A stretch of DNA of 64,000 bases from Prosthecobacter debontii (GTDB lineage Bacteria > Verrucomicrobiota > Verrucomicrobiia > Verrucomicrobiales > Verrucomicrobiaceae). The stretch lies in NCBI GenBank assembly GCA_945860295.1, contig CAMAQH010000007.1, forward strand, positions 62,001 through 126,000, written 5' to 3'. Under the pieces are notes generated by a model. The model had not been told where the DNA came from. It did not search any database and was given only the letters and a program-made list of their open reading frames with translations. This document shows positions 1 to 64,000 of the stretch, in pieces. The position numbers and the translations under genes are program-made. Within the stretch, counting starts at the first letter, position 1. Each line of letters opens with the position of its first letter.

Positions 1-13
1 AGGATTTTTTCAG

Positions 14-49
14 TCCTGTTAATCCTGCCAATCCCGTTAATCCTGCAGC
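14..49. repeat. short 9-nt tandem repeat
   Basis: Four consecutive 9-base units of the form TCC(T/C)G(T/C)(T/C)AA are visible starting at 14, 23, 32 and 41; the last is diverged. Short intergenic repeats of this wording (alternating aatcctg and ttaatcc) are common in GC-rich bacterial genomes. Here it lies directly upstream of sbcD. Its function is unknown, and it may continue to the left of the window. Confidence 0.55.
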
Positions 50-153
50 ATTGGCCTCTTCTATTTTTGATACGTAAGCCCCGGGGATCATCGGTGGCCC
101 CTGCGGACCACCTTGCACAGTTGCTGCCGCAGTTCCTTATTAGGTGCTCTTCC

Positions 154-1365
154 ATGCGCATCCTCCACACCGCAGACTGGCATCTCGGCGCCCGCCTCAT
201 CGAGCGGGATCGACTCGCTGAGCACGCGACCTTTGTGGACTGGCTCATCGAAACGCTGCGCAGCGAGAAGATCGACTCACTGCTTGTTAGCGGCGATGTC
301 TTCGATGCCGCCAATCCGCCGCAGGATGCCGTCGCGCTCTATTTCGACTTCCTCAAGCGCCTCGCCGACCTCAAGACCGTGAAGGCCGTCATCACTGGCG
401 GCAACCACGACTCCGCTTCCCACCTCAACGCTCCGCGCGAGCTGCTGCGCCGCTTTGAGGTCCACGTCTTCGGCCACGCCGGGGATAACATCGTTGATCT
501 TGGCGGTGCGGTCATCGCCGCCGTGCCCTTTCTGCGTGAGCGTGACCTCCGCCAGGCCGCCGCCGGTGAAACGATCACGGTCGTGCATGAGCAAGTCCGC
601 GCCGCCATCCGTGCCCACTATACCTCGCAGCTCGCCGCCGCCCGCATGCTCGCGGACGGGCGACCCGTCATCGCCATGGGCCACCTCACCGTCCTCGGCG
701 CCACGACCAGCGACAGCGAGCGCGACATCCACATCGGCAATCTCGGCTGCGTCGGCGCGGACATCTTTGACGGCTTCGACTACACCGCCCTCGGCCACCT
801 GCACCGCCCGCAACGCGTCGCTGGCAACGAAACCATTCGTTACAGCGGCTCCCCCATCCCCCTCAGCTTCTCCGAAGCCGCCGATGCCAAGTCCGTCGTC
901 ATCATTGACACTCAAAATCATTCTCCTGTCCCCATTCTCCTGTCGAAACCCGACCCCGATCGACAAAAGAATGGGGACAGAAGAATTGATGTTCAGACTC
1001 TGTCCATCCCCACCACCCGCCTGCTCATCCGCGTGAAAGCCGCGCGTGCCACGCTTGTCGCTGATCTTCAGACCGTGCCTGCTGGAGCCTGGGCCGAGGT
1101 CACCGTTAAGCTCGACGCCCCCGAGCCCGACCTCGACCGCCAGGTCCGCGAAGCCGCTGCCGGCCGTTTCGAAACATTAAAAATCCTCGCCGACCGCCCC
1201 GTCTCCGAAACCGCCCCCTGGCAATCCACCGCCCCCACCCTCCACGACCTCCAACCCCGCGACGTCTTCCGCGAACTCCTCAAGGAAAAGCAGATCGAAG
1301 GCGACGAACTCAGCGCCGTGTTTGATGAGCTGCTGGCGTTGAGGGAGGTGAAGATGACGGCGTGA
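154..1365 (+). CDS. sbcD: SbcD, nuclease subunit of the SbcCD DNA exonuclease
   Basis: This is the Mre11-like metallophosphoesterase subunit that, with SbcC, processes hairpins and blocked double-strand ends. The start at 154 gives MRILHTADWHLG, the canonical N-terminus; an upstream in-frame start at 67 adds 29 non-homologous residues. Metal-binding motifs are D8/H10, GD48 and GN84-H85-D86, followed by a GH motif near residue 170 and ALGHLHRP near 212. The protein has 403 residues, normal for the family. Residues about 256-278 are encoded by a palindromic repeat (920-986) between the last phosphoesterase strand and the C-terminal capping domain, so this segment is a lineage-specific insertion. 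SbcC follows after a toxin-antitoxin pair on the opposite strand. The identification is secure. Confidence 0.96.
   Translation: MRILHTADWHLGARLIERDRLAEHATFVDWLIETLRSEKIDSLLVSGDVFDAANPPQDAVALYFDFLKRLADLKTVKAVITGGNHDSASHLNAPRELLRRFEVHVFGHAGDNIVDLGGAVIAAVPFLRERDLRQAAAGETITVVHEQVRAAIRAHYTSQLAAARMLADGRPVIAMGHLTVLGATTSDSERDIHIGNLGCVGADIFDGFDYTALGHLHRPQRVAGNETIRYSGSPIPLSFSEAADAKSVVIIDTQNHSPVPILLSKPDPDRQKNGDRRIDVQTLSIPTTRLLIRVKAARATLVADLQTVPAGAWAEVTVKLDAPEPDLDRQVREAAAGRFETLKILADRPVSETAPWQSTAPTLHDLQPRDVFRELLKEKQIEGDELSAVFDELLALREVKMTA
920..986. repeat. REP-like palindrome inserted in sbcD
   Basis: The left arm (920-945, attctcctgtccccattctc then ctgtcg) and the right arm (961-986) are inverted repeats matching at 23 of 26 positions, with a 15-base spacer. 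The arms contain the core TCTGTCCCCATTCTTTTGTC or its variant. The element lies inside the sbcD reading frame and keeps it open. Repetitive extragenic palindromes are normally intergenic, so a coding location is unusual. No companion transposase is in the window. Confidence 0.75.
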
Positions 1366-1374
1366 TTCTTCGAA

Positions 1375-1803
1375 TTACAACGCCGACCATCTCAGCCCCA
1401 TCGCCTGCGCCAGACGGCTTTGTCTGCCATCGGTGGTGATGAACTCGACCGCCTGAAGATCTGCGGCGACTCCGCAGTGGAGAATATCGAGCGAACGACA
1501 ACCAATCGTCGGCGTATGCGATATCGAAAGCTGCACTGCCGATTGGAAATGCGACAGCCAGACAGAGGCCGGTACCACCAGCACACCTGAGGCAAGGTCT
1601 GCCTGAATTAGGGCGAGTGCAGCAGTCACTTGCGCCTCTGCGGCTTGCTGATGAAAGCACTTTTGATTCAGCGCATTGGTCAGTTCCAACTCATGCAGCG
1701 GCGTGTGAAACATCGGCCTGCCTGCAACACGACTCATCACCGCTGCGCTTTCCGGCTCCGGGTAGTAGAGTTTTACCAGACAACCCGTGTCCAGATAGAT
1801 CAT
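1375..1803 (-). CDS. PIN-domain ribonuclease toxin (VapC-like)
   Basis: This 142-residue PIN-domain protein probably cleaves RNA when released from its antitoxin. The acidic metal site expected of PIN nucleases is visible: D5 in MIYLDTG, E40 in ELTNAL, D106 in SLDILH and D125 in TTDGRQ. The start codon overlaps the stop of the upstream antitoxin gene by an ATGA junction, so the two are translationally coupled in the usual antitoxin-first order. The pair sits in opposite orientation between sbcD and sbcC, which are normally adjacent. The family assignment is good; the exact RNA target cannot be told. Confidence 0.85.
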   Translation of the reverse strand: MIYLDTGCLVKLYYPEPESAAVMSRVAGRPMFHTPLHELELTNALNQKCFHQQAAEAQVTAALALIQADLASGVLVVPASVWLSHFQSAVQLSISHTPTIGCRSLDILHCGVAADLQAVEFITTDGRQSRLAQAMGLRWSAL

Positions 1804-2030
1804 CGCGTTCCGCGCCCCTCCTCCACAAGCGCGCTCAGCGCTGCCCCTTCTGGCTGCTCACCCCAGATGGCCTGAGCACGAGCCAGGAAGTCTGGCGCGG
1901 CGGGTGCAGGCGGTAGCACGCGGGCGACCGTCTTGTCGCGGTCGGTGATCTGCACTTCCTCGCCATCGGTCACCCAACGAAGGATGTCCGTCCACTGCAT
2001 GGGAAGCTGCTGAATCGTGGCTGTTTTCAT
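1800..2030 (-). CDS. Phd/YefM-type antitoxin
   Basis: This small protein of 76 residues starts MKTATIQQLPMQWTDILRWV at 2030; an upstream in-frame start at 2054 would add eight residues and is less likely. The N-terminal half (residues 1-45) resembles the DNA-binding Phd/YefM fold, including the GEEVQITDRDKTVARVLP strand pair typical of the family. The C-terminal tail, residues 46-76, should wrap the toxin active site. It precedes and overlaps the PIN toxin gene by ATGA. Such antitoxins usually repress their own promoter, which here would lie in the 79-base gap before sbcC. Confidence 0.8.
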   Translation of the reverse strand: MKTATIQQLPMQWTDILRWVTDGEEVQITDRDKTVARVLPPAPAAPDFLARAQAIWGEQPEGAALSALVEEGRGTR

Positions 2031-2109
2031 GCGGCAAGAATACGGGCAATGCAAAGTCTGGCAATCTGTCTGTTTCCATCACGACACGAGCCGTTTACAC
2101 TCATCCCCT

Positions 2110-4890
2110 ATGCGCCTCCTCGCCGTCCGACTTCAGAACCTCAACTCGCTCAGCGGAACGCATGAGGTGCGGTTTGATGTGGCGCCGTTGAGCGCGGCGG
2201 GGGTGTTTTTGATCACGGGGCCGACGGGGGCGGGGAAATCGACCTTGCTGGATGCGATGACGCTGGCGCTGTATGGCCGCGCGGCGCGTTACGGGAACGA
2301 GAAGGCGGATGAGATGATGAGCCGGCACACGATGGAGTGTTTCGCCGAGGTGGATTTTGAGACGGGCGGGCGCAAGCTCCGCGCGACGTGGCGGCTGGGG
2401 AAGACGAAGACGGGCAATTTGCGGCCCGTGCAGCGCACGCTGGCGGATGCCACGACACTTGAGATCCTCGCCGACAAAGGCCGCGAGGCGGACCCGATGA
2501 TCGAGTCGCTCACCGGGCTGGATTACAACCGCTTCATGCGTTCCGTGCTGCTGGCGCAGGGGCAGTTTGCGGCCTTTTTGAAAGCGAAGCCGAACGAGCG
2601 GGCGGAGTTGCTGGAAAAGATTACGGGCACTGAGATTTACAGCGACCTCTCCGTGCTCGCTTACGAGACGCATCGCCAGAAGGACGAGCAGGTGAAGCAG
2701 CTCAAAGCCAGCCTCGGCGCGGTGACGGTGCTTGATGATGAAGCCCGCACGAAGCTCGAAACCGATCTTACTGAGGCCCGCACAACCTCCGAGCGTCTCA
2801 CGACCGAAAGTCAGGGCGCGACGAAGCAGTGGCACGATCAACGTGAGCACGCATCCATCGTGGCTGAACTGACGAAGCTGGCGGAGACTGAGCAGCAGCT
2901 TAAACAATCGCAGGCGCAGGCTGCGACGGAAGTTTCAAAGGCCAAAGCGCTCGCCGACGATGCAAAGCAGCAGCGCACGAAACGTGAGCCGGTGTGGGAA
3001 CAAGCCGCAGGCATGGCGGCGCAAAGTGATCAGCTCGAAAAGCAGCTCGCGGAGAGTCGCGCCACTTATCAAACCTGGGCGAAGGAGCAGAAGGACGCCG
3101 CGTCACGTCGCGAAGCGGCGGAGAAAGCGCTCGCGGCGCATCAGGAGGCGGCGCAGGCGCGCGAAGCGTGGCTGAAGCAAAACGCGGGTGATGCGGAGTT
3201 GGCGGAGCGTTTGCCAAAGCTGCGTGTGGCCGTTCGTGAATGGCGCGCGGCTTTTGAAAAGCTGGCTGAAGGCCGAAAGCGTCATGCGGAGGCTCAAACG
3301 CTGCATTTGAAGATCACCGAGACGGAAACGCAGGCGGCGGCGTTGGCAAAAAAAGCGGCTGAAAGCACCGCGAATACCCAAACGGATCGCGCAGAGCTGG
3401 AGCGGCTCGCGAAGGCGCTCGAAGCCCAACGCGAGGTGACGCGGCAGGCGGAGCTGGTGGCTGGTTTTGACGAGCACCGGCATGATTTGAAGCCCGGCAA
3501 GCCTTGTCCGCTCTGCGGAGCCAGCGAGCATCCCTTCGCCACGAGTGGCGCGAGTTTTGAATCGCAGCTTCAGACTGCTCGTAATTTGCTCACGACGCTG
3601 GAGAAGCAATGCGAGAAGGCGAATCGCGATCTGGCGGCGCTGGAGCGTGAGCTGGCTAAGGTGGAGACGGAGGCGGGCGCGGAGACGAAGCGGGTAGCGG
3701 AGATGCGGAAGCGTGTCGTGGAGCTGGAGGCACCGGCGGATGGAGTGCTGGAGCAGTGGAGTGATGAAGAAGAAAAGAAGCGCGTCTCGAATGGGATGAT
3801 GCCGGATGATGCCGAGCGTGAACTCGATGCGTTGGACAAGCGGGCGAGTGTCTTTGCGAAGAAGACGCAGGAAGCGGCACAGAAGCTGAGCGAGCGGCAG
3901 AAGCTCGAAAGCGAGATCCAGCTGGCGAAGCAGGAGGAAGCGGCAAAGTCGAAGCGACTCGATGAACTGAAGGCGGAAGGCGTTTCGTTGCGGGCGAAGG
4001 CGGACGAGTTGAAGTCGAATCTGAACGAGCTGCTTGGCGGTCGATCACTCAGCGAGGATCGTCAGCAGACTGAAGCACGTGTTTCGACGGTAGAGAAAGC
4101 CTGGCGTGACGCGGAGACGAAGCTGAACACGCTGCAAACGCAACTCGCGGCGACGAAGGCGAAGCTGGAGCAGCTTGAAGTGCGTCGGTTGCCGTTTGAG
4201 GGACTGACGGTGCTCAACGTGGAGGATTTGAGCGAGCTGGAGGCGAAGGCGAAACGCTTGAACGATGAGTTTGCGACGAAACGAACCGAAGTGGGCTCGC
4301 TGGAGCAGCAGGTCAAAAACGATGACGAAGCGCAGAGGCGTCGCGAGGTCGGTGGTGCTGAGTTGCAGGCGGCAGAGGCCGAGGCGCTGCGCTGGGGCCG
4401 CTTGAAGGAACTGATCGGCTCGGCGGATGGCGCGAAGTTTTCTCGTTTTGCGCAGTCGCTCACGCTGCGGCAGCTCATTGGTCTCTCGAACGAGCATTTG
4501 AAGGTGCTGGCGGAACGCTATCGCTTGATGGCGGCACAGGGCGATGAACTGGATTTGCGCATCGTGGATCTTTATCAGGCGAATGTGGATCGGCCAATGG
4601 AGAGCCTGTCAGGCGGTGAGAGTTTCCTGGCGAGTCTTGCGCTGGCTTTGGGCCTGAGCGAGTTGGCGAGCCAGCATCATCCGATTGATTCGCTGTTCAT
4701 TGATGAAGGCTTCGGGACGCTCGATACGGAGACGTTGGAGGTGGCATTGAGCGCATTGGAGAATCTGCGGTCACGCGGGAAGGCCATCGGACTGATCTCG
4801 CATGTGGATCTGCTCAAGGAGCGGCTGACGACCCAGGTGCGGGTGCTGCGCGGGGCAGGGGGAACGAGCCGGATTGAGGTGGTGGCGTGA
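2110..4890 (+). CDS. sbcC: SbcC, ATPase/coiled-coil subunit of SbcCD exonuclease
   Basis: This Rad50-like SMC-family ATPase pairs with SbcD. The start at 2110 gives MRLLAVRLQNLNSLSG, matching the family; the frame is open upstream to 2017 but that extension is not conserved in style. Of 926 residues, the N-terminal ATPase half holds Walker A G37-PTGAGKS-T45. Two long coiled-coil arms flank a zinc hook CPLC at residues 466-469. The C-terminal half carries the ABC signature LSGGE (833-837) and Walker B LFIDE (862-866) followed by GFGTLD. All key motifs are intact. The promoter must serve both this gene and the divergent antitoxin within 79 bases. Confidence 0.96.
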   Translation: MRLLAVRLQNLNSLSGTHEVRFDVAPLSAAGVFLITGPTGAGKSTLLDAMTLALYGRAARYGNEKADEMMSRHTMECFAEVDFETGGRKLRATWRLGKTKTGNLRPVQRTLADATTLEILADKGREADPMIESLTGLDYNRFMRSVLLAQGQFAAFLKAKPNERAELLEKITGTEIYSDLSVLAYETHRQKDEQVKQLKASLGAVTVLDDEARTKLETDLTEARTTSERLTTESQGATKQWHDQREHASIVAELTKLAETEQQLKQSQAQAATEVSKAKALADDAKQQRTKREPVWEQAAGMAAQSDQLEKQLAESRATYQTWAKEQKDAASRREAAEKALAAHQEAAQAREAWLKQNAGDAELAERLPKLRVAVREWRAAFEKLAEGRKRHAEAQTLHLKITETETQAAALAKKAAESTANTQTDRAELERLAKALEAQREVTRQAELVAGFDEHRHDLKPGKPCPLCGASEHPFATSGASFESQLQTARNLLTTLEKQCEKANRDLAALERELAKVETEAGAETKRVAEMRKRVVELEAPADGVLEQWSDEEEKKRVSNGMMPDDAERELDALDKRASVFAKKTQEAAQKLSERQKLESEIQLAKQEEAAKSKRLDELKAEGVSLRAKADELKSNLNELLGGRSLSEDRQQTEARVSTVEKAWRDAETKLNTLQTQLAATKAKLEQLEVRRLPFEGLTVLNVEDLSELEAKAKRLNDEFATKRTEVGSLEQQVKNDDEAQRRREVGGAELQAAEAEALRWGRLKELIGSADGAKFSRFAQSLTLRQLIGLSNEHLKVLAERYRLMAAQGDELDLRIVDLYQANVDRPMESLSGGESFLASLALALGLSELASQHHPIDSLFIDEGFGTLDTETLEVALSALENLRSRGKAIGLISHVDLLKERLTTQVRVLRGAGGTSRIEVVA

Positions 4891-4893
4891 TCG

Positions 4894-5715
4894 CTAGCGC
4901 AGGCTCCCGACCCCGTCTTTGAGTTGGAAGAGTTGCAGCACTTCCGAATCGCTTAAGGCGCGATCAAACACGGCGAGGTCATCCTGATGACCGACATAGG
5001 AAGCGCCGAGCACGAGCGCCAAACTCGCTGGATCCCAACCGAAAGTCAGATCCCAGTTGTCGATGCTGCCCTGCTTTGTGCCATTGAGATAAAGGCTGGC
5101 GCTGGGCTTGGGTGACTTGCTGTTCACGTTCGAAAGCGTGAAGGCGACATGCGTCCAGGTGTCGCGGTTGAAGGGTGGTTTCGCGACTTGCACCATGGGG
5201 CGTTTATCGAAAGCGATGTCGGCCCATTGCACGTTGGTCGGATTCCAAATGTTGAAGAGCGGACGCACGGCATAGCGGAAGAAGCGCGGTGTTTCGTCCT
5301 TGGAGAATTCGAGAAAGATGTAGCCCTTCTTTGTGTCATTGCCGGTAATCTGCACGGGGTCGCAGTAGCCGGGTTCGAGATCTTCATCGGGAGTGAGTCG
5401 CAGCCAGATGGAGACGGTGGCGTTCCAGCTCTTGTCGTTGTAGCCGAGCATTTTCACACCGCTGAATTGCGGACGAGTCACGCCCTTCTTTGGGAAATGA
5501 ACACAACCACCAAACTTGCCGCCCGTGGTGACGAGCTTCACGTCATCATTCGGCACGCAGGGCACGCCTTTCTTGCTGAAGCAGGTCTTGTCACCCTTGC
5601 TGAAATCGGCGTTCAGCGACGAGTCGAATGAGGCATGAAAAACGAGAGACGACTTGAGCGCATCTTGACCAAGAAGAGGTGATGCGAGGCAGAGGAGAAG
5701 GGTGAGTGGTTTCAT
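4894..5715 (-). CDS. secreted concanavalin/LamG-like domain protein
   Basis: This 273-residue protein begins with a signal peptide (MKPLTLLLCLASPLLG). The rest reads as one jelly-roll, LamG or concanavalin A-like fold: SLVFHASFDSSLNADF at the start, SIWLRLTPDEDL in the middle, RDTWTHVAFTLSN and ASLYLNGTKQG as the typical core strands, and DDLAVFDRALSDSEVLQLF at the end. These domains bind glycans or proteins in exported enzymes; no catalytic domain is attached. It stops three bases after sbcC in the convergent direction. Substrate is unknown. Confidence 0.75.
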   Translation of the reverse strand: MKPLTLLLCLASPLLGQDALKSSLVFHASFDSSLNADFSKGDKTCFSKKGVPCVPNDDVKLVTTGGKFGGCVHFPKKGVTRPQFSGVKMLGYNDKSWNATVSIWLRLTPDEDLEPGYCDPVQITGNDTKKGYIFLEFSKDETPRFFRYAVRPLFNIWNPTNVQWADIAFDKRPMVQVAKPPFNRDTWTHVAFTLSNVNSKSPKPSASLYLNGTKQGSIDNWDLTFGWDPASLALVLGASYVGHQDDLAVFDRALSDSEVLQLFQLKDGVGSLR

Positions 5716-5760
5716 GGCGGAGAGTCATTTCAATACGCGATACGGAGTGAGACTCCTGCG

Positions 5761-6114
5761 TTACTTCAGCGTCTTCCGCAGCCAGGCGATCATCTGCACT
5801 TGATAGTCCGAATCCAGCTTTTCCCAGCCTCCCATGCCGTGGATGTCTCCGGAGATGGTGATCGTTTTGCAGGCATTGCCCGCCGCTTTCATCTTCGCTT
5901 CAAAGTTCACACTTTGCGAAATGGGCACCGTCACATGTTTGTCGCCATGGATCTGGAGCAAGGGGGTGCTCCTGGCTTGATGTGGTTGATCGGCGGGATG
6001 TCAGACAGCTTTTTCCACGCGGCGTCCTTGAGTTCCTCCCTGCCGATGAGTCCGCCCAAACCACCAAGTGCATTGTGCAATTTTACCTGCACCACCAGAT
6101 CGTGCGGCGGATAA
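5761..6114 (-). pseudogene. remnant of an alpha/beta hydrolase (esterase) gene
   Basis: Only the C-terminal third of a secreted-esterase-type alpha/beta hydrolase remains. The last 66 codons (5961-5761) give LQIHGDKHVTVPISQS, the region carrying the catalytic Asp of this fold, and SGDIHGMGGWEKL with a conserved His. The continuation upstream (about 6114-5965) encodes ALGGLGGLIGREELKDAAWK and SDIPPINHIKPGAP but is in another frame. A single-base deletion in a run of C at about 5965-5970 explains the break. The nucleophile region and signal peptide are missing; the remnant abuts the nucleotidyltransferase gene. Confidence 0.7.
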
Positions 6115-6119
6115 TCACT

Positions 6120-6623
6120 TTAATCGTTGTGTTCCACCGCTCGTTGCCACTCGTCTTGCAGGCGATGCTCTGCGATCATCTCCGTCAACGGAACATGGTT
6201 GCAACTTTCGCCCAGACCGATCAACATACGATGGATGTCTCGGAGGTGTTTAGTGGAGCCTCCTTCGCGGAAGAACTGGAGCTTGCGGACGATCACATAT
6301 TCAGGCGGAGCAAAGACCACTTTGTCGCCTTCGATGTCAGCTTCCAGTGTATGGGCCATGGCCCAGGCGTGCAGTTCATCTCGCCCAGTCAGGTAGATGT
6401 CGGCTTTGAATCCGGTTTCGTGGTGAATCAGGTTGAAGTGGCCGCGTTGATCGCCGCTGCGCTCCGATTCGATGACATCCATCGGTGGGCAATAAAACTC
6501 CTCAACAGGAAAAGCATTCACCAACCGACGGGCATCCTCACGGCGCAGAAAGACGATGATGTCCACGTCATTGGTCATGCGTGGCTCACCATAGAAAATG
6601 GCAGCGACACTGCCGCTGACCAT
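6120..6623 (-). CDS. nucleotidyltransferase-like protein, 5' end interrupted by a nonsense codon
   Basis: The 167-residue frame reads MVSGSVAAIFYGEPRMTNDVDIIVFL, the G-S and D-x-D signature of the nucleotidyltransferase fold seen in AbiEii/DUF6036-type proteins. Directly before the ATG at 6623 is an in-frame TAA (6626-6624), and upstream of that the same frame reads MQSPEPFFIFTLKLNELDLR from an ATG at 6686. Restoring the stop to Tyr would give the expected LRYMVSGSVAA. So the gene either restarts at the ATG touching the stop (TAAATG) or is a recent pseudogene. The upstream small gene overlaps the original start by 14 bases. Substrate is unknown. Confidence 0.6.
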   Translation of the reverse strand: MVSGSVAAIFYGEPRMTNDVDIIVFLRREDARRLVNAFPVEEFYCPPMDVIESERSGDQRGHFNLIHHETGFKADIYLTGRDELHAWAMAHTLEADIEGDKVVFAPPEYVIVRKLQFFREGGSTKHLRDIHRMLIGLGESCNHVPLTEMIAEHRLQDEWQRAVEHND

Positions 6624-6672
6624 TTAGCGGAGATCCAGCTCGTTGAGCTTCAGGGTGAAAATGAAGAAGGGC

Positions 6673-6870
6673 TCAGGTGACTGCATGCATGAAAATCTCC
6701 TTAACCCGCTGTAGCACTTGCTCCTCACTCCAGTCGGGGTGTTGTTGGCGCAGGCGGGCGGCTTTGAGCTTCCGGGCTCCCCAATACAACTGCAACGCTG
6801 TGCGCAGTTTTTGCGCCCCTGTCATGCGCCGCAGGGTGGCGATGTATTCAGGGGTTAATTCGGCGGCCAT
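6673..6870 (-). CDS. small helical partner of the nucleotidyltransferase
   Basis: This gives 65 residues from the ATG at 6870, or 74 from a GTG at 6897. The sequence (TPEYIATLRRMTGAQKLRTA, then LYWGARKLKAARLRQQHPDW and SEEQVLQRVKEIF) is charged and predicted to be all-helical. Similar short proteins sit just upstream of nucleotidyltransferase genes in many genomes, from my memory of the families. The 3' end overlaps the likely original start of that partner, which points to a coupled two-gene module. A toxin-antitoxin or MNT-like role is possible but cannot be shown from sequence. Confidence 0.65.
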   Translation of the reverse strand: MAAELTPEYIATLRRMTGAQKLRTALQLYWGARKLKAARLRQQHPDWSEEQVLQRVKEIFMHAVT

Positions 6871-6957
6871 ATCAGCATCATAGGAAGCGGATCGCACCTT
6901 TGCATGAAGAAAATGGCGCTGAGGTGGTTCCGCGCATTTCTAGATGCTCCCAATCTG

Positions 6958-7593
6958 CTAGGCTACTGCCAACCCCTCAGGCCAGTCGATCTCGGTCTCG
7001 CCGTGCATGATTTCGGCGAGCACGGGGACGTCGAGGAAGTTTTGGAGGACCATGCGGTTGGAGATGCTGGCGGCGTCGCGTTCGTCGTGGGCGTGATTGA
7101 GGATGATGCCGGCGCAGGTGAGACCGCGATGCTGGATGTTGCGGACGGTGAGCAGGGTGTGGTTGAGGCAGCCGAGCTTGTTGTTCACGACGACGATGAT
7201 AGGCAGCTTCAATGATGCTGCGAAGTCGGCCATAGTGTCTTTGCCAGCGAGCGGGACTTCCCAGCCGCCAGCGCCTTCGATGAGGATATGACTGTGTTTG
7301 GCGGTGAGGGTGTAGAAGCCTTGGCGAGCGGCTTCGACATCGACAGTTCGGTTTTCCAACAACGCGGCGGCATAGGGTGAGGCGGGGACTTTGAGGAAAA
7401 TGGGATTGATCTCTTCCACGCTTAGCGCGCCACCACTGGCTTGTTGGATGGCGAGGGGGTCGCGGCGATCACCACAGGCCAAGGGTTTGTAGCCGACGGC
7501 ATCGTGTCCGGCGCAGCGGAGGGCTTCGATGAGGAGGCAGGTAACGTAAGTTTTGCCTGCGTCGGTGTCGGTGCCGGTGATGAAGTAATGCAT
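6958..7593 (-). CDS. bioD: dethiobiotin synthetase BioD
   Basis: BioD is the ATP-dependent carboxylase closing the ureido ring of dethiobiotin in biotin synthesis, in the cytoplasm. The ATG at 7593 gives MHYFITGTDTDAGKTYV with the P-loop at residues 7-15; the usual GTDTxVGKT has Ala in place of Val. Further family signatures are YKPLACGDRRD, ILIEGAGGWEVPLAG and VVVNNKLGCLNHTLLT. At 211 residues it is of normal length. It stands alone, without other bio genes nearby, and is divergent from an AraC-type regulator across an 89-base gap. An in-frame start at 7635 is longer but less fitting. Confidence 0.93.
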   Translation of the reverse strand: MHYFITGTDTDAGKTYVTCLLIEALRCAGHDAVGYKPLACGDRRDPLAIQQASGGALSVEEINPIFLKVPASPYAAALLENRTVDVEAARQGFYTLTAKHSHILIEGAGGWEVPLAGKDTMADFAASLKLPIIVVVNNKLGCLNHTLLTVRNIQHRGLTCAGIILNHAHDERDAASISNRMVLQNFLDVPVLAEIMHGETEIDWPEGLAVA

Positions 7594-7682
7594 GTGAGTG
7601 GAGTCAAAGCGGGCAATGAGGGCGCGGTCAAGCATGAGGGAGAGATTGCAGCTGGAGGAGAATCGGTCATGATCGTCGGCCT

Positions 7683-8489
7683 ATGCGAAATACGACTCTG
7701 CTGCGACCCCGCGAACGTCCGGTGAGGACGAAGGCGCAAATCGCGCGCTGGCGTGTTCAGCGTGGCGAGTGGTTCGCGTCGTTGGAGCCGACGCTGCTTT
7801 CCCAGCGGTTATTTGATCACATCCCTGGGGTGTATTTCTTTGCCAAGGATCAGGGCGGGCATCTGATGTTTGCTAGTCAGGGTCTGATGGGCCGCTATCA
7901 GATGGCGGATGATTCGGAGATCATCGGGCGCACGGACTTTGATCTGAATCCGGGGAGTATGGCACAAGCCTATGTCGATGACGACAAGCGGCTTCTCAGC
8001 GGCAAGGTGCGCATTATTGAGCGCATCGAGCTGTGGTGGGATCTGCAGGGAATGCCGGACTGGTTTCTGGTGACGAAGCTGCCGATGATGGATCGGCGTG
8101 GCCGACCGAATGGAGTGATGGGCTTGCTGCGTCGCCCGGATGAAGCAGAGCGACGGCTGCCGGTGTTTCAGACGGTGGCGCAGGCGGTGGAGATCATGCG
8201 GCGTGACTTTGCGCAACCGCTGCTGATTGAAGATATCGCGACGTCATGTGGGCAATCGCTGCGGCAGTTGCAGCGTCGGTTTCAAACGGCGTTTGGCGTG
8301 ACGCCGCAGGAGTTTCTGCTCAAGACGCGCGTGCTGTCATCTGCGCGGATGCTGGAGACGACGGCATTAACCGTGGCGGAGGTGGGACGTGCTTGCGGCT
8401 TTGCGGACCAGAGCGCCTTCACTCAGCATTTTTGCAAACGCACGGGCCTGACTCCGACGGCTTACCGGCAGAGTCAGGGGAGGGGATGA
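7683..8489 (+). CDS. PAS-domain AraC-family transcription regulator
   Basis: This 268-residue protein has two domains. Residues about 40-150 read as a PAS sensor: LFDHIPGVYFFAKDQGGHLM, a DFDLNP segment, and a closing WFLVTKLPMMDRRGRPNGVM. Residues about 170-265 are an AraC-type double helix-turn-helix (DFAQPLLIEDIATSCGQSLR, FQTAFGVTPQEFLLKTRV, EVGRACGFADQSAFTQHF). PAS-AraC fusions are often seen beside sugar or acid catabolic genes in Verrucomicrobiota. It is divergent from bioD and ends seven bases from the convergent TIM-barrel gene, which is a possible target. The ligand is unknown. Confidence 0.85.
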   Translation: MRNTTLLRPRERPVRTKAQIARWRVQRGEWFASLEPTLLSQRLFDHIPGVYFFAKDQGGHLMFASQGLMGRYQMADDSEIIGRTDFDLNPGSMAQAYVDDDKRLLSGKVRIIERIELWWDLQGMPDWFLVTKLPMMDRRGRPNGVMGLLRRPDEAERRLPVFQTVAQAVEIMRRDFAQPLLIEDIATSCGQSLRQLQRRFQTAFGVTPQEFLLKTRVLSSARMLETTALTVAEVGRACGFADQSAFTQHFCKRTGLTPTAYRQSQGRG

Positions 8490-8495
8490 GTTCGA

Positions 8496-9401
8496 TCACG
8501 ACCAGCCCATCCACTCCTTCAGCACTTTGAGATCGCGGACATGAGCCTCGCGGAATTCTTTGAGTACGGCGGCATCTTTTGGGTCGCCTTTGAGATATTC
8601 GACGTGGAGTGAGACTGGGCCGGTGTAGCCGCGCTGAGTGAGTATTTTTGCGAAGGCGGGGTCCACCTGGCCCTGGCCAAGCGGGCAGCCTTCGGCTTTG
8701 CGGCCTTCCCATTTGAAGTCCTTAAAATAGACGGCACCACAGTGGTCGGCGACAAGGGCGGTGCTGAGCGGCCATTGGGAGCCGCCTTCGACGGTGGCGT
8801 GGTAGATGTCGTAGCAGAAGGAGAACTGCTCGGCGCTGTACTCCTGCATGAGCGAGTAGATGTCCCAGATGGGTGCCCCGAAGTAGTCTTTGCCGGAGTG
8901 GTTTTGGAACAGCGGCTGGATGCCGATTTCCTGGCAGAGCTGGATGAGGTCTTTGAGGCGTGGCTTCACTTCCTGGAGCTGAGGCCAGATGGGTTTCTTG
9001 AGATCGTATTTGTAATAGTTCATGCGAAAGCGCTTCACGCCGAGCTTGGCGGCGGTGCGCAGGACGGCTTCGGTGCGCTGTTCTGCACTGACTTCGTTGA
9101 TGCCGGAGGTTAGGATGGTCATCTCAAGGTTCTGCTTCTTGAGCGCTTCAATGTATTTCGGTAGTTCGTCTTCGACCTTCTCGGGTTCAATGTGGCCTTT
9201 GGGGCGGATGGGCGATTCGACGCCATCGACTCTCATCTCGACCGCGAGGCTGGCGATGTCATCAAACGACATGCCTTGGAGATGTTTGGTGAAGAAGCAC
9301 AGTTTGTTCGGGCGTGCAGGAGCTGCGGCTGCGTTGGCGGAGAGAGCGAGTGAGCCGGCGAAGAGGGATGCTTGGTTGAGAAAGGAGCGGCGGGTTGGCA
9401 T
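8496..9401 (-). CDS. Tat-exported sugar phosphate isomerase/epimerase-like TIM barrel
   Basis: The start at 9401 gives MPTRRSFLNQASLFAGSLAL, a twin-arginine signal followed by a hydrophobic stretch and an Ala-rich cleavage region. The 301-residue protein then shows the xylose isomerase-like TIM barrel (AP endonuclease 2 family): VDGVESPIRPKGHIEPEKVE, TILTSGINE, FRMNYYKYD, FSFCYDIYHATVEGG, YFKDFKWEGRK and SLHVEYLKGD, carrying the usual Glu, Asp and His metal ligands. Export of such a barrel is typical of Planctomycetota and Verrucomicrobiota. It is the last gene of a three-gene run with two S1C-type proteins, four bases downstream of the second. Substrate is not predictable. Confidence 0.85.
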   Translation of the reverse strand: MPTRRSFLNQASLFAGSLALSANAAAAPARPNKLCFFTKHLQGMSFDDIASLAVEMRVDGVESPIRPKGHIEPEKVEDELPKYIEALKKQNLEMTILTSGINEVSAEQRTEAVLRTAAKLGVKRFRMNYYKYDLKKPIWPQLQEVKPRLKDLIQLCQEIGIQPLFQNHSGKDYFGAPIWDIYSLMQEYSAEQFSFCYDIYHATVEGGSQWPLSTALVADHCGAVYFKDFKWEGRKAEGCPLGQGQVDPAFAKILTQRGYTGPVSLHVEYLKGDPKDAAVLKEFREAHVRDLKVLKEWMGWS

Positions 9402-9405
9402 GGTG

Positions 9406-10428
9406 CTAGGGTTTGAGAGCTTTGGGTGGGTGACGGTCGGCTTCGAGGATGGGTTGGAATTCCTTCCAGAAGACTTCGGCGGGAAGCGCGAACGTGGTGA
9501 CGCGATCGACGCGGGCGATGTTGATGCCAATGGCATGGCCTTTGAGGTCGAGAAGCGGACTGCCCATGTCGAGCGGATGTAGGGGCAGATCGTGCTGGAT
9601 AACTTGTGAAAAATTATCAGTGCGGACGGAGATTCCGCCATTGGCAAAGTCTTCGCCCTCCCAGTTTTGTAGGATCTTGGTGCGGCTGGCGAGGCGCACT
9701 TGGATCGATATGATTTTACCAGCACGCCGATATTTGACATCGACCTGCTCACCAGGTTGGCGGTTGTGAATGATTTCGTTGACGCGCATGAACTCGCTTA
9801 AATTTTCGCCTGCGAGCTCGATGAGCACGTCTTCTGGCCTGAGTCCTGCCGCAGCAGCGGGACTATCTTCTGCGATGCCGACGATGCGGACTCCGCCGCC
9901 TTTGGTGGTCTTTTCATCCATGCGCACACCGATGGCGGCACCGTCCCCACGGATCTTGCGGCGTTGAGCACTCATGACGCCGATTCTAACTTCTTTGCCG
10001 CCTTTGGTGGGCGAGGTTAGCCATTGGCCATACCCAACGGTGTTGGACTTGCTGCCAAAAGTCACTGCGCTCACTCCAGTCACGCCTACGGCCTGACCGA
10101 GAACGAGGTCATGAACGACGGAGCGGTAGATCTCTCGAGTGGCTGCTGACTTTTTGTCGCCCCAGCGGATTTTGGCTTTTTCCAGCATCGGAGCATCACT
10201 GGCTTTGGTGAGAAAGTAGCCATCTGCGCCGACCCATGTCGCTGTCGATAGCACGCGGTCCTTGAGATAAATAAGCGCAGCACAGTCTTTGGTTTGCCGA
10301 GCGATGCTGTCCACCGCATTGAGAGTCTGGATGCCGTTGGTTCGCTCGCCTGGAGTGAGCGGTGGGCGCGATTCGGCATGGCTCGTGTCGATCCACAAGA
10401 CGATCAAAAGGATGGCGCGTAATTTCAT
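9406..10428 (-). CDS. inactive S1C-type protease with PDZ domain nested in the fold
   Basis: The 340-residue secreted protein (signal MKLRAILLIVLWIDTSHA) resembles DegP/HtrA proteins but has lost the catalytic triad. The His motif TAAHV is replaced by TKASD (residues 74-78), Asp107 is kept in HDLVLGQA, and the usual NPGNSGGP is HPLDMGSP (284-291). Unusually, the PDZ domain (about 155-245, with DSPAAAAGLRPEDVLIELAG) lies before the last protease strands. These return at 268-320 as SQVIQHDLPLHPLDMGSPLL and LKGHAIGINIARVDRVTTFA. The gene overlaps the active paralogue upstream by ATGA, so the two are made together. It is probably a regulatory or binding partner. Confidence 0.75.
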   Translation of the reverse strand: MKLRAILLIVLWIDTSHAESRPPLTPGERTNGIQTLNAVDSIARQTKDCAALIYLKDRVLSTATWVGADGYFLTKASDAPMLEKAKIRWGDKKSAATREIYRSVVHDLVLGQAVGVTGVSAVTFGSKSNTVGYGQWLTSPTKGGKEVRIGVMSAQRRKIRGDGAAIGVRMDEKTTKGGGVRIVGIAEDSPAAAAGLRPEDVLIELAGENLSEFMRVNEIIHNRQPGEQVDVKYRRAGKIISIQVRLASRTKILQNWEGEDFANGGISVRTDNFSQVIQHDLPLHPLDMGSPLLDLKGHAIGINIARVDRVTTFALPAEVFWKEFQPILEADRHPPKALKP

Positions 10429-11417
10429 CCCTCGTCCTCCTTGGGCTGCGAGCCGAGCGTTGCTTTCACGTCGAGCGTCTCAGTGCCCCGCTTGAGTTGC
10501 AGCAAGATTTGCGTGCCTGCTGGGCGTGCGCGCACGGCATTCTGAAACTGGCTGACGGATGGCATCTTTTCGCCATCGAGCGCTAGGATCACATCATCTT
10601 GCATCATGCCAGCCTGACTCGCTGGTGAGCTTTTTTTGATCAGGGCGATTTTGATTTCAATCCCATCTGAGAGGCCGAGTCCCACACCCAGATAGCCGCC
10701 GCTGCCAGTGCTCCAGACGCGAATGATTTGGCTCATCTTTAAATCATCCCAAGAGCGAAAAAAGGGAGCCATGGAGACATGCATGTTTTGATCGCGATCC
10801 TCCCAGATCTGACTGTGAATGCCGATCACCTCACCTGCTAGATTGAAGAGCGGGCCGCCAGAGTCACCGCCCATAAGTACGCAGTCAGTTTGCAAGGAGT
10901 TGGCTGTCTGCTTGACGATTTTACCCACGCGCAGGACCACGCCGCGCTGCTTATCAAATCCTCCAGGATGACCAAGAGCGATGCACCACACGCCGGGCTG
11001 TGCTTTCGTTATCTCGCGGCAGACTTTCACATGGGGCCACTTCACATCGTTGTCATTGAGCTGCATGAGCGCGGCATCTGCCGTCTTATCGAGTCCGAGC
11101 GTGGTTGCTTTGACCACTTTGCCGTCATCAAGTATCACACGCATTTCACGCCCCGGCTTCTCAGCGACATGTGCGGCGGTGAGGATGAGTCCGTCTTCGG
11201 TGATGATGACGCCACTTGCGGTGCCATCATGCGTCTGAATGGCGACAACAGCGGTCCGCAGCTTGGGCAGTAGGGTTTGCACGGACTGCTGCACTTTCAA
11301 AAGATCGCTCAGCGAAGTGCGGCCTGTGGCCTGTGGCAAAACATCTGCCGCCGTCAATCTTCCTGACAGGAATCCTGTGCAGGCAATGATGAGAGCAATG
11401 GTGAATCGGCGGCGCAT
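10425..11417 (-). CDS. S1C serine protease with C-terminal PDZ domain (HtrA/DegP-like)
   Basis: This is an exported trypsin-like protease of 330 residues with a signal peptide (residues 1-23). The catalytic triad is complete: H83 in LTAAHVAE, D114 in TADAALMQL and S196 in GGDSGGPL. A PDZ domain follows at about 240-325 (GVGLGLSDGIEIK, KSSPASQAGMMQDDVILALD). The order protease then PDZ is the normal one, unlike its neighbour downstream. It is likely to act in envelope protein quality control or in maturation of exported proteins. It is first in a three-gene run and divergent from the DUF1549/1553 operon across about 270 bases. Confidence 0.88.
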   Translation of the reverse strand: MRRRFTIALIIACTGFLSGRLTAADVLPQATGRTSLSDLLKVQQSVQTLLPKLRTAVVAIQTHDGTASGVIITEDGLILTAAHVAEKPGREMRVILDDGKVVKATTLGLDKTADAALMQLNDNDVKWPHVKVCREITKAQPGVWCIALGHPGGFDKQRGVVLRVGKIVKQTANSLQTDCVLMGGDSGGPLFNLAGEVIGIHSQIWEDRDQNMHVSMAPFFRSWDDLKMSQIIRVWSTGSGGYLGVGLGLSDGIEIKIALIKKSSPASQAGMMQDDVILALDGEKMPSVSQFQNAVRARPAGTQILLQLKRGTETLDVKATLGSQPKEDEG

Positions 11418-11688
11418 GAGTGGCGGTATTTCAAAACGGAAGTGGAAATGAGAACTGTCTGAAATTCATGAGCAAAAGGCAAGCCATGACACAATTCTAT
11501 GAGATGGGATCCGCAGGGCATCGTCATCAAAGACGGCCATAGATTAGTTATCCCATTCAAATCAGTATTGCTGGAAGTGACAAATGAGATTTGCTTCGAT
11601 CTTCCGCCGCTTGAGGCTGTGTATCGATTGGAGTCACGTTCTGAATCATGCACTGCGAAGATTCGTCATTTTCGCCCGTAGGTTTGGC
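11418..11688. other. divergent intergenic region between protease and DUF1549/1553 operons
   Basis: About 270 bases separate two divergent transcription units and should hold both promoters. The stretch is noticeably AT-richer than its surroundings. A 60-codon plus-strand frame (11499-11681) and a 99-codon minus-strand frame exist, but neither has a ribosome binding site or resembles a protein I know. I cannot place promoter boxes with confidence. Confidence 0.4.
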
Positions 11689-13917
11689 ATGCTAATTTTG
11701 AAACGCCGAATGATGTCCATAACTCATACCGCCTGGATGGCTGTGATGCTCGTTGGTCCGAGCTTCGCGGCGGAATCCCCACGCCCGATGAATTTTGCCA
11801 ATGACATTGTGCCAATCCTCACAAAGGCGAACTGCAATGCAGGCGCGTGTCATGCGAAGGCAGGCACGGGGCAACGAGGTTTCAGGCTGTCACTGCTGGG
11901 CTTCGAGCCGCAGGAGGATTACGAGCATATTGTGAAGGAGGAGAAGGGACGGCGCGTGTTTCCTCCAGCGCCGGAGCAAAGCCTGCTGCTGCTGAAAGCG
12001 GCCAACATCGTGCCGCATGGTGGCGGTAAGAAGCTGGAGCCGAATTCGGATGGCTATCGGGCACTCGTGCGCTGGATCAGTGAAGGCATGGCCTATGGCA
12101 CCGATGCCGACCCCAAGCTGACGGGCATCGACGTCGAGCCAAAGCGCATGTCGATGAAGATCAAGACAGCGCAGCAGCTCAAAGTAACAGCGCGCTACTC
12201 CGATGGTAGCACGCGGCCCATCACGCACCTCGCGCTGTATGAACCCAATGATAAGAGCATGGCGGAGACCACCGAAGAGGGCGTTGTGAAGACGCTCGAC
12301 ATTCCTGGCAACGTGGCAGTGATGGTGCGCTACTCGGGGCTGGTATCCGTATTTAGCGTGTCGATCCCGCTCGGTGCGCCGGTGGATCAGTTGCCTGCGA
12401 CAAAAAATTTCATCGATCAGTCTGTCTTCGCGAACCTGAAACTGATCGGTGTGCCGCCATCGCCAATTTGTGATGACTCGACCTTCCTCCGCCGTGTCTC
12501 ACTCGATATCGCAGGCCGATTGCCGACCGTGGATGAGACGAAAGCTTTCTTCACCAGCAAAGAACCTGATAAGCGTGACCGCGCCATCGAGTCGCTGCTC
12601 AGCAGTCCCGATTACGCGGATTATTTTGCTAACAAATGGACCGCGCTGCTCAAGAACAGGCGTGATGCAGCCTCGGACATCACCGCCAACTTCGCCTTCC
12701 ATTCCTGGGTGCGTGACAGCTTGCTGGCGAACACACCCTACGACCAAATTGTGCGCCAGGTTCTTGCGGCCACCGGCACCATCTCGGGAAATCCTGCCGT
12801 GGCTTGGTTCAAGCGCGTGAAGGAACCCTATCTGCAAATGGAGGACGTGGCGCAGCTCTTTCTCGGAGTGCGCATGCAGTGTGCGCAGTGCCATCACCAT
12901 CCCTTTGAGCGCTGGAGCCAGCAGGACTACTACAGCCTGACCGCGTTCTTCAGTCAGGTCGGACGTAAGGCGACCACGACAGCCGGCGAGGATCTCGTTT
13001 TCCACAAGCGCGGCATCGCTCAGACGGAAAACAAAAAGACCAAACAGCCCGTGAAGCCTGCGGCTCTCGGCTCACCGACGCTGGACATTCCGGCCGACGA
13101 GGATCCACGCTTGAGGCTCGTCGATTGGATGGCAGACAAGACGAACCCGTTCTTCGCCAAGTCACTGGTAAATCGCTACTGGAAGCACTTCTTCAAACGC
13201 GGCCTCATTGAGCCTGAAGACGATATCCGCGATACCAATCCACCGACGAATCCCGAACTACTCGATGCGCTGGAGAAGCACTTCATCGATAGCGGCTTCG
13301 ATCTCAAAGCCGTCGTGCGCGTCATCGCCCAGAGCCACACGTATCAGCTCAGCTCGACGCCGAACGAGTTCAACGCCGTGGATCGCCAGAACTTCTCCCA
13401 CTTCTATCCGAAACGCATGCAAGCCGAGGTCATGCTCGACTCCATCGACCAACTCACCGGTGGTAAAACCGACTTCGCCGATCTCCCCGCCGGCACGCGC
13501 GCGATCGCGCTGCCTGACAACAGTTACACACGCAGTTCGCCTTTCCTCAAAGTCTTTGGCCGCCCCGAAAGCGCTAGCGTGTGCGAGTGTGAGCGCGTGC
13601 AGTCCTCCAGCCTCGCGCAGAGCCTGCATCTCATGAACGCCGCCGACGTGAAAGCCAAACTCACCGCCGCCGGTGGCCGTGCCGAGCAGATCACCAAAGC
13701 CGAGATGCCCGAGCCCAAACGCATCCGCGAGCTCTACCTCGCCGCCTTCTCCCGCGAACCCAACGCCGACGAAGTCCGCATCAGCGAAACCCACGTCGCT
13801 AAACCCCGCGCCGACGCTCAAGGCAAGCCCCTCGACTCCCAACGCTCCAAACGCCTCGGCTACGAAGACCTGCTGTGGGCGCTACTGAACACGAAGGAGT
13901 TTTTGTACAACCACTAA
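11689..13917 (+). CDS. secreted DUF1549/DUF1553 protein with heme-binding motifs
   Basis: The start at 11689 (MLILKRRMMSITHTAW) gives a basic N-region and a signal peptide ending near GPSFA; 11710 is an alternative. The 742-residue protein has an N-terminal cytochrome-like segment with an atypical C49-x4-C54-H55 spacing. An Ig-like region (MKIKTAQQLKVTARYSDGST) follows, then DUF1549 (VSLDIAGRLPTVDETKAFF), a canonical C398-AQ-C401-H402 motif, and DUF1553 (NPFFAKSLVNRYWKHFFKRG, ESASVCECERVQSSSLAQSL). These families are abundant in Planctomycetota and Verrucomicrobiota, and their reaction is not established. It leads an operon with PPC, WD40 and DUF1501 proteins and ends four bases before the next gene. 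Confidence 0.85.
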   Translation: MLILKRRMMSITHTAWMAVMLVGPSFAAESPRPMNFANDIVPILTKANCNAGACHAKAGTGQRGFRLSLLGFEPQEDYEHIVKEEKGRRVFPPAPEQSLLLLKAANIVPHGGGKKLEPNSDGYRALVRWISEGMAYGTDADPKLTGIDVEPKRMSMKIKTAQQLKVTARYSDGSTRPITHLALYEPNDKSMAETTEEGVVKTLDIPGNVAVMVRYSGLVSVFSVSIPLGAPVDQLPATKNFIDQSVFANLKLIGVPPSPICDDSTFLRRVSLDIAGRLPTVDETKAFFTSKEPDKRDRAIESLLSSPDYADYFANKWTALLKNRRDAASDITANFAFHSWVRDSLLANTPYDQIVRQVLAATGTISGNPAVAWFKRVKEPYLQMEDVAQLFLGVRMQCAQCHHHPFERWSQQDYYSLTAFFSQVGRKATTTAGEDLVFHKRGIAQTENKKTKQPVKPAALGSPTLDIPADEDPRLRLVDWMADKTNPFFAKSLVNRYWKHFFKRGLIEPEDDIRDTNPPTNPELLDALEKHFIDSGFDLKAVVRVIAQSHTYQLSSTPNEFNAVDRQNFSHFYPKRMQAEVMLDSIDQLTGGKTDFADLPAGTRAIALPDNSYTRSSPFLKVFGRPESASVCECERVQSSSLAQSLHLMNAADVKAKLTAAGGRAEQITKAEMPEPKRIRELYLAAFSREPNADEVRISETHVAKPRADAQGKPLDSQRSKRLGYEDLLWALLNTKEFLYNH

Positions 13918-13921
13918 CATT

Positions 13922-16141
13922 ATGATCACGATAATCAGCCATTCCATCACCTTCGGCATGTTGTGCGCCTGGCTCGTTGCGCCTTGCTTCGCGCAGCAGG
14001 TTACTCAGCCACTTCCACGTTTGCTCACAGTCACGCCGATGGGCGGACAGGTGGGCACGAATGTGGAGGTCACGATCACGGGGGACAGCATTGAAGACGT
14101 CCGCGAGTTGCTTTTCTCGACGTCGAAGATCACGGCGAAGCCTGTCACGGGAACGGATAACAAATTCATCGTCAGCATCGCGGCGGATGCGCCGGTGGGT
14201 GTACATGATGCGCGGGTGATGTCGCGGCTCGGCATTTCGTCAGCGCGGGCGTTTTCGGTGGGCAAGTTGCCCGAGGTGACTCGCAGCAAGCCAAATAACA
14301 CGTTGGAGACAGCGCTGGCGCTGGCCACCAACTCCGTCTGTAACGCGGTGATGACCAAGCGCGCGGTGGACTTCTATTCGTTTAAAGGAGTGAAGGGCAA
14401 ACGCGTGGCACTGGATTGCGCCTCGGTGGGTATTGACTCCAAGCTGACGCCGGTGCTCATCATCGCAGATGCTCAAGGACGTGATTTGATGGTGAATCGG
14501 ACAAGTGGTGTGCTCGACTTCACGCCGCCTGCGGATGGCACTTATGTGGCGAAAGTTCATGGCCTCACCTTCCAGGGTGGTGCGGAGCATTTTTACCGTC
14601 TCGCCCTGCAGGATGGCCCTGCGCCGCGTCAGGCGGCTACGGCTACGGTGAGCTCGATGTCTTGGCCGCCGACGGGCCTTGCCGCGACCGCGAAGGCCAA
14701 CGAGACCGAGCCAAATAATCAGCACACTCAGGCTCAGAAGGTCACGCTACCGTTGGATGTCGCGGGCAGCTTCTTCCCGGCTGCGGATGTCGATACGTAT
14801 GAGTTCTCCGCCAAGAAAGGCGAGGTCTGGTGGGTGGAAGTCGCCAGTGAGCGTCTTGGATTGGCCACCGATCCCTTTGTGCTCGTGCAACGTGTCACGA
14901 AGACGGGTGACAAGGAAACCCTCACGGATGTGGCGGAGCTTTATGACATCGCCAGTCCGATGAAGGTCACCAGCAACGGCTACTCGTATGATGGACCTGT
15001 TTATGATGCGGGATCGCCCGATGTGATGGGCAAAGTCGAGATCAAAGAAGATGGCGTGTATCGCCTGCAACTGCGGGATTTGTTCGGCGGCACGCGCAGT
15101 GATGCGGGCAATGTCTATCGCCTCATCGTGCGCCAAGCCGCGCCTGATTTTGCCCTCGCTTCATGGGCCGTTCACATGACGCTCCGCAATGGCGACCGCG
15201 CGGCGCTTTCCAAGCCGCTGGCTCTGCGCGCGGGCAATACGGTGGCCTTTGAGGTTGCGGTGATCCGTCGTGATGGTTTTGATGGCGAGATCGAGCTCGG
15301 CATGGAAGGTCTGCCTTCAGGAGTGACGGCTGCGGGCTTAAAGATCGCAACGGGCAAATCCATGGGCCACATGATCATCAGTGCTGCTGGAGATGCCAAG
15401 CCCGTGTTCGCAATCGCGAAGATGTTTGGCCGCGCGACGATCAATGGTGCTGCGGTGACTCGTCCGTGCCGTGTTGCATCGGTGGAGTGGCCGGTGAAGG
15501 ACGCCACAGGAGACATCCCCGCACCGCGACTCATGGCGGACATTCCTGTGACGGTCAGCGATTCTGAGTCAGCCCCCATCACCATCACCGCGAGTGAAAA
15601 CAAAGTTTGGGGAGCCAAAGCCGGTGAGACACTCAAAATCCCGCTCAAGATCGCCTGGCGCAATGAATTCAACGGCACCTCGATCAAGCTGAAGGCCTAC
15701 GGTACTGGTTTTGATGGCCTCAAGGAGTTCGATCTTCCGCTCAAAGCCGCCACGCAGGATGCAGTGCTCGATCTCGCTGCATTGAAGATAGCGGCCGGTG
15801 ATTACAGCCTCGCCTTTTATGGCATCGGTATCACCAAATACCGCTACAACGCAGCCGCCGTGCCCACGGCAGAGGCGGCACTCAAAAAAGCCGAACAAGA
15901 GGCCACTGCTGCAGCGGTAGCAGTTAAGACAGTCGCTGCCACGGATGCTACCGCTTTGAAATTGGCCACTGAAAAACAGAAACTTGCCGATACAGCAAAA
16001 GCCGATGCCGCCAAGCGCCTAAAGACCGTCACGGACGCAGCCGAAGCCAAAGACACCGTCGATATTTTCGTCTCAGAGCCGATCCGCATTTCGGTGAAGG
16101 CCGTGCAAGTCACCACCGCCGCCGCAACCCCGAAGAAATGA
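13922..16141 (+). CDS. secreted PPC-domain protein, first of a tandem pair
   Basis: This 739-residue exported protein has a signal peptide ending at CFAQ. It starts with an IPT/TIG-like strand set (RLLTVTPMGGQVGTNVEVTI), followed by two bacterial pre-peptidase C-terminal (PPC) domains: VDFYSFKGVKGKRVALDC near residue 145, and ADVDTYEFSAKKGEVWWVEV near 285. Other beta-sandwich segments follow. Near the C-terminus an Ala/Lys-rich helical stretch (about residues 645-705) is inserted before the last strand DIFVSEPIRISVKA. No enzyme motif is seen, so a binding or structural role is likely. Its paralogue follows immediately, overlapping by ATGA if the first ATG is used. Confidence 0.8.
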   Translation: MITIISHSITFGMLCAWLVAPCFAQQVTQPLPRLLTVTPMGGQVGTNVEVTITGDSIEDVRELLFSTSKITAKPVTGTDNKFIVSIAADAPVGVHDARVMSRLGISSARAFSVGKLPEVTRSKPNNTLETALALATNSVCNAVMTKRAVDFYSFKGVKGKRVALDCASVGIDSKLTPVLIIADAQGRDLMVNRTSGVLDFTPPADGTYVAKVHGLTFQGGAEHFYRLALQDGPAPRQAATATVSSMSWPPTGLAATAKANETEPNNQHTQAQKVTLPLDVAGSFFPAADVDTYEFSAKKGEVWWVEVASERLGLATDPFVLVQRVTKTGDKETLTDVAELYDIASPMKVTSNGYSYDGPVYDAGSPDVMGKVEIKEDGVYRLQLRDLFGGTRSDAGNVYRLIVRQAAPDFALASWAVHMTLRNGDRAALSKPLALRAGNTVAFEVAVIRRDGFDGEIELGMEGLPSGVTAAGLKIATGKSMGHMIISAAGDAKPVFAIAKMFGRATINGAAVTRPCRVASVEWPVKDATGDIPAPRLMADIPVTVSDSESAPITITASENKVWGAKAGETLKIPLKIAWRNEFNGTSIKLKAYGTGFDGLKEFDLPLKAATQDAVLDLAALKIAAGDYSLAFYGIGITKYRYNAAAVPTAEAALKKAEQEATAAAVAVKTVAATDATALKLATEKQKLADTAKADAAKRLKTVTDAAEAKDTVDIFVSEPIRISVKAVQVTTAAATPKK

Positions 16142-16179
16142 TGGTTCACGTTCAGCGACACACTCATCGAAGGCTTCGT

Positions 16180-18483
16180 ATGGGACATGTAAAAAGCAGG
16201 CTTTCAAGAATAGGCATTCTCTTCGCCCTCGGTCTGTTGGGCTTGTGGCCAGCCACCCCGAGTTTCTCTCAACAAGTCTGTCTTCCTGCGCCTCGGTTAC
16301 TCACGGTGATGCCGATGGGTGGACAAGTTGGCACGAATGTTGAGGTCAGCATCACTGGCGAAAATATAGTAGAGGTCAGTGCTCTGCTTTTTTCGACACC
16401 CAAGATCACCGCAAAACCAGTCGTTGGTGCGGATGGAAAGTCCGTGGAGAATAAATTTCTTGTCACCATTTCGGCGGATGCACCAACCGGTGTGCATGAT
16501 GCGAGAGTGCTGTCGCGTCTGGGTATTTCGGCGGCGCGTGCTTTCTCAGTGGGCCGTCTGCCAGAGGTGAATCGCGGTTTGCCAAACAACTCGGTGGAAA
16601 CTGCCATGGCAATTAAACTGAACTCTGTTTGCAACGCGGTGACGACGAAGCGGCTAGTGGATTTCTATTCATTTGAAGCTGTGAAGGGTAAGCGCGTCGT
16701 CGTGGATTGCGCAGCGACAGGGATTGACTCAAAACTCACTTCAGTGGTGATTATCGCCGATGCTCAAGGACGTGATTTGCTGGTGAATCGCACGGGTGGA
16801 GCTCTCGATTTCACGCCGCCTGCGGATGGCACCTATCTGATCAAACTTCACAGCCTCACGTTCCAAGGCGGAGTTCAGCATTTTTACAGGTTGGCGTTGC
16901 AGGAGGTTGCGGGCAATGGCCCCGTGCCGCGCCAGCCAGCCACGGCGGCAGTGAGTTTCATGTCTTGGCCACCGGAAGGCTTGGCCACAACGGCGAAGGC
17001 GAATGAAACTGAGCCAAATAATCAGCCTGCGCAGGCACAGAAGATGTCGTTGCCATGCGATATTGCGGGCAGTTTTTTCCCAGCGGCTGATGTCGATACC
17101 TTTGAGTTCTCAGCAAAGAAGGGTGAGACCTGGTGGGTCGAAGTTGCTTCCGAGCGCCTCGGTCTGCCCACTGATCCGTTTGTTCTCGTGCAACGTGTCA
17201 CCAGGACAGGCGACAAGGAGACTCTCGCGGACGTGGCCGAGCTTTATGACATTCCAAGCCCGATGAAGGCTGGTATTTATGTCCCCGCCTCATCTTACGA
17301 TGGCCCGCCATATGATGCTGGATCCCCCGATGTTCTGGGTAAAGTTGAGGTCAAAGAGGACGGAATGTATCGCCTGCAACTGCGGGATTTGTTCGGTGGC
17401 ACACGCAGTGACGCGAGCAACGTCTATCGCCTCATTATTCGGCAGGCAGCCCCGGATTTTAAGCTCGTCGCCTGGGCTGCGCATATGCAACTGCGCCAAA
17501 ATGATTTCGGCACTATATCCAAGCCTATCGCCATGCGCGCGGGTGCAACGATGGCGTTTGAGGTGGTTGTCGTGCGCCGGGACGGTTTCGATGGTGACAT
17601 CGATCTGGTAATGGAAGGTCTGCCTCCGGGTGTGACTGCACGCGGTTTGAAGATCCCCGCCGGCAAGGCACAGGGCATGATTTTCATCACTGCTGCTGTG
17701 AATGCCAAGCCCGCGTTTGCGATCGCGAAAATGATTGGTCGTGCAACGATCAATGGTGCCAGTGTCACGCGTCCATGTCTTCTCGCCTCCATGGAATGGC
17801 CTGTGGAATACGCGCCGAGTGAATTCCCGACATCCCGTCTCGTGGCTGATGTGCCGATGTCCGTGAGTGACTCAGAGAAGTCTCCCGTTAGCATCGCAGC
17901 AAGCGAAGATAAAGTATGGGAGGCCAAAGCCGGAGAAACTCTAAAGATACCGCTCAAGCTCACATGGAGAAACGAGTTCAACGGCACTTCCGTTAAATTT
18001 AAGGCATACGGAACCTTCTTTGGAGGCATGAAGGAGATGGACGTGCCGATCAAAGCCGCCACATCCGAGGCAGTTCTTGATCTTGCTGCATTAAAGACTC
18101 CACCTGGTGATTACACATTCGCATTGAAGGGTATCGGCATCACCAAATATCACCCCAGCCAAGACACGGTTAAGATGGCTGACGAACAGCTCAAGAAAGC
18201 GGCACAGGAAGTCACAACCCTCACCGCTGCCGCAAAAAATCTTGCTGGTAAAGTCACCACTGCGCAAGCCGCAGAGAAGGCCGTAGCCGCCAACGCTGCG
18301 AAGATCGCCGCAGGGAAACAAAAGGTGGCTGAAGTCGCTATGGCCGACGCCACTAAACTCTTGAAGACCGTCACTGCTGCCGCCGCACCGAAGGACATCC
18401 TAGATATTCTCGTATCCGAGCCCATTCGGATTTCCGTCAAAGCCGCTCAAGTCGCCTCAGTAGTCGCAACCCCGAAGAAATAA
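16180..18483 (+). CDS. secreted PPC-domain protein, second of a tandem pair
   Basis: This is a paralogue of the preceding gene with the same domain order and long stretches of near identity (for example PRLLTV-PMGGQVGTNVEV and the ADVDT-EFSAKKGE-WWVEV segment). From the ATG at 16180, which has a GAAGG-like site just upstream, it has 767 residues and a signal peptide ending at SFSQ. The first in-frame ATG at 16138 would overlap the previous stop. The C-terminal helical insert is longer than in the paralogue (about residues 665-745). The stop TAA shares one base with the start of the WD40 gene, so the operon is tightly coupled. Confidence 0.8.
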   Translation: MGHVKSRLSRIGILFALGLLGLWPATPSFSQQVCLPAPRLLTVMPMGGQVGTNVEVSITGENIVEVSALLFSTPKITAKPVVGADGKSVENKFLVTISADAPTGVHDARVLSRLGISAARAFSVGRLPEVNRGLPNNSVETAMAIKLNSVCNAVTTKRLVDFYSFEAVKGKRVVVDCAATGIDSKLTSVVIIADAQGRDLLVNRTGGALDFTPPADGTYLIKLHSLTFQGGVQHFYRLALQEVAGNGPVPRQPATAAVSFMSWPPEGLATTAKANETEPNNQPAQAQKMSLPCDIAGSFFPAADVDTFEFSAKKGETWWVEVASERLGLPTDPFVLVQRVTRTGDKETLADVAELYDIPSPMKAGIYVPASSYDGPPYDAGSPDVLGKVEVKEDGMYRLQLRDLFGGTRSDASNVYRLIIRQAAPDFKLVAWAAHMQLRQNDFGTISKPIAMRAGATMAFEVVVVRRDGFDGDIDLVMEGLPPGVTARGLKIPAGKAQGMIFITAAVNAKPAFAIAKMIGRATINGASVTRPCLLASMEWPVEYAPSEFPTSRLVADVPMSVSDSEKSPVSIAASEDKVWEAKAGETLKIPLKLTWRNEFNGTSVKFKAYGTFFGGMKEMDVPIKAATSEAVLDLAALKTPPGDYTFALKGIGITKYHPSQDTVKMADEQLKKAAQEVTTLTAAAKNLAGKVTTAQAAEKAVAANAAKIAAGKQKVAEVAMADATKLLKTVTAAAAPKDILDILVSEPIRISVKAAQVASVVATPKK

Positions 18484-21400
18484 TGCTCACCGCCCGAACA
18501 CTTACCGCACGTTGCATCTTTGTAGCCTTGGCTTTGCCCGCGGCATCCATGATTCATGCCGCCGATCTCGATTTTTATCGGGATGTGTATCCATTCCTCA
18601 AAGCCAACTGCATCTCCTGTCATAACAAGACGACGACAAAGGCGGATCTTGACATGGAGACGCCGGAGATGATGAAAAAGGGCGGTGAAACAGGTGCGGG
18701 GGTCGTGCCGGGGAAGAGTGCGGAAAGTTTGATCGTGCAGGCTTCCTTGCACACAGAGGATTTGGAGATGCCGCCGAAGAATAACAAATCTGGCGCGGTG
18801 AATCTCACGCCAGCAGAGATCGCCATCCTTAAGGCATGGATTGATCAAGGCGCGAAAAGCTCGGTGCAGCAGGAGCGCCAGGTGGCATGGCAACCGCTGG
18901 CTCCAGGCGTGCATCCGATCTACAGCGTGGCGATGACCAAAGATGGCCGTCTCGCCGCGTGCGGACGGTCAAACCAGCTTTTTGTCTATGATCTGGCCAC
19001 GCGTCAGTTTGTGACGCAGATCGTCGATGAAGCACAAAAGACCGGCGTGGCGCATCGCGCTTTGGTTCAGTCGTTAGCCTTCAGTCCCGATGGCACAAGA
19101 CTGGCGAGCGGCAGTTATCGTGAGGTGAAGATCTGGCGGCAGGAGAAAGGTAAATCGACAACGCGTAAAGGCGACGCGGCACTCGGCGTGGTCGTGTCTG
19201 CACTCACGAGCGATGGCAAGCAGATCATTGCTGCCGATAAAGCAGGCGCGTTGCTCGTGATGGATGCCGTGAGTGGCAAAGTGACCAAAAAGATCGCCGA
19301 CGTGAACAAATCAGGCATCAAGCTCCTGAGTGTTTCGCCTGATGCATCCAAGGTGGCCGTGTATGGAGTCGATGCGGCACTCAGTGTGTGGAATTTGATC
19401 GATGCAAAAGTTCTCACCACAAAGACCGGGCCAGCAGGTCTTTACGCCACGGCATGGACGAATGATGGCAAGGCAATCGCCACTGCGGGCGAAGACAAAA
19501 TCGTGCGAGTGTGGACGATCCCCGCAGCAGGAAGTGCGGAGTTTGCAGCTCCAAAGGAACTCAAGGGCGCGGTGGGAACGATCAAGGTCATGGCGGCAGG
19601 CGCGACACCGGATCAACTCATCACCGCAGGTGAAGATAACAAACTGCGAGTTTGGAGCATCGCAGCGGCGAAAATCGTGCGCGAAATCCCCAACGTCGGC
19701 GCTCTCAACCTCGCCGTGTCACGCGACGGCAAGCAGATCGTCACAGGAGGTGCGGATGGTGCTGTGCGTGTTTGGGATGCTGAAAACGGCAAGCCAATCA
19801 CTGAACTGCGCGGCAGCGTGGCAACGACTCAGCAAATGGCGGCGTGGGATTGGATTGTTGCTGCGCAAGGATTAGAACAGGCCTTTCAAAAAACCGCAGT
19901 GACTCGTATCGAAGCACAAAACAAAGCGCTCGATGAACTGCTCAAGAAGGCCAACGAAGCCATCGTCGCGATGAAGAAAGTGCTGCCTGAGAAGCAGAAG
20001 GCCGTGAAGCCTGCGCAAGATGCAAAAGCGGCTGCGCAGAAGGTTGTGGATGATGTGGTGGTGCTGATTGCCAAGGCAGCGGATTTGCAGAAGCAACACA
20101 AGCAAGCGCGCGAAAAGCTCGCGGCAACTTCAGCAGCAGAGACGGTCGCAGTGGCCGCTCAATCCACGGCGGAGACAAACGTCAAAACTGCCGAAGCCGA
20201 AGTTAAACGCATCACCGATGCCAAGACAGCAGGCGGCAAAGACCTCGATGAACCGCTCAAGAAGGCCAACGAGAAACTCGCCTCGATAAATAAGGCTTTG
20301 CAGACGAAGCAACTGGCCGTCAAAGCCGCGCAAGATGCGGAAGCTGCCGCGCAGAAGTTGGTTGCGGATGTGACGGCCTTGATAGCGAAGGAGTCCGCCG
20401 GGAAACCGGATGGGGCATTGGAAAAACAACTCAAAGACGCTCAGGAAAAACTGGGTCCAGTCACGATGACCGAGAACTCCGCTCTCGCCGCCGTTTCCGC
20501 AGCGCAAAGCAACGTGAAGGATGCGGAAGACGATTTAAAGCGCATCACCATGAGCAAGGAAAAGAACGGCGAAGCCCTCGCCGCTGCTAATGCGGCCATT
20601 GCAGCTGCCAAGAAGGCTCAGGATAAGGCCGCGGCGGATCTCGCGGCTGCCAAACTGGCGTTGACGAAGAGTAGCCTGAAACCGCTGGCCGTCGCTTTCT
20701 CCACCGATGCGCAGCGTGTCGCCGCCACCTTTAGCGATGGCACGCTCAACGTCTGGGCGATCGCCTCAGGCATTCCCGTTGAGCAAGTCACGGGTTCTGG
20801 ATCTACGGCTGCATCTTTGATCCACAGCGCCAATGGCACCTTCTTCGCCAGCAATGCCGACAGCTCCACTTCGACCACTAGCGCGGCATCCCGCTGGGTT
20901 CTTGAGCGCGTGCTTGGTGGCGACAAAGACCGCGCCATTTTCGCCGACCGCGTGAATGCCGTGCACTTCAGTCCTGATGGCAAAATCCTCGTCACAGGCG
21001 GTGGCGAGCCTTCACGCTCTGGCGACATCAGCCTGTTCGATGTTACCACAGGCAAGGTCATCAGCACCTGGAAAGAGCGCCACGACGACGTGGTGCTCAG
21101 CCTTGATTTCTCACCCAATGGCAAGCTCCTCGCCTCCGGTTCCTCCGACAAAATTGCGCGTGTCACTGACATCGCCACCGGCAAACAGACCAACCTTTTT
21201 GAAGGCCACACGCATTACGTCACCAGCGTGGCCTTCCGCGCCGATGGTCGCGTTCTTGCCACCGCCGGAGCCGATGGCATCGTGTGTGCCTGGGACATGA
21301 TCATGGGTGAGCGAAAGAAGAAAATCGAAGGCTGGACCAAGGAGGTGACTTCATTGCAGTTCATCGGTGCCACCAATCAAATCGTCACCTCCGCTGGCGA

Positions 21401-21590
21401 CAATCTCGTGCGCATCATCAACGACGACGGCATCGAAGTCCGCGCCCTTTCCAAGCTGCCCGACTTCATGCAATCCGCCGCCAGCACCCCCAACGGCAGC
21501 ACCATCATCGGCGGCGGCGAAGACAGCATCCTCCGCGTCTGGGACGGCAAGAATGCCAAAGAGGTCGCGGTGTTTGGAGGGAAGCATTAG
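18483..21590 (+). CDS. secreted cytochrome c-like / WD40 / coiled-coil protein
   Basis: The 1035-residue protein has a signal peptide ending near IHAA, then a planctomycete-type cytochrome domain with C43-IS-C46-H47 and the distal LEMPPKNN Met region. Six WD40 repeats occupy about residues 140-460 (blades such as SLAFSPDGTRLASGSYREVK and GEDNKLRVWSIA). A coiled coil of about 250 residues (475-725) made of two tandem copies of a roughly 105-residue unit interrupts them. A second WD40 set fills 730-1030 (SPNGKLLASGSSDKIARVTD, ADGRVLATAGADGIVCAWDM). It should be an electron-transfer-capable scaffold outside the cytoplasm. Gene order ties it to the PPC and DUF1501 proteins. Confidence 0.85.
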   Translation: MLTARTLTARCIFVALALPAASMIHAADLDFYRDVYPFLKANCISCHNKTTTKADLDMETPEMMKKGGETGAGVVPGKSAESLIVQASLHTEDLEMPPKNNKSGAVNLTPAEIAILKAWIDQGAKSSVQQERQVAWQPLAPGVHPIYSVAMTKDGRLAACGRSNQLFVYDLATRQFVTQIVDEAQKTGVAHRALVQSLAFSPDGTRLASGSYREVKIWRQEKGKSTTRKGDAALGVVVSALTSDGKQIIAADKAGALLVMDAVSGKVTKKIADVNKSGIKLLSVSPDASKVAVYGVDAALSVWNLIDAKVLTTKTGPAGLYATAWTNDGKAIATAGEDKIVRVWTIPAAGSAEFAAPKELKGAVGTIKVMAAGATPDQLITAGEDNKLRVWSIAAAKIVREIPNVGALNLAVSRDGKQIVTGGADGAVRVWDAENGKPITELRGSVATTQQMAAWDWIVAAQGLEQAFQKTAVTRIEAQNKALDELLKKANEAIVAMKKVLPEKQKAVKPAQDAKAAAQKVVDDVVVLIAKAADLQKQHKQAREKLAATSAAETVAVAAQSTAETNVKTAEAEVKRITDAKTAGGKDLDEPLKKANEKLASINKALQTKQLAVKAAQDAEAAAQKLVADVTALIAKESAGKPDGALEKQLKDAQEKLGPVTMTENSALAAVSAAQSNVKDAEDDLKRITMSKEKNGEALAAANAAIAAAKKAQDKAAADLAAAKLALTKSSLKPLAVAFSTDAQRVAATFSDGTLNVWAIASGIPVEQVTGSGSTAASLIHSANGTFFASNADSSTSTTSAASRWVLERVLGGDKDRAIFADRVNAVHFSPDGKILVTGGGEPSRSGDISLFDVTTGKVISTWKERHDDVVLSLDFSPNGKLLASGSSDKIARVTDIATGKQTNLFEGHTHYVTSVAFRADGRVLATAGADGIVCAWDMIMGERKKKIEGWTKEVTSLQFIGATNQIVTSAGDNLVRIINDDGIEVRALSKLPDFMQSAASTPNGSTIIGGGEDSILRVWDGKNAKEVAVFGGKH

Positions 21591-21695
21591 ATTGGCCGAG
21601 TGAGATGGAATCTGGTGCGGCTGTGCTCCTCGATAAACAAGACTGCCGGCCCCCGTAGTCCTCCGCGCTTGTCTTCCCTCATTCAGCCACCCTCC

Positions 21696-23093
21696 ATGAT
21701 TCGCTGCGCCGGTCCGATGTCGCGGCGTGGGTTCATGGACTTCGGGTTGGCGGGGCTGGCGACGCTGAGTTGGCCGGGCTTGATGAAGCTGCGCGCGGAG
21801 AATGCGCTGAAGCCGAGGAGCGAGCGCACGGCGGTGATCATGGTGTTTCTGCCGGGCGGACAGTCGCACATCGACACCTATGATCCGAAGTCGGACGCGA
21901 GCAGTGAGTATCGCGGGCCGTTCAAGACGATCTCCACGAAGGTGCCGGGCACGCACTTCACGGAGTTGATGCCGATGCAGGCAAAGATCGCGGACAAGTT
22001 CACGGTGTTGCGCTCGATGAATCAAACGGCGGGCGGGCATCCGGCGGGTACCTTGCAAATGCTCTCGGGCGATCCCGACACACGCGACAAGCCGGCGCCG
22101 CGACTGCCGGACTGGATGTCGGTGGCGCATTACTTGCGCTCCAAAGATCCGCAGCGCCCGCAGACCTTGCCAAACTATGTCAGCGTGAATCCGATCAATG
22201 CGTCTTACTGCGGACCGGCGTATCTGGGCGAGTCCTATGCGCCGTTCTCGGTGAGCGATGATCCGAATCGTCCGAACTTTGAGGTGCCTAATATCGGCTT
22301 GTCGGATGAGGCGGAGACGCGGCGGCTGAGCGACCGCGTCGCTTTGCGTCGGAGCCTCGACAAGATGGAGCGTGCGTTTGATCGCGAGGGCGAACTCGGT
22401 GCGCTCGATCAGTTTGAGTCGCAGGCGATGTCGCTGCTCACGAGTCCGCAGACACGCGATGCCTTTGATCTTAGCAAAGAGGATGCGCGGACACGAGATC
22501 GTTACGGGCGCAATCGCTGGGGGCAGCAGTTGCTACTGGCGCGTCGTCTGGTGGAGTCGGGCGTGGAGATCATCACCAGCAGCTTGCATGGTCCTCTGTG
22601 CGGTCGCACTCAGGTTTGGGACGATCATGCGGTGGATCATCACATCTTTGAGGCGCTGCGCTTCCGCATGGGAAACTACGATCAGGCGGTGTCCGCGCTG
22701 ATCGAGGATATTTATGCGCGTGGTCTCGACAAGCGCGTGCTCGTGGTCGTCACGGGTGAGTTTGGGCGCACACCGAAGATTACCTTTGATCGCAGCACGG
22801 GTGCAGGAGATGCCAGCGGACCTGCGGGCACGTTGCAACCGGGTCGCGACCACTGGCCGCGCGCTTTTTCAAACATCTGGGCAGGCGGCGGCATCCAGAC
22901 AGGTGCGGTCATCGGTGCCACGGATAAACGCGGCGAGGACGTGATCGAGCGGCCCTGCAGTGCGGGGGATTTCCTCGCGACGATCTATCACCATCTCGGA
23001 ATCGACGCCCCAAAGGTCACGATCAAGGATTTCAATGGCCGCCCGACGCCGATCGTCGATCACGGCAGGCCTATTCCTGAGTTGATGGCATGA
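21696..23093 (+). CDS. Tat-exported DUF1501 protein, first of a tandem pair
   Basis: The ATG at 21696 gives MIRCAGPMSRRGFMDFGLAG, with a twin-arginine motif; the frame is open further upstream, but that extension has no signal character. The 465-residue protein belongs to DUF1501, a family with an alkaline phosphatase/sulfatase-like fold. Marks are VIMVFLPGGQSHIDTYDPK, LRSMNQTAGGHPAGTLQM, RYGRNRWGQQLLLARRLVES, VVVTGEFGRTPK and GRDHWPRAFSNIWAGGGI. Catalytic activity of the family is unproven. It follows the WD40 protein by about 105 bases and is about four-fifths identical by eye to the next gene. Confidence 0.87.
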   Translation: MIRCAGPMSRRGFMDFGLAGLATLSWPGLMKLRAENALKPRSERTAVIMVFLPGGQSHIDTYDPKSDASSEYRGPFKTISTKVPGTHFTELMPMQAKIADKFTVLRSMNQTAGGHPAGTLQMLSGDPDTRDKPAPRLPDWMSVAHYLRSKDPQRPQTLPNYVSVNPINASYCGPAYLGESYAPFSVSDDPNRPNFEVPNIGLSDEAETRRLSDRVALRRSLDKMERAFDREGELGALDQFESQAMSLLTSPQTRDAFDLSKEDARTRDRYGRNRWGQQLLLARRLVESGVEIITSSLHGPLCGRTQVWDDHAVDHHIFEALRFRMGNYDQAVSALIEDIYARGLDKRVLVVVTGEFGRTPKITFDRSTGAGDASGPAGTLQPGRDHWPRAFSNIWAGGGIQTGAVIGATDKRGEDVIERPCSAGDFLATIYHHLGIDAPKVTIKDFNGRPTPIVDHGRPIPELMA

Positions 23094-23150
23094 GTTTCGA
23101 TGCGGCTTTGCCCGATAAATTAAGGCATCGCCGAGCGTAGGTTTCAGAGC

Positions 23151-24572
23151 ATGTCCTCCATCATTCATCCTCCTTCTCTTGCTCGTTGCACTGGTCCTAT
23201 CTCGCGGCGGGGATTCATGCAGGTCGGATTGACGGGGTTTGCCTCATTGAGCTGGCCGGGGTTGCTGAAGTTGCGCGCTGAGAATGCGCTCAAACCGAAG
23301 AGCGAGCGGACGGCGGTGATCATGGTGTTTTTACCGGGCGGGCAGTCACACATCGACACCTATGATCCGAAGCCGGACATCGGCAGTGAGTATCGTGGCC
23401 CATTCAAGACGATCGCCACCAAGGTGCCGGGCACACGCTTCACGGAATTGCTGCCGATGAATGCCAAGATCGCCGACAAGTTCACCGTGCTGCGCTCAAT
23501 GAACCAAGCAGCAGGCGGGCACCCCGCTGGCACCATGCAGATGCTCTCGGGTGATTCCGACACGCGTGATAAACCGAAAGTTAAACTACCGGATTGGATG
23601 TCAGTGGCCAATTATCTGCGCTCTAAAGACGGGAAGCGCACCAACCCGCTGCCGAACTATGTCGGGGTGAGTCCACCCAGCGAATACAATGGCCCGGCCT
23701 ATCTTGGTGATGCGTATTCGCCCTTCTCCGTCACGGATGATCCGAATCGCCCTAACTTTGAAGTGCCAAACACGGGTCTCTCTGATGCGTCGGAGTCGAA
23801 GCGTTTGAGTGATCGTGTCGCGCTCCGCAAGAGCCTGGACAAAATGGAGCGCGCCTTTGACCGTGAGGGTGAACTCGGTGCGCTCGATGAATTTGAATCT
23901 CAGGCGATGACGCTACTCACGAACCCGAAGACACGCGATGCCTTTGATCTTAGCAAAGAGGAAGCTCACACGCGGGACCGCTACGGTCGCAATCGCTGGG
24001 GCCAGCAGCTGCTGCTCGCGCGTCGTCTCGTCGAATCAGGTGTGGAAATCGTCACCACTCAGTTGAGCGGGCCGCTCTGTGGACGCGTTAACAATTGGGA
24101 CGACCATGCGGTGAATCAGCATCAGTTCGAGGCCCTGCGTTTCCGCATGCCAAATTACGACCGAGCCGTCTCAGCGCTCATTGAGGACGTTTACGCTCGT
24201 GGCTTGGGCAAGCGCGTGCTGGTTGTTGTCACGGGTGAGTTTGGCCGCACGCCGAAGATTAGTTTTGATCGTAGCACGGGTGCTGGCGATGCCAGTGGCC
24301 CTGCGGGTACGCTCCAGCCGGGTCGTGATCACTGGCCGCGTGCATTCACCAATATCTGGGCCGGTGGCGGCATCCAGACTGGCGGCATCATCGGAGCCAG
24401 CGACAAGCGCGGTGAAGACGTCATCGAGCGCCCATGCGGCCCAGGCGACTTCCTAGCGACGATTTATCATCACCTCGGCATCGATGGCACCAAAGTTTTC
24501 ATCAAGGACTTCAACGGACGCCCCACACCCATCGTCGATCATGGCAAGCCAATCCCCGAGCTGATCACGTGA
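23151..24572 (+). CDS. Tat-exported DUF1501 protein, second of a tandem pair
   Basis: This 473-residue paralogue of the preceding gene starts MSSIIHPPSLARCTGPISRR with the twin-arginine motif in ISRRGFMQVGLTG. All the segments listed for the first copy recur, for example FLPGGQSHIDTYDPKPD, MNQAAGGHPAGTMQMLSG and VVVTGEFGRTPKISFDRSTG. Differences cluster around residues 155-185 and in the segment TTQLSGPLCGRVNNWDDHAV, which may affect substrate choice. The gap to the first copy is only 57 bases. The pair looks like a local tandem duplication with divergence. Confidence 0.87.
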   Translation: MSSIIHPPSLARCTGPISRRGFMQVGLTGFASLSWPGLLKLRAENALKPKSERTAVIMVFLPGGQSHIDTYDPKPDIGSEYRGPFKTIATKVPGTRFTELLPMNAKIADKFTVLRSMNQAAGGHPAGTMQMLSGDSDTRDKPKVKLPDWMSVANYLRSKDGKRTNPLPNYVGVSPPSEYNGPAYLGDAYSPFSVTDDPNRPNFEVPNTGLSDASESKRLSDRVALRKSLDKMERAFDREGELGALDEFESQAMTLLTNPKTRDAFDLSKEEAHTRDRYGRNRWGQQLLLARRLVESGVEIVTTQLSGPLCGRVNNWDDHAVNQHQFEALRFRMPNYDRAVSALIEDVYARGLGKRVLVVVTGEFGRTPKISFDRSTGAGDASGPAGTLQPGRDHWPRAFTNIWAGGGIQTGGIIGASDKRGEDVIERPCGPGDFLATIYHHLGIDGTKVFIKDFNGRPTPIVDHGKPIPELIT

Positions 24573-24604
24573 TGGGTTGTCCTGCTTGAGTGCGTAGAAG
24601 AGCC

Positions 24605-25978
24605 ATGCAAATCCATCCGGCTCTTCCTCTCCTCGCGCTGTTGGCCTTTTTCTCTCTGGCTCACGCGCAGGTCATCGACGGCCAGTTCCCGGTCGCATCC
24701 AATCTTAAGGCGGGCGTCGCGAAGATCGACATCACGCCGACGGATACCACAGCCATCAAGATCGTGGGCCATGTGCGGCAGGTCTCCAGCGTCCGCGATC
24801 CGCTGCGCGCGGGTGTTTTGATCCTTGATGATGGCGAAACGAAGGCGGCCATCGTGACCATGGACACCATCGGCGCATGGGAGGACATGGTGAAGCTCGC
24901 ACGGCAGAACATCGAACAGGAAACCGGCGTGCCTGCGGCGAACATCATGGTCTGCGCCTCGCACAATCACTCGGGGCCGGGTTATGTGGAGAATCTGCGC
25001 TGGGCATCGGAATTGATCAAAAAACTCACGGCAGCAGCCAAGGAAGCGGCAGGTAACATGCGCACTGTGAACATTGGCTACGGCGAAGATCACATCGGCT
25101 TTGGCATCAACCGCCGCAAGACCATTGATGGCCGTGCCGTCGTGCGTTTGAACTCCGAAGGTCTTAATGATCCACGCGTGAAAGTGCTGCGCTTCGATGA
25201 CGGCAAGTCGCTCACGCCCGTGGCGGTCATCATGCATGCGGTGTGTCATCCGTGCTTCTTCACTTGGGGCGACAAAGGCTCGCAGCCCTATCCCAAAGGT
25301 TATCCCAAGATGACGGCGGACTTCCCCGGCGAGGCGCAGACCTTTGTCGAGAGTGTCTATGATCAAAAGACGAGCGTGATGTTCATGCAAGGCTGCGCAG
25401 GCGACATCCGGCCGAATTTGCCGGGCTATCCGTATCGCTGTGCCGATGAGGCCGACATCCAGTGGGCTGGCCGTGATCTCGGCGGCGCGGTGGCTCGTGC
25501 TGCGGCGTTGAGCGTGACGCGTGAGCAGTTGCGGAAACGCGCATCGTTTTATCAGATCCGTGTGGCGAGTGAAGTGGTTGATCTGCCCGGCAAAGAAGGC
25601 CCGGTGCCCTCGGAGTTGATGGCCATGAAAGTTGGCCCGTTCCTCTTTCTGACAATTCCAGGCGAGCCGATGGTCGAATACAGCTTCAAACTGGAAAAGG
25701 CCATCGCGGATCGTGCGACGCCGATCATCGTTGGTTATTCAAACGGCAACATTGGTTACATCGCCACCGAGGATGCCTACAAGGTCGGTGGCTATGAACC
25801 GAACATGTCCAAGCTCAAACCCGAGGCCGAGGCGATCATCTTGAAGCAGCTCGGCGTGCTCGCAGATCGCGTGGTCGGCGATGTGTTTGAGTCGTTTTCA
25901 AAACATCCTAAAGACTTGGTGAAGCGCGCTGCGGAGGAGAAAACCCGGCTGCAATCTGTGCCAACCGTGAAGCCTTAG
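24605..25978 (+). CDS. secreted neutral ceramidase-like hydrolase
   Basis: This 457-residue exported protein (signal MQIHPALPLLALLAFFSLAHA) is related to the N-terminal catalytic domain of neutral/alkaline non-lysosomal ceramidases. It keeps AGVAKIDITPTD at the start, CASHNHSGPGYV (family ATHTHSGPG) and VIMHAVCHPCFFT, which supply the zinc histidines, and FMQGCAGDIRPNLPG. The C-terminal immunoglobulin-like domain of true ceramidases is absent, so the substrate may be another amide or ester. An alternative GTG start at 24590 adds RRR to the signal peptide. It precedes an MFS transporter by 15 bases and may supply its substrate. Confidence 0.82.
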   Translation: MQIHPALPLLALLAFFSLAHAQVIDGQFPVASNLKAGVAKIDITPTDTTAIKIVGHVRQVSSVRDPLRAGVLILDDGETKAAIVTMDTIGAWEDMVKLARQNIEQETGVPAANIMVCASHNHSGPGYVENLRWASELIKKLTAAAKEAAGNMRTVNIGYGEDHIGFGINRRKTIDGRAVVRLNSEGLNDPRVKVLRFDDGKSLTPVAVIMHAVCHPCFFTWGDKGSQPYPKGYPKMTADFPGEAQTFVESVYDQKTSVMFMQGCAGDIRPNLPGYPYRCADEADIQWAGRDLGGAVARAAALSVTREQLRKRASFYQIRVASEVVDLPGKEGPVPSELMAMKVGPFLFLTIPGEPMVEYSFKLEKAIADRATPIIVGYSNGNIGYIATEDAYKVGGYEPNMSKLKPEAEAIILKQLGVLADRVVGDVFESFSKHPKDLVKRAAEEKTRLQSVPTVKP

Positions 25979-25993
25979 CCTGGATCTCTGCGC

Positions 25994-27310
25994 ATGACCG
26001 ATCCAGCACGTCCCACCACCATTCGTCATCGCATCATCGGCGTCACGATGTTGATGGCGTTCATCCTGTATCTCGACCGAATCTGCATGGGCGAGATCGT
26101 GAAGTCGATGTCATTCAACAAGGATCTCGCGCTGTCGCAGGATCAGATCGGCAGCATCCTCAGCGCGTTCTTCTTCACCTACGCTTTGTTCCAAGTGCCC
26201 GCAGGCTGGGCAAGCGATCGTTTCGGCGCACGGCCCATGCTGACGCTCTACATCGTGCTGTGGTCGCTATGCACCATGCTCACAGGATTCATGACGGGTT
26301 TTGCCGGACTGCTCGTGGCGCGGCTGCTCTGCGGCATTGCAGAGTCGGGCGCCTATCCCACGTCGATGGCCTTGGTCCGCAAATGGATTCCTCTGACCGG
26401 TCGTGCGCGTGCCAGCGGCATGGTCGCGCTGGGTGGTCGCATCGGCGGCACGCTCGCGCCATTCCTCACCATCTGGCTCATCGTGAAGCTGGGCAATTGG
26501 CGCACCTCGCTGTGGATCGATGGCGCTGTCGGTCTCGTCATCGCGGTGATTTTCTGGAAGATGGTGCGCTCGAATCCACAGGAGCATCCGCAGGTAAATG
26601 CGGCGGAGTTGGAGTTGATCGGCAGACCGCAGGGCGAGAAGCCCTTGAGTGCGCGCGAACTCAAGAGCGCGCTGTGGAGCTTTAGCAAAAGCACCAGCTT
26701 GTGGTGCAACTCCGCCGCGCAAATGCTGCAAAACATCGGCTGGGGATTCCTCGTGACCTGGCTGCCGACTTACCTCGTCAAAGAGCGCGGCGTGGGTGAG
26801 ATCGAAGGCGGCAAGATGCTCACCTATGTGCTTGCGTTCGGCATGTTGGGACAAATCGCGGGCGGCTACTACTGCGACTGGGCCACGCGTCGTTTCGGCC
26901 TGCGCTGGGGGCGCTTGCTGCCGATGACCAGCTCTATGTTCGTCTGCGCCGCAGCGTATGTGTGCTGTCCGTTTGTCGAATCCACCTGGACGCTCGTCGC
27001 CTGCTGCGCCGTCGTTTCTTTCTGCACCGATCTCGCCAATCCCGCGCTCTGGGCCTTCATGGGCGACGTCGGCGGACGCGCCACCGCAGCCGCCGGAGGC
27101 TGGGGAAACATGTGGGGCAACTTCGGTGCCAGCGCGGGCGCCTTGCTGGTGCCCTGGCTCATGAAAATCGGCGGCGGCGATGGCAAGACGCTCGTCTTCT
27201 TCACGCTCGCTGGTGCCTTCGTTCTGGCGGGTCTAATCATTCTGCCAATGGATGCGACGAAGAAGCTCATCCCTGACGAAACAATCGCACCAAACCCCAT
27301 TCCCTCATGA
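25994..27310 (+). CDS. MFS transporter, anion:cation symporter type
   Basis: This 438-residue membrane protein with about 12 hydrophobic segments is of the ACS type (hexuronate, glucarate and galactonate permease relatives). Visible marks are YLDRICMGEIVKSM in helix 1, FQVPAGWASDRFGARPMLTL after helix 2 and CGIAESGAYPTSMALVRKWI in helices 4-5. ACS carriers take up organic acids with protons. The downstream RidA gene overlaps it by ATGA, and the upstream gene is the ceramidase-like hydrolase, so it probably imports an acid or amino compound released outside the cytoplasm. The substrate is inferred only from context. Confidence 0.88.
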   Translation: MTDPARPTTIRHRIIGVTMLMAFILYLDRICMGEIVKSMSFNKDLALSQDQIGSILSAFFFTYALFQVPAGWASDRFGARPMLTLYIVLWSLCTMLTGFMTGFAGLLVARLLCGIAESGAYPTSMALVRKWIPLTGRARASGMVALGGRIGGTLAPFLTIWLIVKLGNWRTSLWIDGAVGLVIAVIFWKMVRSNPQEHPQVNAAELELIGRPQGEKPLSARELKSALWSFSKSTSLWCNSAAQMLQNIGWGFLVTWLPTYLVKERGVGEIEGGKMLTYVLAFGMLGQIAGGYYCDWATRRFGLRWGRLLPMTSSMFVCAAAYVCCPFVESTWTLVACCAVVSFCTDLANPALWAFMGDVGGRATAAAGGWGNMWGNFGASAGALLVPWLMKIGGGDGKTLVFFTLAGAFVLAGLIILPMDATKKLIPDETIAPNPIPS

Positions 27311-27702
27311 CACACCCACTCGTCTCCTACCCGCAACTCCCCAACACCCCCACGTCACATCTGCCCTTCAGTCCCTGCGTGGTCGTGGGTGATCTGATCT
27401 TCGTCTCCGGCCAGGCCTCCGTCGATCAGCAGGGCAACATCGTCAGCGACACCTTTGAAGGCGAGTTTCGACGCAGCATCGAAAACGTGCGCAAGGTGCT
27501 CGAAGCGGCTGGCAGCGACCTCGCGCATGTCGTGCAGACGCGAAACTACGTCCGCGATGCCGAGAACGTGGCGCTCTATAATCAGCTCTATCGCGAATAC
27601 TTCCCGCAGCCCTCGCCAGCGCGCACCACCATCACCAACTGCCTGCCGCCCTCACTCAAATACGAGGTCGAAGCCATTGCCGTGCGTAAACCCGCTCAAT
27701 GA
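27307..27702 (+). CDS. RidA family enamine/imine deaminase
   Basis: This 131-residue protein of the RidA/YjgF/UK114 family hydrolyses reactive enamines or imines made by PLP enzymes. Conserved parts are FSPCVVVGDLIFVSGQ, a glycine-rich turn, NVRKVLEAAGSDLAHVVQTR and PARTTITNCLPP with the active-site Arg. It overlaps the MFS gene at its start and the dipeptidase gene at its end, both by ATGA. A RidA between a transporter and a dipeptidase suggests amino acid or amino sugar catabolism, though the producer of the imine is not in the operon. Confidence 0.9.
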   Translation: MTHPLVSYPQLPNTPTSHLPFSPCVVVGDLIFVSGQASVDQQGNIVSDTFEGEFRRSIENVRKVLEAAGSDLAHVVQTRNYVRDAENVALYNQLYREYFPQPSPARTTITNCLPPSLKYEVEAIAVRKPAQ

Positions 27703-28550
27703 CCGCCATGAACACTGACGAAGCCGCCCGCCGCTCCTACTGGGCCGAACAGATGGAACAAGGCTACGCCATCGTTCAGAAGCTCATCGAGTTTCCCGTG
27801 AACGAATGCGGCGAGCGCTTCGCCTCCATTCCTGACGCCGCTGCCGCTGCGAATGTCGAGATGCTGTTCTCCACCAGTAAGATCGCAGGCGATCTCGACC
27901 GCGTTTACTTCCTGCGCGAAAGCCTCGTGCGCGATGTGATCACCATTGGTCGCGAGATGAATGAGCGCGGCTGGATTCTGAAGATCGAGGACGGCTTCCG
28001 CTCACTGGAGATGCAGCGACAGCTCGTGCGCAAGCCTTCCGTCTTCGACACCGTGCTCAAAAAGACCATGTGGGAACTCGGCGGCGAGATTCCAACGCCC
28101 GAGATGATGTTCCGTCGCGCCATCGTGCTCACAGCCAATATGCCGAAGATCGGCGCGCACATGTCCGGCTCCGCCATCGACATCTCGGTCTTCAATCGCA
28201 CCGTCGGCACCGAGGTCTGGCGAGGCTATTCGTATCTCGAAATGAGCGAATGCACGCCAATGCGCTCGCCCTTCGTCGCGTCGGAGCACATCACCACGCG
28301 GCTTGAAATCTGTGCGATGATGGAGAAGCACGGCTTCATCCATTTCCCCTTCGAGTTCTGGCACTTCGACAAGGACGACGCCGGGATGCACATCCTCACC
28401 GGCAATCCCGCGCCCTGCCGCTTCGGTCCCGTGAACTGGAACCCACAGACCAACGAGGTCACACCGGTCGAAGATTCACTCGCGTTACTCAACCCGCTGC
28501 CAGTGATCGAACGCGAAATCGCGGCGGCCTTGGATCGCGCGAAGAAATGA
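27699..28550 (+). CDS. M15D peptidase, VanX/DdpX-type D-alanyl-D-alanine dipeptidase
   Basis: This zinc peptidase of 283 residues has the SxHxxGxAxD motif at H154 to D161 (GAHMSGSAIDIS) and the E219-FW-H222 motif in FPFEFWHFD. The family arginine lies in ILKIEDGFRSLEMQ. Family members hydrolyse D-Ala-D-Ala or related D,D dipeptides; the loops here differ from VanX, so another small amide is possible. No signal peptide is evident, which fits use of an imported dipeptide. It is the last gene of the ceramidase-MFS-RidA operon. Its last 325 bases are overlapped antisense by the membrane-protein gene on the minus strand. Confidence 0.85.
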   Translation: MTAMNTDEAARRSYWAEQMEQGYAIVQKLIEFPVNECGERFASIPDAAAAANVEMLFSTSKIAGDLDRVYFLRESLVRDVITIGREMNERGWILKIEDGFRSLEMQRQLVRKPSVFDTVLKKTMWELGGEIPTPEMMFRRAIVLTANMPKIGAHMSGSAIDISVFNRTVGTEVWRGYSYLEMSECTPMRSPFVASEHITTRLEICAMMEKHGFIHFPFEFWHFDKDDAGMHILTGNPAPCRFGPVNWNPQTNEVTPVEDSLALLNPLPVIEREIAAALDRAKK

Positions 28551-29092
28551 TCAAGACCTGCCCGTGGCGGCGGCGGGCCTGCGTCAGGCACTGCGGGCGG
28601 CTGCGGACGTTTCCAAAAGATGAGCAGGAGCAGCCAGCCGATCCACAGCAGTGCGAGCACGGCCATCGTTTCGTAATAGTGACCGCCCACATCGACACGA
28701 ATCTCCTCGGTCTCCTGAATGCGTGTGTCGAGGTTCTTCGAGAGCTTTGGGTCGCCTTCGAACTTGAACGCGGGCAACCCTTCGAGCGTACTGCCATCAT
28801 CGGCGACGAGGTAGTCTTTAAGATCAAAAGTGCCCGCGCGATTGACGATGTAGCGCAGGTCGTAGATGCGGCGATCGGGGCGCTCGGTGACTTCCGCGAT
28901 GCGCACGTTCACCGCCACGCCCCACTTATATGGCGCGACGGCGAGCAATGGGCCGCTGTAGGTGACGATGGCGGCCTGCTCGACGCCGAGCGGCACTCGC
29001 AACGAGTCATCGCTGGTTCGCGTGACCACAAAGGCAATGCTGCCCGCGATGACGAGGACTGCGCCGAGCCGGATGATGTTCTTGCGTTTCAT
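28226..29092 (-). CDS. membrane protein of the MoxR-DUF58 operon with aberrant C-terminus
   Basis: The first 181 residues look genuine: a transmembrane helix at 8-23, a periplasmic domain of about 110 residues (GVAVNVRIAEVTERPDRRIY, STLEGLPAFKFEGDPKLSKN), and a second helix at 142-160 (ETMAVLALLWIGWLLLLIFW) with a proline-rich cytoplasmic start. From residue 181 on, the frame is antisense to the dipeptidase gene and has the composition of a shadow frame, up to a stop at 28226. The original tail seems to have been lost at a rearrangement point near 28550. The gene overlaps DUF58 by ATGA. Role unknown; related proteins sit in Bat-type operons. Confidence 0.65.
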   Translation of the reverse strand: MKRKNIIRLGAVLVIAGSIAFVVTRTSDDSLRVPLGVEQAAIVTYSGPLLAVAPYKWGVAVNVRIAEVTERPDRRIYDLRYIVNRAGTFDLKDYLVADDGSTLEGLPAFKFEGDPKLSKNLDTRIQETEEIRVDVGGHYYETMAVLALLWIGWLLLLIFWKRPQPPAVPDAGPPPPRAGLDHFFARSKAAAISRSITGSGLSNASESSTGVTSLVCGFQFTGPKRQGAGLPVRMCIPASSLSKCQNSKGKWMKPCFSIIAQISSRVVMCSDATKGERIGVHSLISRYE

Positions 29093-29952
29093 CGGCCCGA
29101 GCTACCTCCGAAGCCGCGACGGTTCAAAAAGTGACGCAGCTTGCCGAGGATCGGCTGGTCGATGCGCAGGAGCAGGTAGTCGATGCCGAAGCGCGTGAGT
29201 TCGCTTTTCCATTCCTCGCTCTCGATGAAAGCGCGGCGTCCGTGGCTGACGAAGCTACGGCCTGACTCAGCCTCGCTGCCGCGAAAGATCCCCGCGCCTT
29301 TGATGTTCAGCTCGGCAGGATCTTGGAGATGCAGCACGAGGCAATCATGCTCTTGCGACATGACTTGCAGCGCCGCAAAGGCATCGGAATCATGCAAATC
29401 ACTGAGCACGATCACCGTCGTGCGGCGCTTTAATGAGGGCGCGACTTCGCGGGCGCGTTTGGCAAGGGAGGTTTCTTCGAGGAAGTCGTGCAGGCGCAGT
29501 TTGTGCGACCATTCCATGACGAGGTTCCGCGAAAGCGTGGGCCGCACATGCAACTCGCGCGCACCGCAACCGAGCAGGCCCACGGGCGTCATGTTCGTCT
29601 GCGCGGCGAGCGCGATGCCAGTGGCGATTCGCACCGCCCAGGCATACTTGCTCAGCGTTTGCGAGGTGATGCACATCGACGCCGATGTATCGAGCAGGAG
29701 ATAGAGAGGGATTTGCTTTGGTTCCTGATACTCCTTGATGAACAGCTTGCCGATACGTGCGGAGACTTTCCAGTCGATGAACTTCACCGGATCGCCCGCC
29801 ACGTAGAGCCGTGACTGCGCATACTCCAGCCCGCCGCCGTGGAAGACGGATTCTTCCTGACCGAAGTTGAGGCTGTTGGCCAATTGCTTGACCGTCACCT
29901 CAAACTGCCGCGCATCGACGGGATCGGGGTTGAGCTGAACTTGGCGTTGCAT
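29089..29952 (-). CDS. DUF58 domain protein
   Basis: This 287-residue DUF58 protein contains the family signature region VAGDPVKFIDWKVSARIGKL followed by a VWA-like core: LLLDTSASM (metal ion dependent adhesion-like DxSxS) and TTVIVLSDLHDSDAFAAL. DUF58 proteins act with MoxR ATPases in envelope or stress processes whose details are unsettled. It lies 11 bases downstream of the MoxR gene and overlaps the next gene by ATGA, so the three are co-transcribed. No transmembrane helix is seen. Confidence 0.9.
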   Translation of the reverse strand: MQRQVQLNPDPVDARQFEVTVKQLANSLNFGQEESVFHGGGLEYAQSRLYVAGDPVKFIDWKVSARIGKLFIKEYQEPKQIPLYLLLDTSASMCITSQTLSKYAWAVRIATGIALAAQTNMTPVGLLGCGARELHVRPTLSRNLVMEWSHKLRLHDFLEETSLAKRAREVAPSLKRRTTVIVLSDLHDSDAFAALQVMSQEHDCLVLHLQDPAELNIKGAGIFRGSEAESGRSFVSHGRRAFIESEEWKSELTRFGIDYLLLRIDQPILGKLRHFLNRRGFGGSSGR

Positions 29953-29963
29953 GACAAAATAAA

Positions 29964-30962
29964 TCAGCCCATGCCAGCGAGTATGCTTTCGAGCACTTGT
30001 TTGCCCGTGTGACCGGCCGCAGAGGCTTCGTAGCTGACGCGGATACGGTGGAGGATGACGTCTTCGGCAAGGTCGAACAGATCCTCGGGCGTGACGTAGT
30101 CGCGGTCATGCATGATGGCGCGTGCGCGCGCGGAGTTGATGAGCGCGAGGCCTGCGCGTGGGCTGCAACCGAAGTCGAGCAGAGGATTGTCACGCGTGCG
30201 GCGCACGAGTTCGACGCAGTGCTTCACGAAGACTTCGCTCACATGCACCGCCTGCACGGCTTCCATCGAGGTGACGAGATCGGCGACGGAGGCACCTGGC
30301 GTGTCTTCGATCATATCGAAGGCAGAGCGTGGCACGGCACCGCCATCTTCTTTACGCAAACCCATGCCGAGCTGACGTTGCAGGATCAGTTGTTCTTCAT
30401 CGCGCGTTGGATAACCGAGCCGGTGTAGAAGCATGAATCGGTCGAGTTGTGCTTCGGGGAGATCGAAGGTGCCTGACTGCTCCACGGGATTCTGCGTGGC
30501 GATGACGAGGAAGGGCGTGGGCAGCTTGAGGTTTTGGCCGCCGATGGTGACCTTGCGTTCCTGCATAGCTTCGAGCATCGCGCCTTGGACCTTCGGCGCA
30601 GCACGGTTGATTTCATCCGCCAGCAGTAAGTTCGTAAATACCGGCCCGCGATGGATGCGAAATTCGCCGCTCTTTTGCTCGATGATCTCCGATCCGATGA
30701 TGTCGGACGGCAGCATGTCGATGGTGAACTGGATACGCTTGAAGTCGAGGTTGATCGCCTTAGCGATGGTATTGACGAGCAGTGTCTTCGCGAGACCGGG
30801 CAGGCCTTGCAGCAGCAAGTGCCCGCCCGTGAGCAACGCGATCAGCACGCGCTCGACGACGACATCCTGGCCGACGACGATTTTCGCGACACGCTCGCGG
30901 ACTCCGGCGATGAACTGCTGCGGACTCTGAGGTTTGGTGCTGGAAACTTTTTCGTTGGGCAT
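29964..30962 (-). CDS. MoxR family AAA+ ATPase
   Basis: This 332-residue AAA+ chaperone-like ATPase has Walker A GLPGLAKT, Walker B LLLADEINRA, sensor 1 in VIATQNPVEQSGTFDLPEAQ, the arginine-finger region LDRFMLLHRLGYP, and a C-terminal lid with GCSPRAGLALINSARARAIM. MoxR ATPases work with VWA-domain partners to mature or regulate proteins. Here it heads the DUF58 and membrane-protein genes; the likely VWA partner is encoded 20 kb away on the same strand. It is divergent from the ECF sigma factor across about 120 bases. Confidence 0.94.
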   Translation of the reverse strand: MPNEKVSSTKPQSPQQFIAGVRERVAKIVVGQDVVVERVLIALLTGGHLLLQGLPGLAKTLLVNTIAKAINLDFKRIQFTIDMLPSDIIGSEIIEQKSGEFRIHRGPVFTNLLLADEINRAAPKVQGAMLEAMQERKVTIGGQNLKLPTPFLVIATQNPVEQSGTFDLPEAQLDRFMLLHRLGYPTRDEEQLILQRQLGMGLRKEDGGAVPRSAFDMIEDTPGASVADLVTSMEAVQAVHVSEVFVKHCVELVRRTRDNPLLDFGCSPRAGLALINSARARAIMHDRDYVTPEDLFDLAEDVILHRIRVSYEASAAGHTGKQVLESILAGMG

Positions 30963-31083
30963 GGGGAGTTCAACGAACGGGTGCGGTATCCATCTCGTTG
31001 CAAAGAATCGTGGCAGACGTGGGCTTGATCATTACCGAAATTTTTTCCGGCAAATGGTGCCCCGGTGCGGAATATGTCTTTAA

Positions 31084-31617
31084 ATGAAACCTGCGGAAAA
31101 TGACAAGCACGACGAGTTCCTCCGGCTCTATGTGGAGCATGAGGAGGCGCTGAATGGCTTTGTGCGAACGCTGGTGCCGACCCGCGAGGATGCGCGGGAG
31201 GTCATGCAGGAGGTTGCCGTGGTGCTGTGGCGGAAGTTTGCGGAACTATCCTCTGTCGAGGATTTCAGGCGCTGGGCGTTTGGTGTGGCAAAGTTCAAGG
31301 CGCTCGCATTCGTCCGGGACCGGATGCGGGACCGGCTGGTGTTTGATGAGGATGTGATGGAACTGCTAGCCGCCGAGGTCGCTGACAGCGCGGATGCGTA
31401 TGAAGCCGAGCGCGAGGCGCTGGATGAATGCCTCGGTAAGCTCGATGGAGCTCAGCGCAAGCTGCTGGAGGCCGCATATGCGCCGGGTGTCCGCATGGAT
31501 GAGCTGGCGGCATCGCTTGGACGTTCTCCCATGTCATTTTATAAGGCTCTGCACCGCATCCGGTTGGCCTTGATGGATTGCACGCAACGGGTGCTCAAAC
31601 GGGAAGGAATCGCATGA
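31084..31617 (+). CDS. ECF sigma factor, Rhodopirellula/Verrucomicrobium type
   Basis: This 177-residue sigma-70 family ECF factor carries region 2 (residues about 15-80: LRLYVEHEEALNGFVRTLVP, VMQEVAVVLWRKFAEL, FRRWAFGVAKFKALAFVRDR) and region 4 (about 115-175: LDECLGKLDGAQRKLLEAAY, ELAASLGRSPMSFYKALHRI). The sequence style matches the subgroup known from Planctomycetota and Verrucomicrobiota. Its stop overlaps the start of a membrane protein gene by ATGA, as for sigma and anti-sigma pairs. It likely directs the secreted-enzyme genes that follow on the same strand, though no promoter consensus is recognisable. Confidence 0.92.
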   Translation: MKPAENDKHDEFLRLYVEHEEALNGFVRTLVPTREDAREVMQEVAVVLWRKFAELSSVEDFRRWAFGVAKFKALAFVRDRMRDRLVFDEDVMELLAAEVADSADAYEAEREALDECLGKLDGAQRKLLEAAYAPGVRMDELAASLGRSPMSFYKALHRIRLALMDCTQRVLKREGIA

Positions 31618-32531
31618 ACTCAGATCACGAACGACTCGAACTAATCCGTCGCTATATCGAAGGCACAGCCACACCGGAGGAAATGCAGTCGCTGCAAGAC
31701 CACCTGCGCAACGATCCGACCTTTCGCCGCCTTTTTGCTCGCTATGCCAGCCTGGACTCCGCATTGGGCGATGGACGGCTGGCCGCCACTGCCCTGATCA
31801 GACCAGTGTTACTGGCTCGGCCGCAATCGTTGTTCAATTGGCTCTCCTGGCGGCCGCTCACCGCAGCGGCGGCGGGGATCGCTTTTGGGATGTTTTGCAC
31901 TTCGGTCGTGTTCGGATATGTGGTGCAGCGTGGCTTGGAAAAGAAGATGCCTCTGGCAGTGGTTCAGCCGAGTTTTGAGGCTGCTCAGATACCGTTGGCG
32001 AAGGGTTTTCCTGATGCGTCAGCGCATTGGGGTGGTGATGCGGCGAAGGTGGTCGAGGCGGAGAATGGGGTGCAACCCGTAGAAGGAAAGTTCATGCTCC
32101 GGCTTGAAGCATCGCCCAAAGGTTCGCCTCGCGCTGTTTATCAGGTGTTCGATTTAGCGTCGCTGCCATCGAGCGCGGGTGGAGAGATGCGTGAGATTGA
32201 GATCTCGGCTTCATTTGCGACGGCGGATGTTGAGTCCGCAGAGCGCTATATCATTCGTGCGTTTGCGGTTTCCGAGGCGCGCGAGAATCTCGATGTGGCT
32301 TGGTTTGATCGTCGGGATGAAGCGATTGCTTCGGCCACGCGGGGGCTGGATGTGACGCCAGGGAGCAAAGGCTGGCAGGCCTTTGGCATCAGGATTCAAG
32401 TGCCGCTCAATGCCCGAAGTCTGGTGATGCTCTTTGGTGTTCGCACGCCGGACAAAGCCTACGCGAGGACGGCGCACTACCTGGACGACGTGCAGGTATC
32501 GTTGATCGAACCACAACCACTTCCTAGATGA
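31614..32531 (+). CDS. single-pass membrane protein, probable anti-sigma factor/sensor
   Basis: The ATG at 31614 overlaps the sigma factor stop. The 305-residue protein has an N-terminal cytoplasmic region of about 75 residues (RRYIEGTATPEEMQSLQDHL, a pattern typical of FecR-like anti-sigma proteins), one transmembrane helix at about 80-105 (LTAAAAGIAFGMFCTSVVFG), and an exported domain of about 190 residues. That domain is rich in beta strands and ends AYARTAHYLDDVQVSLIEP, like carbohydrate-binding jelly-rolls. I infer that it holds the sigma factor and senses a ligand outside the inner membrane. No zinc-binding anti-sigma motif is present. Confidence 0.72.
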   Translation: MNSDHERLELIRRYIEGTATPEEMQSLQDHLRNDPTFRRLFARYASLDSALGDGRLAATALIRPVLLARPQSLFNWLSWRPLTAAAAGIAFGMFCTSVVFGYVVQRGLEKKMPLAVVQPSFEAAQIPLAKGFPDASAHWGGDAAKVVEAENGVQPVEGKFMLRLEASPKGSPRAVYQVFDLASLPSSAGGEMREIEISASFATADVESAERYIIRAFAVSEARENLDVAWFDRRDEAIASATRGLDVTPGSKGWQAFGIRIQVPLNARSLVMLFGVRTPDKAYARTAHYLDDVQVSLIEPQPLPR

Positions 32532-32597
32532 TCACCATTCAGGGGTTTGTTGCCTATTTGATGACGCTTTGACCTCAAACTTTACGCATTCACGTTC

Positions 32598-34031
32598 ATG
32601 AACATTACCCGCCGCTTGTTGCTAAAGCTATCTCCGCTGCTGGTGTGGCGCACCCCTGACCTGCACGCAGCCGAATACAAGCCGGAGGCGCTGTTCCTCG
32701 GGCAGGGAACGATGTCTGGGGAAGTCACCGACGCCACTGCTCTGCTGCAAACGCGTCTGACCCTCGCTGCGCAACTCGATGCCGACGGTGATCTGCCAGG
32801 AAGCGCGGGCGTGGCGTGTTTTGAATGGAGCACGCACCCGGACTTCCGCGATGCGCAACGCACTCCGTTCCAACCGGCGGCTGATGAGCATGACTTTATT
32901 GTGCGCGCTGAACTCAGCGGCCTCAAGCCCAACACCACTTACCATTACCGCGCCAGCTTTGGTGCCACGGAGGCGACGGCTCAGGCAGGGCCGAGTTGTT
33001 CGTTCAAGACCTTGGCAGGTGGAGGCATCGACACACCGGTGCGTTTCATCGCGGGCAGTTGCATGAACTACAATAAGTTTCTGCACGGCAAGAGAGGCAA
33101 GGCGGGCGGACCGCTCACTGCCACGGAGGAGGACAAACGACTCGGTTTCCCATCCTTCGAGTCGATGCTGAAACTGCGCCCGGACTTCTTCGTGGGCACG
33201 GGCGACATTGTTTATTATGATAACCCGTTACGCGTGGCCGAGACCGTCCCGCAGTTGCGCCAATGCTGGCATGAGCAGTTTCGGTTTCCACGGATGATCG
33301 AGTTCTTCCGCAGCGTCCCCGCTTATTGGTCAAAGGACGATCACGACTTCCGCTACAACGAATCCGACAATTTAACCGACAAACTGCCCTTGCCAAAAAC
33401 CGGCATCGACATGTTCCGCGAGCAATTGCCTATGCTTACCGCAGACAGTGATAAGCCCACTTACCGGACGCATCGTGTCAGCAAGGATTTGCAAATCTGG
33501 CTCACCGAGGGTCGCGACTATCGCTCCCCCAACGAGATGGCCGACGGCCCCGAAAAATCACTCTGGGGTGCGGAGCAGCGCGAGTGGTTGAAGACGACCC
33601 TGAAGGCCAGTGATGCCAAATGGAAGATCCTCATTTCGCCCACACCCATGGTCGGCCCCGACGACAAAAAGAAGATCGACAATCACGCCGATCTCAGCGG
33701 CTTCCGTCATGAAGCCGATGCCTTCTTCGTCTGGCTGAAGGAAAACAAAATCAACAATCTCACGCTCGTCTGCGGCGACCGTCATTGGCAGTATCACAGC
33801 ATCCATCCATCGGGCATCGAGGAGTTTGCCTGCGGTGCGCTGAACGATGAAAACTCTCGGATGGGCGTCGCTCCGGGCGACAAGAAGGGCTCTGATCCGC
33901 AGGCGCTGATCAAGCAGGAATACACCTCGCCCACACCCAATGGCGGCTTCCTGCAAATCATCGCCGGAGATGAACTCGTCTTCGAGCACTTCGACTCACG
34001 AGGAAAGCAACTGCATCGCGTAATTAGATAG
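32598..34031 (+). CDS. PhoD-like alkaline phosphatase/phosphodiesterase, exported
   Basis: This 477-residue protein opens with a Tat-like signal MNITRRLLLKLSPLLVWRTP. A fibronectin-like N-terminal domain follows (HDFIVRAELSGLKPNTTYHY), then the PhoD metallophosphatase core: IAGSCMNYNKF, FFVGTGDIVYYDN, VPAYWSKDDHDFRYN and NLTLVCGDRHWQYHS. PhoD enzymes are Ca/Fe-dependent phosphodiesterases or phosphatases acting in the periplasm. It is the first structural gene after the sigma/anti-sigma pair. A second PhoD-like gene with almost the same signal sequence follows after 14 bases. Confidence 0.87.
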   Translation: MNITRRLLLKLSPLLVWRTPDLHAAEYKPEALFLGQGTMSGEVTDATALLQTRLTLAAQLDADGDLPGSAGVACFEWSTHPDFRDAQRTPFQPAADEHDFIVRAELSGLKPNTTYHYRASFGATEATAQAGPSCSFKTLAGGGIDTPVRFIAGSCMNYNKFLHGKRGKAGGPLTATEEDKRLGFPSFESMLKLRPDFFVGTGDIVYYDNPLRVAETVPQLRQCWHEQFRFPRMIEFFRSVPAYWSKDDHDFRYNESDNLTDKLPLPKTGIDMFREQLPMLTADSDKPTYRTHRVSKDLQIWLTEGRDYRSPNEMADGPEKSLWGAEQREWLKTTLKASDAKWKILISPTPMVGPDDKKKIDNHADLSGFRHEADAFFVWLKENKINNLTLVCGDRHWQYHSIHPSGIEEFACGALNDENSRMGVAPGDKKGSDPQALIKQEYTSPTPNGGFLQIIAGDELVFEHFDSRGKQLHRVIR

Positions 34032-34045
34032 CCTGTAACCAAATC

Positions 34046-35932
34046 ATGAACATCACCCGCCGCTTTCTCCTCAAGCTCACGCCACTCCTGTTTTGGCGTG
34101 GTTCAACATCATCGCTCGCTGCTGCCGATACCGAAGCTGCGCTCCCATTCGGCGCTACCTATCCACAGCTTGACTCCCTCGCAGTAGGCGATTGGTGGAA
34201 TGCCAAACAGCCCTCAGCGAAAAAAGCCGCGCTGCCTCCCGCGATGGACGTGCCGCGAGATCAGATCGTCGCCTTTGCGCTCTACACTTATGATAACGGT
34301 GTGCTGAAGCTGACAGCGCAGTTCTTTCCGCTGAAGCCCGATGAAGCGCGACAAGCGCGGCTGGAGTTTCAACGCGATGGCGTTTGGACCAAGGTCGCCA
34401 CGGAAGCGATCCTCTATCCCGGCTGGAGTGCGCATTTTCGCGTCGAGAAATGGGATGCCACGCAGAACGTCGCCTATCGCGTGCGCCATGGCGACAAGGC
34501 GATGTTTGAGGGTCTGATCCGGCGTGATCCTATCGACAAGAATGAGATCGTCATCGCCAACATGTCCTGCAATTCCAGCCGCACTGGCGGACTGCGGCCG
34601 GAGATCGTCGAGCATCTGCGGGCGCAAGATCCCGACCTGCTGTTCTTCGCGGGCGACCAGACCTATCGTCATACCGAGCACACCGCAGGCTGGATCGAGT
34701 TCGGGCTTCAGTTTCGCGATGTGATGTGCGACCGGCCGACGATCTGCATCCCCGATGATCATGACGTGGGCCAGCCCAATCTCTGGGGCGAGAACGGCAA
34801 GCAGTGTCTCCGCGAAGACGGCAGTGATGGCGGCTTCCTCTATCCAGCGGAGTATGTGAACCAAGTGCAACGCCAACAGGCCTGGAACCTGCCCGATCCG
34901 GTCGATCCAGCACCTGTCGAGCGCGGCGTCACCGTTTATTTCACCCGTCTGCGAGTCGGTGGCGTGGACTTTGCCATTCTTGAAGATCGCAAATTCAAGT
35001 CCGGTCCGTTTGGCAAGATTCCCTTAATGGGACCGCGCCCAGATCACATCAACGACCCCGCTTACGATCCGAAGACGGTTGACCTTCCTGGACTGCAATT
35101 GCTCGGCGAGCGCCAGGAAAAATTCCTGCACGACTGGGCGCAGGACTGGACCGGTAGCGAGATGAAAGCCGTGCTCTCTGCGACCTCCTTCTGCGGGGCC
35201 GTGCACATGCATGGCAAGGCCGACAACCGCCTGCTCGCCGACCTCGATTGCAACGGCTGGCCGCAGACTCCTCGCAACCGTGCGCTCGAAGAAATCCGCC
35301 GAGCCTGGGCAGTGCATCTTTGCGGCGATCAACACCTCGCCGTCGTCACCAAGCAAGGCATTACCGATCATGGCGATGGTCCCTATTCTTTCACCAGTCC
35401 CGCCTTGGTGAATACGACCTATGGCCGCTGGTGGCATCCGCTCGATGAAAAGCCCGGCCCCAATCCCGTGCCCGGCAGTCCGCTCCCATGGACCGGCGAC
35501 TTCAAAGACGGGCTCGGCAACAAACTCTCGATGATGGCCTATGCGAACCCGCCTGACATCAAGGACGAACGCCAACGTGCCGATGGCTACGGCATCGCCC
35601 GCTTTGACAAAAAAACCCACCAGATCACCTTCGAATGCTGGCCTCGCTTTTCCGAAGCCGAGAAGTCCCAGTTCCCCGGCTGGCCCATCACCGTCGCCAT
35701 GGGAGACAACGATGGCCGCAAAGTTCATGCCGAACTGCCCGAAGTGAAACTCGATGGCGTAACCAAACCCGTCGTCCAAGTCATCGCCGAGTCCACGGGT
35801 GAGATCCTCTACACCGTGCGCTCGCAAACCGAATCCTTCAAACCCCGCGTCTATGCTCCGGGTAAATACACCGTCAAAGCCGGCAAAGACAAACCGGACA
35901 CCGTGGTGAGCAGCGGCCTTGAGGTCATGTGA
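34046..35932 (+). CDS. PhoD-like metallophosphatase, long form, exported
   Basis: This 628-residue exported protein has signal MNITRRFLLKLTPLLFWRGS, near identical to the preceding gene, but the rest is only distantly related. Core phosphatase motifs are visible: NEIVIANMSCNSSRTGGLRP, LLFFAGDQTYRHTEHTAGW, TICIPDDHDVGQPNLWGENG and WAVHLCGDQHLAVVTKQGI. The extended C-terminal part (from about residue 440) has beta-rich segments and no known motif. Long PhoD-like proteins of this type occur beside sulfatases in Planctomycetota and Verrucomicrobiota. Substrate is unknown; a phosphate ester or diester of a polymer is plausible. Confidence 0.83.
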   Translation: MNITRRFLLKLTPLLFWRGSTSSLAAADTEAALPFGATYPQLDSLAVGDWWNAKQPSAKKAALPPAMDVPRDQIVAFALYTYDNGVLKLTAQFFPLKPDEARQARLEFQRDGVWTKVATEAILYPGWSAHFRVEKWDATQNVAYRVRHGDKAMFEGLIRRDPIDKNEIVIANMSCNSSRTGGLRPEIVEHLRAQDPDLLFFAGDQTYRHTEHTAGWIEFGLQFRDVMCDRPTICIPDDHDVGQPNLWGENGKQCLREDGSDGGFLYPAEYVNQVQRQQAWNLPDPVDPAPVERGVTVYFTRLRVGGVDFAILEDRKFKSGPFGKIPLMGPRPDHINDPAYDPKTVDLPGLQLLGERQEKFLHDWAQDWTGSEMKAVLSATSFCGAVHMHGKADNRLLADLDCNGWPQTPRNRALEEIRRAWAVHLCGDQHLAVVTKQGITDHGDGPYSFTSPALVNTTYGRWWHPLDEKPGPNPVPGSPLPWTGDFKDGLGNKLSMMAYANPPDIKDERQRADGYGIARFDKKTHQITFECWPRFSEAEKSQFPGWPITVAMGDNDGRKVHAELPEVKLDGVTKPVVQVIAESTGEILYTVRSQTESFKPRVYAPGKYTVKAGKDKPDTVVSSGLEVM

Positions 35933-35989
35933 TTTCAGGCCGCTGACTGATGTGACCCATTCTTCCAACAATCTAAGTAACGACGACTC

Positions 35990-37513
35990 ATGAAAACTAT
36001 ACTCTTCCTCGCCACTCTCTCGCTGTCGTCAGCAGCGTTCGCCCAAACGAGCCCAAACAAAACTGACCAACCCATCAAGCCTTACAATGTCTTGTTCATC
36101 GCCGTTGACGACCTGAACGACTGGGTCGGGTGCTTCGGCGGCAACTCGCAGGCGATCACGCCCAACCTTGACCGGCTCGCCAAAGAGCATGCCATGGTGA
36201 TGAACAAAGCCTATTGCGCGTCCACGGTCTGCTGCCCGAGCCGCTCGGCGATCCTGACCGGCAAACGCCCCTCCACGACGGGCATTTACGGCAATACGCA
36301 AGACCTGAAGAAGGCCCCCAAAGCCAAGGATGTCGTCACCCTTCCGCAATACTTCGCCAAGAACGGCTACCACACGCTTTCCACTGGAAAGATCTTCCAC
36401 AAGCATCCCACGTCTGAGGGGATGGATGAGGGCCAATGGGCGTTCCAAGAGTTCGCTGAAGGCGGAGGTGGCAACAAAGGCATGCTCTGGGAAGAATCCC
36501 CGTCATCCGCTATAGGCGTAAAAGCCGAAGAAAAGGGCCAAGAGAAAGGGGAGGAAAAGGAAGTGGCGAGGTGGGGGGCGTGCAAAGCACCTGTCGAAGA
36601 GACCAAGGATTATGTCGCCTGCCAATGGGCCGCCGATCAGCTCAAGCGCGATTTCGACGGCAAGCCGTTCTTCATGGCCCTGGGCATCTCCAAACCGCAT
36701 CTGCCGTGGATCGTCCCACAGCAGTTTTTTGACCTCTATCCACTGGAGCAGATCAAGCCCGTCGAAATCTTCCGCGACGATCTCAACGACATCGTGGACG
36801 CGAATGGAAAACGCCTGTTCAAGTCTTCGATTGGCTCGTTTGACGCGATCGACAAAGCCAACATGCACAAGCAAGCGCAACGCGCCTACCTGGCAAACAT
36901 CAGCTACGTGGATCACTGCCTGGGTGTGCTGTTCGATGCGTTGAAGAAGAGCCAGTATGCTGACAACACCATCCTCATGCTGTGGGGCGATCACGGCTGG
37001 CATCTGGGCGAGAAGACGAAATACGGCAAAACCGATCTCTGGGAAGAATCGGACCGCGTGCCCTTCATGGTCCGCGTGCCCGGCATGACTCCCGCCGACG
37101 TCAAATGTGATGGCGTCGTCAACCTGCTCGATATGTATCCCACGTTGGTCGAACTGTGCGGACTCCCGCCCAATGCGGAAAACGAAGGACGTAGCTTTGT
37201 GCCTTTGCTGAAGGACCCGAAAAGGGAGTGGAATCATCCCACCCTGACCACCTACCAGTTCAGCAACCATTCCCTCACCGATGGCCGTTACCGCTACACC
37301 TGGTATGGCGGCAAAGCGAATGGCACCGAGGAACTCTACGACCACAGCACCGATCCTCTGGAACACAAAAATCTGGCCGCGAATCCCGAATCCAAGGAAA
37401 TCATGGCCAAGTTCAGAGTACTCCTGCCTGCGCACAACGAGCCTGACTCCCCCACCAACAAGGATGACAAAAAAGCCATGCGCAAAGCGGGCAAGAAAAA
37501 GGGCGCCGAGTAG
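35990..37513 (+). CDS. exported type I sulfatase, iduronate-2-sulfatase-like
   Basis: This 507-residue secreted sulfatase has a signal peptide ending at AFAQ. The metal site D40-D41 (FIAVDDLNDWVG) and the maturation motif C81-CPSR (residues 81-85) are present; C81 should become formylglycine. Later motifs KTDLWEESDRVPFMVRVPG and DHGWHLGEKTKYGK are those of the iduronate-sulfatase/choline-sulfatase branch. A charged stretch at about 173-203 (VKAEEKGQEKGEEKEVARW) is an unusual insertion. It would remove sulfate esters from a glycan. No formylglycine-generating enzyme is in the window, so maturation must be encoded elsewhere. Confidence 0.9.
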   Translation: MKTILFLATLSLSSAAFAQTSPNKTDQPIKPYNVLFIAVDDLNDWVGCFGGNSQAITPNLDRLAKEHAMVMNKAYCASTVCCPSRSAILTGKRPSTTGIYGNTQDLKKAPKAKDVVTLPQYFAKNGYHTLSTGKIFHKHPTSEGMDEGQWAFQEFAEGGGGNKGMLWEESPSSAIGVKAEEKGQEKGEEKEVARWGACKAPVEETKDYVACQWAADQLKRDFDGKPFFMALGISKPHLPWIVPQQFFDLYPLEQIKPVEIFRDDLNDIVDANGKRLFKSSIGSFDAIDKANMHKQAQRAYLANISYVDHCLGVLFDALKKSQYADNTILMLWGDHGWHLGEKTKYGKTDLWEESDRVPFMVRVPGMTPADVKCDGVVNLLDMYPTLVELCGLPPNAENEGRSFVPLLKDPKREWNHPTLTTYQFSNHSLTDGRYRYTWYGGKANGTEELYDHSTDPLEHKNLAANPESKEIMAKFRVLLPAHNEPDSPTNKDDKKAMRKAGKKKGAE

Positions 37514-37534
37514 TCAGAACTGCGGGAACTCCCT

Positions 37535-37654
37535 GTGAGCTACGAACGCGAACTCAAGCCCGCCATGCAAGAGTGAATAATCCTCCAGCGCGACTTCCTC
37601 CCACTTCCAGTGACGCCCACCGAAGGGCCTGGTGCCCAGAAAGGCAAACACTAA
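37535..37654 (+). pseudogene. possible remnant of a gene 3' end
   Basis: Between the sulfatase and DUF1552 genes one frame reads VSYERELKPAMQE, a TGA, then IILQRDFLPLPVTPTEGPGA and a TAA. The wording looks like coding sequence broken by a nonsense codon rather than random intergenic sequence. I do not recognise the parent family. It may be the tail of a deleted gene, but chance is not excluded. Confidence 0.2.
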
Positions 37655-37672
37655 ACCAACTCCATCAATCCT

Positions 37673-38932
37673 ATGAAATCACACTCCGCCCCGGTCATTG
37701 ATCGTCGTCATTTCCTTCGCGGACTTGGCGTTTCACTCGCGCTACCGGCTTTTGAGAGCCTCAACATCGGCTTTGCGGCTGCGGCTCCGAAGGCTGATCC
37801 GCGTCGCTTGATTTGCATTGGCAATCATCTCGGCTTCTGGCCCGGCGGCTTCTTCCCGACGGCGAAAGGGCGTGACTACGCTCTCAGTCAGACGCTGGCT
37901 CCGTTGCAGGAGTATCGTTCGGACTTCACGGTCTTTTCGCATCTGGATCACGGCGTGAAGGGCGGCCATGGTGCGGTGCACGCGTTTCTCACGGGCGTGA
38001 AGAAGGAGGAATCGGCAGGGTTTCCGGAGAAGAACATTTCAATTGATCAGGCGGCGGCAGAGCATGTCGGCGCAGCGACGCGGTATCCGTCAATCATAGC
38101 GGGGATCGGTGAAGGCACGGACATGTGCTGGAATCGCGCGGGTGTGCATCTGCCGCCGGTGAACAATCCAGCGAGGCTGTTTGAGGCGTTGTTTGTTGAA
38201 GCGAATGCAGATGAGAAGGCATCGGAGCGCGGATGCTTGTCGAACCGGGCGAGCGTGCTCGATGCTTTGCGCGAGTCAGCGAAGCTCATGGCGGGCAATC
38301 TGGATGCGGCGGACCGCAGCAAGCTGGATCAGTATTTGACCTCGGTGCGTGATGTGGAGCGTCGCCTGCAAATATCGGATGCGTGGTTATACAAACCAAA
38401 ACCGAAGTCGCCCATCGACGCGATTAAGGACGAGGAGCGGATGCAGATCGAAGAAATCCCGCTGTTCATGGATTTGATGACGCTGGCGCTGCAAACGGAC
38501 TCGACACGCGTGGCGACCTTTGAAGTCCCGCTCGGATTCCATACCAATGATCTCGATGTCGGCAGCTATCATGGCCTGTCGCATCACAGCAAGCAGGAGG
38601 GTTTGCTCACGCAGCTCCAGACAGTGGAGAAATATCTCATGACACAGTTCGCGCATTTGCTCGGCAAGTTGGAGGAAGCGGGTTTGATGGACAGCACGCT
38701 CGTGGTGATCGGCAGCGGTATGGGCAATGCCTCGAACCATTCGACGAGTGATTTACCGGTGCTTCTTGCTGGTGGTGGCATCAAGCACCAAGGCCATCTG
38801 GTTTGCCCGGAGGAAGACCACAAGCGCATTCAGTTGTCCAATCTCTGGCTCTCCACGCTCCAGTGGTTCGGCGTGGAGCGCGAGCGCTTCGGACGCAGCA
38901 CAGGGACGTTCACGCCGATGAAGATTGCGTGA
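37673..38932 (+). CDS. Tat-exported DUF1552 protein
   Basis: This 419-residue DUF1552 protein has a Tat signal in SAPVIDRRHFLRGLGVSLAL. Family marks are RRLICIGNHLGFWPGGFFPT, SHLDHGVKGGHGAVHAFLTG, SIDQAAAEHVGAATRYPSI, VRDVERRLQIS and ALQTDSTRVATFEVP, with STLVVIGSGMGNASNHSTSD near the end. DUF1552 genes usually sit next to a DUF1592-type cytochrome gene; here that gene is 4.3 kb downstream, after two other genes. The biochemical role is not established. It is probably part of the same exported degradation machinery. Confidence 0.86.
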   Translation: MKSHSAPVIDRRHFLRGLGVSLALPAFESLNIGFAAAAPKADPRRLICIGNHLGFWPGGFFPTAKGRDYALSQTLAPLQEYRSDFTVFSHLDHGVKGGHGAVHAFLTGVKKEESAGFPEKNISIDQAAAEHVGAATRYPSIIAGIGEGTDMCWNRAGVHLPPVNNPARLFEALFVEANADEKASERGCLSNRASVLDALRESAKLMAGNLDAADRSKLDQYLTSVRDVERRLQISDAWLYKPKPKSPIDAIKDEERMQIEEIPLFMDLMTLALQTDSTRVATFEVPLGFHTNDLDVGSYHGLSHHSKQEGLLTQLQTVEKYLMTQFAHLLGKLEEAGLMDSTLVVIGSGMGNASNHSTSDLPVLLAGGGIKHQGHLVCPEEDHKRIQLSNLWLSTLQWFGVERERFGRSTGTFTPMKIA

Positions 38933-38941
38933 GGCCGCGCA

Positions 38942-38956
38942 GTGCTTCAAAAGCAC
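38942..38956. other. small perfect hairpin after the DUF1552 gene
   Basis: A six-base-pair stem GTGCTT/AAGCAC with a three-base loop starts ten bases after the DUF1552 stop. There is no T-run behind it, so it is at best a weak or attenuating terminator or an mRNA 3' end stabiliser before the next gene at 39044. Confidence 0.25.
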
Positions 38957-39043
38957 GGGCGTAATGCACGGTATTGCGGCGGCTCAACAACTTTGAATAC
39001 CCATTATCTTGCCAACAAATCCAATCAACGCAGGGTTCAAATC

Positions 39044-41077
39044 ATGAAAAATCTAAAGAGAGTGCTCAGTTGTATCTCGTTCGTTTGGGCGATTACCCAC
39101 GCGGCCCATGCCCAACCCAAAGACGGCTCCGTTGCGACTTCAAATGTGACTTCCGTTGAAAACGGCTGGGTAACCCTCGTTCCGCCCGAGTTCCTAGGCG
39201 CGATCAACAATCCGCTCAAAGGCTTCCGCGAATACAAGAAGGATGGCTACGGGCTGGTGGAGCGCCAATACATTAAGTGGAGCGACATCGAGATCAGCGC
39301 TGATGACGGCGTGGAGCGCATCATTGCCCACACGAGCAAGATCACCAGCACCAAGGGCAAGCGCTTCGAGGAACTGAACGTCAAGCTCGTGCCGCGTGTG
39401 TATCTTGACTGGAATGGTGAAACGGAATCAAAGAAAGGCCCGCAGCAGCATTGGCCCGCTGACTTGCATACCTTCGACTACGACAGCACCGCTTTTCAGG
39501 CGAGGCTCAAGGCGCTCGTGGCAAAGCTCGGCAAAGCCTGGGACAATGATCCGCGCATCTTTGCCGTGCAGATGGGTCTCATCGGCCACTTTGGCGAGCA
39601 TCACAATCCAGCACCCACCGCAGACCAGCGTCGACTCCTCGTGGAGGCATTTCAAAAGGCATTCAAGAACAAACCTGTGCTGGTCCGGCATACGGACCCT
39701 GAGTTCATGGCGGCTGGCTTCGGCATCTACTACGACACGTTCGCCTACAGCGACCGCGAACCACCCGAAGGCTCCGAGGACCAGTTCCCCTGGCAGGCCA
39801 CGCATGTGTATCCCAACGTCTGGAAACGTGCTCCCATCGAAGGCGAGGTGGAATACAACTGGCAGATGCAACGCGACACCGCGAAGCCCAAGGAGACCTT
39901 CGGACGCACGCCGAACGAAACGATGGAGGAGCCCGCCTACCGTCGCTACATGATCGACAAAATCCGGCGCTATCACGCGAGCTACCTTGGCTGGATCGAT
40001 AACTACGATGAGTCTGACCGCGATGTGCTGGCGGGTGCAGCAGAGCTTCAAAAAGCCTTCGGGTATCGCTTCGTGCTCGATTCCGTCAGCTACCCGCACA
40101 TGGCCGAACCCGCTGGCAAACTGATGGTGAAGCTGGCCGTGCGAAACACCGGTAGCGCTCCATTTTACCTCGACTGGCCCGTGGCGGTCGGGCTGCTTGA
40201 TCCCGAGACGAAAAAGCCCGTGTGGTCGGCTCCGCTCAGTGGTGTGGACATTCGGAAATGGTTGCCGGGCGAGGACTGGGACAGCGCAGCCTTCGCTTAT
40301 CGTCGTGCCGCAAAACAGAACCTCAGCACAGGCTCAGCCACGCTGCCCAGCGGCATGAAAGCTGGCCGCTACATCCTCGCGCTCGCCATTCTTGACCGCC
40401 AAGGCGGCATGGTGCCCAGCGCACGATTTGCGACAACAAACTACCTCCGTGGCGGCTGGCATCCCTTCGGATTCATCGGCATCGGCAAGGCTCCAGAGGA
40501 TGTCGCTTTGACGAACATCCCATTCGATAGCCCCGCTTTCGACGATAGCCTGAGCTACAAGGTTCCTGAAAAGCTCCTGGCCGTGAAGATGCCGCCCGTC
40601 CCTGAAGTGAAAGCCGTTCAGCCGTGGACTCCAGATCCGAAACAGGAACTCATCAACCCCTGGCGCTACTGGAAGCTCCAGGCAGACGGCCATGCCGTAG
40701 AAATGAAGATGCGCACTGACGGACCCGCGGAAGGCCCCGCTGGTCGCCGCGTCATCCGAGTCACAGGTGACTTCGGCAAAGACTCACGCCTCGAACACTC
40801 ATTCGGCAGGGACTGCAAGCTCGACCGCAGCCGCTACCGCTTCGCCTTCCGCGTGCGTGGCACCCCCGGTCAGTCCGTCGAGTTCGAGTTGGCCGACGGC
40901 TGGCACGGCATGACCAAAGAGCCCCCTATTCCGCTCACCGCCGAGTGGCGGGAACATGTCATCGAGTTCGAAGTGAAGTCGTCCTTTAAAGACGAAACCA
41001 CGCTGCGATTCAAACTCCCCGAAAATGCCAAAGGCCACTTTGATCTCACCGACACTCATCTCCGGGAATCGGACTGA
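39044..41077 (+). CDS. exported DUF4832 (glycosidase-like) protein
   Basis: The ATG at 39044, preceded by AGGG, gives MKNLKRVLSCISFVWAITHA, a clear signal peptide; the frame is open up to 38942 but lacks signal character. The 677-residue protein matches DUF4832 and its usual N-terminal DUF4874 region: NPLKGFREYKKDGYGLVERQ, VPRVYLDWNG, IFAVQMGLIGHFGEHHNP, NKPVLVRHTDPEF and YHASYLGWIDNYDESDRDVL. Such proteins have a TIM-barrel related to glycoside hydrolases, and acidic residues in these segments may be catalytic. A C-terminal beta-sandwich (about residues 560-675) probably binds sugar. It is 20 bases upstream of the next gene. Confidence 0.78.
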   Translation: MKNLKRVLSCISFVWAITHAAHAQPKDGSVATSNVTSVENGWVTLVPPEFLGAINNPLKGFREYKKDGYGLVERQYIKWSDIEISADDGVERIIAHTSKITSTKGKRFEELNVKLVPRVYLDWNGETESKKGPQQHWPADLHTFDYDSTAFQARLKALVAKLGKAWDNDPRIFAVQMGLIGHFGEHHNPAPTADQRRLLVEAFQKAFKNKPVLVRHTDPEFMAAGFGIYYDTFAYSDREPPEGSEDQFPWQATHVYPNVWKRAPIEGEVEYNWQMQRDTAKPKETFGRTPNETMEEPAYRRYMIDKIRRYHASYLGWIDNYDESDRDVLAGAAELQKAFGYRFVLDSVSYPHMAEPAGKLMVKLAVRNTGSAPFYLDWPVAVGLLDPETKKPVWSAPLSGVDIRKWLPGEDWDSAAFAYRRAAKQNLSTGSATLPSGMKAGRYILALAILDRQGGMVPSARFATTNYLRGGWHPFGFIGIGKAPEDVALTNIPFDSPAFDDSLSYKVPEKLLAVKMPPVPEVKAVQPWTPDPKQELINPWRYWKLQADGHAVEMKMRTDGPAEGPAGRRVIRVTGDFGKDSRLEHSFGRDCKLDRSRYRFAFRVRGTPGQSVEFELADGWHGMTKEPPIPLTAEWREHVIEFEVKSSFKDETTLRFKLPENAKGHFDLTDTHLRESD

Positions 41078-41097
41078 TTTTCATTTCACGAAGCATC

Positions 41098-43254
41098 ATG
41101 AAACAGCCGACCTTGATTCTCGCCTTGCTTACTTTGGCGCTCACTCACCCAGCGCTCGCCGCACTGAGTTTCCAGCCCGCCGACTCGGCTCCCTTGAAGT
41201 TTGCGGCTGCCGAAATTGAGCGTGCAGCAAAGGACGTCAAACGGCCTGTGCCGGATGTGTCCACCAGCGTAGCGGCAGGCGCGGCGCAGAGTTACCGCAT
41301 CGAGCGGGACGGCGCTAAGGTGCGCGTCATCGGCGGCGATGCGGTTGGCGCGATGTATGGTGGCTTGGACATCGCGGAGGCGATTCGTACGGGCACGCTC
41401 GATACGTTGAAGGATTCCGACAACAAACCGCACATCGAGCGGCGCGGCATTAAGTTCAACATCCCGCTCGATCTCCGCACACCGAGCTATTCGGACAACA
41501 GCTCTTCGGCACAGGCGAATATCTCCGAGATGTGGGACCTGGAGTTCTGGCATGAATTGATCGACCGGATGGCGCGAGACCGCTACAACGTGCTCACACT
41601 TTGGAATCTGCATCCGTTCCCATCGATTGTGAAGGTGCCGGAGTATCCCAAGATCGCCCTGGACGATGTGTGGCGCACCACGGCGGATTTGGTGAAGCCA
41701 TTCGAATCCTTCTCCCCTCGCGGCACCGGCATGGTGAAGCCGTGGATGCTGGAAAGCCACGAGGTCGTGAAACGTATCACCATCGACGAAAAGATAGCGT
41801 TCTGGCGTGCGGTCATGGACCATGCGCATGATCGCGGCATCGAGGTCTATTGGTTCACCTGGAACGTTTTCACCAACGGCACCAGCGGCCAATACAATAT
41901 CACTGACGACCTCGATAACGCCACTACCCGCGACTACTTCCGCAAGAGCCTTCGCGAGACCGTTCTCACCTATCCGCGCCTCGCTGGCATCGGCATCACG
42001 TCAGGCGAGAACATGGACCACAAAGATGGCTCCAAGGGCAAGGAAGAGTGGCTATGGGCAACCTATGGCGAGGGCATCAGCGATGCGTTGAAGAGACAAC
42101 CCGAGCGCAAGTTCCGACTCATTCACCGTCTCCACGAAACCGGACTGAGTCCCATTTTGAACCAATGGAGGGACTATCCTGGTCCCTTCGAGTTCAGCTA
42201 CAAATACGCCGTGGCGCACATGTATGCCTCCCGTGCGCCATCGTTCATCAAAGACCTGCTTCCCGAGATCACGCCCGAGCACCGCACCTGGCTCACCGTG
42301 CGCAACGATGACCTCTACAGCTTCCGCTGGGGTGATTCAGATTTCGCTCGTGCCTTCATCAACAACATGCCTGGGTCCGACAAGCTCGCGGGCTTTTACA
42401 TGGGACCCGACGGCTACATCTGGGGCCGCGATTTCCTCAGCCGCGATGCTGTGTCCGCCGATGGTCGTCGTCAGTTAGTCTGGGATCGCCAGTGGTTCAG
42501 TTTCAATCTCTGGGGCCGCTTGAGTTTTGATCCCACACTGCCCGAAGCGCATTTTCAGCGACTGCTCGGCACACGCCATCCATCCGTCTCCGCAGAGAAA
42601 CTCTTTGCGGCCTCGCAGGCGTCCTCGCGCATCATTCCGCAGGTGACCCGATACAACTGGGGTGGCATCGACCTGCATTGGTATCCCGAGGCGAACCTCA
42701 GTCATCCCAATCAATACAAGGGCTTCTACACCGTGCGGCATTTCATGGAGGGAAAGACAATGCCAGGCGAAAACGTGCGCAGCATCTCCGAGTGGCGGAA
42801 AGACCTCAGTGCCAAAAAAGCCATCACCGCTCAGACGCCGCCGGAAGTCGCAGCCGCACTCGAGCGCAATGCTGACACGACTTTGCAACTCGTCACCGAC
42901 CTGCGCACACAAGCCGCCTCCACGGACAAGGAACTGACGCTGACTCTCGGCGATTACGAAGCGCAGGCGTGGCTGGGCCGGTATTATGCCGCCAAGATTC
43001 GCGGTGCGATTGACCTCGCGGAGTTCAACGTCAGCGCGGATGCCGCAACGCAGGCGTCGTCGATCAAGCATCTGGAAAACGCGCTCGCCCACTGGAAGCA
43101 ATACGCCGCGCTCTACGACCGCCAATACACGCCGCAACTGCTCAACCGCGTCGGCCCCACGGACATTCCTGCTCTCACGGCAAAGGCAGCGGAAGACATC
43201 GAAATCGTCCGCACCTGGAAGCCCGGCACATCTCCCGCCAAGGGGAAGAAATGA
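41098..43254 (+). CDS. exported alpha-glucuronidase-like (GH67N-type) carbohydrate-active protein
   Basis: This 718-residue secreted protein has signal MKQPTLILALLTLALTHPALA. Residues 25-110 resemble the N-terminal domain found in GH67, GH20 and related enzymes (KFAAAEIERAAKDV, YRIERDGAKVRVIGGDAVGA). The central barrel begins HIERRGIKFNIPLDLRTPSY and holds RYNVLTLWNLHPFPSI, GIEVYWFTWNVFTNGTSGQY and RLAGIGITSGENMDHKDG with a plausible acid residue. The C-terminal 150 residues are helical. I do not recognise a characterised family with certainty; it may be an uncharacterised glycosidase. It belongs to the plus-strand degradation run. Confidence 0.6.
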   Translation: MKQPTLILALLTLALTHPALAALSFQPADSAPLKFAAAEIERAAKDVKRPVPDVSTSVAAGAAQSYRIERDGAKVRVIGGDAVGAMYGGLDIAEAIRTGTLDTLKDSDNKPHIERRGIKFNIPLDLRTPSYSDNSSSAQANISEMWDLEFWHELIDRMARDRYNVLTLWNLHPFPSIVKVPEYPKIALDDVWRTTADLVKPFESFSPRGTGMVKPWMLESHEVVKRITIDEKIAFWRAVMDHAHDRGIEVYWFTWNVFTNGTSGQYNITDDLDNATTRDYFRKSLRETVLTYPRLAGIGITSGENMDHKDGSKGKEEWLWATYGEGISDALKRQPERKFRLIHRLHETGLSPILNQWRDYPGPFEFSYKYAVAHMYASRAPSFIKDLLPEITPEHRTWLTVRNDDLYSFRWGDSDFARAFINNMPGSDKLAGFYMGPDGYIWGRDFLSRDAVSADGRRQLVWDRQWFSFNLWGRLSFDPTLPEAHFQRLLGTRHPSVSAEKLFAASQASSRIIPQVTRYNWGGIDLHWYPEANLSHPNQYKGFYTVRHFMEGKTMPGENVRSISEWRKDLSAKKAITAQTPPEVAAALERNADTTLQLVTDLRTQAASTDKELTLTLGDYEAQAWLGRYYAAKIRGAIDLAEFNVSADAATQASSIKHLENALAHWKQYAALYDRQYTPQLLNRVGPTDIPALTAKAAEDIEIVRTWKPGTSPAKGKK

Positions 43255-43272
43255 TCTCCCAAATACAATCAC

Positions 43273-45750
43273 ATGAACTCGCATCGCCTTTATCAACGAG
43301 CTGCCTGCCAACTATTGGTTGCAGTCCTTGCCATCACCTCATCACTCTGCGCCGCCGCTCCTTCCCCCGAGTTCCTCAAGACCTACTGCATCAATTGTCA
43401 CGGCGCTGAGAAACAAAAAGGAGATCGTCGTTTCGACGCACTCACGTCTGAGATCAAAACCCCAGATGATGCTTTGCTTTGGCAGGAAATTCTTGATCAG
43501 CTCAATCAGGATGACATGCCCCCGAAAAAAGAGAAGCAGCCGCAGAAGCCGGAGCTGCTCGCGGCGATCGATGCTATCACGCAATCCATCGCCGATGCCA
43601 CGCAGCGCTTCAAAGGCACGGGAGCGCACACGGTTCTGCGTCGGCTCAACAGTTTCGAGTATCGAAACACCATCGGCGACCTGCTAGGATTGAACGTTGC
43701 GGGCTGGAATCCCAGCGCGGACTTCCCACCCGAGGTCCGTGCCGATGGCTTTGACAACAACAGCGCGGCGCAAGTAACCTCCGGCATTTTGCTCGATCAT
43801 TACTTTGCCGCCGCTGAGGAGGCCATCCAGCGCACGACTGCCTTTGGTCCGAAACCTGAGATGAAGACTTACACGCAGAAGTCACCGTTCTACTTCGAGA
43901 AACGGAAAGCTGGCGACTTGCCGAAGATCTTCCAGACCGACCGCTACCGCTGGGTATCGGACACGGGCTACGATGATCTCGTCGCGCGGTATTATCGCGG
44001 TGGGCACATTGGATTCGAGCCACTGGGGCACGGCGGCGCACCGCAGAGCGGGCGCTATACCATCCGTGTGCAGGCCGCTGCGATTGATCGCGAGAATCCG
44101 TATGATTTCCTGAAGGACATCCGCAGCGGCGATCCGATCGTGATGGAAATCGCCGCCGTGACTCGTGGAGGCAGTGTCGAGAGCACGGGGAACATCACCA
44201 CGCAACGCACGCTCGCCTTGGTGGAAATCACCAGCGATAAACCACAATGGTTCGAGTGGACCGTCGATCTCGAACGCGGTGAAGAGCCGGAGGTGCGCTT
44301 CCGCAATGGCACGGAGAAGGCCAAGTCACTGGCGTTCAAGTTGAACAGATTCGCAAAAGGTCATCCCGAACTGGAAGCGATTGGAAAGCTGAGCAAGGGC
44401 GAGCTCGCTTTGGCAATGCTCAAGGCCTATCGCGGCCCGAAGCTCCGCATTTGGGAAATGCAGGTCACCGGCCCGCAACTCGATCAATGGCCGACATCGG
44501 GTCACGCCTTGCTCTATGGCAAGCTTACGCCGGATCGAATCAGCCGTGCCAACATCCCCGAGCGTTTGAAAGTCTTCGCCGAGGCAGCCTTCCGCCGTCC
44601 TTTGGCTCAACGCGAGCTGTCTCCCATCGGCAAGCTCATCAACGCCAAGCTCGACGCTGGCATGAAGCCGATGGATGCCCTGCAACTTGGCTTTCAAACC
44701 ATCCTATGCTCACCCGCGTTCCTGCATGTGCATGAAGGCACCGGCAAGCTGAACGACTTTGCGCTGGCATCACGCCTTTCGTATTTCTTCTGGTCTTCGA
44801 TGCCGGATCAGACGTTGATCCAACTCGCCACCGCAGGCAAACTGCGCGAGCCCGCCACTCTGAGCGCACAGGTGGATCGCATGCTCGCCGACCCGAAGTC
44901 GCAGCGCTTCGTGCAGAACTTCATTTGCCTCTGGCTAAACCTCGACCACATCGGCGAGATGCCGGTTTCTACCGACTTCGTTAGCTTCTTCCGCGACAAC
45001 ATCGACAGCGCCATGCGTGCTGAGACCGAGATGTTCTTCCGCCACATCCTCGACAAAAACTTGCCGCCACGAGAGTTCCTCGCCGCCAACTACACCTTCC
45101 TCAATCGCGAACTCGCCCTGCACTACGGCCTGCCGCCAGTCGAAGGCGTGCAGCTTCGCCAAGTCACGCTGCCCAAAGGCGAACGCGGTGGTCTGCTAAC
45201 CCAGTCCACCTTCCTCACCGCCTCTGCCAATGGCGTGGACACCTCGCCTGTCGTGCGTGGCGTCTATGTGCAGCATAAACTCCTCGGCTACACGCCGCCG
45301 CCACCTCCGCCCGACGTTCCGCTCATCGAGCCCGATGCCAGCGGAGCCAAAACCATCCGCGAGCAACTTGCCATGCATCGCGAGAACGCCACGTGTGCCT
45401 CCTGCCATCAAAAGATCGACCCCTTCGGCTTCGCACTGGAGAACTTCGACGCCATCGGCGGCTGGCGCGAAAACTATTCCGGTGATCAAAAGATCGACCC
45501 CAGCGGCGACCTCCCCACCGGCGAGAAGTTCAAAGGCTTCACCGACTTTCGCACCCTGCTCATCGCACGCCACGAGCAATTTACCCGATCCCTAACCGAA
45601 AAGCTCCTCACCTATGCTCTCGGACGTGGCCCCGATTTCACCGATCACGCCGCCATCGACGGCATCGTCAACGACATGCGCACTCCCGGACGTGGTTTCC
45701 GCGACATGATCCACGACGTTATCGCAAGCGCTCCATTCCGGCAGAACTGA
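43273..45750 (+). CDS. exported DUF1592/DUF1588/DUF1585 cytochrome-motif protein
   Basis: The 825-residue protein has a signal peptide ending near SLCAAAP and an N-terminal C39-IN-C42-H43 heme motif. The DUF1587-1592-1588-1585 series known from planctomycetes follows: LRRLNSFEYRNTIGDLLGLN, FAEAAFRRPLAQRELSP, LASRLSYFFWSSMPDQTLIQ, GGLLTQSTFLTASANGVDTS and LAMHRENATCASCHQKIDPF with a second motif at C708-C711-H712. The DUF1585 end is SLTEKLLTYALGRGPD. It normally partners a DUF1552 protein, which is present upstream. A role in electron transfer during polymer degradation is conceivable but unproven. Confidence 0.87.
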   Translation: MNSHRLYQRAACQLLVAVLAITSSLCAAAPSPEFLKTYCINCHGAEKQKGDRRFDALTSEIKTPDDALLWQEILDQLNQDDMPPKKEKQPQKPELLAAIDAITQSIADATQRFKGTGAHTVLRRLNSFEYRNTIGDLLGLNVAGWNPSADFPPEVRADGFDNNSAAQVTSGILLDHYFAAAEEAIQRTTAFGPKPEMKTYTQKSPFYFEKRKAGDLPKIFQTDRYRWVSDTGYDDLVARYYRGGHIGFEPLGHGGAPQSGRYTIRVQAAAIDRENPYDFLKDIRSGDPIVMEIAAVTRGGSVESTGNITTQRTLALVEITSDKPQWFEWTVDLERGEEPEVRFRNGTEKAKSLAFKLNRFAKGHPELEAIGKLSKGELALAMLKAYRGPKLRIWEMQVTGPQLDQWPTSGHALLYGKLTPDRISRANIPERLKVFAEAAFRRPLAQRELSPIGKLINAKLDAGMKPMDALQLGFQTILCSPAFLHVHEGTGKLNDFALASRLSYFFWSSMPDQTLIQLATAGKLREPATLSAQVDRMLADPKSQRFVQNFICLWLNLDHIGEMPVSTDFVSFFRDNIDSAMRAETEMFFRHILDKNLPPREFLAANYTFLNRELALHYGLPPVEGVQLRQVTLPKGERGGLLTQSTFLTASANGVDTSPVVRGVYVQHKLLGYTPPPPPPDVPLIEPDASGAKTIREQLAMHRENATCASCHQKIDPFGFALENFDAIGGWRENYSGDQKIDPSGDLPTGEKFKGFTDFRTLLIARHEQFTRSLTEKLLTYALGRGPDFTDHAAIDGIVNDMRTPGRGFRDMIHDVIASAPFRQN

Positions 45751-45860
45751 CTGTCGAAATGAAACCGGTTTAGTTGCCGTCGCGCTCAACATTACGCGCA
45801 ATAGACTGGGTTCCCTCGATTTGAACTATTCGATCACATCCCATAGTTGCCTCTGCTTTA

Positions 45861-48800
45861 TCACGTTGCGCTGCTGAGCCATTTCGAGGCGATAGCGAGC
45901 AGGTCGGTTTTGGACATCGTGGCTGCGTCCGCGCCGAAGCAGGCTGCTTCCACGCGCTCGAGGTCGGTTTGCAATTCGCTCTGTTGGGTCTCCTTCAGTT
46001 TCACGAGCGGACTCGAACACAAACGCCGCAGCAAGGTAACAACGGCGAAGCCATCCACATCCTTGGGCATGGTGAAGACATCGCGGGCGCGCACGGGGCG
46101 CTCGGTTTTGCTTTTGCCGCGTCGTGCGAGCCAGGTGATCAATGCGAAGGCTAAAACCGCGCCGCCGATGATGGATGGCCAAAGATACGGACTCTTCGCG
46201 GCGACGATGGCGACTTCTTTGGCGCTCATGGTGCGGCCAACTTGCACTGCGGGTTCCTTCAAGGTGGTGAGGTTCATGTCGGAGTAGCTTTCGTTCACAA
46301 CCTTCGCGTCCTTGGCCTTGGGTTGCGGGAAGTTGAACGTGATTGGTGTCTCGGAGGCGCGGACTTGGTCGCCATCCAAGGAGATCGTCCAGACGCGCTC
46401 GGACTTCGGCGCGACTTGATCGGCCCAGGTGTTCAGCTCGGTGATTTGCAGACCTTCGTGCGGGTTCACGTTCTTCACCGCGATGGCACTCGCGGTTTTC
46501 ATGTCGAGCAGTTGATCAAGCTCAGGCACCATGCCGCTGGCGGTGGCTTTCACTTCTAGCGTGAGTGCGCCATTGATGTTGAGCTGGCGGTTGTCGAGGG
46601 TTTGCGTGATCTCGATGTTGTTCGCTGGGCGTGGTTCAATCTTGTCAGTGGCGACTTTGATGACGGTCTCGGCGGACTCGGCGGGGATGGTGATGGGGCC
46701 GCTGAGATCGACGAACTTCAGCTCAAGCTGCACGGGCGGGATTTTGTCAACGCTGGCGTCCTTAGCGCGCACATGCAGGTAGGCGAGGATGGTTTCATCC
46801 CAACCGGCTTGCGCGGTCGGGCGCGGTTTTATCTCAGGCGTGGCAAAGGTGAAGCTCTGGATGTCGAAGAAGGGCGCGAGCGCTTCGGTGATGTTGAGTT
46901 CGAGTTCATCGCGCGGGCCTTGCGCGGCGCGCATCTTCTTCACGAGTGCGGATGGTTTCTTTTGCTGTTTCACGAGTCCGGCGTTGGCGTCGTTCGTGAG
47001 GTATTGACCAAAGTGCGCGGCGCGGCCCATGGCTTCGGTGTGAACGATGCTGACGATGATGCCGAAGTCTTGATCGCGACCGACGGTGTTCGGGCCATCG
47101 ACGCGGGTTTGCAACCGCACTTCACTGAGCAACTCGTCAAGATAAGCGACCTGTTTTTGCGCGCCGAGCGTGAAGGGATCGTCCTTGGTGATGACGAGCG
47201 AGCTGGCGAGGTAGCGGTATTTTAAATCTTCGTGCAGCGGGTCTTTTTCATCAGCGAGACGGTCGTTCACGATCTTGGCAAACATGCTGATGTGCGCCTT
47301 CGATGCCTTGCCTGGCAAGGCGACGAGGTGTTCGCGGATGCGCGTCAAAGCGGCGCGGTTCATGGCTTTGCTGAGATTGATCTGGCCGTTCGAGCTGATG
47401 CCGAGCAGGCCATTGAACCAGCCGAGATAGGCTGCGACGTTGTAGTCGGCGGGTGCAAGTTTGGCGACCTGCTTGCCATACGCGACGGCACCGCGATTGA
47501 AGTATTCCTGGGCTTGCAGGTTCTTCTCTTTGTAACCCGCCATGCGCATCTTGCTGTCGCTGGCGGCGAGTTCCTGGAAGTATTCAAAGTCACCCCACTC
47601 GACGAGTAGCGTGCCTGCGAGGGTTAGCGCGCGCGAGCTGTCGCCATGGCCCGCGATCCAGCCGTCGATGAGCTTCAGCGCGGTGCCGTAGCCTTCGCGC
47701 ACGAGGTCGAGCGTCTGTGTTTCATCGCGCTGCGTCATGCCAGCGGTTTGCACGTCCATCTTGCGCCAGCGTTCGCCGAGGTTCTTGCTCATGCGCGAGA
47801 GGATGAGGAAGAACAAAGGCTCATCCATCTTGTCCATCTGACCGAAGACTTTCTCGATGTGCGTGGTGCGATATGTCTCCGCGTTGCTGTAGGCGAGGTC
47901 GAAGGCATCGACGACTTTGCTGTAATCAGCGGGCGCGATGCCCGCCTGACGAAACAGCACCATCATGCGCGAGAGACTCTCGATGTTCTTTTCCATCATG
48001 ATCGGCGTGACGGGAATGCGTGCGTCATCGGGTAGGTTGAACTTGCGGCGCAGTTGCTCGGGGATCTGCGGGTTGTGCGTCTTCGCCCACACGCCGAGGA
48101 AGTCCTCCGCCAGCGCAGCTCCGGCGCGTGCGCTGCGTTTGCCGATCTCGACGATGCGTTCGGCGGCTTGATCAAAATTCGCGCCGGTGAGGATGAGGCG
48201 CGACATGGCGATATCCATGCGATCTCGCGTTCCCGCATTCAGAGAGGCAGCCCATTTGTCTGTCGGCGCGTGCGGCATGAGGTCTTCGGGCAGGATGAAC
48301 TTTTGCTGGTTACTCGTGGCGGATTTTTGCGTGAACGTGTTCTCCGCTTCGCTGGCCCAAACGTCGGCCATCAGCTCGATAACCTGCGTCCAGGGCTGCT
48401 CGCCGGGCTTTATAAGATCGCAGAGCAAAGCCGCGACATTGGCCTGCACCGCAATGTTGGACGTGCGGGTCAGCACATCGCCGTTGCGGTCGTTCTGCAC
48501 TTTGCGCTCGAGCGCGGCGAGCAGTTTCATCGCGATCTCGGGATTGGTTTTGACGAGATCGGTGAAGACCGGTGCGAGCGTGCTCGGTGGCACTTGAGTG
48601 ATGATTTTCGAGATGGCCGAGATGGGCTTCTGTTTTTCCCAGCCTTTGTTTTTGCCGGTCGAAGGCGCGAGCAGGTCGCGAATGTTCTCATCCCAGATGC
48701 GTTGCACCTCGCTGCGTTGCGTGCTCTCGCGTTGCTCCTGCGTGGCGACGAAGGCCATGAGTTCATTGCGCACGCCTTCATCGGCGATCTGCGCGATCTG

Positions 48801-49424
48801 ATCATTCGTCGGCAGGTAATCGCGTGCGAGATCGCGGAAGTTGCCTGCGATAAGCACACGCGCGGCGAGCAGTCGCTTCGCCGGATCAGTGCCGCCAAAC
48901 TTGCCCGTGCCTTTTTGAAAGCGATCCACCAGCCAGAAGCGCTCGTTCACCGGCACGGCGATGCCGAGTAGCTGGCCGAGCCTGCGCACGTTGTCGTTGT
49001 TGAGTTCGGCGGGCGCGGCATCGGAGAGTTCGACGATGTCATCGAGGCGCACCACGGGCTTCCGATTCTCGGTGAGGTCGGCAAGCATCTTGTTGTAAAT
49101 CTTCACCGCGAGGTCGGGCGGCATCTGCTTCAGCTCCTCGCCAATCTTGGCCCAATCACCCGTAACGAAACGCATGAGGAAGCGGTCATTTGCAGGCAAA
49201 GTGGCGGGATCAGCGGTGCCCACGCGTTCGAGCTGACGCAGCAGCTCGCCTGGGTCGCGCGTGAACTTTTGGTTCATGACCGACTCATATTCTTTGATTA
49301 GCTTCGGATCAGGCCCAGGAGGCGCTATGGGTTGCTGTGCAGGCGCGGGAACAGCCGGTTGTTGAGCTTGCGAGGTCGTGAGGATGACGAGCGCTAGTGC
49401 GGCGCAGAGATGAAGTGGGTTCAT
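45861..49424 (-). CDS. large exported, membrane-anchored protein of a Bat-like operon
   Basis: This 1187-residue protein starts with a signal peptide (MNPLHLCAALALVILTTSQA) and has a single transmembrane helix near the C-terminus (LWPSIIGGAVLAFALITWLA, about 1095-1115) followed by a cytoplasmic tail of about 75 residues. The first 800 residues look all-helical and may form TPR-like repeats. Beta-rich domains then precede the helix, as in BatD proteins. It is the last gene of a four-gene minus-strand run with a VWA protein. I infer it to be the BatD-like component of a MoxR/VWA system. No enzymatic motif is seen. Confidence 0.62.
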   Translation of the reverse strand: MNPLHLCAALALVILTTSQAQQPAVPAPAQQPIAPPGPDPKLIKEYESVMNQKFTRDPGELLRQLERVGTADPATLPANDRFLMRFVTGDWAKIGEELKQMPPDLAVKIYNKMLADLTENRKPVVRLDDIVELSDAAPAELNNDNVRRLGQLLGIAVPVNERFWLVDRFQKGTGKFGGTDPAKRLLAARVLIAGNFRDLARDYLPTNDQIAQIADEGVRNELMAFVATQEQRESTQRSEVQRIWDENIRDLLAPSTGKNKGWEKQKPISAISKIITQVPPSTLAPVFTDLVKTNPEIAMKLLAALERKVQNDRNGDVLTRTSNIAVQANVAALLCDLIKPGEQPWTQVIELMADVWASEAENTFTQKSATSNQQKFILPEDLMPHAPTDKWAASLNAGTRDRMDIAMSRLILTGANFDQAAERIVEIGKRSARAGAALAEDFLGVWAKTHNPQIPEQLRRKFNLPDDARIPVTPIMMEKNIESLSRMMVLFRQAGIAPADYSKVVDAFDLAYSNAETYRTTHIEKVFGQMDKMDEPLFFLILSRMSKNLGERWRKMDVQTAGMTQRDETQTLDLVREGYGTALKLIDGWIAGHGDSSRALTLAGTLLVEWGDFEYFQELAASDSKMRMAGYKEKNLQAQEYFNRGAVAYGKQVAKLAPADYNVAAYLGWFNGLLGISSNGQINLSKAMNRAALTRIREHLVALPGKASKAHISMFAKIVNDRLADEKDPLHEDLKYRYLASSLVITKDDPFTLGAQKQVAYLDELLSEVRLQTRVDGPNTVGRDQDFGIIVSIVHTEAMGRAAHFGQYLTNDANAGLVKQQKKPSALVKKMRAAQGPRDELELNITEALAPFFDIQSFTFATPEIKPRPTAQAGWDETILAYLHVRAKDASVDKIPPVQLELKFVDLSGPITIPAESAETVIKVATDKIEPRPANNIEITQTLDNRQLNINGALTLEVKATASGMVPELDQLLDMKTASAIAVKNVNPHEGLQITELNTWADQVAPKSERVWTISLDGDQVRASETPITFNFPQPKAKDAKVVNESYSDMNLTTLKEPAVQVGRTMSAKEVAIVAAKSPYLWPSIIGGAVLAFALITWLARRGKSKTERPVRARDVFTMPKDVDGFAVVTLLRRLCSSPLVKLKETQQSELQTDLERVEAACFGADAATMSKTDLLAIASKWLSSAT

Positions 49425-49433
49425 GGAATAAAA

Positions 49434-49973
49434 TTAGGATCCTGGCTTGTCCAGCTTCTCGAACTCCTGAAATCCCGCGCGACCATCGCCATTCGAGACG
49501 CGCGCTGCGGGGACGAGTCCAAGCGGGCGGTTCAGCAACGCAGCGGCGGCAGCTTTGCCTTTGCCGCCTTCAGCACCGCCGCCAGCGGGAGTGCCTTTAG
49601 CGTCCTCTTTGATGAGCAGTGCGGCTTCGAGATTCAGCTGCTTCGGTGCGATGATGCCCTGCACTCCCTGCACCGCGCGAATCGTGCTGGTGGCAGCCGC
49701 GGGCGCTGGTGGGACGCCTTTCACCGTGTTAGGCGGAGTGGCCTGGATGCCATCGACTTTGTTGACGCCTTGCTCGGAAGGAGGTGGTGGTGGAGTCACG
49801 GGCACGACCGTCGGCGGCGCGATCTTTTTGATGCTGGTGACGGCTTTCTGCTTCACGCCTTTGACGCCGTTGATCGCATCTGCGGTAGGCTTTTCCTGCG
49901 CCATGGCGATGCCTGCCACAAGCAGCATGGCAGCCGCGAGTGCGTTGTTTGTTAGCCTGTTCATCATCTTCAT
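49434..49973 (-). CDS. small exported proline/alanine-rich protein
   Basis: This 179-residue protein has a signal peptide (NALAAAMLLVAGIAMAQ). The mature part is low-complexity: repeated INGVKGVKQKAV-like VKGV and VQGV units, a PPPPPS stretch and a GGGAEGGKGKAAAAALL segment. It is likely to be disordered or a flexible linker. It overlaps the gene upstream by ATGA and precedes the giant BatD-like gene by nine bases. I do not recognise a family. Confidence 0.65.
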   Translation of the reverse strand: MKMMNRLTNNALAAAMLLVAGIAMAQEKPTADAINGVKGVKQKAVTSIKKIAPPTVVPVTPPPPPSEQGVNKVDGIQATPPNTVKGVPPAPAAATSTIRAVQGVQGIIAPKQLNLEAALLIKEDAKGTPAGGGAEGGKGKAAAAALLNRPLGLVPAARVSNGDGRAGFQEFEKLDKPGS

Positions 49974-50524
49974 TTCTCAATGGTCCTCGCAAATTCTGCC
50001 GCGACTCGATCTTCATACTTCTCCAGCGCGCCGGGCTCCTGATGCTCCGCGAGGAAGCGGAAAATCTGTCGCGTGCGCTCGGCGAAGGGTCGCCATTCCT
50101 CCTCGGCGGCACCGTTCGTTTTCAAGAGATAGGTTGCGTAATAGTGCGCCTTGCCGAGCATCTCACGCACGGCGCGGGTGATCTTTGCGTCTTCGCCATG
50201 CGTCTGTGCCGCCTCGCGCAGCAGGCCGGTCAGTTCTTCGATGGAGCCCGCGACATCGAGCAGCTCCAACTGCGCCTTTGATTTCGCCAGACGAATCTGA
50301 TGATGCACGAGTGGGGCTTCGGTCTTCAGCAGCTCAGCGCTGAGCTTATCATACTCCTCAATGATGACCGCCCAGTCCGGCTCCTTCATGCGCTCCAGTT
50401 CGCGGATTTGCTCGACGTGCTTGCGCGCTGTGATACGGGCCCGCTCGTTGTGGCCTTCATTGAAGTGGTAATATAACGCCGCCACCGGACACAGCAGCCA
50501 GAGTAGGGTTAAAAACTTTCTCAT
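49970..50524 (-). CDS. membrane-anchored helical protein of the Bat-like operon
   Basis: The ATG at 50524 overlaps the VWA gene stop by ATGA; a longer in-frame start at 50644 lies inside the VWA gene and is rejected. The 184 residues begin with an uncleaved-type signal anchor MRKFLTLLWLLCPVAALYYH, followed by an all-helical, charged region (ELERMKEPDWAVIIEEYDKL, REMLGKAHYYATYLLKTNG) that could form TPR-like helices. Small helical or TPR proteins are regular members of Bat operons (BatC position). The function is otherwise unknown. Confidence 0.72.
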   Translation of the reverse strand: MRKFLTLLWLLCPVAALYYHFNEGHNERARITARKHVEQIRELERMKEPDWAVIIEEYDKLSAELLKTEAPLVHHQIRLAKSKAQLELLDVAGSIEELTGLLREAAQTHGEDAKITRAVREMLGKAHYYATYLLKTNGAAEEEWRPFAERTRQIFRFLAEHQEPGALEKYEDRVAAEFARTIEK

Positions 50525-51501
50525 CGTGCCAATGCCGCCTCCTTCCTGACGTTGCGCACCTTCCAGTCCGAGCCAAAGAACTCCAGCGCGACGGGAATGA
50601 ACGCATGGATGAACGCGCCCAGCACCATCGCCAGCACTGCCCACTGCGCGAGCGTGAGCCCCTGATGCGGCAGGGCCAGCGGCACGACGAGATCGCCCAG
50701 CGCCTCGGTCGCGAGATGCTTATCATTCACATCATGATAAGCACCGAGCAACGAGGTCGCGACCCGATGCAAAGTATCGGCCTCCTGACGCGATTGATGC
50801 CCGTCGATGAAGCTACCCTTGTGCGGATTGCCGATACCAAGCACCAGAAGTTCCCGCACCGATGTAGGGCGCGGATTGATCGGCGCGAGCGGCACGGAAT
50901 CGCCGTCTGTGAGGATGATCACGCGCGTGCTGCTCTTGGGGAAGTCCGCCACGATTTCCAGCGAGCGATTCACCGCCGTCCCGAGATCCGTCTGGCCGAC
51001 AGGCATCGCATAGGTGAGCGGCAGGCCGTTGAAGACATTTCGCACGAGTTCAGGATCACGCGCCTCCATCACCACGGGCAATGAGTCCGTGTAAAAGCCG
51101 ATCACGCCGAAACGCAGATTGCCGCTCACGCGCTGCAGGATTCCCTCCACGACCTCGCGCATCCGCGCATGACGTGTCAGCGTGCCATCCGGCCCCGAGT
51201 CCTGCAAAAATATGCTCGGCGACAAATCCGCGACAAACACTAAGCGCGTCGCCTCCGCATCGTGCCGTTCCATCGCCGTCGCATCATCCGGCGCTTCGAG
51301 TTTCAGCATCAGCAAGGTCGCCACGCCCCATGTGAAAGCCGTGAGGCCCACCACACGCAGCGAAGGCACCACATTCGTCCACGCCGCTGCTCTGCTCGGC
51401 CCAAACGCCAGCTGCGCCGTCACGCGAATGCGCCGCGCATGAATCCACTCGGCAAGCGAGACAAGCAGCAGGACAGTGGTGGCGGCAATCAGAGGAACCA
51501 T
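50521..51501 (-). CDS. VWA-domain membrane protein (BatA/BatB-like)
   Basis: This 326-residue protein has N-terminal hydrophobic helices (residues 3-18 and 50-66), a von Willebrand factor A domain, and a C-terminal helix (TLAQWAVLAMVLGAFIHAFI). The metal site is DLSPSIFLQ (near residue 94) with the later TDGDS near 203. The first Ser of the usual DxSxS is kept, and the fold strands LRFGVIGFYTD and STRVIILTDGDS are clear. VWA proteins of this sort act with MoxR ATPases. It starts a run of four coupled genes. The matching MoxR and DUF58 genes lie at 29-31 kb. Confidence 0.85.
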   Translation of the reverse strand: MVPLIAATTVLLLVSLAEWIHARRIRVTAQLAFGPSRAAAWTNVVPSLRVVGLTAFTWGVATLLMLKLEAPDDATAMERHDAEATRLVFVADLSPSIFLQDSGPDGTLTRHARMREVVEGILQRVSGNLRFGVIGFYTDSLPVVMEARDPELVRNVFNGLPLTYAMPVGQTDLGTAVNRSLEIVADFPKSSTRVIILTDGDSVPLAPINPRPTSVRELLVLGIGNPHKGSFIDGHQSRQEADTLHRVATSLLGAYHDVNDKHLATEALGDLVVPLALPHQGLTLAQWAVLAMVLGAFIHAFIPVALEFFGSDWKVRNVRKEAALAR

Positions 51502-51578
51502 TCGTGAAGGGGCGATGCAAACGTCTATAGCGTGGGCTTTCTAGCCTGGGGTGAACTGGTAGCTTTTGCCCATCGAAG

Positions 51579-53063
51579 CTACGCAATCACCCCCTTCACC
51601 ACCTTCGCCGGATTCACACCGGTGAGGCGGAAGTCGAGGCCTTGGAAGCGGTAGCTGAGCTTGTTGTGATCGAGGCCAAAGAGATGGAGGATAGTGGCGT
51701 GGAAGTCGTGCATCGACACGGGATCACGGGCGACGTTCCAGGCGAAGTCATCGGTCTCGCCATGCACCTGGCCGCCTTTGATGCCGCCGCCAGCCATCCA
51801 TAAACTGAACGCGGCAGGATGATGGTCGCGGCCCGTGACTTTCTTGAAGCCCTTGCGGTTTTCGCCCAGCGCGGTACGGCCGAATTCGCTGCCCCACACG
51901 ACGAGCGTGGTGTCGAGCAGGCCGCGCTGTTTGAGGTCCTTCAAAAGCGCGGCGATGGGCTGATCGACCATCTGGCAATTGTGCGCGAGCTGCGGATCGA
52001 GCGCGCTGTGATGATCCCATGACGCGTGGATGATATTCACAAAGCGCACGCCGCGCTCGACCATGCGCCGCGCGTTCAAGCAGTGCCGCGAGAAGGTCTG
52101 GTAGTTGCCAATGCCGCCGAGGTTGCTCTTGATCGGCGGCTCGATGCGATCCACGCCATACGCATCGAGCGTGTCCTGTGATTCGCCGCTGAGATCGACT
52201 AGCTCTGGTGCCGAACTTTGCATGCGGAAGGCAAGTTCGTAGCTGTTGATGCGCGCTGCGATCTCTGGATCGCCGATGTGCTTGTGCTGGAGACGATTCA
52301 AATCATTGAGCGCGCGGATGCTTGCCGACTGCATTTCAGGCGTGATGCCATCAGGGTTGGCGAGATTCAACACAGGTGACGCGCCATTGCGAAACATCAC
52401 GCCGCCATACGACGACGGCAAAAAGCCGCTGGACCAGGTGGAACTGCCGCCTGGCAAGCCACGACCTTTGCTGACCATCACGACATACGACGGCAACTCT
52501 TGCGAGGCATTACCGAGGCCGTACGTCACCCACGAGCCGACGCTCGGACGCCCGAGCCGGGACTCGCCGCAGTTCAGCATGAGCTGTCCGGGCAGGTGAT
52601 TGAACTGCGTCGTGTGCATCGAACGGATCAACGCGATGTCATCCGCACAAGTGGCGATGTTTGGCAGCAGATCGCTGATCTCCATGCCGCACTGGCCATG
52701 TTTTTTGAAGATCCTCTTTGTGCCCATCACGGTGGCCGACTCCTTTTGTAGGAAGGCGAACTTTGCATTGCCCACGATGGAATCGGGCAGCGGCTGGCCG
52801 TCATATTTGTTGAGCAGCGGCTTCGGATCAAAGAGATCCATCTGCGACGGCCCGCCTTCGAGAAAGATGAAGATGCATCGCTCCGCCTTTGGCGCGAAAT
52901 GCGACACCCGAGTCGAGAGCGGATTCGCGGGGATGCTCGCATCCTCCGCGAGCAAGCCGTCCTGCTTTAGTAACGAAGCTAAAGCCAGCGTCCCCAGTCC
53001 GCACGAACTCGTCGCGAGGAAATCGCGGCGGGTTTGGGTGAGGTGTTGTTCGAAGGGGGACAT
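51579..53063 (-). CDS. exported DUF1501 protein
   Basis: This 494-residue DUF1501 protein begins MSPFEQHLTQTRRDFLATSS, with the twin-arginine motif and hydrophobic stretch to about residue 40. Family marks are CIFIFLEGGPSQMDLFDPK, SMHTTQFNHLPGQLMLNCGE, GSWVTYGLGNASQELPSYVV, LLDTTLVVWGSEFGRTALGE and GRDHHPAAFSLWMAGGGIKG. It belongs to a different DUF1501 branch from the pair at 21.7-24.6 kb and resembles the partial copy at the right edge. These longer forms usually pair with DUF1549/1553 proteins. It is downstream of the enolase-superfamily gene by 20 bases. Confidence 0.88.
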   Translation of the reverse strand: MSPFEQHLTQTRRDFLATSSCGLGTLALASLLKQDGLLAEDASIPANPLSTRVSHFAPKAERCIFIFLEGGPSQMDLFDPKPLLNKYDGQPLPDSIVGNAKFAFLQKESATVMGTKRIFKKHGQCGMEISDLLPNIATCADDIALIRSMHTTQFNHLPGQLMLNCGESRLGRPSVGSWVTYGLGNASQELPSYVVMVSKGRGLPGGSSTWSSGFLPSSYGGVMFRNGASPVLNLANPDGITPEMQSASIRALNDLNRLQHKHIGDPEIAARINSYELAFRMQSSAPELVDLSGESQDTLDAYGVDRIEPPIKSNLGGIGNYQTFSRHCLNARRMVERGVRFVNIIHASWDHHSALDPQLAHNCQMVDQPIAALLKDLKQRGLLDTTLVVWGSEFGRTALGENRKGFKKVTGRDHHPAAFSLWMAGGGIKGGQVHGETDDFAWNVARDPVSMHDFHATILHLFGLDHNKLSYRFQGLDFRLTGVNPAKVVKGVIA

Positions 53064-53083
53064 GGCATGATCCTAACGTGGCT

Positions 53084-54214
53084 TCAGAACAGCTTTTCCC
53101 CGCCCGTGTATTTCTTCACCACATCGGGATCGAGTTCAAGACCAAGGCCAGGAGTTGTTGGGATGGCAAGCATCCCGTCGGCATCCAGCTTCCATCCACC
53201 GACGGTGATCTCGTCGATGAACGGCGATCCGGTGAGGTATTCGACCAAATCGGTGCCGGGGAATGCGGAAGCGAGGTGCAAGTCAGCCGCGAGGCCGACC
53301 GCCGTGTTCCAGCCGTGTGGGATGAACTGCACACCGTGCTCCTGCGCCATCCAGGCGATGCGACGCTCCTCGCTGATGCCACCGACTTTGGTCACGTCGG
53401 GCTGGATGATGTCGAAGGAGCGGGCTTCGAGGAAGGGCTGGAAGGCTTGGCGGCGCGTGAGAACTTCGCCGCCGCTGATCGGCACCGGCGAATGCTCGCG
53501 GAGCTTGGCGAAGTCTTCGATCGAGTCGGGTGTGAGGGCTTCTTCAAACCAATGCACATCGTAGTCGGCGAGCATCTTCGCGGTGTTGAGCGCCCACTTG
53601 TAGCCGTTGGTCCAGTGAGCATCGCTGCCGCCAGCATCGACCATCAGCTTGTTGTCCGGCCCCACGGCTTCACGCGCGGCTTTCACAATGGCTTCGTCCG
53701 TCGCCGCATTGCGTCGCCCAAACGGCCCCCAGCCGATCTTGAAAGCGCGAAAACCCTGCGCTTTCACTTTCAGAAGATGATCGCGAAGCTTTTCGGGCTC
53801 ATCCATCAGCAGCGAGGCGTACGGCTGCACGCGTTCGCGATAACGACCACCGAGCAGACGTCCGACGGGCTGTCCCGTCGCCTTGCCTAGCAAATCCCAC
53901 AACGCGATGTCGATGCCGCTGATAGCGTGCGTGATGGAACCACCGCGACCAAGCCAGAACATGTTCTGATGCAGCTTCTCACTCACGCGCTCGGGCTCGA
54001 GGGCATTCTCGCCGCGATAAAGCGGCTCCAGCACGGCCAGCGAAGCACGCACAAGCGCATCATTCGTGAACACACTGCCGAGCCCGACGGCTCCTTCATC
54101 GGTGTGGACGGCGATGAGCGTGTGAACGCAGTCTTCAGGCCGGAGTTCATTGCTCCAGCCGCCTTCGGGGGTGGCTCCGCGCAAACCTGCGCAGCGGATT
54201 TCTCGGATTTTCAT
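53084..54214 (-). CDS. enolase-superfamily enzyme, mandelate racemase-type
   Basis: From the ATG at 54214, which overlaps the M81 gene stop by ATGA, the protein has 376 residues. Metal ligands are D193 (MVDAGGSD), E224 (HWFEEAL) and E250 (ISGGEVLT), and the D273/H300 dyad (QPDVTKVGG, IPHGWNT) is that of the mandelate racemase subgroup. The second-strand motif is K159-I-G (FKIGWGPFG) instead of KxK. That suggests an acid-sugar dehydratase or a racemase with altered base chemistry rather than a dipeptide epimerase. It acts in the cytoplasm. The neighbouring transporter is of a sugar-acid type. Confidence 0.82.
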   Translation of the reverse strand: MKIREIRCAGLRGATPEGGWSNELRPEDCVHTLIAVHTDEGAVGLGSVFTNDALVRASLAVLEPLYRGENALEPERVSEKLHQNMFWLGRGGSITHAISGIDIALWDLLGKATGQPVGRLLGGRYRERVQPYASLLMDEPEKLRDHLLKVKAQGFRAFKIGWGPFGRRNAATDEAIVKAAREAVGPDNKLMVDAGGSDAHWTNGYKWALNTAKMLADYDVHWFEEALTPDSIEDFAKLREHSPVPISGGEVLTRRQAFQPFLEARSFDIIQPDVTKVGGISEERRIAWMAQEHGVQFIPHGWNTAVGLAADLHLASAFPGTDLVEYLTGSPFIDEITVGGWKLDADGMLAIPTTPGLGLELDPDVVKKYTGGEKLF

Positions 54215-55710
54215 GGGTGTCGTTGGAAAAGTTTGGCTTGGGGTTTGAATGGAACATCTGCATCCAGTGGGAACATCGGACGCGCACACTTGGTATGGCC
54301 GAGGCTGCGCAGGTTCGCACTCGTCGAGCCCGGCGCATCCACATCGATGTATTGCGCGGCCCACTCTTTGAACATGTGCGGCTCGCAGTGCGGTGACTTC
54401 ACCACGACGGCCCCAAAGTGCTTGGGATCGCAGCCGTGCGCCAGGAAAAGCGCGCGATCATACAGGCTCACCGCGCGGCTCGTGACGATCAGCGTGATGT
54501 TGCCGACCTGAATCACCGCCGTGGGTCCGGCTTGCCACAGCTCGCGTGTCGTTTCGCTGTGAAACCAGCCGTCCGACAACATGCGCACGCGTCCTTCGAT
54601 CGGCAGCGGCGTGAACCGGGCAGCATCAAGAGCGCCTCCGACTGTTGTTTTGACGGTATGGCCAACACCTGACGCGATGGCCGCCTCCACAGCACCAGGA
54701 TCAACAATGGGGATCAATGCCGTGCCTTCGTAGCCAGCCTCAAGCAGCGCACGCAGGATTGCATTGCTGTCACCGGAGGCACCGGAGCTGGTGGCGTCTG
54801 CCGCATCCACAAGCACGGCTGTGCTGGAGGGATTCTCTTTTGTTAGCCGAGCCGCTTCGACAAGACTGGTGAGCGGCACCTGCATCTTCTGATGATGATC
54901 CCAAAACAAGGTCGCGATGCGTAACGCTTCGCGCTCGGCTCTTGCAGGATCATTGTCCGTGACAACGAAGCTGTTCGAAGCAAGCGCAGGCACGTCGGTG
55001 AAAGGATTGCCCCACATCATCGCTGCCGAGAGTCCGCCAGCGCTTTGCTCGATCTCCTTCGCCGCATTAACTGCATGAAGAATGGAGCCCGACGCCGTGA
55101 TCAACTCATCGCCACGCACCAGAGCGGGCACCGTGACCTTTGCTGTGACCGGTTTCACTTCACCCGCGACGATGCGTAGAAGCAACCGCGCCGCACGCTC
55201 ACCAGTGCCGAAGAAATCCACATGCGGGTAGGTGTGAAACGCTACGGCTGCATCGCTCTGCTCCAGCATTCGGTCCGTGAGGATGCCATGCAGGTCGAGC
55301 GAGATCACGATGGGCACCTTCTCACCGACAATCTTCCGTGTCTCCGCTAGCAACCATCCTTCCGGGTCACCCTCGCTCCGCGTCGCCATCGCGCCATGCA
55401 ACGAAAAATAAACGCCATCCACCATGGGTGCCGCTTTGATGCTGGACAGCAATTCGCTCGCCAGTCGCTCAAACGCTCCATCGGCCAGCGTGCCACCCGA
55501 AGTGATGAAATGCGCGCTGCATGTCGGCACGAGTTCCACGCCCGGAGCCGCATCAAACACACTCAACGCCCCGCCCACCTCACTGCGCACCTGCCGATGG
55601 TATTCGAGAATAGACTGACCATGACGGATTGTGAAGTCGTCGTATCCGCTGAGGACCGGATTGAAGGTGGCGACTTCCTGTTTGCATTCGGCGATGAGGA
55701 TTCGGGGCAT
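54211..55710 (-). CDS. M81 family metallopeptidase (MlrC/DUF1485)
   Basis: This 499-residue protein of the MlrC family is named for microcystinase C. The presumed zinc site is D139-L-H141 (SLDLHG) and H159-TYP-H163, with GAMATRSEGDPEGWLL before it. The C-terminal MlrC domain contains ALIPIVDPGAVEAAIASGVG, GNITLIVTSRAVSLYDRALF and HFGAVVVKSPHCEPHMFKEW. Family members occur widely with transporters and racemases, so peptide or amide substrates beyond microcystin are likely. It overlaps the enolase-superfamily gene by ATGA and follows the hydrolase gene by 12 bases. Confidence 0.9.
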   Translation of the reverse strand: MPRILIAECKQEVATFNPVLSGYDDFTIRHGQSILEYHRQVRSEVGGALSVFDAAPGVELVPTCSAHFITSGGTLADGAFERLASELLSSIKAAPMVDGVYFSLHGAMATRSEGDPEGWLLAETRKIVGEKVPIVISLDLHGILTDRMLEQSDAAVAFHTYPHVDFFGTGERAARLLLRIVAGEVKPVTAKVTVPALVRGDELITASGSILHAVNAAKEIEQSAGGLSAAMMWGNPFTDVPALASNSFVVTDNDPARAEREALRIATLFWDHHQKMQVPLTSLVEAARLTKENPSSTAVLVDAADATSSGASGDSNAILRALLEAGYEGTALIPIVDPGAVEAAIASGVGHTVKTTVGGALDAARFTPLPIEGRVRMLSDGWFHSETTRELWQAGPTAVIQVGNITLIVTSRAVSLYDRALFLAHGCDPKHFGAVVVKSPHCEPHMFKEWAAQYIDVDAPGSTSANLRSLGHTKCARPMFPLDADVPFKPQAKLFQRHP

Positions 55711-55722
55711 GGGCGCCTCTTT

Positions 55723-58344
55723 CTACGGTGCGACAACGCCAGCCTTCATCCAAGACTCATCAAAATATCCAACCGCCACCGGTTCTCCGGTATCGATCTT
55801 CATCACCGCCCAATCGCCGAGACGTGGGAAGAGCAGGTAGTTGAACGCGGCGAACTCCTTCTCATGAAAGGTGTGGCCGCTGTTGATGACGATGTAGCGA
55901 TCTTTGGCGAGCGGGTTGGCGCAGATGAAGGCAGGGGCGTAATCGGCGGACGATTGCGTCTGTTCGCCGAGACGAATTTCGTCGCGGGTCCACGTTATCG
56001 GCAGTTTCGTCAGGGATTTGGCGATCCAAGAGTTGCTGCCGGGATCGCCGAAGAGGATGAGGTGTTTGTCGCGCACGTCGGCTTCGGTGACTTCGGTGTC
56101 GTTCTTCACTGGCAGCTCGCCGCGCATGTAGCGCGCCCACTCGTATTCAAAGCGCTTCAGGTTTTCCTGTGCCCATTCGTCCACTTTGACATTCCATGGT
56201 TTACCGGTGCCGCGAACGCAGAGAAAGGGCGTGGCGGAGGCGTCGTCGATGGGGCCTTGCAGGCCGGGGCGTTTGCCAGTGAGCGTGATCTGGCTGCGCG
56301 GGCCGTCGCATTGCCACCAATCGCCTCTTTTGCTGAAAACGAGCACGTCATCGGCTTTGTGCGGCGGTAACGCGATCTCGGCACCAGCGATTCGCATGCG
56401 GGAAACAGGTCGGTGAATGGCAAAACGCGTGATGTTGCTCACCTGGCTGACTTCAATGCCGTCGTCGGTCACGTTGGCGCGGAGCTCGGCGCGTTCGTAG
56501 TGCTTGCCGAGGCTGAGCAGTTCGAGCCAGTGACAGCGGTTGTATTTCAGCGTCCAGGTGACGAATCGAAGCTGCTTCGGGTCGTGATCGAGACCTATGG
56601 CGACGTGTTCGCCAATGCGGCGCATCTGCTCGGCGTGAGTCTTGGGATCAATGACGTGCCCGGTGCCAGGCGAGATGATGTTCACGAATGGGATGCCTTC
56701 CTTCGCGAAGACTTCACCCATGTGGACATGCGATTGGAAGAAGGTGTCCTTGTCGCCGATGCAGGCGATCTCCGGCACCATGCTCGCGTTCGCGGCGTAA
56801 TCGATGGAGTCGAGCATGTGCAGGCCGATCTCCTGATGCGGCGGTAACGGTCCGACTTTGATGAAGCCAGGGATCGGCGTCTCGGAGAAACGATGCGTGT
56901 CCACATAGCCGCAATAAGGCCCTATGGCGACGAAGCGATCTGGATACTTCAACCCGAGATGCCAGGTGCCCGAAGCACCCATCGACATGCCGCGCAGCAC
57001 GATGCGGTCGCGGTCGATCTTATAGTTGCGGCAGACGGCCTCGATGGCTTCAAACACATCCGTCTCGCCCGCCCAGCGGTAGCAGTTCTCCACGCGACCA
57101 AGCGGGTGCAGTTCGATGTAATCGACATAGGGGGCGGGCTTGTCGGCATCACCTTCATCGAAACGTGACATAAACTTCAGCTCGCTCATGCCCACGGGCT
57201 TCGAGCTGCCGTGCAGCACGACATCGAGCCGCATGGGCTTTGTGCCATCGTAGTTCTTCGGGATGATGACGCCGTAGGGCTGTGTCGAACCATCGACGGT
57301 TGAGACGAAGCCTCGCACGACTTTGCCTTTCTTGGTGGTCCACGGCGATTGATTCGCCGCCAGAGCCGTGACGCGCTCGGTGCCGCGAGCGAGCGCTTTC
57401 TCAATCGTGGCGACATCTTTGGCGGTGAACGCGGATTCATAGCGCAACGCCCATTTACTGCCTTTGTGAAACACCTCGGCATCGGCCAGCAGCTCGGAAT
57501 GAGCTGGTCTGAGTTTCGCGATCTGTGCTTTCAGTGTCTCTGCCGCCTTATGCAAGGCGCTTGTGCTCACCGCTTCACTTAGCACAAACTCCATCGCTGC
57601 CACGGTGTCCTCGTAGTTGGTGGAATGACCACCCGCTTCGCGATGAATGCTCAACACCTTGCGTTTCGCCTGATGGAGCTTCTCCGCGAGTCGCAGCACG
57701 CTCGCTGGCGGCACGACCTCATCTTTGCCACCGGTCGTCAGCGCTACAGGCATCGTGAACCTCTCCGGCCACAGCTCCGCGCTGCGCTTCTTGTATTCAT
57801 CGGGCTTCTCCGTCTTTGATCCGCCATACGAAGCCGTGCGTGCGTCCTGAAACTTCTCATACTCGACCATGTTCGCCGTTCCGTTCAGGCTGCAAACACC
57901 CGCGATCAGTTCAGGATGCAGCGCAGCGAAGATCAGGGCCGACGTTCCGCCCATGGAGCCTCCCGCGATGAACACGCGGCCAACTTGTTGCCGCCGTTTC
58001 ATCTCCGCGATGATTTGCACGACATCCGTCTCGGCCTTCAGTCCCATCCACGATGTCTTTGCACGGTAGTCAGGTGAGACAAAGATCAGCCCATACTTCG
58101 TAGCCACATCGCGCAGTCCCTTGCATTCGCCGCGCATGTCCTTGATGAACTGCCAGCGGTCTGATCCATGTCCGTGCAGCGCGATCATCACGTCATGCAC
58201 GACAAGCGGATCGAACGGCGCGGGCATGAGTTCCACATAGCGTTGCTCGGAGCCATCGAGACTCGATTTGAAGGCGATGTCCTGCGGCTCAACGCCGAAT
58301 GCGGAGACTGCGGCAAGGATGAGAATGGTGCTCGTGGTCTTCAT
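55723..58344 (-). CDS. exported protein with two alpha/beta hydrolase domains
   Basis: This 873-residue protein has a short signal peptide (MKTTSTILILAAVSAFG). The first hydrolase domain (about 20-275) has nucleophile S130 in GGSMGG, D208 in GGKDEVVP and H240 in AGGHSTNY. The second (about 340-600) has S454 in RGMSMGASGTW and a histidine in GTGHVIDP, and resembles prolyl oligopeptidase/PhaC depolymerase-type esterases. A third beta-rich part (600-873) has no motif I know. Both triads look complete, so this is a real double enzyme. It may remove acyl or feruloyl groups from a substrate before uptake by the MFS carrier next to it. Confidence 0.8.
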   Translation of the reverse strand: MKTTSTILILAAVSAFGVEPQDIAFKSSLDGSEQRYVELMPAPFDPLVVHDVMIALHGHGSDRWQFIKDMRGECKGLRDVATKYGLIFVSPDYRAKTSWMGLKAETDVVQIIAEMKRRQQVGRVFIAGGSMGGTSALIFAALHPELIAGVCSLNGTANMVEYEKFQDARTASYGGSKTEKPDEYKKRSAELWPERFTMPVALTTGGKDEVVPPASVLRLAEKLHQAKRKVLSIHREAGGHSTNYEDTVAAMEFVLSEAVSTSALHKAAETLKAQIAKLRPAHSELLADAEVFHKGSKWALRYESAFTAKDVATIEKALARGTERVTALAANQSPWTTKKGKVVRGFVSTVDGSTQPYGVIIPKNYDGTKPMRLDVVLHGSSKPVGMSELKFMSRFDEGDADKPAPYVDYIELHPLGRVENCYRWAGETDVFEAIEAVCRNYKIDRDRIVLRGMSMGASGTWHLGLKYPDRFVAIGPYCGYVDTHRFSETPIPGFIKVGPLPPHQEIGLHMLDSIDYAANASMVPEIACIGDKDTFFQSHVHMGEVFAKEGIPFVNIISPGTGHVIDPKTHAEQMRRIGEHVAIGLDHDPKQLRFVTWTLKYNRCHWLELLSLGKHYERAELRANVTDDGIEVSQVSNITRFAIHRPVSRMRIAGAEIALPPHKADDVLVFSKRGDWWQCDGPRSQITLTGKRPGLQGPIDDASATPFLCVRGTGKPWNVKVDEWAQENLKRFEYEWARYMRGELPVKNDTEVTEADVRDKHLILFGDPGSNSWIAKSLTKLPITWTRDEIRLGEQTQSSADYAPAFICANPLAKDRYIVINSGHTFHEKEFAAFNYLLFPRLGDWAVMKIDTGEPVAVGYFDESWMKAGVVAP

Positions 58345-59565
58345 TCAGTGTGTGGTTTCGTAGTCAGGTTGAAACAGCGTCTTGATGCCGACGATCAACG
58401 CAATGCCTGCCGCGAGATAAGCCAGTGCCGTGATGGAGAGTAGCTTGTCGATGCCGAGTGATTGCTTCCACATGCCCCCAAACAAGGTTGCGAAGCCAGA
58501 CATGATCGCACCGCAGAAGTTGAGTATGCCAACGGCGGAGGCACGGTTGTCGGCGGGGACGACTTCAAAGGCGGCGGGAAAGATGTTGCCCATGAGGAGG
58601 CCGCTGAAGAGTCCGAAGGACGCGGCGGCGATGCGAGTGACGGAAAGTGTGTCGCTGCTACCGAGGAAATGCAGGCAGGGTGCGCAAAGGATGAGGCTGG
58701 CGGTCATGAGCCAGAGGCGCGAGGCCTTGGTGCGGCGATACATCTTGTCTGCAAGCACACCGCCGCCGAGCAGGCCAACCGCAGTGGTCAGTTGAAGGGA
58801 GATTGTGGCGTTGAAGGCTGCGTCGGCTTGATTGAGCGCGAACTTCTCTTTGAGGAAGGTTGGCAGCCAGCCGTAGAGCAGCCACAAGCCAAAGACGAAG
58901 ATGGGAAACACCACGCACAACAACAGGAAGGTGCGCACGCGGAGCAGGATCGGGAAGGCGAGGGATTTGGAAGGCTTGGATGTCTCAGCGGTGGGGTTTT
59001 CATTCACGCCGCGGAGGAAGGCAAAATACGGCAGCGCATAGAGCAGGCCGATCGCGCCGAGCACAAAGAACGCGCCGCGCCATTGGCCGCGATCTGCCAT
59101 CCAGCCGCCGAACCAACTGCCTGCCACAGTGCCCGCGATCTGCGCGGTGGTGAGCACCGCGATGGCGCGCGAGCGCAACTCAGGCGGATGCGCGTTCGCC
59201 GTCAAGGCGATGGCCGTGGGCATGAAGAGCGATTCAGAGATGCCCATGGCGGCACGCAGGCCGAGCAGGATGAACGCGGAGCCTGCGAAGCCCGTGGCGA
59301 CGGTGACGATACTCCACACGATGAGGCTGAGCACGACGAGCAGGCGCTTTGAAAAACGATCCGCGAGCTGACCGGCGATGGGGCAGCCGAAGGCATACAC
59401 CCAGAGGAATATCGCGCCCGTGAGACCGAGTTGCTTGTCGCTCATGCCGAGATCGGCCTTCAGCGATGGGAACATCGAGAACACCGCCTGACGGTCGCAG
59501 TAGTTCAGAAAATACGTGAACCACATGAAGGCGACGAGCGCGCCGGCTGATTTCGCCTTGCTCAT
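58345..59565 (-). CDS. MFS transporter, hexuronate/sugar-acid type
   Basis: This 406-residue transporter has about 12 hydrophobic segments. Helix 1 reads AFMWFTYFLNYCDRQAVFSM and is followed by FGCPIAGQLADRFSKRLLVV, the loop 2-3 signature. Helices 4-5 contain GLRAAMGISESLFMPTAIAL. This is close in style to ACS-family exuT- or garP-like carriers. It starts one base from the hydrolase gene stop and overlaps the deacylase gene by ATGA. I infer uptake of an organic acid released by the exported hydrolases. Confidence 0.87.
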   Translation of the reverse strand: MSKAKSAGALVAFMWFTYFLNYCDRQAVFSMFPSLKADLGMSDKQLGLTGAIFLWVYAFGCPIAGQLADRFSKRLLVVLSLIVWSIVTVATGFAGSAFILLGLRAAMGISESLFMPTAIALTANAHPPELRSRAIAVLTTAQIAGTVAGSWFGGWMADRGQWRGAFFVLGAIGLLYALPYFAFLRGVNENPTAETSKPSKSLAFPILLRVRTFLLLCVVFPIFVFGLWLLYGWLPTFLKEKFALNQADAAFNATISLQLTTAVGLLGGGVLADKMYRRTKASRLWLMTASLILCAPCLHFLGSSDTLSVTRIAAASFGLFSGLLMGNIFPAAFEVVPADNRASAVGILNFCGAIMSGFATLFGGMWKQSLGIDKLLSITALAYLAAGIALIVGIKTLFQPDYETTH

Positions 59566-60569
59566 GCGCGAAGGACCTCGCGCTCACTGACTTGTCTGGC
59601 GATTACCGCGACGCAATCGCCCTGCTGCGTGAGGCAAGGCGCACGCATGGTGATGAGATAACCGCTGCTAGCGGCAACGATCTCCTCGGGCGCTCGATCC
59701 GGTCGCTCCAGATGATGGATGTAGCCAACGGTTTGGCCCTTTTTGACCTTCGCGCCGAGATCGACGGTGATTTCAAAGATGCCGGACTCGGGCGCGAGGA
59801 TGTAGTCCTCACGATTCGTGGCCTGCGTGATGATCGGGGGAGCTTTGCGCGGCTGCACGCGACCTTTGAGAGCGCCAACATGGATGAGCACATTGCGCAG
59901 ACCACTTTGCGTGATGCGATGCACACTGGCAGGAATGCACTCGCCTCCGCCGAGTTCGGTGGTGATGACGAGCTTGCCCTGATTCTCCGCCTCGACGGGC
60001 AAGAGGCCTGTTCCCGCGATGTCGGCGTAGATGAAGCAAAACTCGGTGCCCCAGGCGAGCATGGCGGCGAACATCTTCGCCCGCTGCTCACGATCCGGCA
60101 CCAAATGCATATGCGAGCATGGCACGAACTCCATGCTGCGACCTCCGCTGTGGATGTCGATTACGACATCGCTGATTGGAAACAGCACCGTACGCAGGTA
60201 GTTCGCGATCTGGCTCGTGACTGGGCCTTCAGCATCGCCAGGAAAGGCACGGTTCATATTCATGCCATCAAGCGGCGACAAACGTGTGGCGGCGCGTGCT
60301 GCGGGCAAGTTGAGCGATGGAATGAGAATGATCCGCCCCGTGACTTTCTCAGGCGTCAGTTCACGTGCGAGCTTCATGATGGCGATCTGCCCCTGATATT
60401 CGTCACCATGATTGCCACCAAGCACGAGAACGGTCGGTACTTTGCCACGCGCGACAATGGTAATCGGCACCATCACATTTGCCCAACCACCGAGGTTGTG
60501 GGAATACGGGACTTGGAGAAAGCTCTGCTGCTTGCCGGGTTTATCGAGATCGAGGGAGGTGATGACCAT
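59562..60569 (-). CDS. succinylglutamate desuccinylase/aspartoacylase family deacylase
   Basis: This 335-residue zinc hydrolase of the AstE/AspA (M14-like) family has zinc ligands H54 and E57 in GGNHGDE and H140 in VIDIHSGG. It carries the C-terminal barrel-sandwich (lipoyl-like) domain VDLGAKVKKGQTVGYIHHLE found in DoeB-type N-acetyl-diaminobutyrate deacetylases. It has no signal peptide, so it acts in the cytoplasm on an N-acylated amino acid or similar. The MFS gene overlaps it downstream. A DUF1549/1553 gene lies nine bases upstream. Confidence 0.87.
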   Translation of the reverse strand: MVITSLDLDKPGKQQSFLQVPYSHNLGGWANVMVPITIVARGKVPTVLVLGGNHGDEYQGQIAIMKLARELTPEKVTGRIILIPSLNLPAARAATRLSPLDGMNMNRAFPGDAEGPVTSQIANYLRTVLFPISDVVIDIHSGGRSMEFVPCSHMHLVPDREQRAKMFAAMLAWGTEFCFIYADIAGTGLLPVEAENQGKLVITTELGGGECIPASVHRITQSGLRNVLIHVGALKGRVQPRKAPPIITQATNREDYILAPESGIFEITVDLGAKVKKGQTVGYIHHLERPDRAPEEIVAASSGYLITMRAPCLTQQGDCVAVIARQVSEREVLRA

Positions 60570-60577
60570 AAAAGCGG

Positions 60578-62719
60578 CTACTGGCGGTTGATGAATTCGT
60601 CTAGATTAAGGATCACACGAGCGGTGGCGACGAGTGTGGCGGCTTCGACGGCTTCACTGTGCTGCACAGCCTTTTCATGAGTTCCGAGTGTTTTGAGAGC
60701 TTCAGCACCTCCGTTTTGCACGCGGGTTTTTTGTTCAGAATGGAAGGCCCGGAGCCGCGAAAGCTCCTCGGCACGCGGTTCTCGGTTCAAAACGAGGCGG
60801 AAGAGCTTTTGCAGGCGCTTCGGCGCTTCGGCGGGGCTTTGGTACAAGACTCGGAGAGCAAGCAATTGTGCCGCTTCGACGAAAACGCCGTCGTTCATCA
60901 TCGTGAGGGCTTGCAGTGGCGTGTTGCTGCGTTCGCGGCGCACGCAGGCATCGGCGGCATCGGGCGCGTCGAACGTCGAGAGTGTGGGATAAAGCACACT
61001 GCGTAGCGTAATGATATAGAGGCTGCGGCGGTAGATTTCATTGCCAGGGCTGGCCTTCCAGTTCGACGAGCGGCCGACATCAAACACATCTTCTGGCAGC
61101 GGAGGGCGGAAGCTCGGCCCGCCGATGGTGGGCTTCAACAGCCCGCTGACGGCGAGCGCGGAGTCGCGCAGGATTTCCGCATCAAGACGTAGGCGGTTTT
61201 GGCGGGAGAGCAGGCGGTTCAGCGGATCGACTATGACGATGTCATCGCGATGCACGGAGGATAGCTTGTAGGTCGCCGAGGTGACGATGAGCTTGATGAG
61301 CTGTTTGCGGCTCCAGCCCTGGCGCATGAACTCGGAGGCCAGCCAGTCGAGCAGTTCAGGATGCGAAGGCGGCTCGCCAGTAGTACCGAAGTCGTCGGGT
61401 GTGCTGACCAGACCGGTGCCGAAAAGCTTGCTCCAGATTTGATTCACCGCGACGCGGCTGGTTAGCGGATGCTGCGGCGAGACGAGCCACTTGGCGAGAT
61501 CAAGACGGCTCGGCTCTGGCTGCGCACGCTTGCTCATCGGTGGCAGGGCCGAAAGGCCTGCTGGGATGACATCGGGGCCACGACGGGTGTAATCACCCGC
61601 CATGTGGACATAAGTCTGGCGGCGATCCTTCGTCACCTCGGCCAGCGCCGGTGCTTTGGTGTTCGGCTCGTCTTGATCGACGGTGTTGTCGAAGAAGGCG
61701 TAGAAGCTGTAGTAATCGCGGATGGTGATCGGATCGTATTTGTGCGTGTGGCACTGCGCACAGCCGACGGTGAGGCCCATCCAAACGCGGCCAGTCGTGT
61801 TGACGCGATCGGCGAGGTTTTGGAAACGCGCTTCTTCTTTGTCGAGGCCCGCTTCCGTGTTCAGCGCGGCATTGCGATGAAAGCCGGTGGCGGCGATTTG
61901 CTCGCGTGTGGGATTAGGCAGTAAATCACCGGCGATTTGCTCGATGGTGAATTGATCGAAAGACAGGTCGCGGTTGATGGCGTCGATCACCCAGTCGCGA
62001 TAACGGTAAGCATTCGGGCGCAGGCCATCGCCGAGGAAGCCGCTGCTGTCGGCATAACGCGCCATGTCCAGCCAGTGACGTGCCCAGCGCTCACCGAAGT
62101 TGGGCGAAGCCAAAAGGCGGTCCACGAGGGTGGCATATTTGTCGTCAGACCAGTCGGACGTGACTGACAAGTCGGATGAAGTGGGGGGCAGGCCTGTGAG
62201 ATCGAGGAAGACGCGTCGGATCAGCGTGATGGGATCGGCTTTGGTAGCAGGCTTGAGATCATGTTTGGCGAGATCGTTCTCGATGAAGGCGTCGATGGGG
62301 TTTGTGTTCTTCGAGATCGGCACGGTGGGCCGTTTGATCGGCTCAAAGGCCCAGTGATTCTGATATTCGGCCCCTTCAGCAATCCAGCGGCGGAACAGCT
62401 CACGCTCCGCTTTCGTGAGCTGCTTCGGCGAGGATGGCGGAGGCATCACATCATCGGGATCAGCGGTGGTGATGCGATGCCAGAACTCGCTGTCATCCGG
62501 TTTGCCGGGCTTGATGGCTTCCTTCACCGCCTCAGCACGCACATCGAGCCGTAGATCGGCCTCACGTTTGTCTTCGTCAGGACCGTGGCAGGCGTAACAC
62601 TTTGCCGCGAGAACCGGGCGGATGTCACGATTGAATTCGACCTTAGTGTTCGAAGACGCGGCGAAGCTGGCTCCGGAGAGCAGAACGGGCAGGGCTAAGA
62701 ATGGCAGTCGGAGAAGCAC
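60578..62719 (-). CDS. exported DUF1549/DUF1553 protein with cytochrome c-like motif
   Basis: The start is a GTG at 62719; an upstream stop leaves no better choice, and the signal peptide [20 protein letters not shown] follows directly. The 713-residue protein shows the planctomycete cytochrome domain (C41-YA-C44-H45, [19 protein letters not shown]), DUF1549 ([51 protein letters not shown] with a second CxxCH) and DUF1553 ([40 protein letters not shown]). It heads a run of co-directional genes leading to the DUF1501 gene at 51.6 kb. The DUF1501 gene at the right edge is upstream by about 240 bases. Confidence 0.9.
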
Positions 62720-62961
62720 GCGGGCAGGACTGATTCAAACGAACAGCAGAGCTGTTTTCGTGCGCACAACAGGAGAATACCTGCCAGAAAGCGAGCGATG
62801 CCCACACCGATGATCGCCCTGGCATTTGGAAGAGGAAACATCAGCTTCGGCTGAGTCTAGCAATGAGAATGCAGGCTGAGGCGGCGCATGTCTCCGCACA
62901 AGTGGCGAGTCATGAGTCTTCGCGAATTCGCCGAAAGACTGAAGATCATTCCCTCTCCAAA
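62720..62961. other. intergenic spacer between DUF1501 and DUF1549/1553 genes
   Basis: About 240 bases lie between the DUF1501 stop and the GTG start of the DUF1549/1553 gene. Short frames here are shadows without recognisable protein. I see no clear terminator or promoter. The size allows an independent promoter for the downstream run. Confidence 0.4.
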
Positions 62962-64000
62962 TCACGCAATCAGCCCCTTCACCACATGGCTCTGCTCCAC
63001 GCCAGTCAGGCGGAAATCGAGGCCCTGTGAGCGGAAGGTGAAGCGCTCGTGGTCGATGCCGAGTTGGTGCATGACGGTGGCGTGAAGGTCTCGGACGTGG
63101 ACGGGATTTTCGGCGACGTTGTAGCTGAAGTCGTCTGTCGCGCCATACGTCGTGCCGTGTTTCACGCCAGCACCGGCCATCCACATCGTGAAGCAGCGTG
63201 GATGATGATCGCGGCCCGCCTCGGGGCTGTCCCACTTGCCTTGGCCAGCGACGCCACGACCAAACTCACCGCCCCAAATGACGAGCGTTTCATCCAACAT
63301 GCCGCGTTGTTTCAAGTCTTTGATCAGCGCCGCACTGGGTTGATCGGTGTCGCGACAACGTGCGCTGCACCAGCTTGGCAAACGGCTGTGATGATCCCAA
63401 TCGGGATGGAACAATTGGATGAAACGCACGCCACGCTCAGCCAGCCGTCGCGCGAGGATACAGTTTGCTGCGTAGCTGCCCGCACGTCGCGAATCCGGCC
63501 CATACATGTCGAAAACATGATCCGGCTCATCACTGAGATCCGTCAGCTCCGGCACGCTCGCTTGCATACGATACGCCATCTCGTATTGGCGGATACGCGT
63601 GGTGATTTCGGGATCTTGTGTTTGCTCGAAATGCATCTGATTGATCTCCGCCAGACCGTCGAGCATGCCACGGCGCAGATGACGCGGCAGCCCCTCGGGA
63701 TCGGTCAGATACAAAACGGGGTCCTTCGAGTTGCGCAGCTTCACGCCTTGATAACGGCTCGGCAGAAAGCCGCTGCCCCAATAGTGATCGTATAGCGGCT
63801 GATCACTCGGGCGCTGCATCTTGGAAATGAGCACGAGGTAGTCCGGCAGGTTGCGGTTCATGCTGCCGAGGCCGTAGCTGATCCACGCGCCCATGCTCGG
63901 TCGGCCCGGAAGCTGATGCCCCGTCAAGAACTGCGTCATCGCTGGTGCATGGTTAATTTGATCCGTCGTCATCGACTTGATGAAGCACAGATCATCCGCC
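62962..64000 (-). CDS. DUF1501 protein, 5' end beyond the window
   Basis: This is a partial gene: the frame is open to the right edge (reading ADDLCFIKSMTTDQINHAPA there), so the Tat signal and first part are outside. The 345 visible codons carry the DUF1501 segments GASIS-type GAWISYGLGSMNRNLPDYLV, LDETLVIWGGEFGRGVAGQG, GRDHHPRCFTMWMAGAGVKH and TFRSQGLDFRLTGVEQSHVV. The C-terminus is closely similar to the copy at 51.6 kb. It would pair with the DUF1549/1553 gene downstream. Confidence 0.88.
   Translation of the reverse strand, partial: ADDLCFIKSMTTDQINHAPAMTQFLTGHQLPGRPSMGAWISYGLGSMNRNLPDYLVLISKMQRPSDQPLYDHYWGSGFLPSRYQGVKLRNSKDPVLYLTDPEGLPRHLRRGMLDGLAEINQMHFEQTQDPEITTRIRQYEMAYRMQASVPELTDLSDEPDHVFDMYGPDSRRAGSYAANCILARRLAERGVRFIQLFHPDWDHHSRLPSWCSARCRDTDQPSAALIKDLKQRGMLDETLVIWGGEFGRGVAGQGKWDSPEAGRDHHPRCFTMWMAGAGVKHGTTYGATDDFSYNVAENPVHVRDLHATVMHQLGIDHERFTFRSQGLDFRLTGVEQSHVVKGLIA

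Follow-up and report, generated by a model that had tools for sequence, protein, structure and literature searches.

Proteins that combine a planctomycete-type cytochrome (PSCyt) domain with WD40 repeats are known from Planctomycetes and Verrucomicrobia, and the available parts of one account place WD40 among the protein-protein interaction domains of PSCyt-encoding genes, the functions of which are given as unknown (He et al. 2017, PMC5615132). The protein described here likewise joins a planctomycete-type cytochrome domain to WD40 repeats; in the parts available to us, that account names no hairpin, nested rings or duplication, and the word 'coiled' is absent from its main text. PVC bacteria that possess intracellular membranes have been considered in connection with DUF1501-containing clusters (PMC4452313), and the same source describes a DUF1501 module of PVC bacteria made up of DUF1501 genes and genes for signal-peptide proteins (Kamneva et al. 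2012, via PMC4452313), which we liken to the present gene cluster by that description only. WD40 propellers also share one long chain in the double propellers of the AIP1 homologue (1nr0, two seven-bladed propellers by its title), Pwp2 (5i2t) and subunits of the SSU processome, and the ring matched in 9n6z_LQ also spans a long chain range (65..687 for 285 residues). To our knowledge, the AIP1 homologue, Pwp2 and SSU-processome double propellers lack both a haem domain and a comparable hairpin. For the helical insert, the nearest parallels are length-conserved coiled-coil spacers (PMC5082667) and E. coli Lpp (PMC8824477), in which length is reported to be largely kept while sequence diverges, as it does here; unlike either, the present protein is predicted to form an intramolecular hairpin on a propeller, and a spacer or ruler role for it would be putative. 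Among the papers listed in searches of open-licence literature, none describes this architecture in its title or at the start of its abstract. What appears to be new is the probable nesting of one propeller within another and the lengthening of a hairpin in one step by a duplication centred on its tip.

The window, a stretch of 64,000 nucleotides from Prosthecobacter debontii, carries on its forward strand an open reading frame (ORF) of 1035 residues at 18483-21590 (+), the start of which overlaps the upstream gene in TAATG. Its features are as follows.

18483..18560, + strand: signal-peptide-like N-terminus, residues 1-26 (ending MIHA, before AD), from inspection of the translation
18609..18779, + strand: PSCyt1 mono-haem c domain (Pfam PF07635), with CISCH at residues 43-47 (18609-18623)
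18909..19160, + strand: blades 1-2 of the outer, conserved propeller that we propose (model strands; mean long-form identity 0.67 and 0.72)
19176..19814, + strand: blades 3-7 of the inner, variable propeller that we propose (model, alignments, conservation and tree)
19818..20228, + strand: hairpin arm 1, residues 446-582, with nearly all of copy 1 (model helix and repeat)
20229..20246, + strand: predicted new hairpin turn at the copy junction, residues 583-588 (model)
20247..20666, + strand: hairpin arm 2, residues 589-728, with nearly all of copy 2 (model and alignments)
20676..20918, + strand: blades 8-9, rest of the proposed inner propeller (model and conservation)
20931..21575, + strand: blades 10-14, rest of the proposed outer propeller (mean long-form identity 0.66-0.77; structure alignment 143..1032)

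Pfam matches and AlphaFold helices bear out the initial annotation's view that a haem domain, WD40 repeats on both sides and a long helical insert are joined in one polypeptide. The PF07635 match covers residues 43-99 (E 2.6e-12; 47.6 bits, with the cut-off at 22, in a 150-residue N-terminal piece) and WD40 PF00400 is strong in the whole protein (E 2.8e-56); a search of the protein against NCBIfam gave only matches far below cut-off. The C..CH motif is kept in 49 of the 49 ORFs that reach its position, window included (of 53; four end before the motif), and thus in 48 of 48 other ORFs (of 52, with four cut off), so the loss of CxxCH in homologues, named at the outset as evidence against the proposal, did not appear. 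Export had also been proposed and, from the signal-like N-terminus seen by inspection, the protein is probably exported. In the AlphaFold model 28 strands precede and 28 follow helices 446-582, 589-637 and 643-728, and we read these 56 predicted strands as 14 blades of four strands each, seven before and seven after the helices. The helical insert is present as annotated, at 283 residues (446-728) instead of the roughly 250 first estimated, and it is predicted to be helical in the models of both the window protein and a single-copy relative (L031), with no sign of the disordered loop considered as an alternative. Searches for solved-structure relatives of the haem domain, DUF1501 copy a and the hairpin gave none that was informative (best E 0.78, 0.2 and 0.086, respectively).

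Matches to this protein occur in 49 of 59 genomes drawn from the family at E≤1e-40 and in 77 of 288 drawn from the order at E≤1e-120, the window's own included in both counts; across the phylum, 4 of 387 genomes match at E≤1e-60, a threshold that would miss remote relatives, and these are the window's own and three of its family. The PSCyt1-WD40 protein of this build is seen mainly in the window's order, and one relative (L033) may lie outside it. With 77 of the 288 order genomes matching, the architecture is not the unusual one that it had been taken for: it is common in the order, and the long arm is not. From the loci of the best matches, at most 30 per genome search, we collected 53 distinct ORFs, window included, by a crude composition scan. 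Measured between residues 443 and 736, the insert has 292 residues in the window and 174-189 in the 52 other ORFs (187 in 41 of them, 183 in four, 188-189 in three, and 185 and 174 in two each). A length difference of +105 occurs in none of 78 continuous matches from 76 other genomes, in which the difference from a single-copy query ranges from -30 to +17. Counting repeats in relatives, as the initial annotation had suggested, therefore gives a single-copy insert length in 52 of 52 other ORFs, and the window is the only case of duplication seen among the ORFs and matches compared.

The 105-residue tandem duplication itself is real. It lies in an Ala/Lys/Glu-rich stretch between the two WD40 groups, in which DNA positions 19922-20076 and 20237-20391 are 72% identical at a spacing of 315. 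At the protein level the copies comprise residues 480-584 (19920-20234) and 585-688 (20235-20546) with 55 identical positions, and their global alignment score of 210 stands against a mean of 11, standard deviation of 12 and maximum of 50 in 1000 shuffles; two tandem copies of about 105 residues had been annotated from the start, with boundaries close to these. Because the copies differ at 28% of bases even in the best 155-nt block, the repeat is no assembly echo. We named the halves of each copy A and B (A1 and B1 in copy 1, A2 and B2 in copy 2). A pattern of conserved outer halves is one of four possible. A1 is closer than A2 to the relatives in 52 of 52 comparisons (mean identity 0.68 versus 0.46) and B2 is closer than B1 in 52 of 52 (0.64 versus 0.44), counts that represent one history and not 52 tests, as the relatives have common ancestry; among themselves, the relatives have mean identities of 0.63 and 0.62 over the corresponding halves. 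This pattern fits what would be expected if A1 and B2 had kept the ancestral base pairing and B1 and A2 had become a new tip. The step of +105 residues equals exactly 15 heptads, and large hydrophobic residues recur with a period of 3.46-3.5 in both arms. Copy 1 is without the old GKPD turn, and copy 2 keeps it, at a helix break at residues 638-642.

Structure models of the two forms agree with lengthening of a single hairpin. Helices 446-531 and 539-623 of L031 (86 and 85 residues) are predicted to be joined by one turn; in the window model the arms have 137 and 140 residues, the second with a break, one helix runs through the old turn of copy 1, and the turn is placed at the copy junction. 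Predicted in this way, the insert fits one hairpin lengthened by the duplication from about 13 to about 20 nm, computed at 0.15 nm per residue with an ancestral arm of about 86 residues. Both models were built on one common alignment of four sequences and have mean pLDDT values of 70.8 (window) and 69.3 (L031); hairpin blocks of the window model range from 51 to 82, lowest at residues 631-650, and the haem domain stays below 50 throughout in the models, so that the haem head cannot be placed. The window's genome also holds a distant paralogue, and over the hairpin it aligns without gaps (L102 versus L063). In L074-L076, three of the relatives, blades 4 and 5 are separated by an additional insert of roughly 110 residues, which might have been copied from the main hairpin; its local scores against that hairpin are 123, 91 and 86, with shuffle means of 79, 64 and 66 (standard deviations 9, 8 and 9) and shuffle maxima of 115, 95 and 108, so that two of the three scores are not above the best shuffle.

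Three other accounts of the insert can be set against a single lengthened hairpin. The duplication could have produced two successive hairpins or a four-helix bundle: each copy holds both half-arms, the old turn motif persists in copy 2, and the confidence of the hairpin model is moderate, lowest at 631-650. The turn of copy 1 has gone, however, the model carries a helix through it and turns at the junction of the copies, and divergence is located in the two inner halves, all of which makes two hairpins or a bundle rather improbable. Oligomeric coiled coils are common, and the hydrophobic periodicity in both arms would also suit arms of two or more molecules zipping together; we regard such zipping as decidedly doubtful, as the two arms are of almost the same length and, in the relatives, a GKPD-like turn lies midway, although oligomers built of hairpins may form. 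Finally, the extra 105 residues may be neutral, with no functional consequence, as would befit an insert found in one genome only and with drifted inner halves. Against neutrality, frame, heptad phase and predicted helix have been kept despite at least 28% base divergence and length changes are rare among the relatives, which leaves a neutral insert with a real but lesser chance.

The hairpin had been annotated as lying between two propellers; models, conservation and a clade of short forms point instead to one ring nested in another, with the inner ring bearing the hairpin. Seven predicted blades on each side of the helices in sequence would indeed suit two consecutive seven-blade propellers (blades 1-7 and 8-14) with the coiled coil as a long spacer between them. 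However, one seven-blade propeller fits the window model at residues 143..1032 (7bie_A, Z 42.6, rmsd 1.4, 283/286 aligned) and the L031 model at 139..927 (Z 40.0, rmsd 1.7, 283 aligned), and in both models the best ring matches have their first residue within blade 1 or shortly ahead of it and their last in blade 14. For both models the structure matches give the first and last residue only, and it is therefore from conservation and the deletion that we place blades 1-2 in the same ring as blades 10-14. Among 16 long forms, mean identity is 0.66-0.77 in blades 1, 2 and 10-14 and 0.36-0.50 in blades 3-9, with no overlap; blades 1-2 are thus conserved like 10-14 and blades 8-9 are variable like 3-7, a division that cuts across consecutive propellers. 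The short forms, which make up 33 of the 53 ORFs and have an N-region of 143-154 residues, retain blades 1, 2 and 7-14. Their blade 4 and 5 columns are empty, blade 6 columns are 10% filled, and blade 3 columns are 47% filled and 28% identical to the window, with residues that we read from the alignment as linker. Were the propellers consecutive, these proteins would be left with three blades of the first propeller, two of them highly conserved, and we consider consecutive propellers quite improbable.

A quick tree of 57 rows, built without blades 3-6 and the extra copy and with L092 (N-region 200) counted as short, gives one change between the long and short states with the paralogue left out; the branch of 40 short rows has an SH-aLRT of 93, and 16 of 54 inner branches are unresolved. 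The paralogue in the window's genome is also without most of blades 3-6, so that blades may have been lost twice or more, or the root state may have been another. Structure matches, the conservation split and blade loss in the short forms together favour nesting, with a conserved outer ring (blades 1, 2 and 10-14) that probably encloses a variable inner ring (blades 3-9) carrying the hairpin. The duplication, the insert lengths, the conservation split, the blade loss and the gene cluster are observed, the helices and blades are predicted, and we infer the ring membership of each blade and the pairing of the helices.

The gene order of the window is PSCyt2-PSD1, PPC, PPC, the haem-WD40 gene, DUF1501 and DUF1501, and the neighbours are as follows.

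11584..13917, + strand: PSCyt2-PSD1 protein, in which CNAGACH lies at residue 84 and CAQCH at residue 433 (Pfam, motifs and synteny)
13922..16141, + strand: PPC-domain-like protein, copy 1 (PPC 24.5 bits, just under the cut-off of 25.9)
16138..18483, + strand: PPC-domain protein, copy 2, its C-terminal stretch rich in Ala and Lys (PPC 30 bits)
21600..23093, + strand: DUF1501 protein, copy a, with a twin-arginine N-terminus, RR at residue 42 (PF07394, E 1.5e-83)
23151..24572, + strand: DUF1501 protein, copy b, with RR at residue 19, 83% identical to copy a (PF07394, E 3.3e-83)

The two PPC proteins are 69% identical, and the cluster may make two haem proteins, because the PSCyt2-PSD1 protein has both CAQCH and CNAGACH. 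We compared 33 loci by hand: 32 belong to relatives, with G011 and G018 each represented twice, and the other (L102) holds the distant paralogue from the window's genome and has the same four-gene order. All four families (the haem-WD40 gene, PSCyt2/PSD1, PPC and DUF1501) are present in 20 of the 33 loci, DUF1501 lies beside the gene in 27 and PPC in 24. At one locus (L103) PSD1 alone is beside the gene and at three (L114, L121 and L126) no partner was detected; several loci stop at a contig edge. In L033 a single reading frame joins a PPC protein to the haem domain, with no second signal-like segment, a fusion seen on one MAG contig that ends within the PPC part. The long frame of G178 (L108) was rejected as a second PPC fusion: its 1560 residues cross an unknown base (X) and keep a signal-like segment, and it is probably an assembly gap. 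The long frames of L107, L129 and L130 were likewise set aside as fusions, as they overlap a PPC ORF in another frame.

We consider it fairly probable, as a whole, that this protein is a haem-bearing pair of nested propellers with a tip-duplicated hairpin and serves as an extracytoplasmic scaffold, a function that we infer. In the ancestral form, a two-helix antiparallel hairpin would have been inserted between blades 7 and 8 of the inner ring. In the window's genome, an in-frame tandem duplication of 315 nt centred on the hairpin tip would then have left the outer halves in their old pairing, with the inner halves pairing with each other and the turn shifting to the copy junction, to give arms of about 137-140 residues, or about 20 nm. 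The gene cluster makes a scaffold with a redox head plausible. Such a scaffold would hold the products of the cluster, with the conserved outer ring fixing its core. This core, made up of haem domain and outer ring, may dock the DUF1501 protein as well as the PSCyt2-PSD1 haem protein, and electrons may pass between the haem and PSCyt2-PSD1. The hairpin would be a spacer or a grip for a partner, possibly the PPC protein, which has a helical-looking C-terminal stretch of its own and, in one relative, is fused in frame to the haem-WD40 protein. More narrowly, the hairpin could be a molecular spacer that sets the envelope distance between the haem-bearing propeller core and a partner, with the window as a natural length mutant made in one step. 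This idea comes from the nearly fixed hairpin length (187 in 41 of 52) and the gapless paralogue alignment, and we put it forward as a long shot.

Concrete handles for the study of this family come from its defined architecture, from the recurrence of the four-gene cluster and from two natural variants, one a fusion and the other a change in arm length. The duplication displays in sequence how one mutation can extend a long antiparallel hairpin and, if the hairpin does act as a spacer, tip duplication would be a route by which such hairpins grow while keeping the pairing at their base.

The haem-WD40 gene is flanked by tandem duplicates at window positions 13922-18483 and 21600-24572, the former encoding a pair of PPC proteins that are 69% identical and the latter a pair of DUF1501 proteins that are 83% identical. 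Two DUF1501 genes are also present in the relative G203 (locus L124), matching window copy b (23151..24572, +) at 92% and copy a (21600..23093, +) at 89%. At three relatives' loci (L114, L121 and L126), none of the usual PSCyt2/PSD1, PPC or DUF1501 partner genes was detected within the stretch examined.

Judged from sequence, the C-terminal part of the PPC proteins compared contains an Ala/Lys-rich, apparently helical stretch (for example, window 18170-18395), directly preceding the last conserved segment, which ends near VSxPIRxSVK. In one relative (L033:3-3773), the haem-WD40 protein is joined in frame to the PPC protein without an internal signal-like segment. In three others, L074 (G123), L075 (G091) and L076 (G166), blades 4 and 5 are separated by a second helical-looking insert, about 110 residues long, with the clearest hairpin-like turn motif in L074.

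Residues 178-278 of the PSCyt2-PSD1 protein (window 11584-13917) resemble teneurin-like protein chains (E 3.4e-17). Window 35990-45750 holds a second gene group of planctomycete type, which includes:

35990-45750 (within), sulfatase
35990-45750 (within), DUF1552 (HXXSHH) protein
35990-45750 (within), DUF4832 protein
35990-45750 (within), PSD3/PSD5/PSD4/PSCyt3/PSD2 protein with its own PSCyt1
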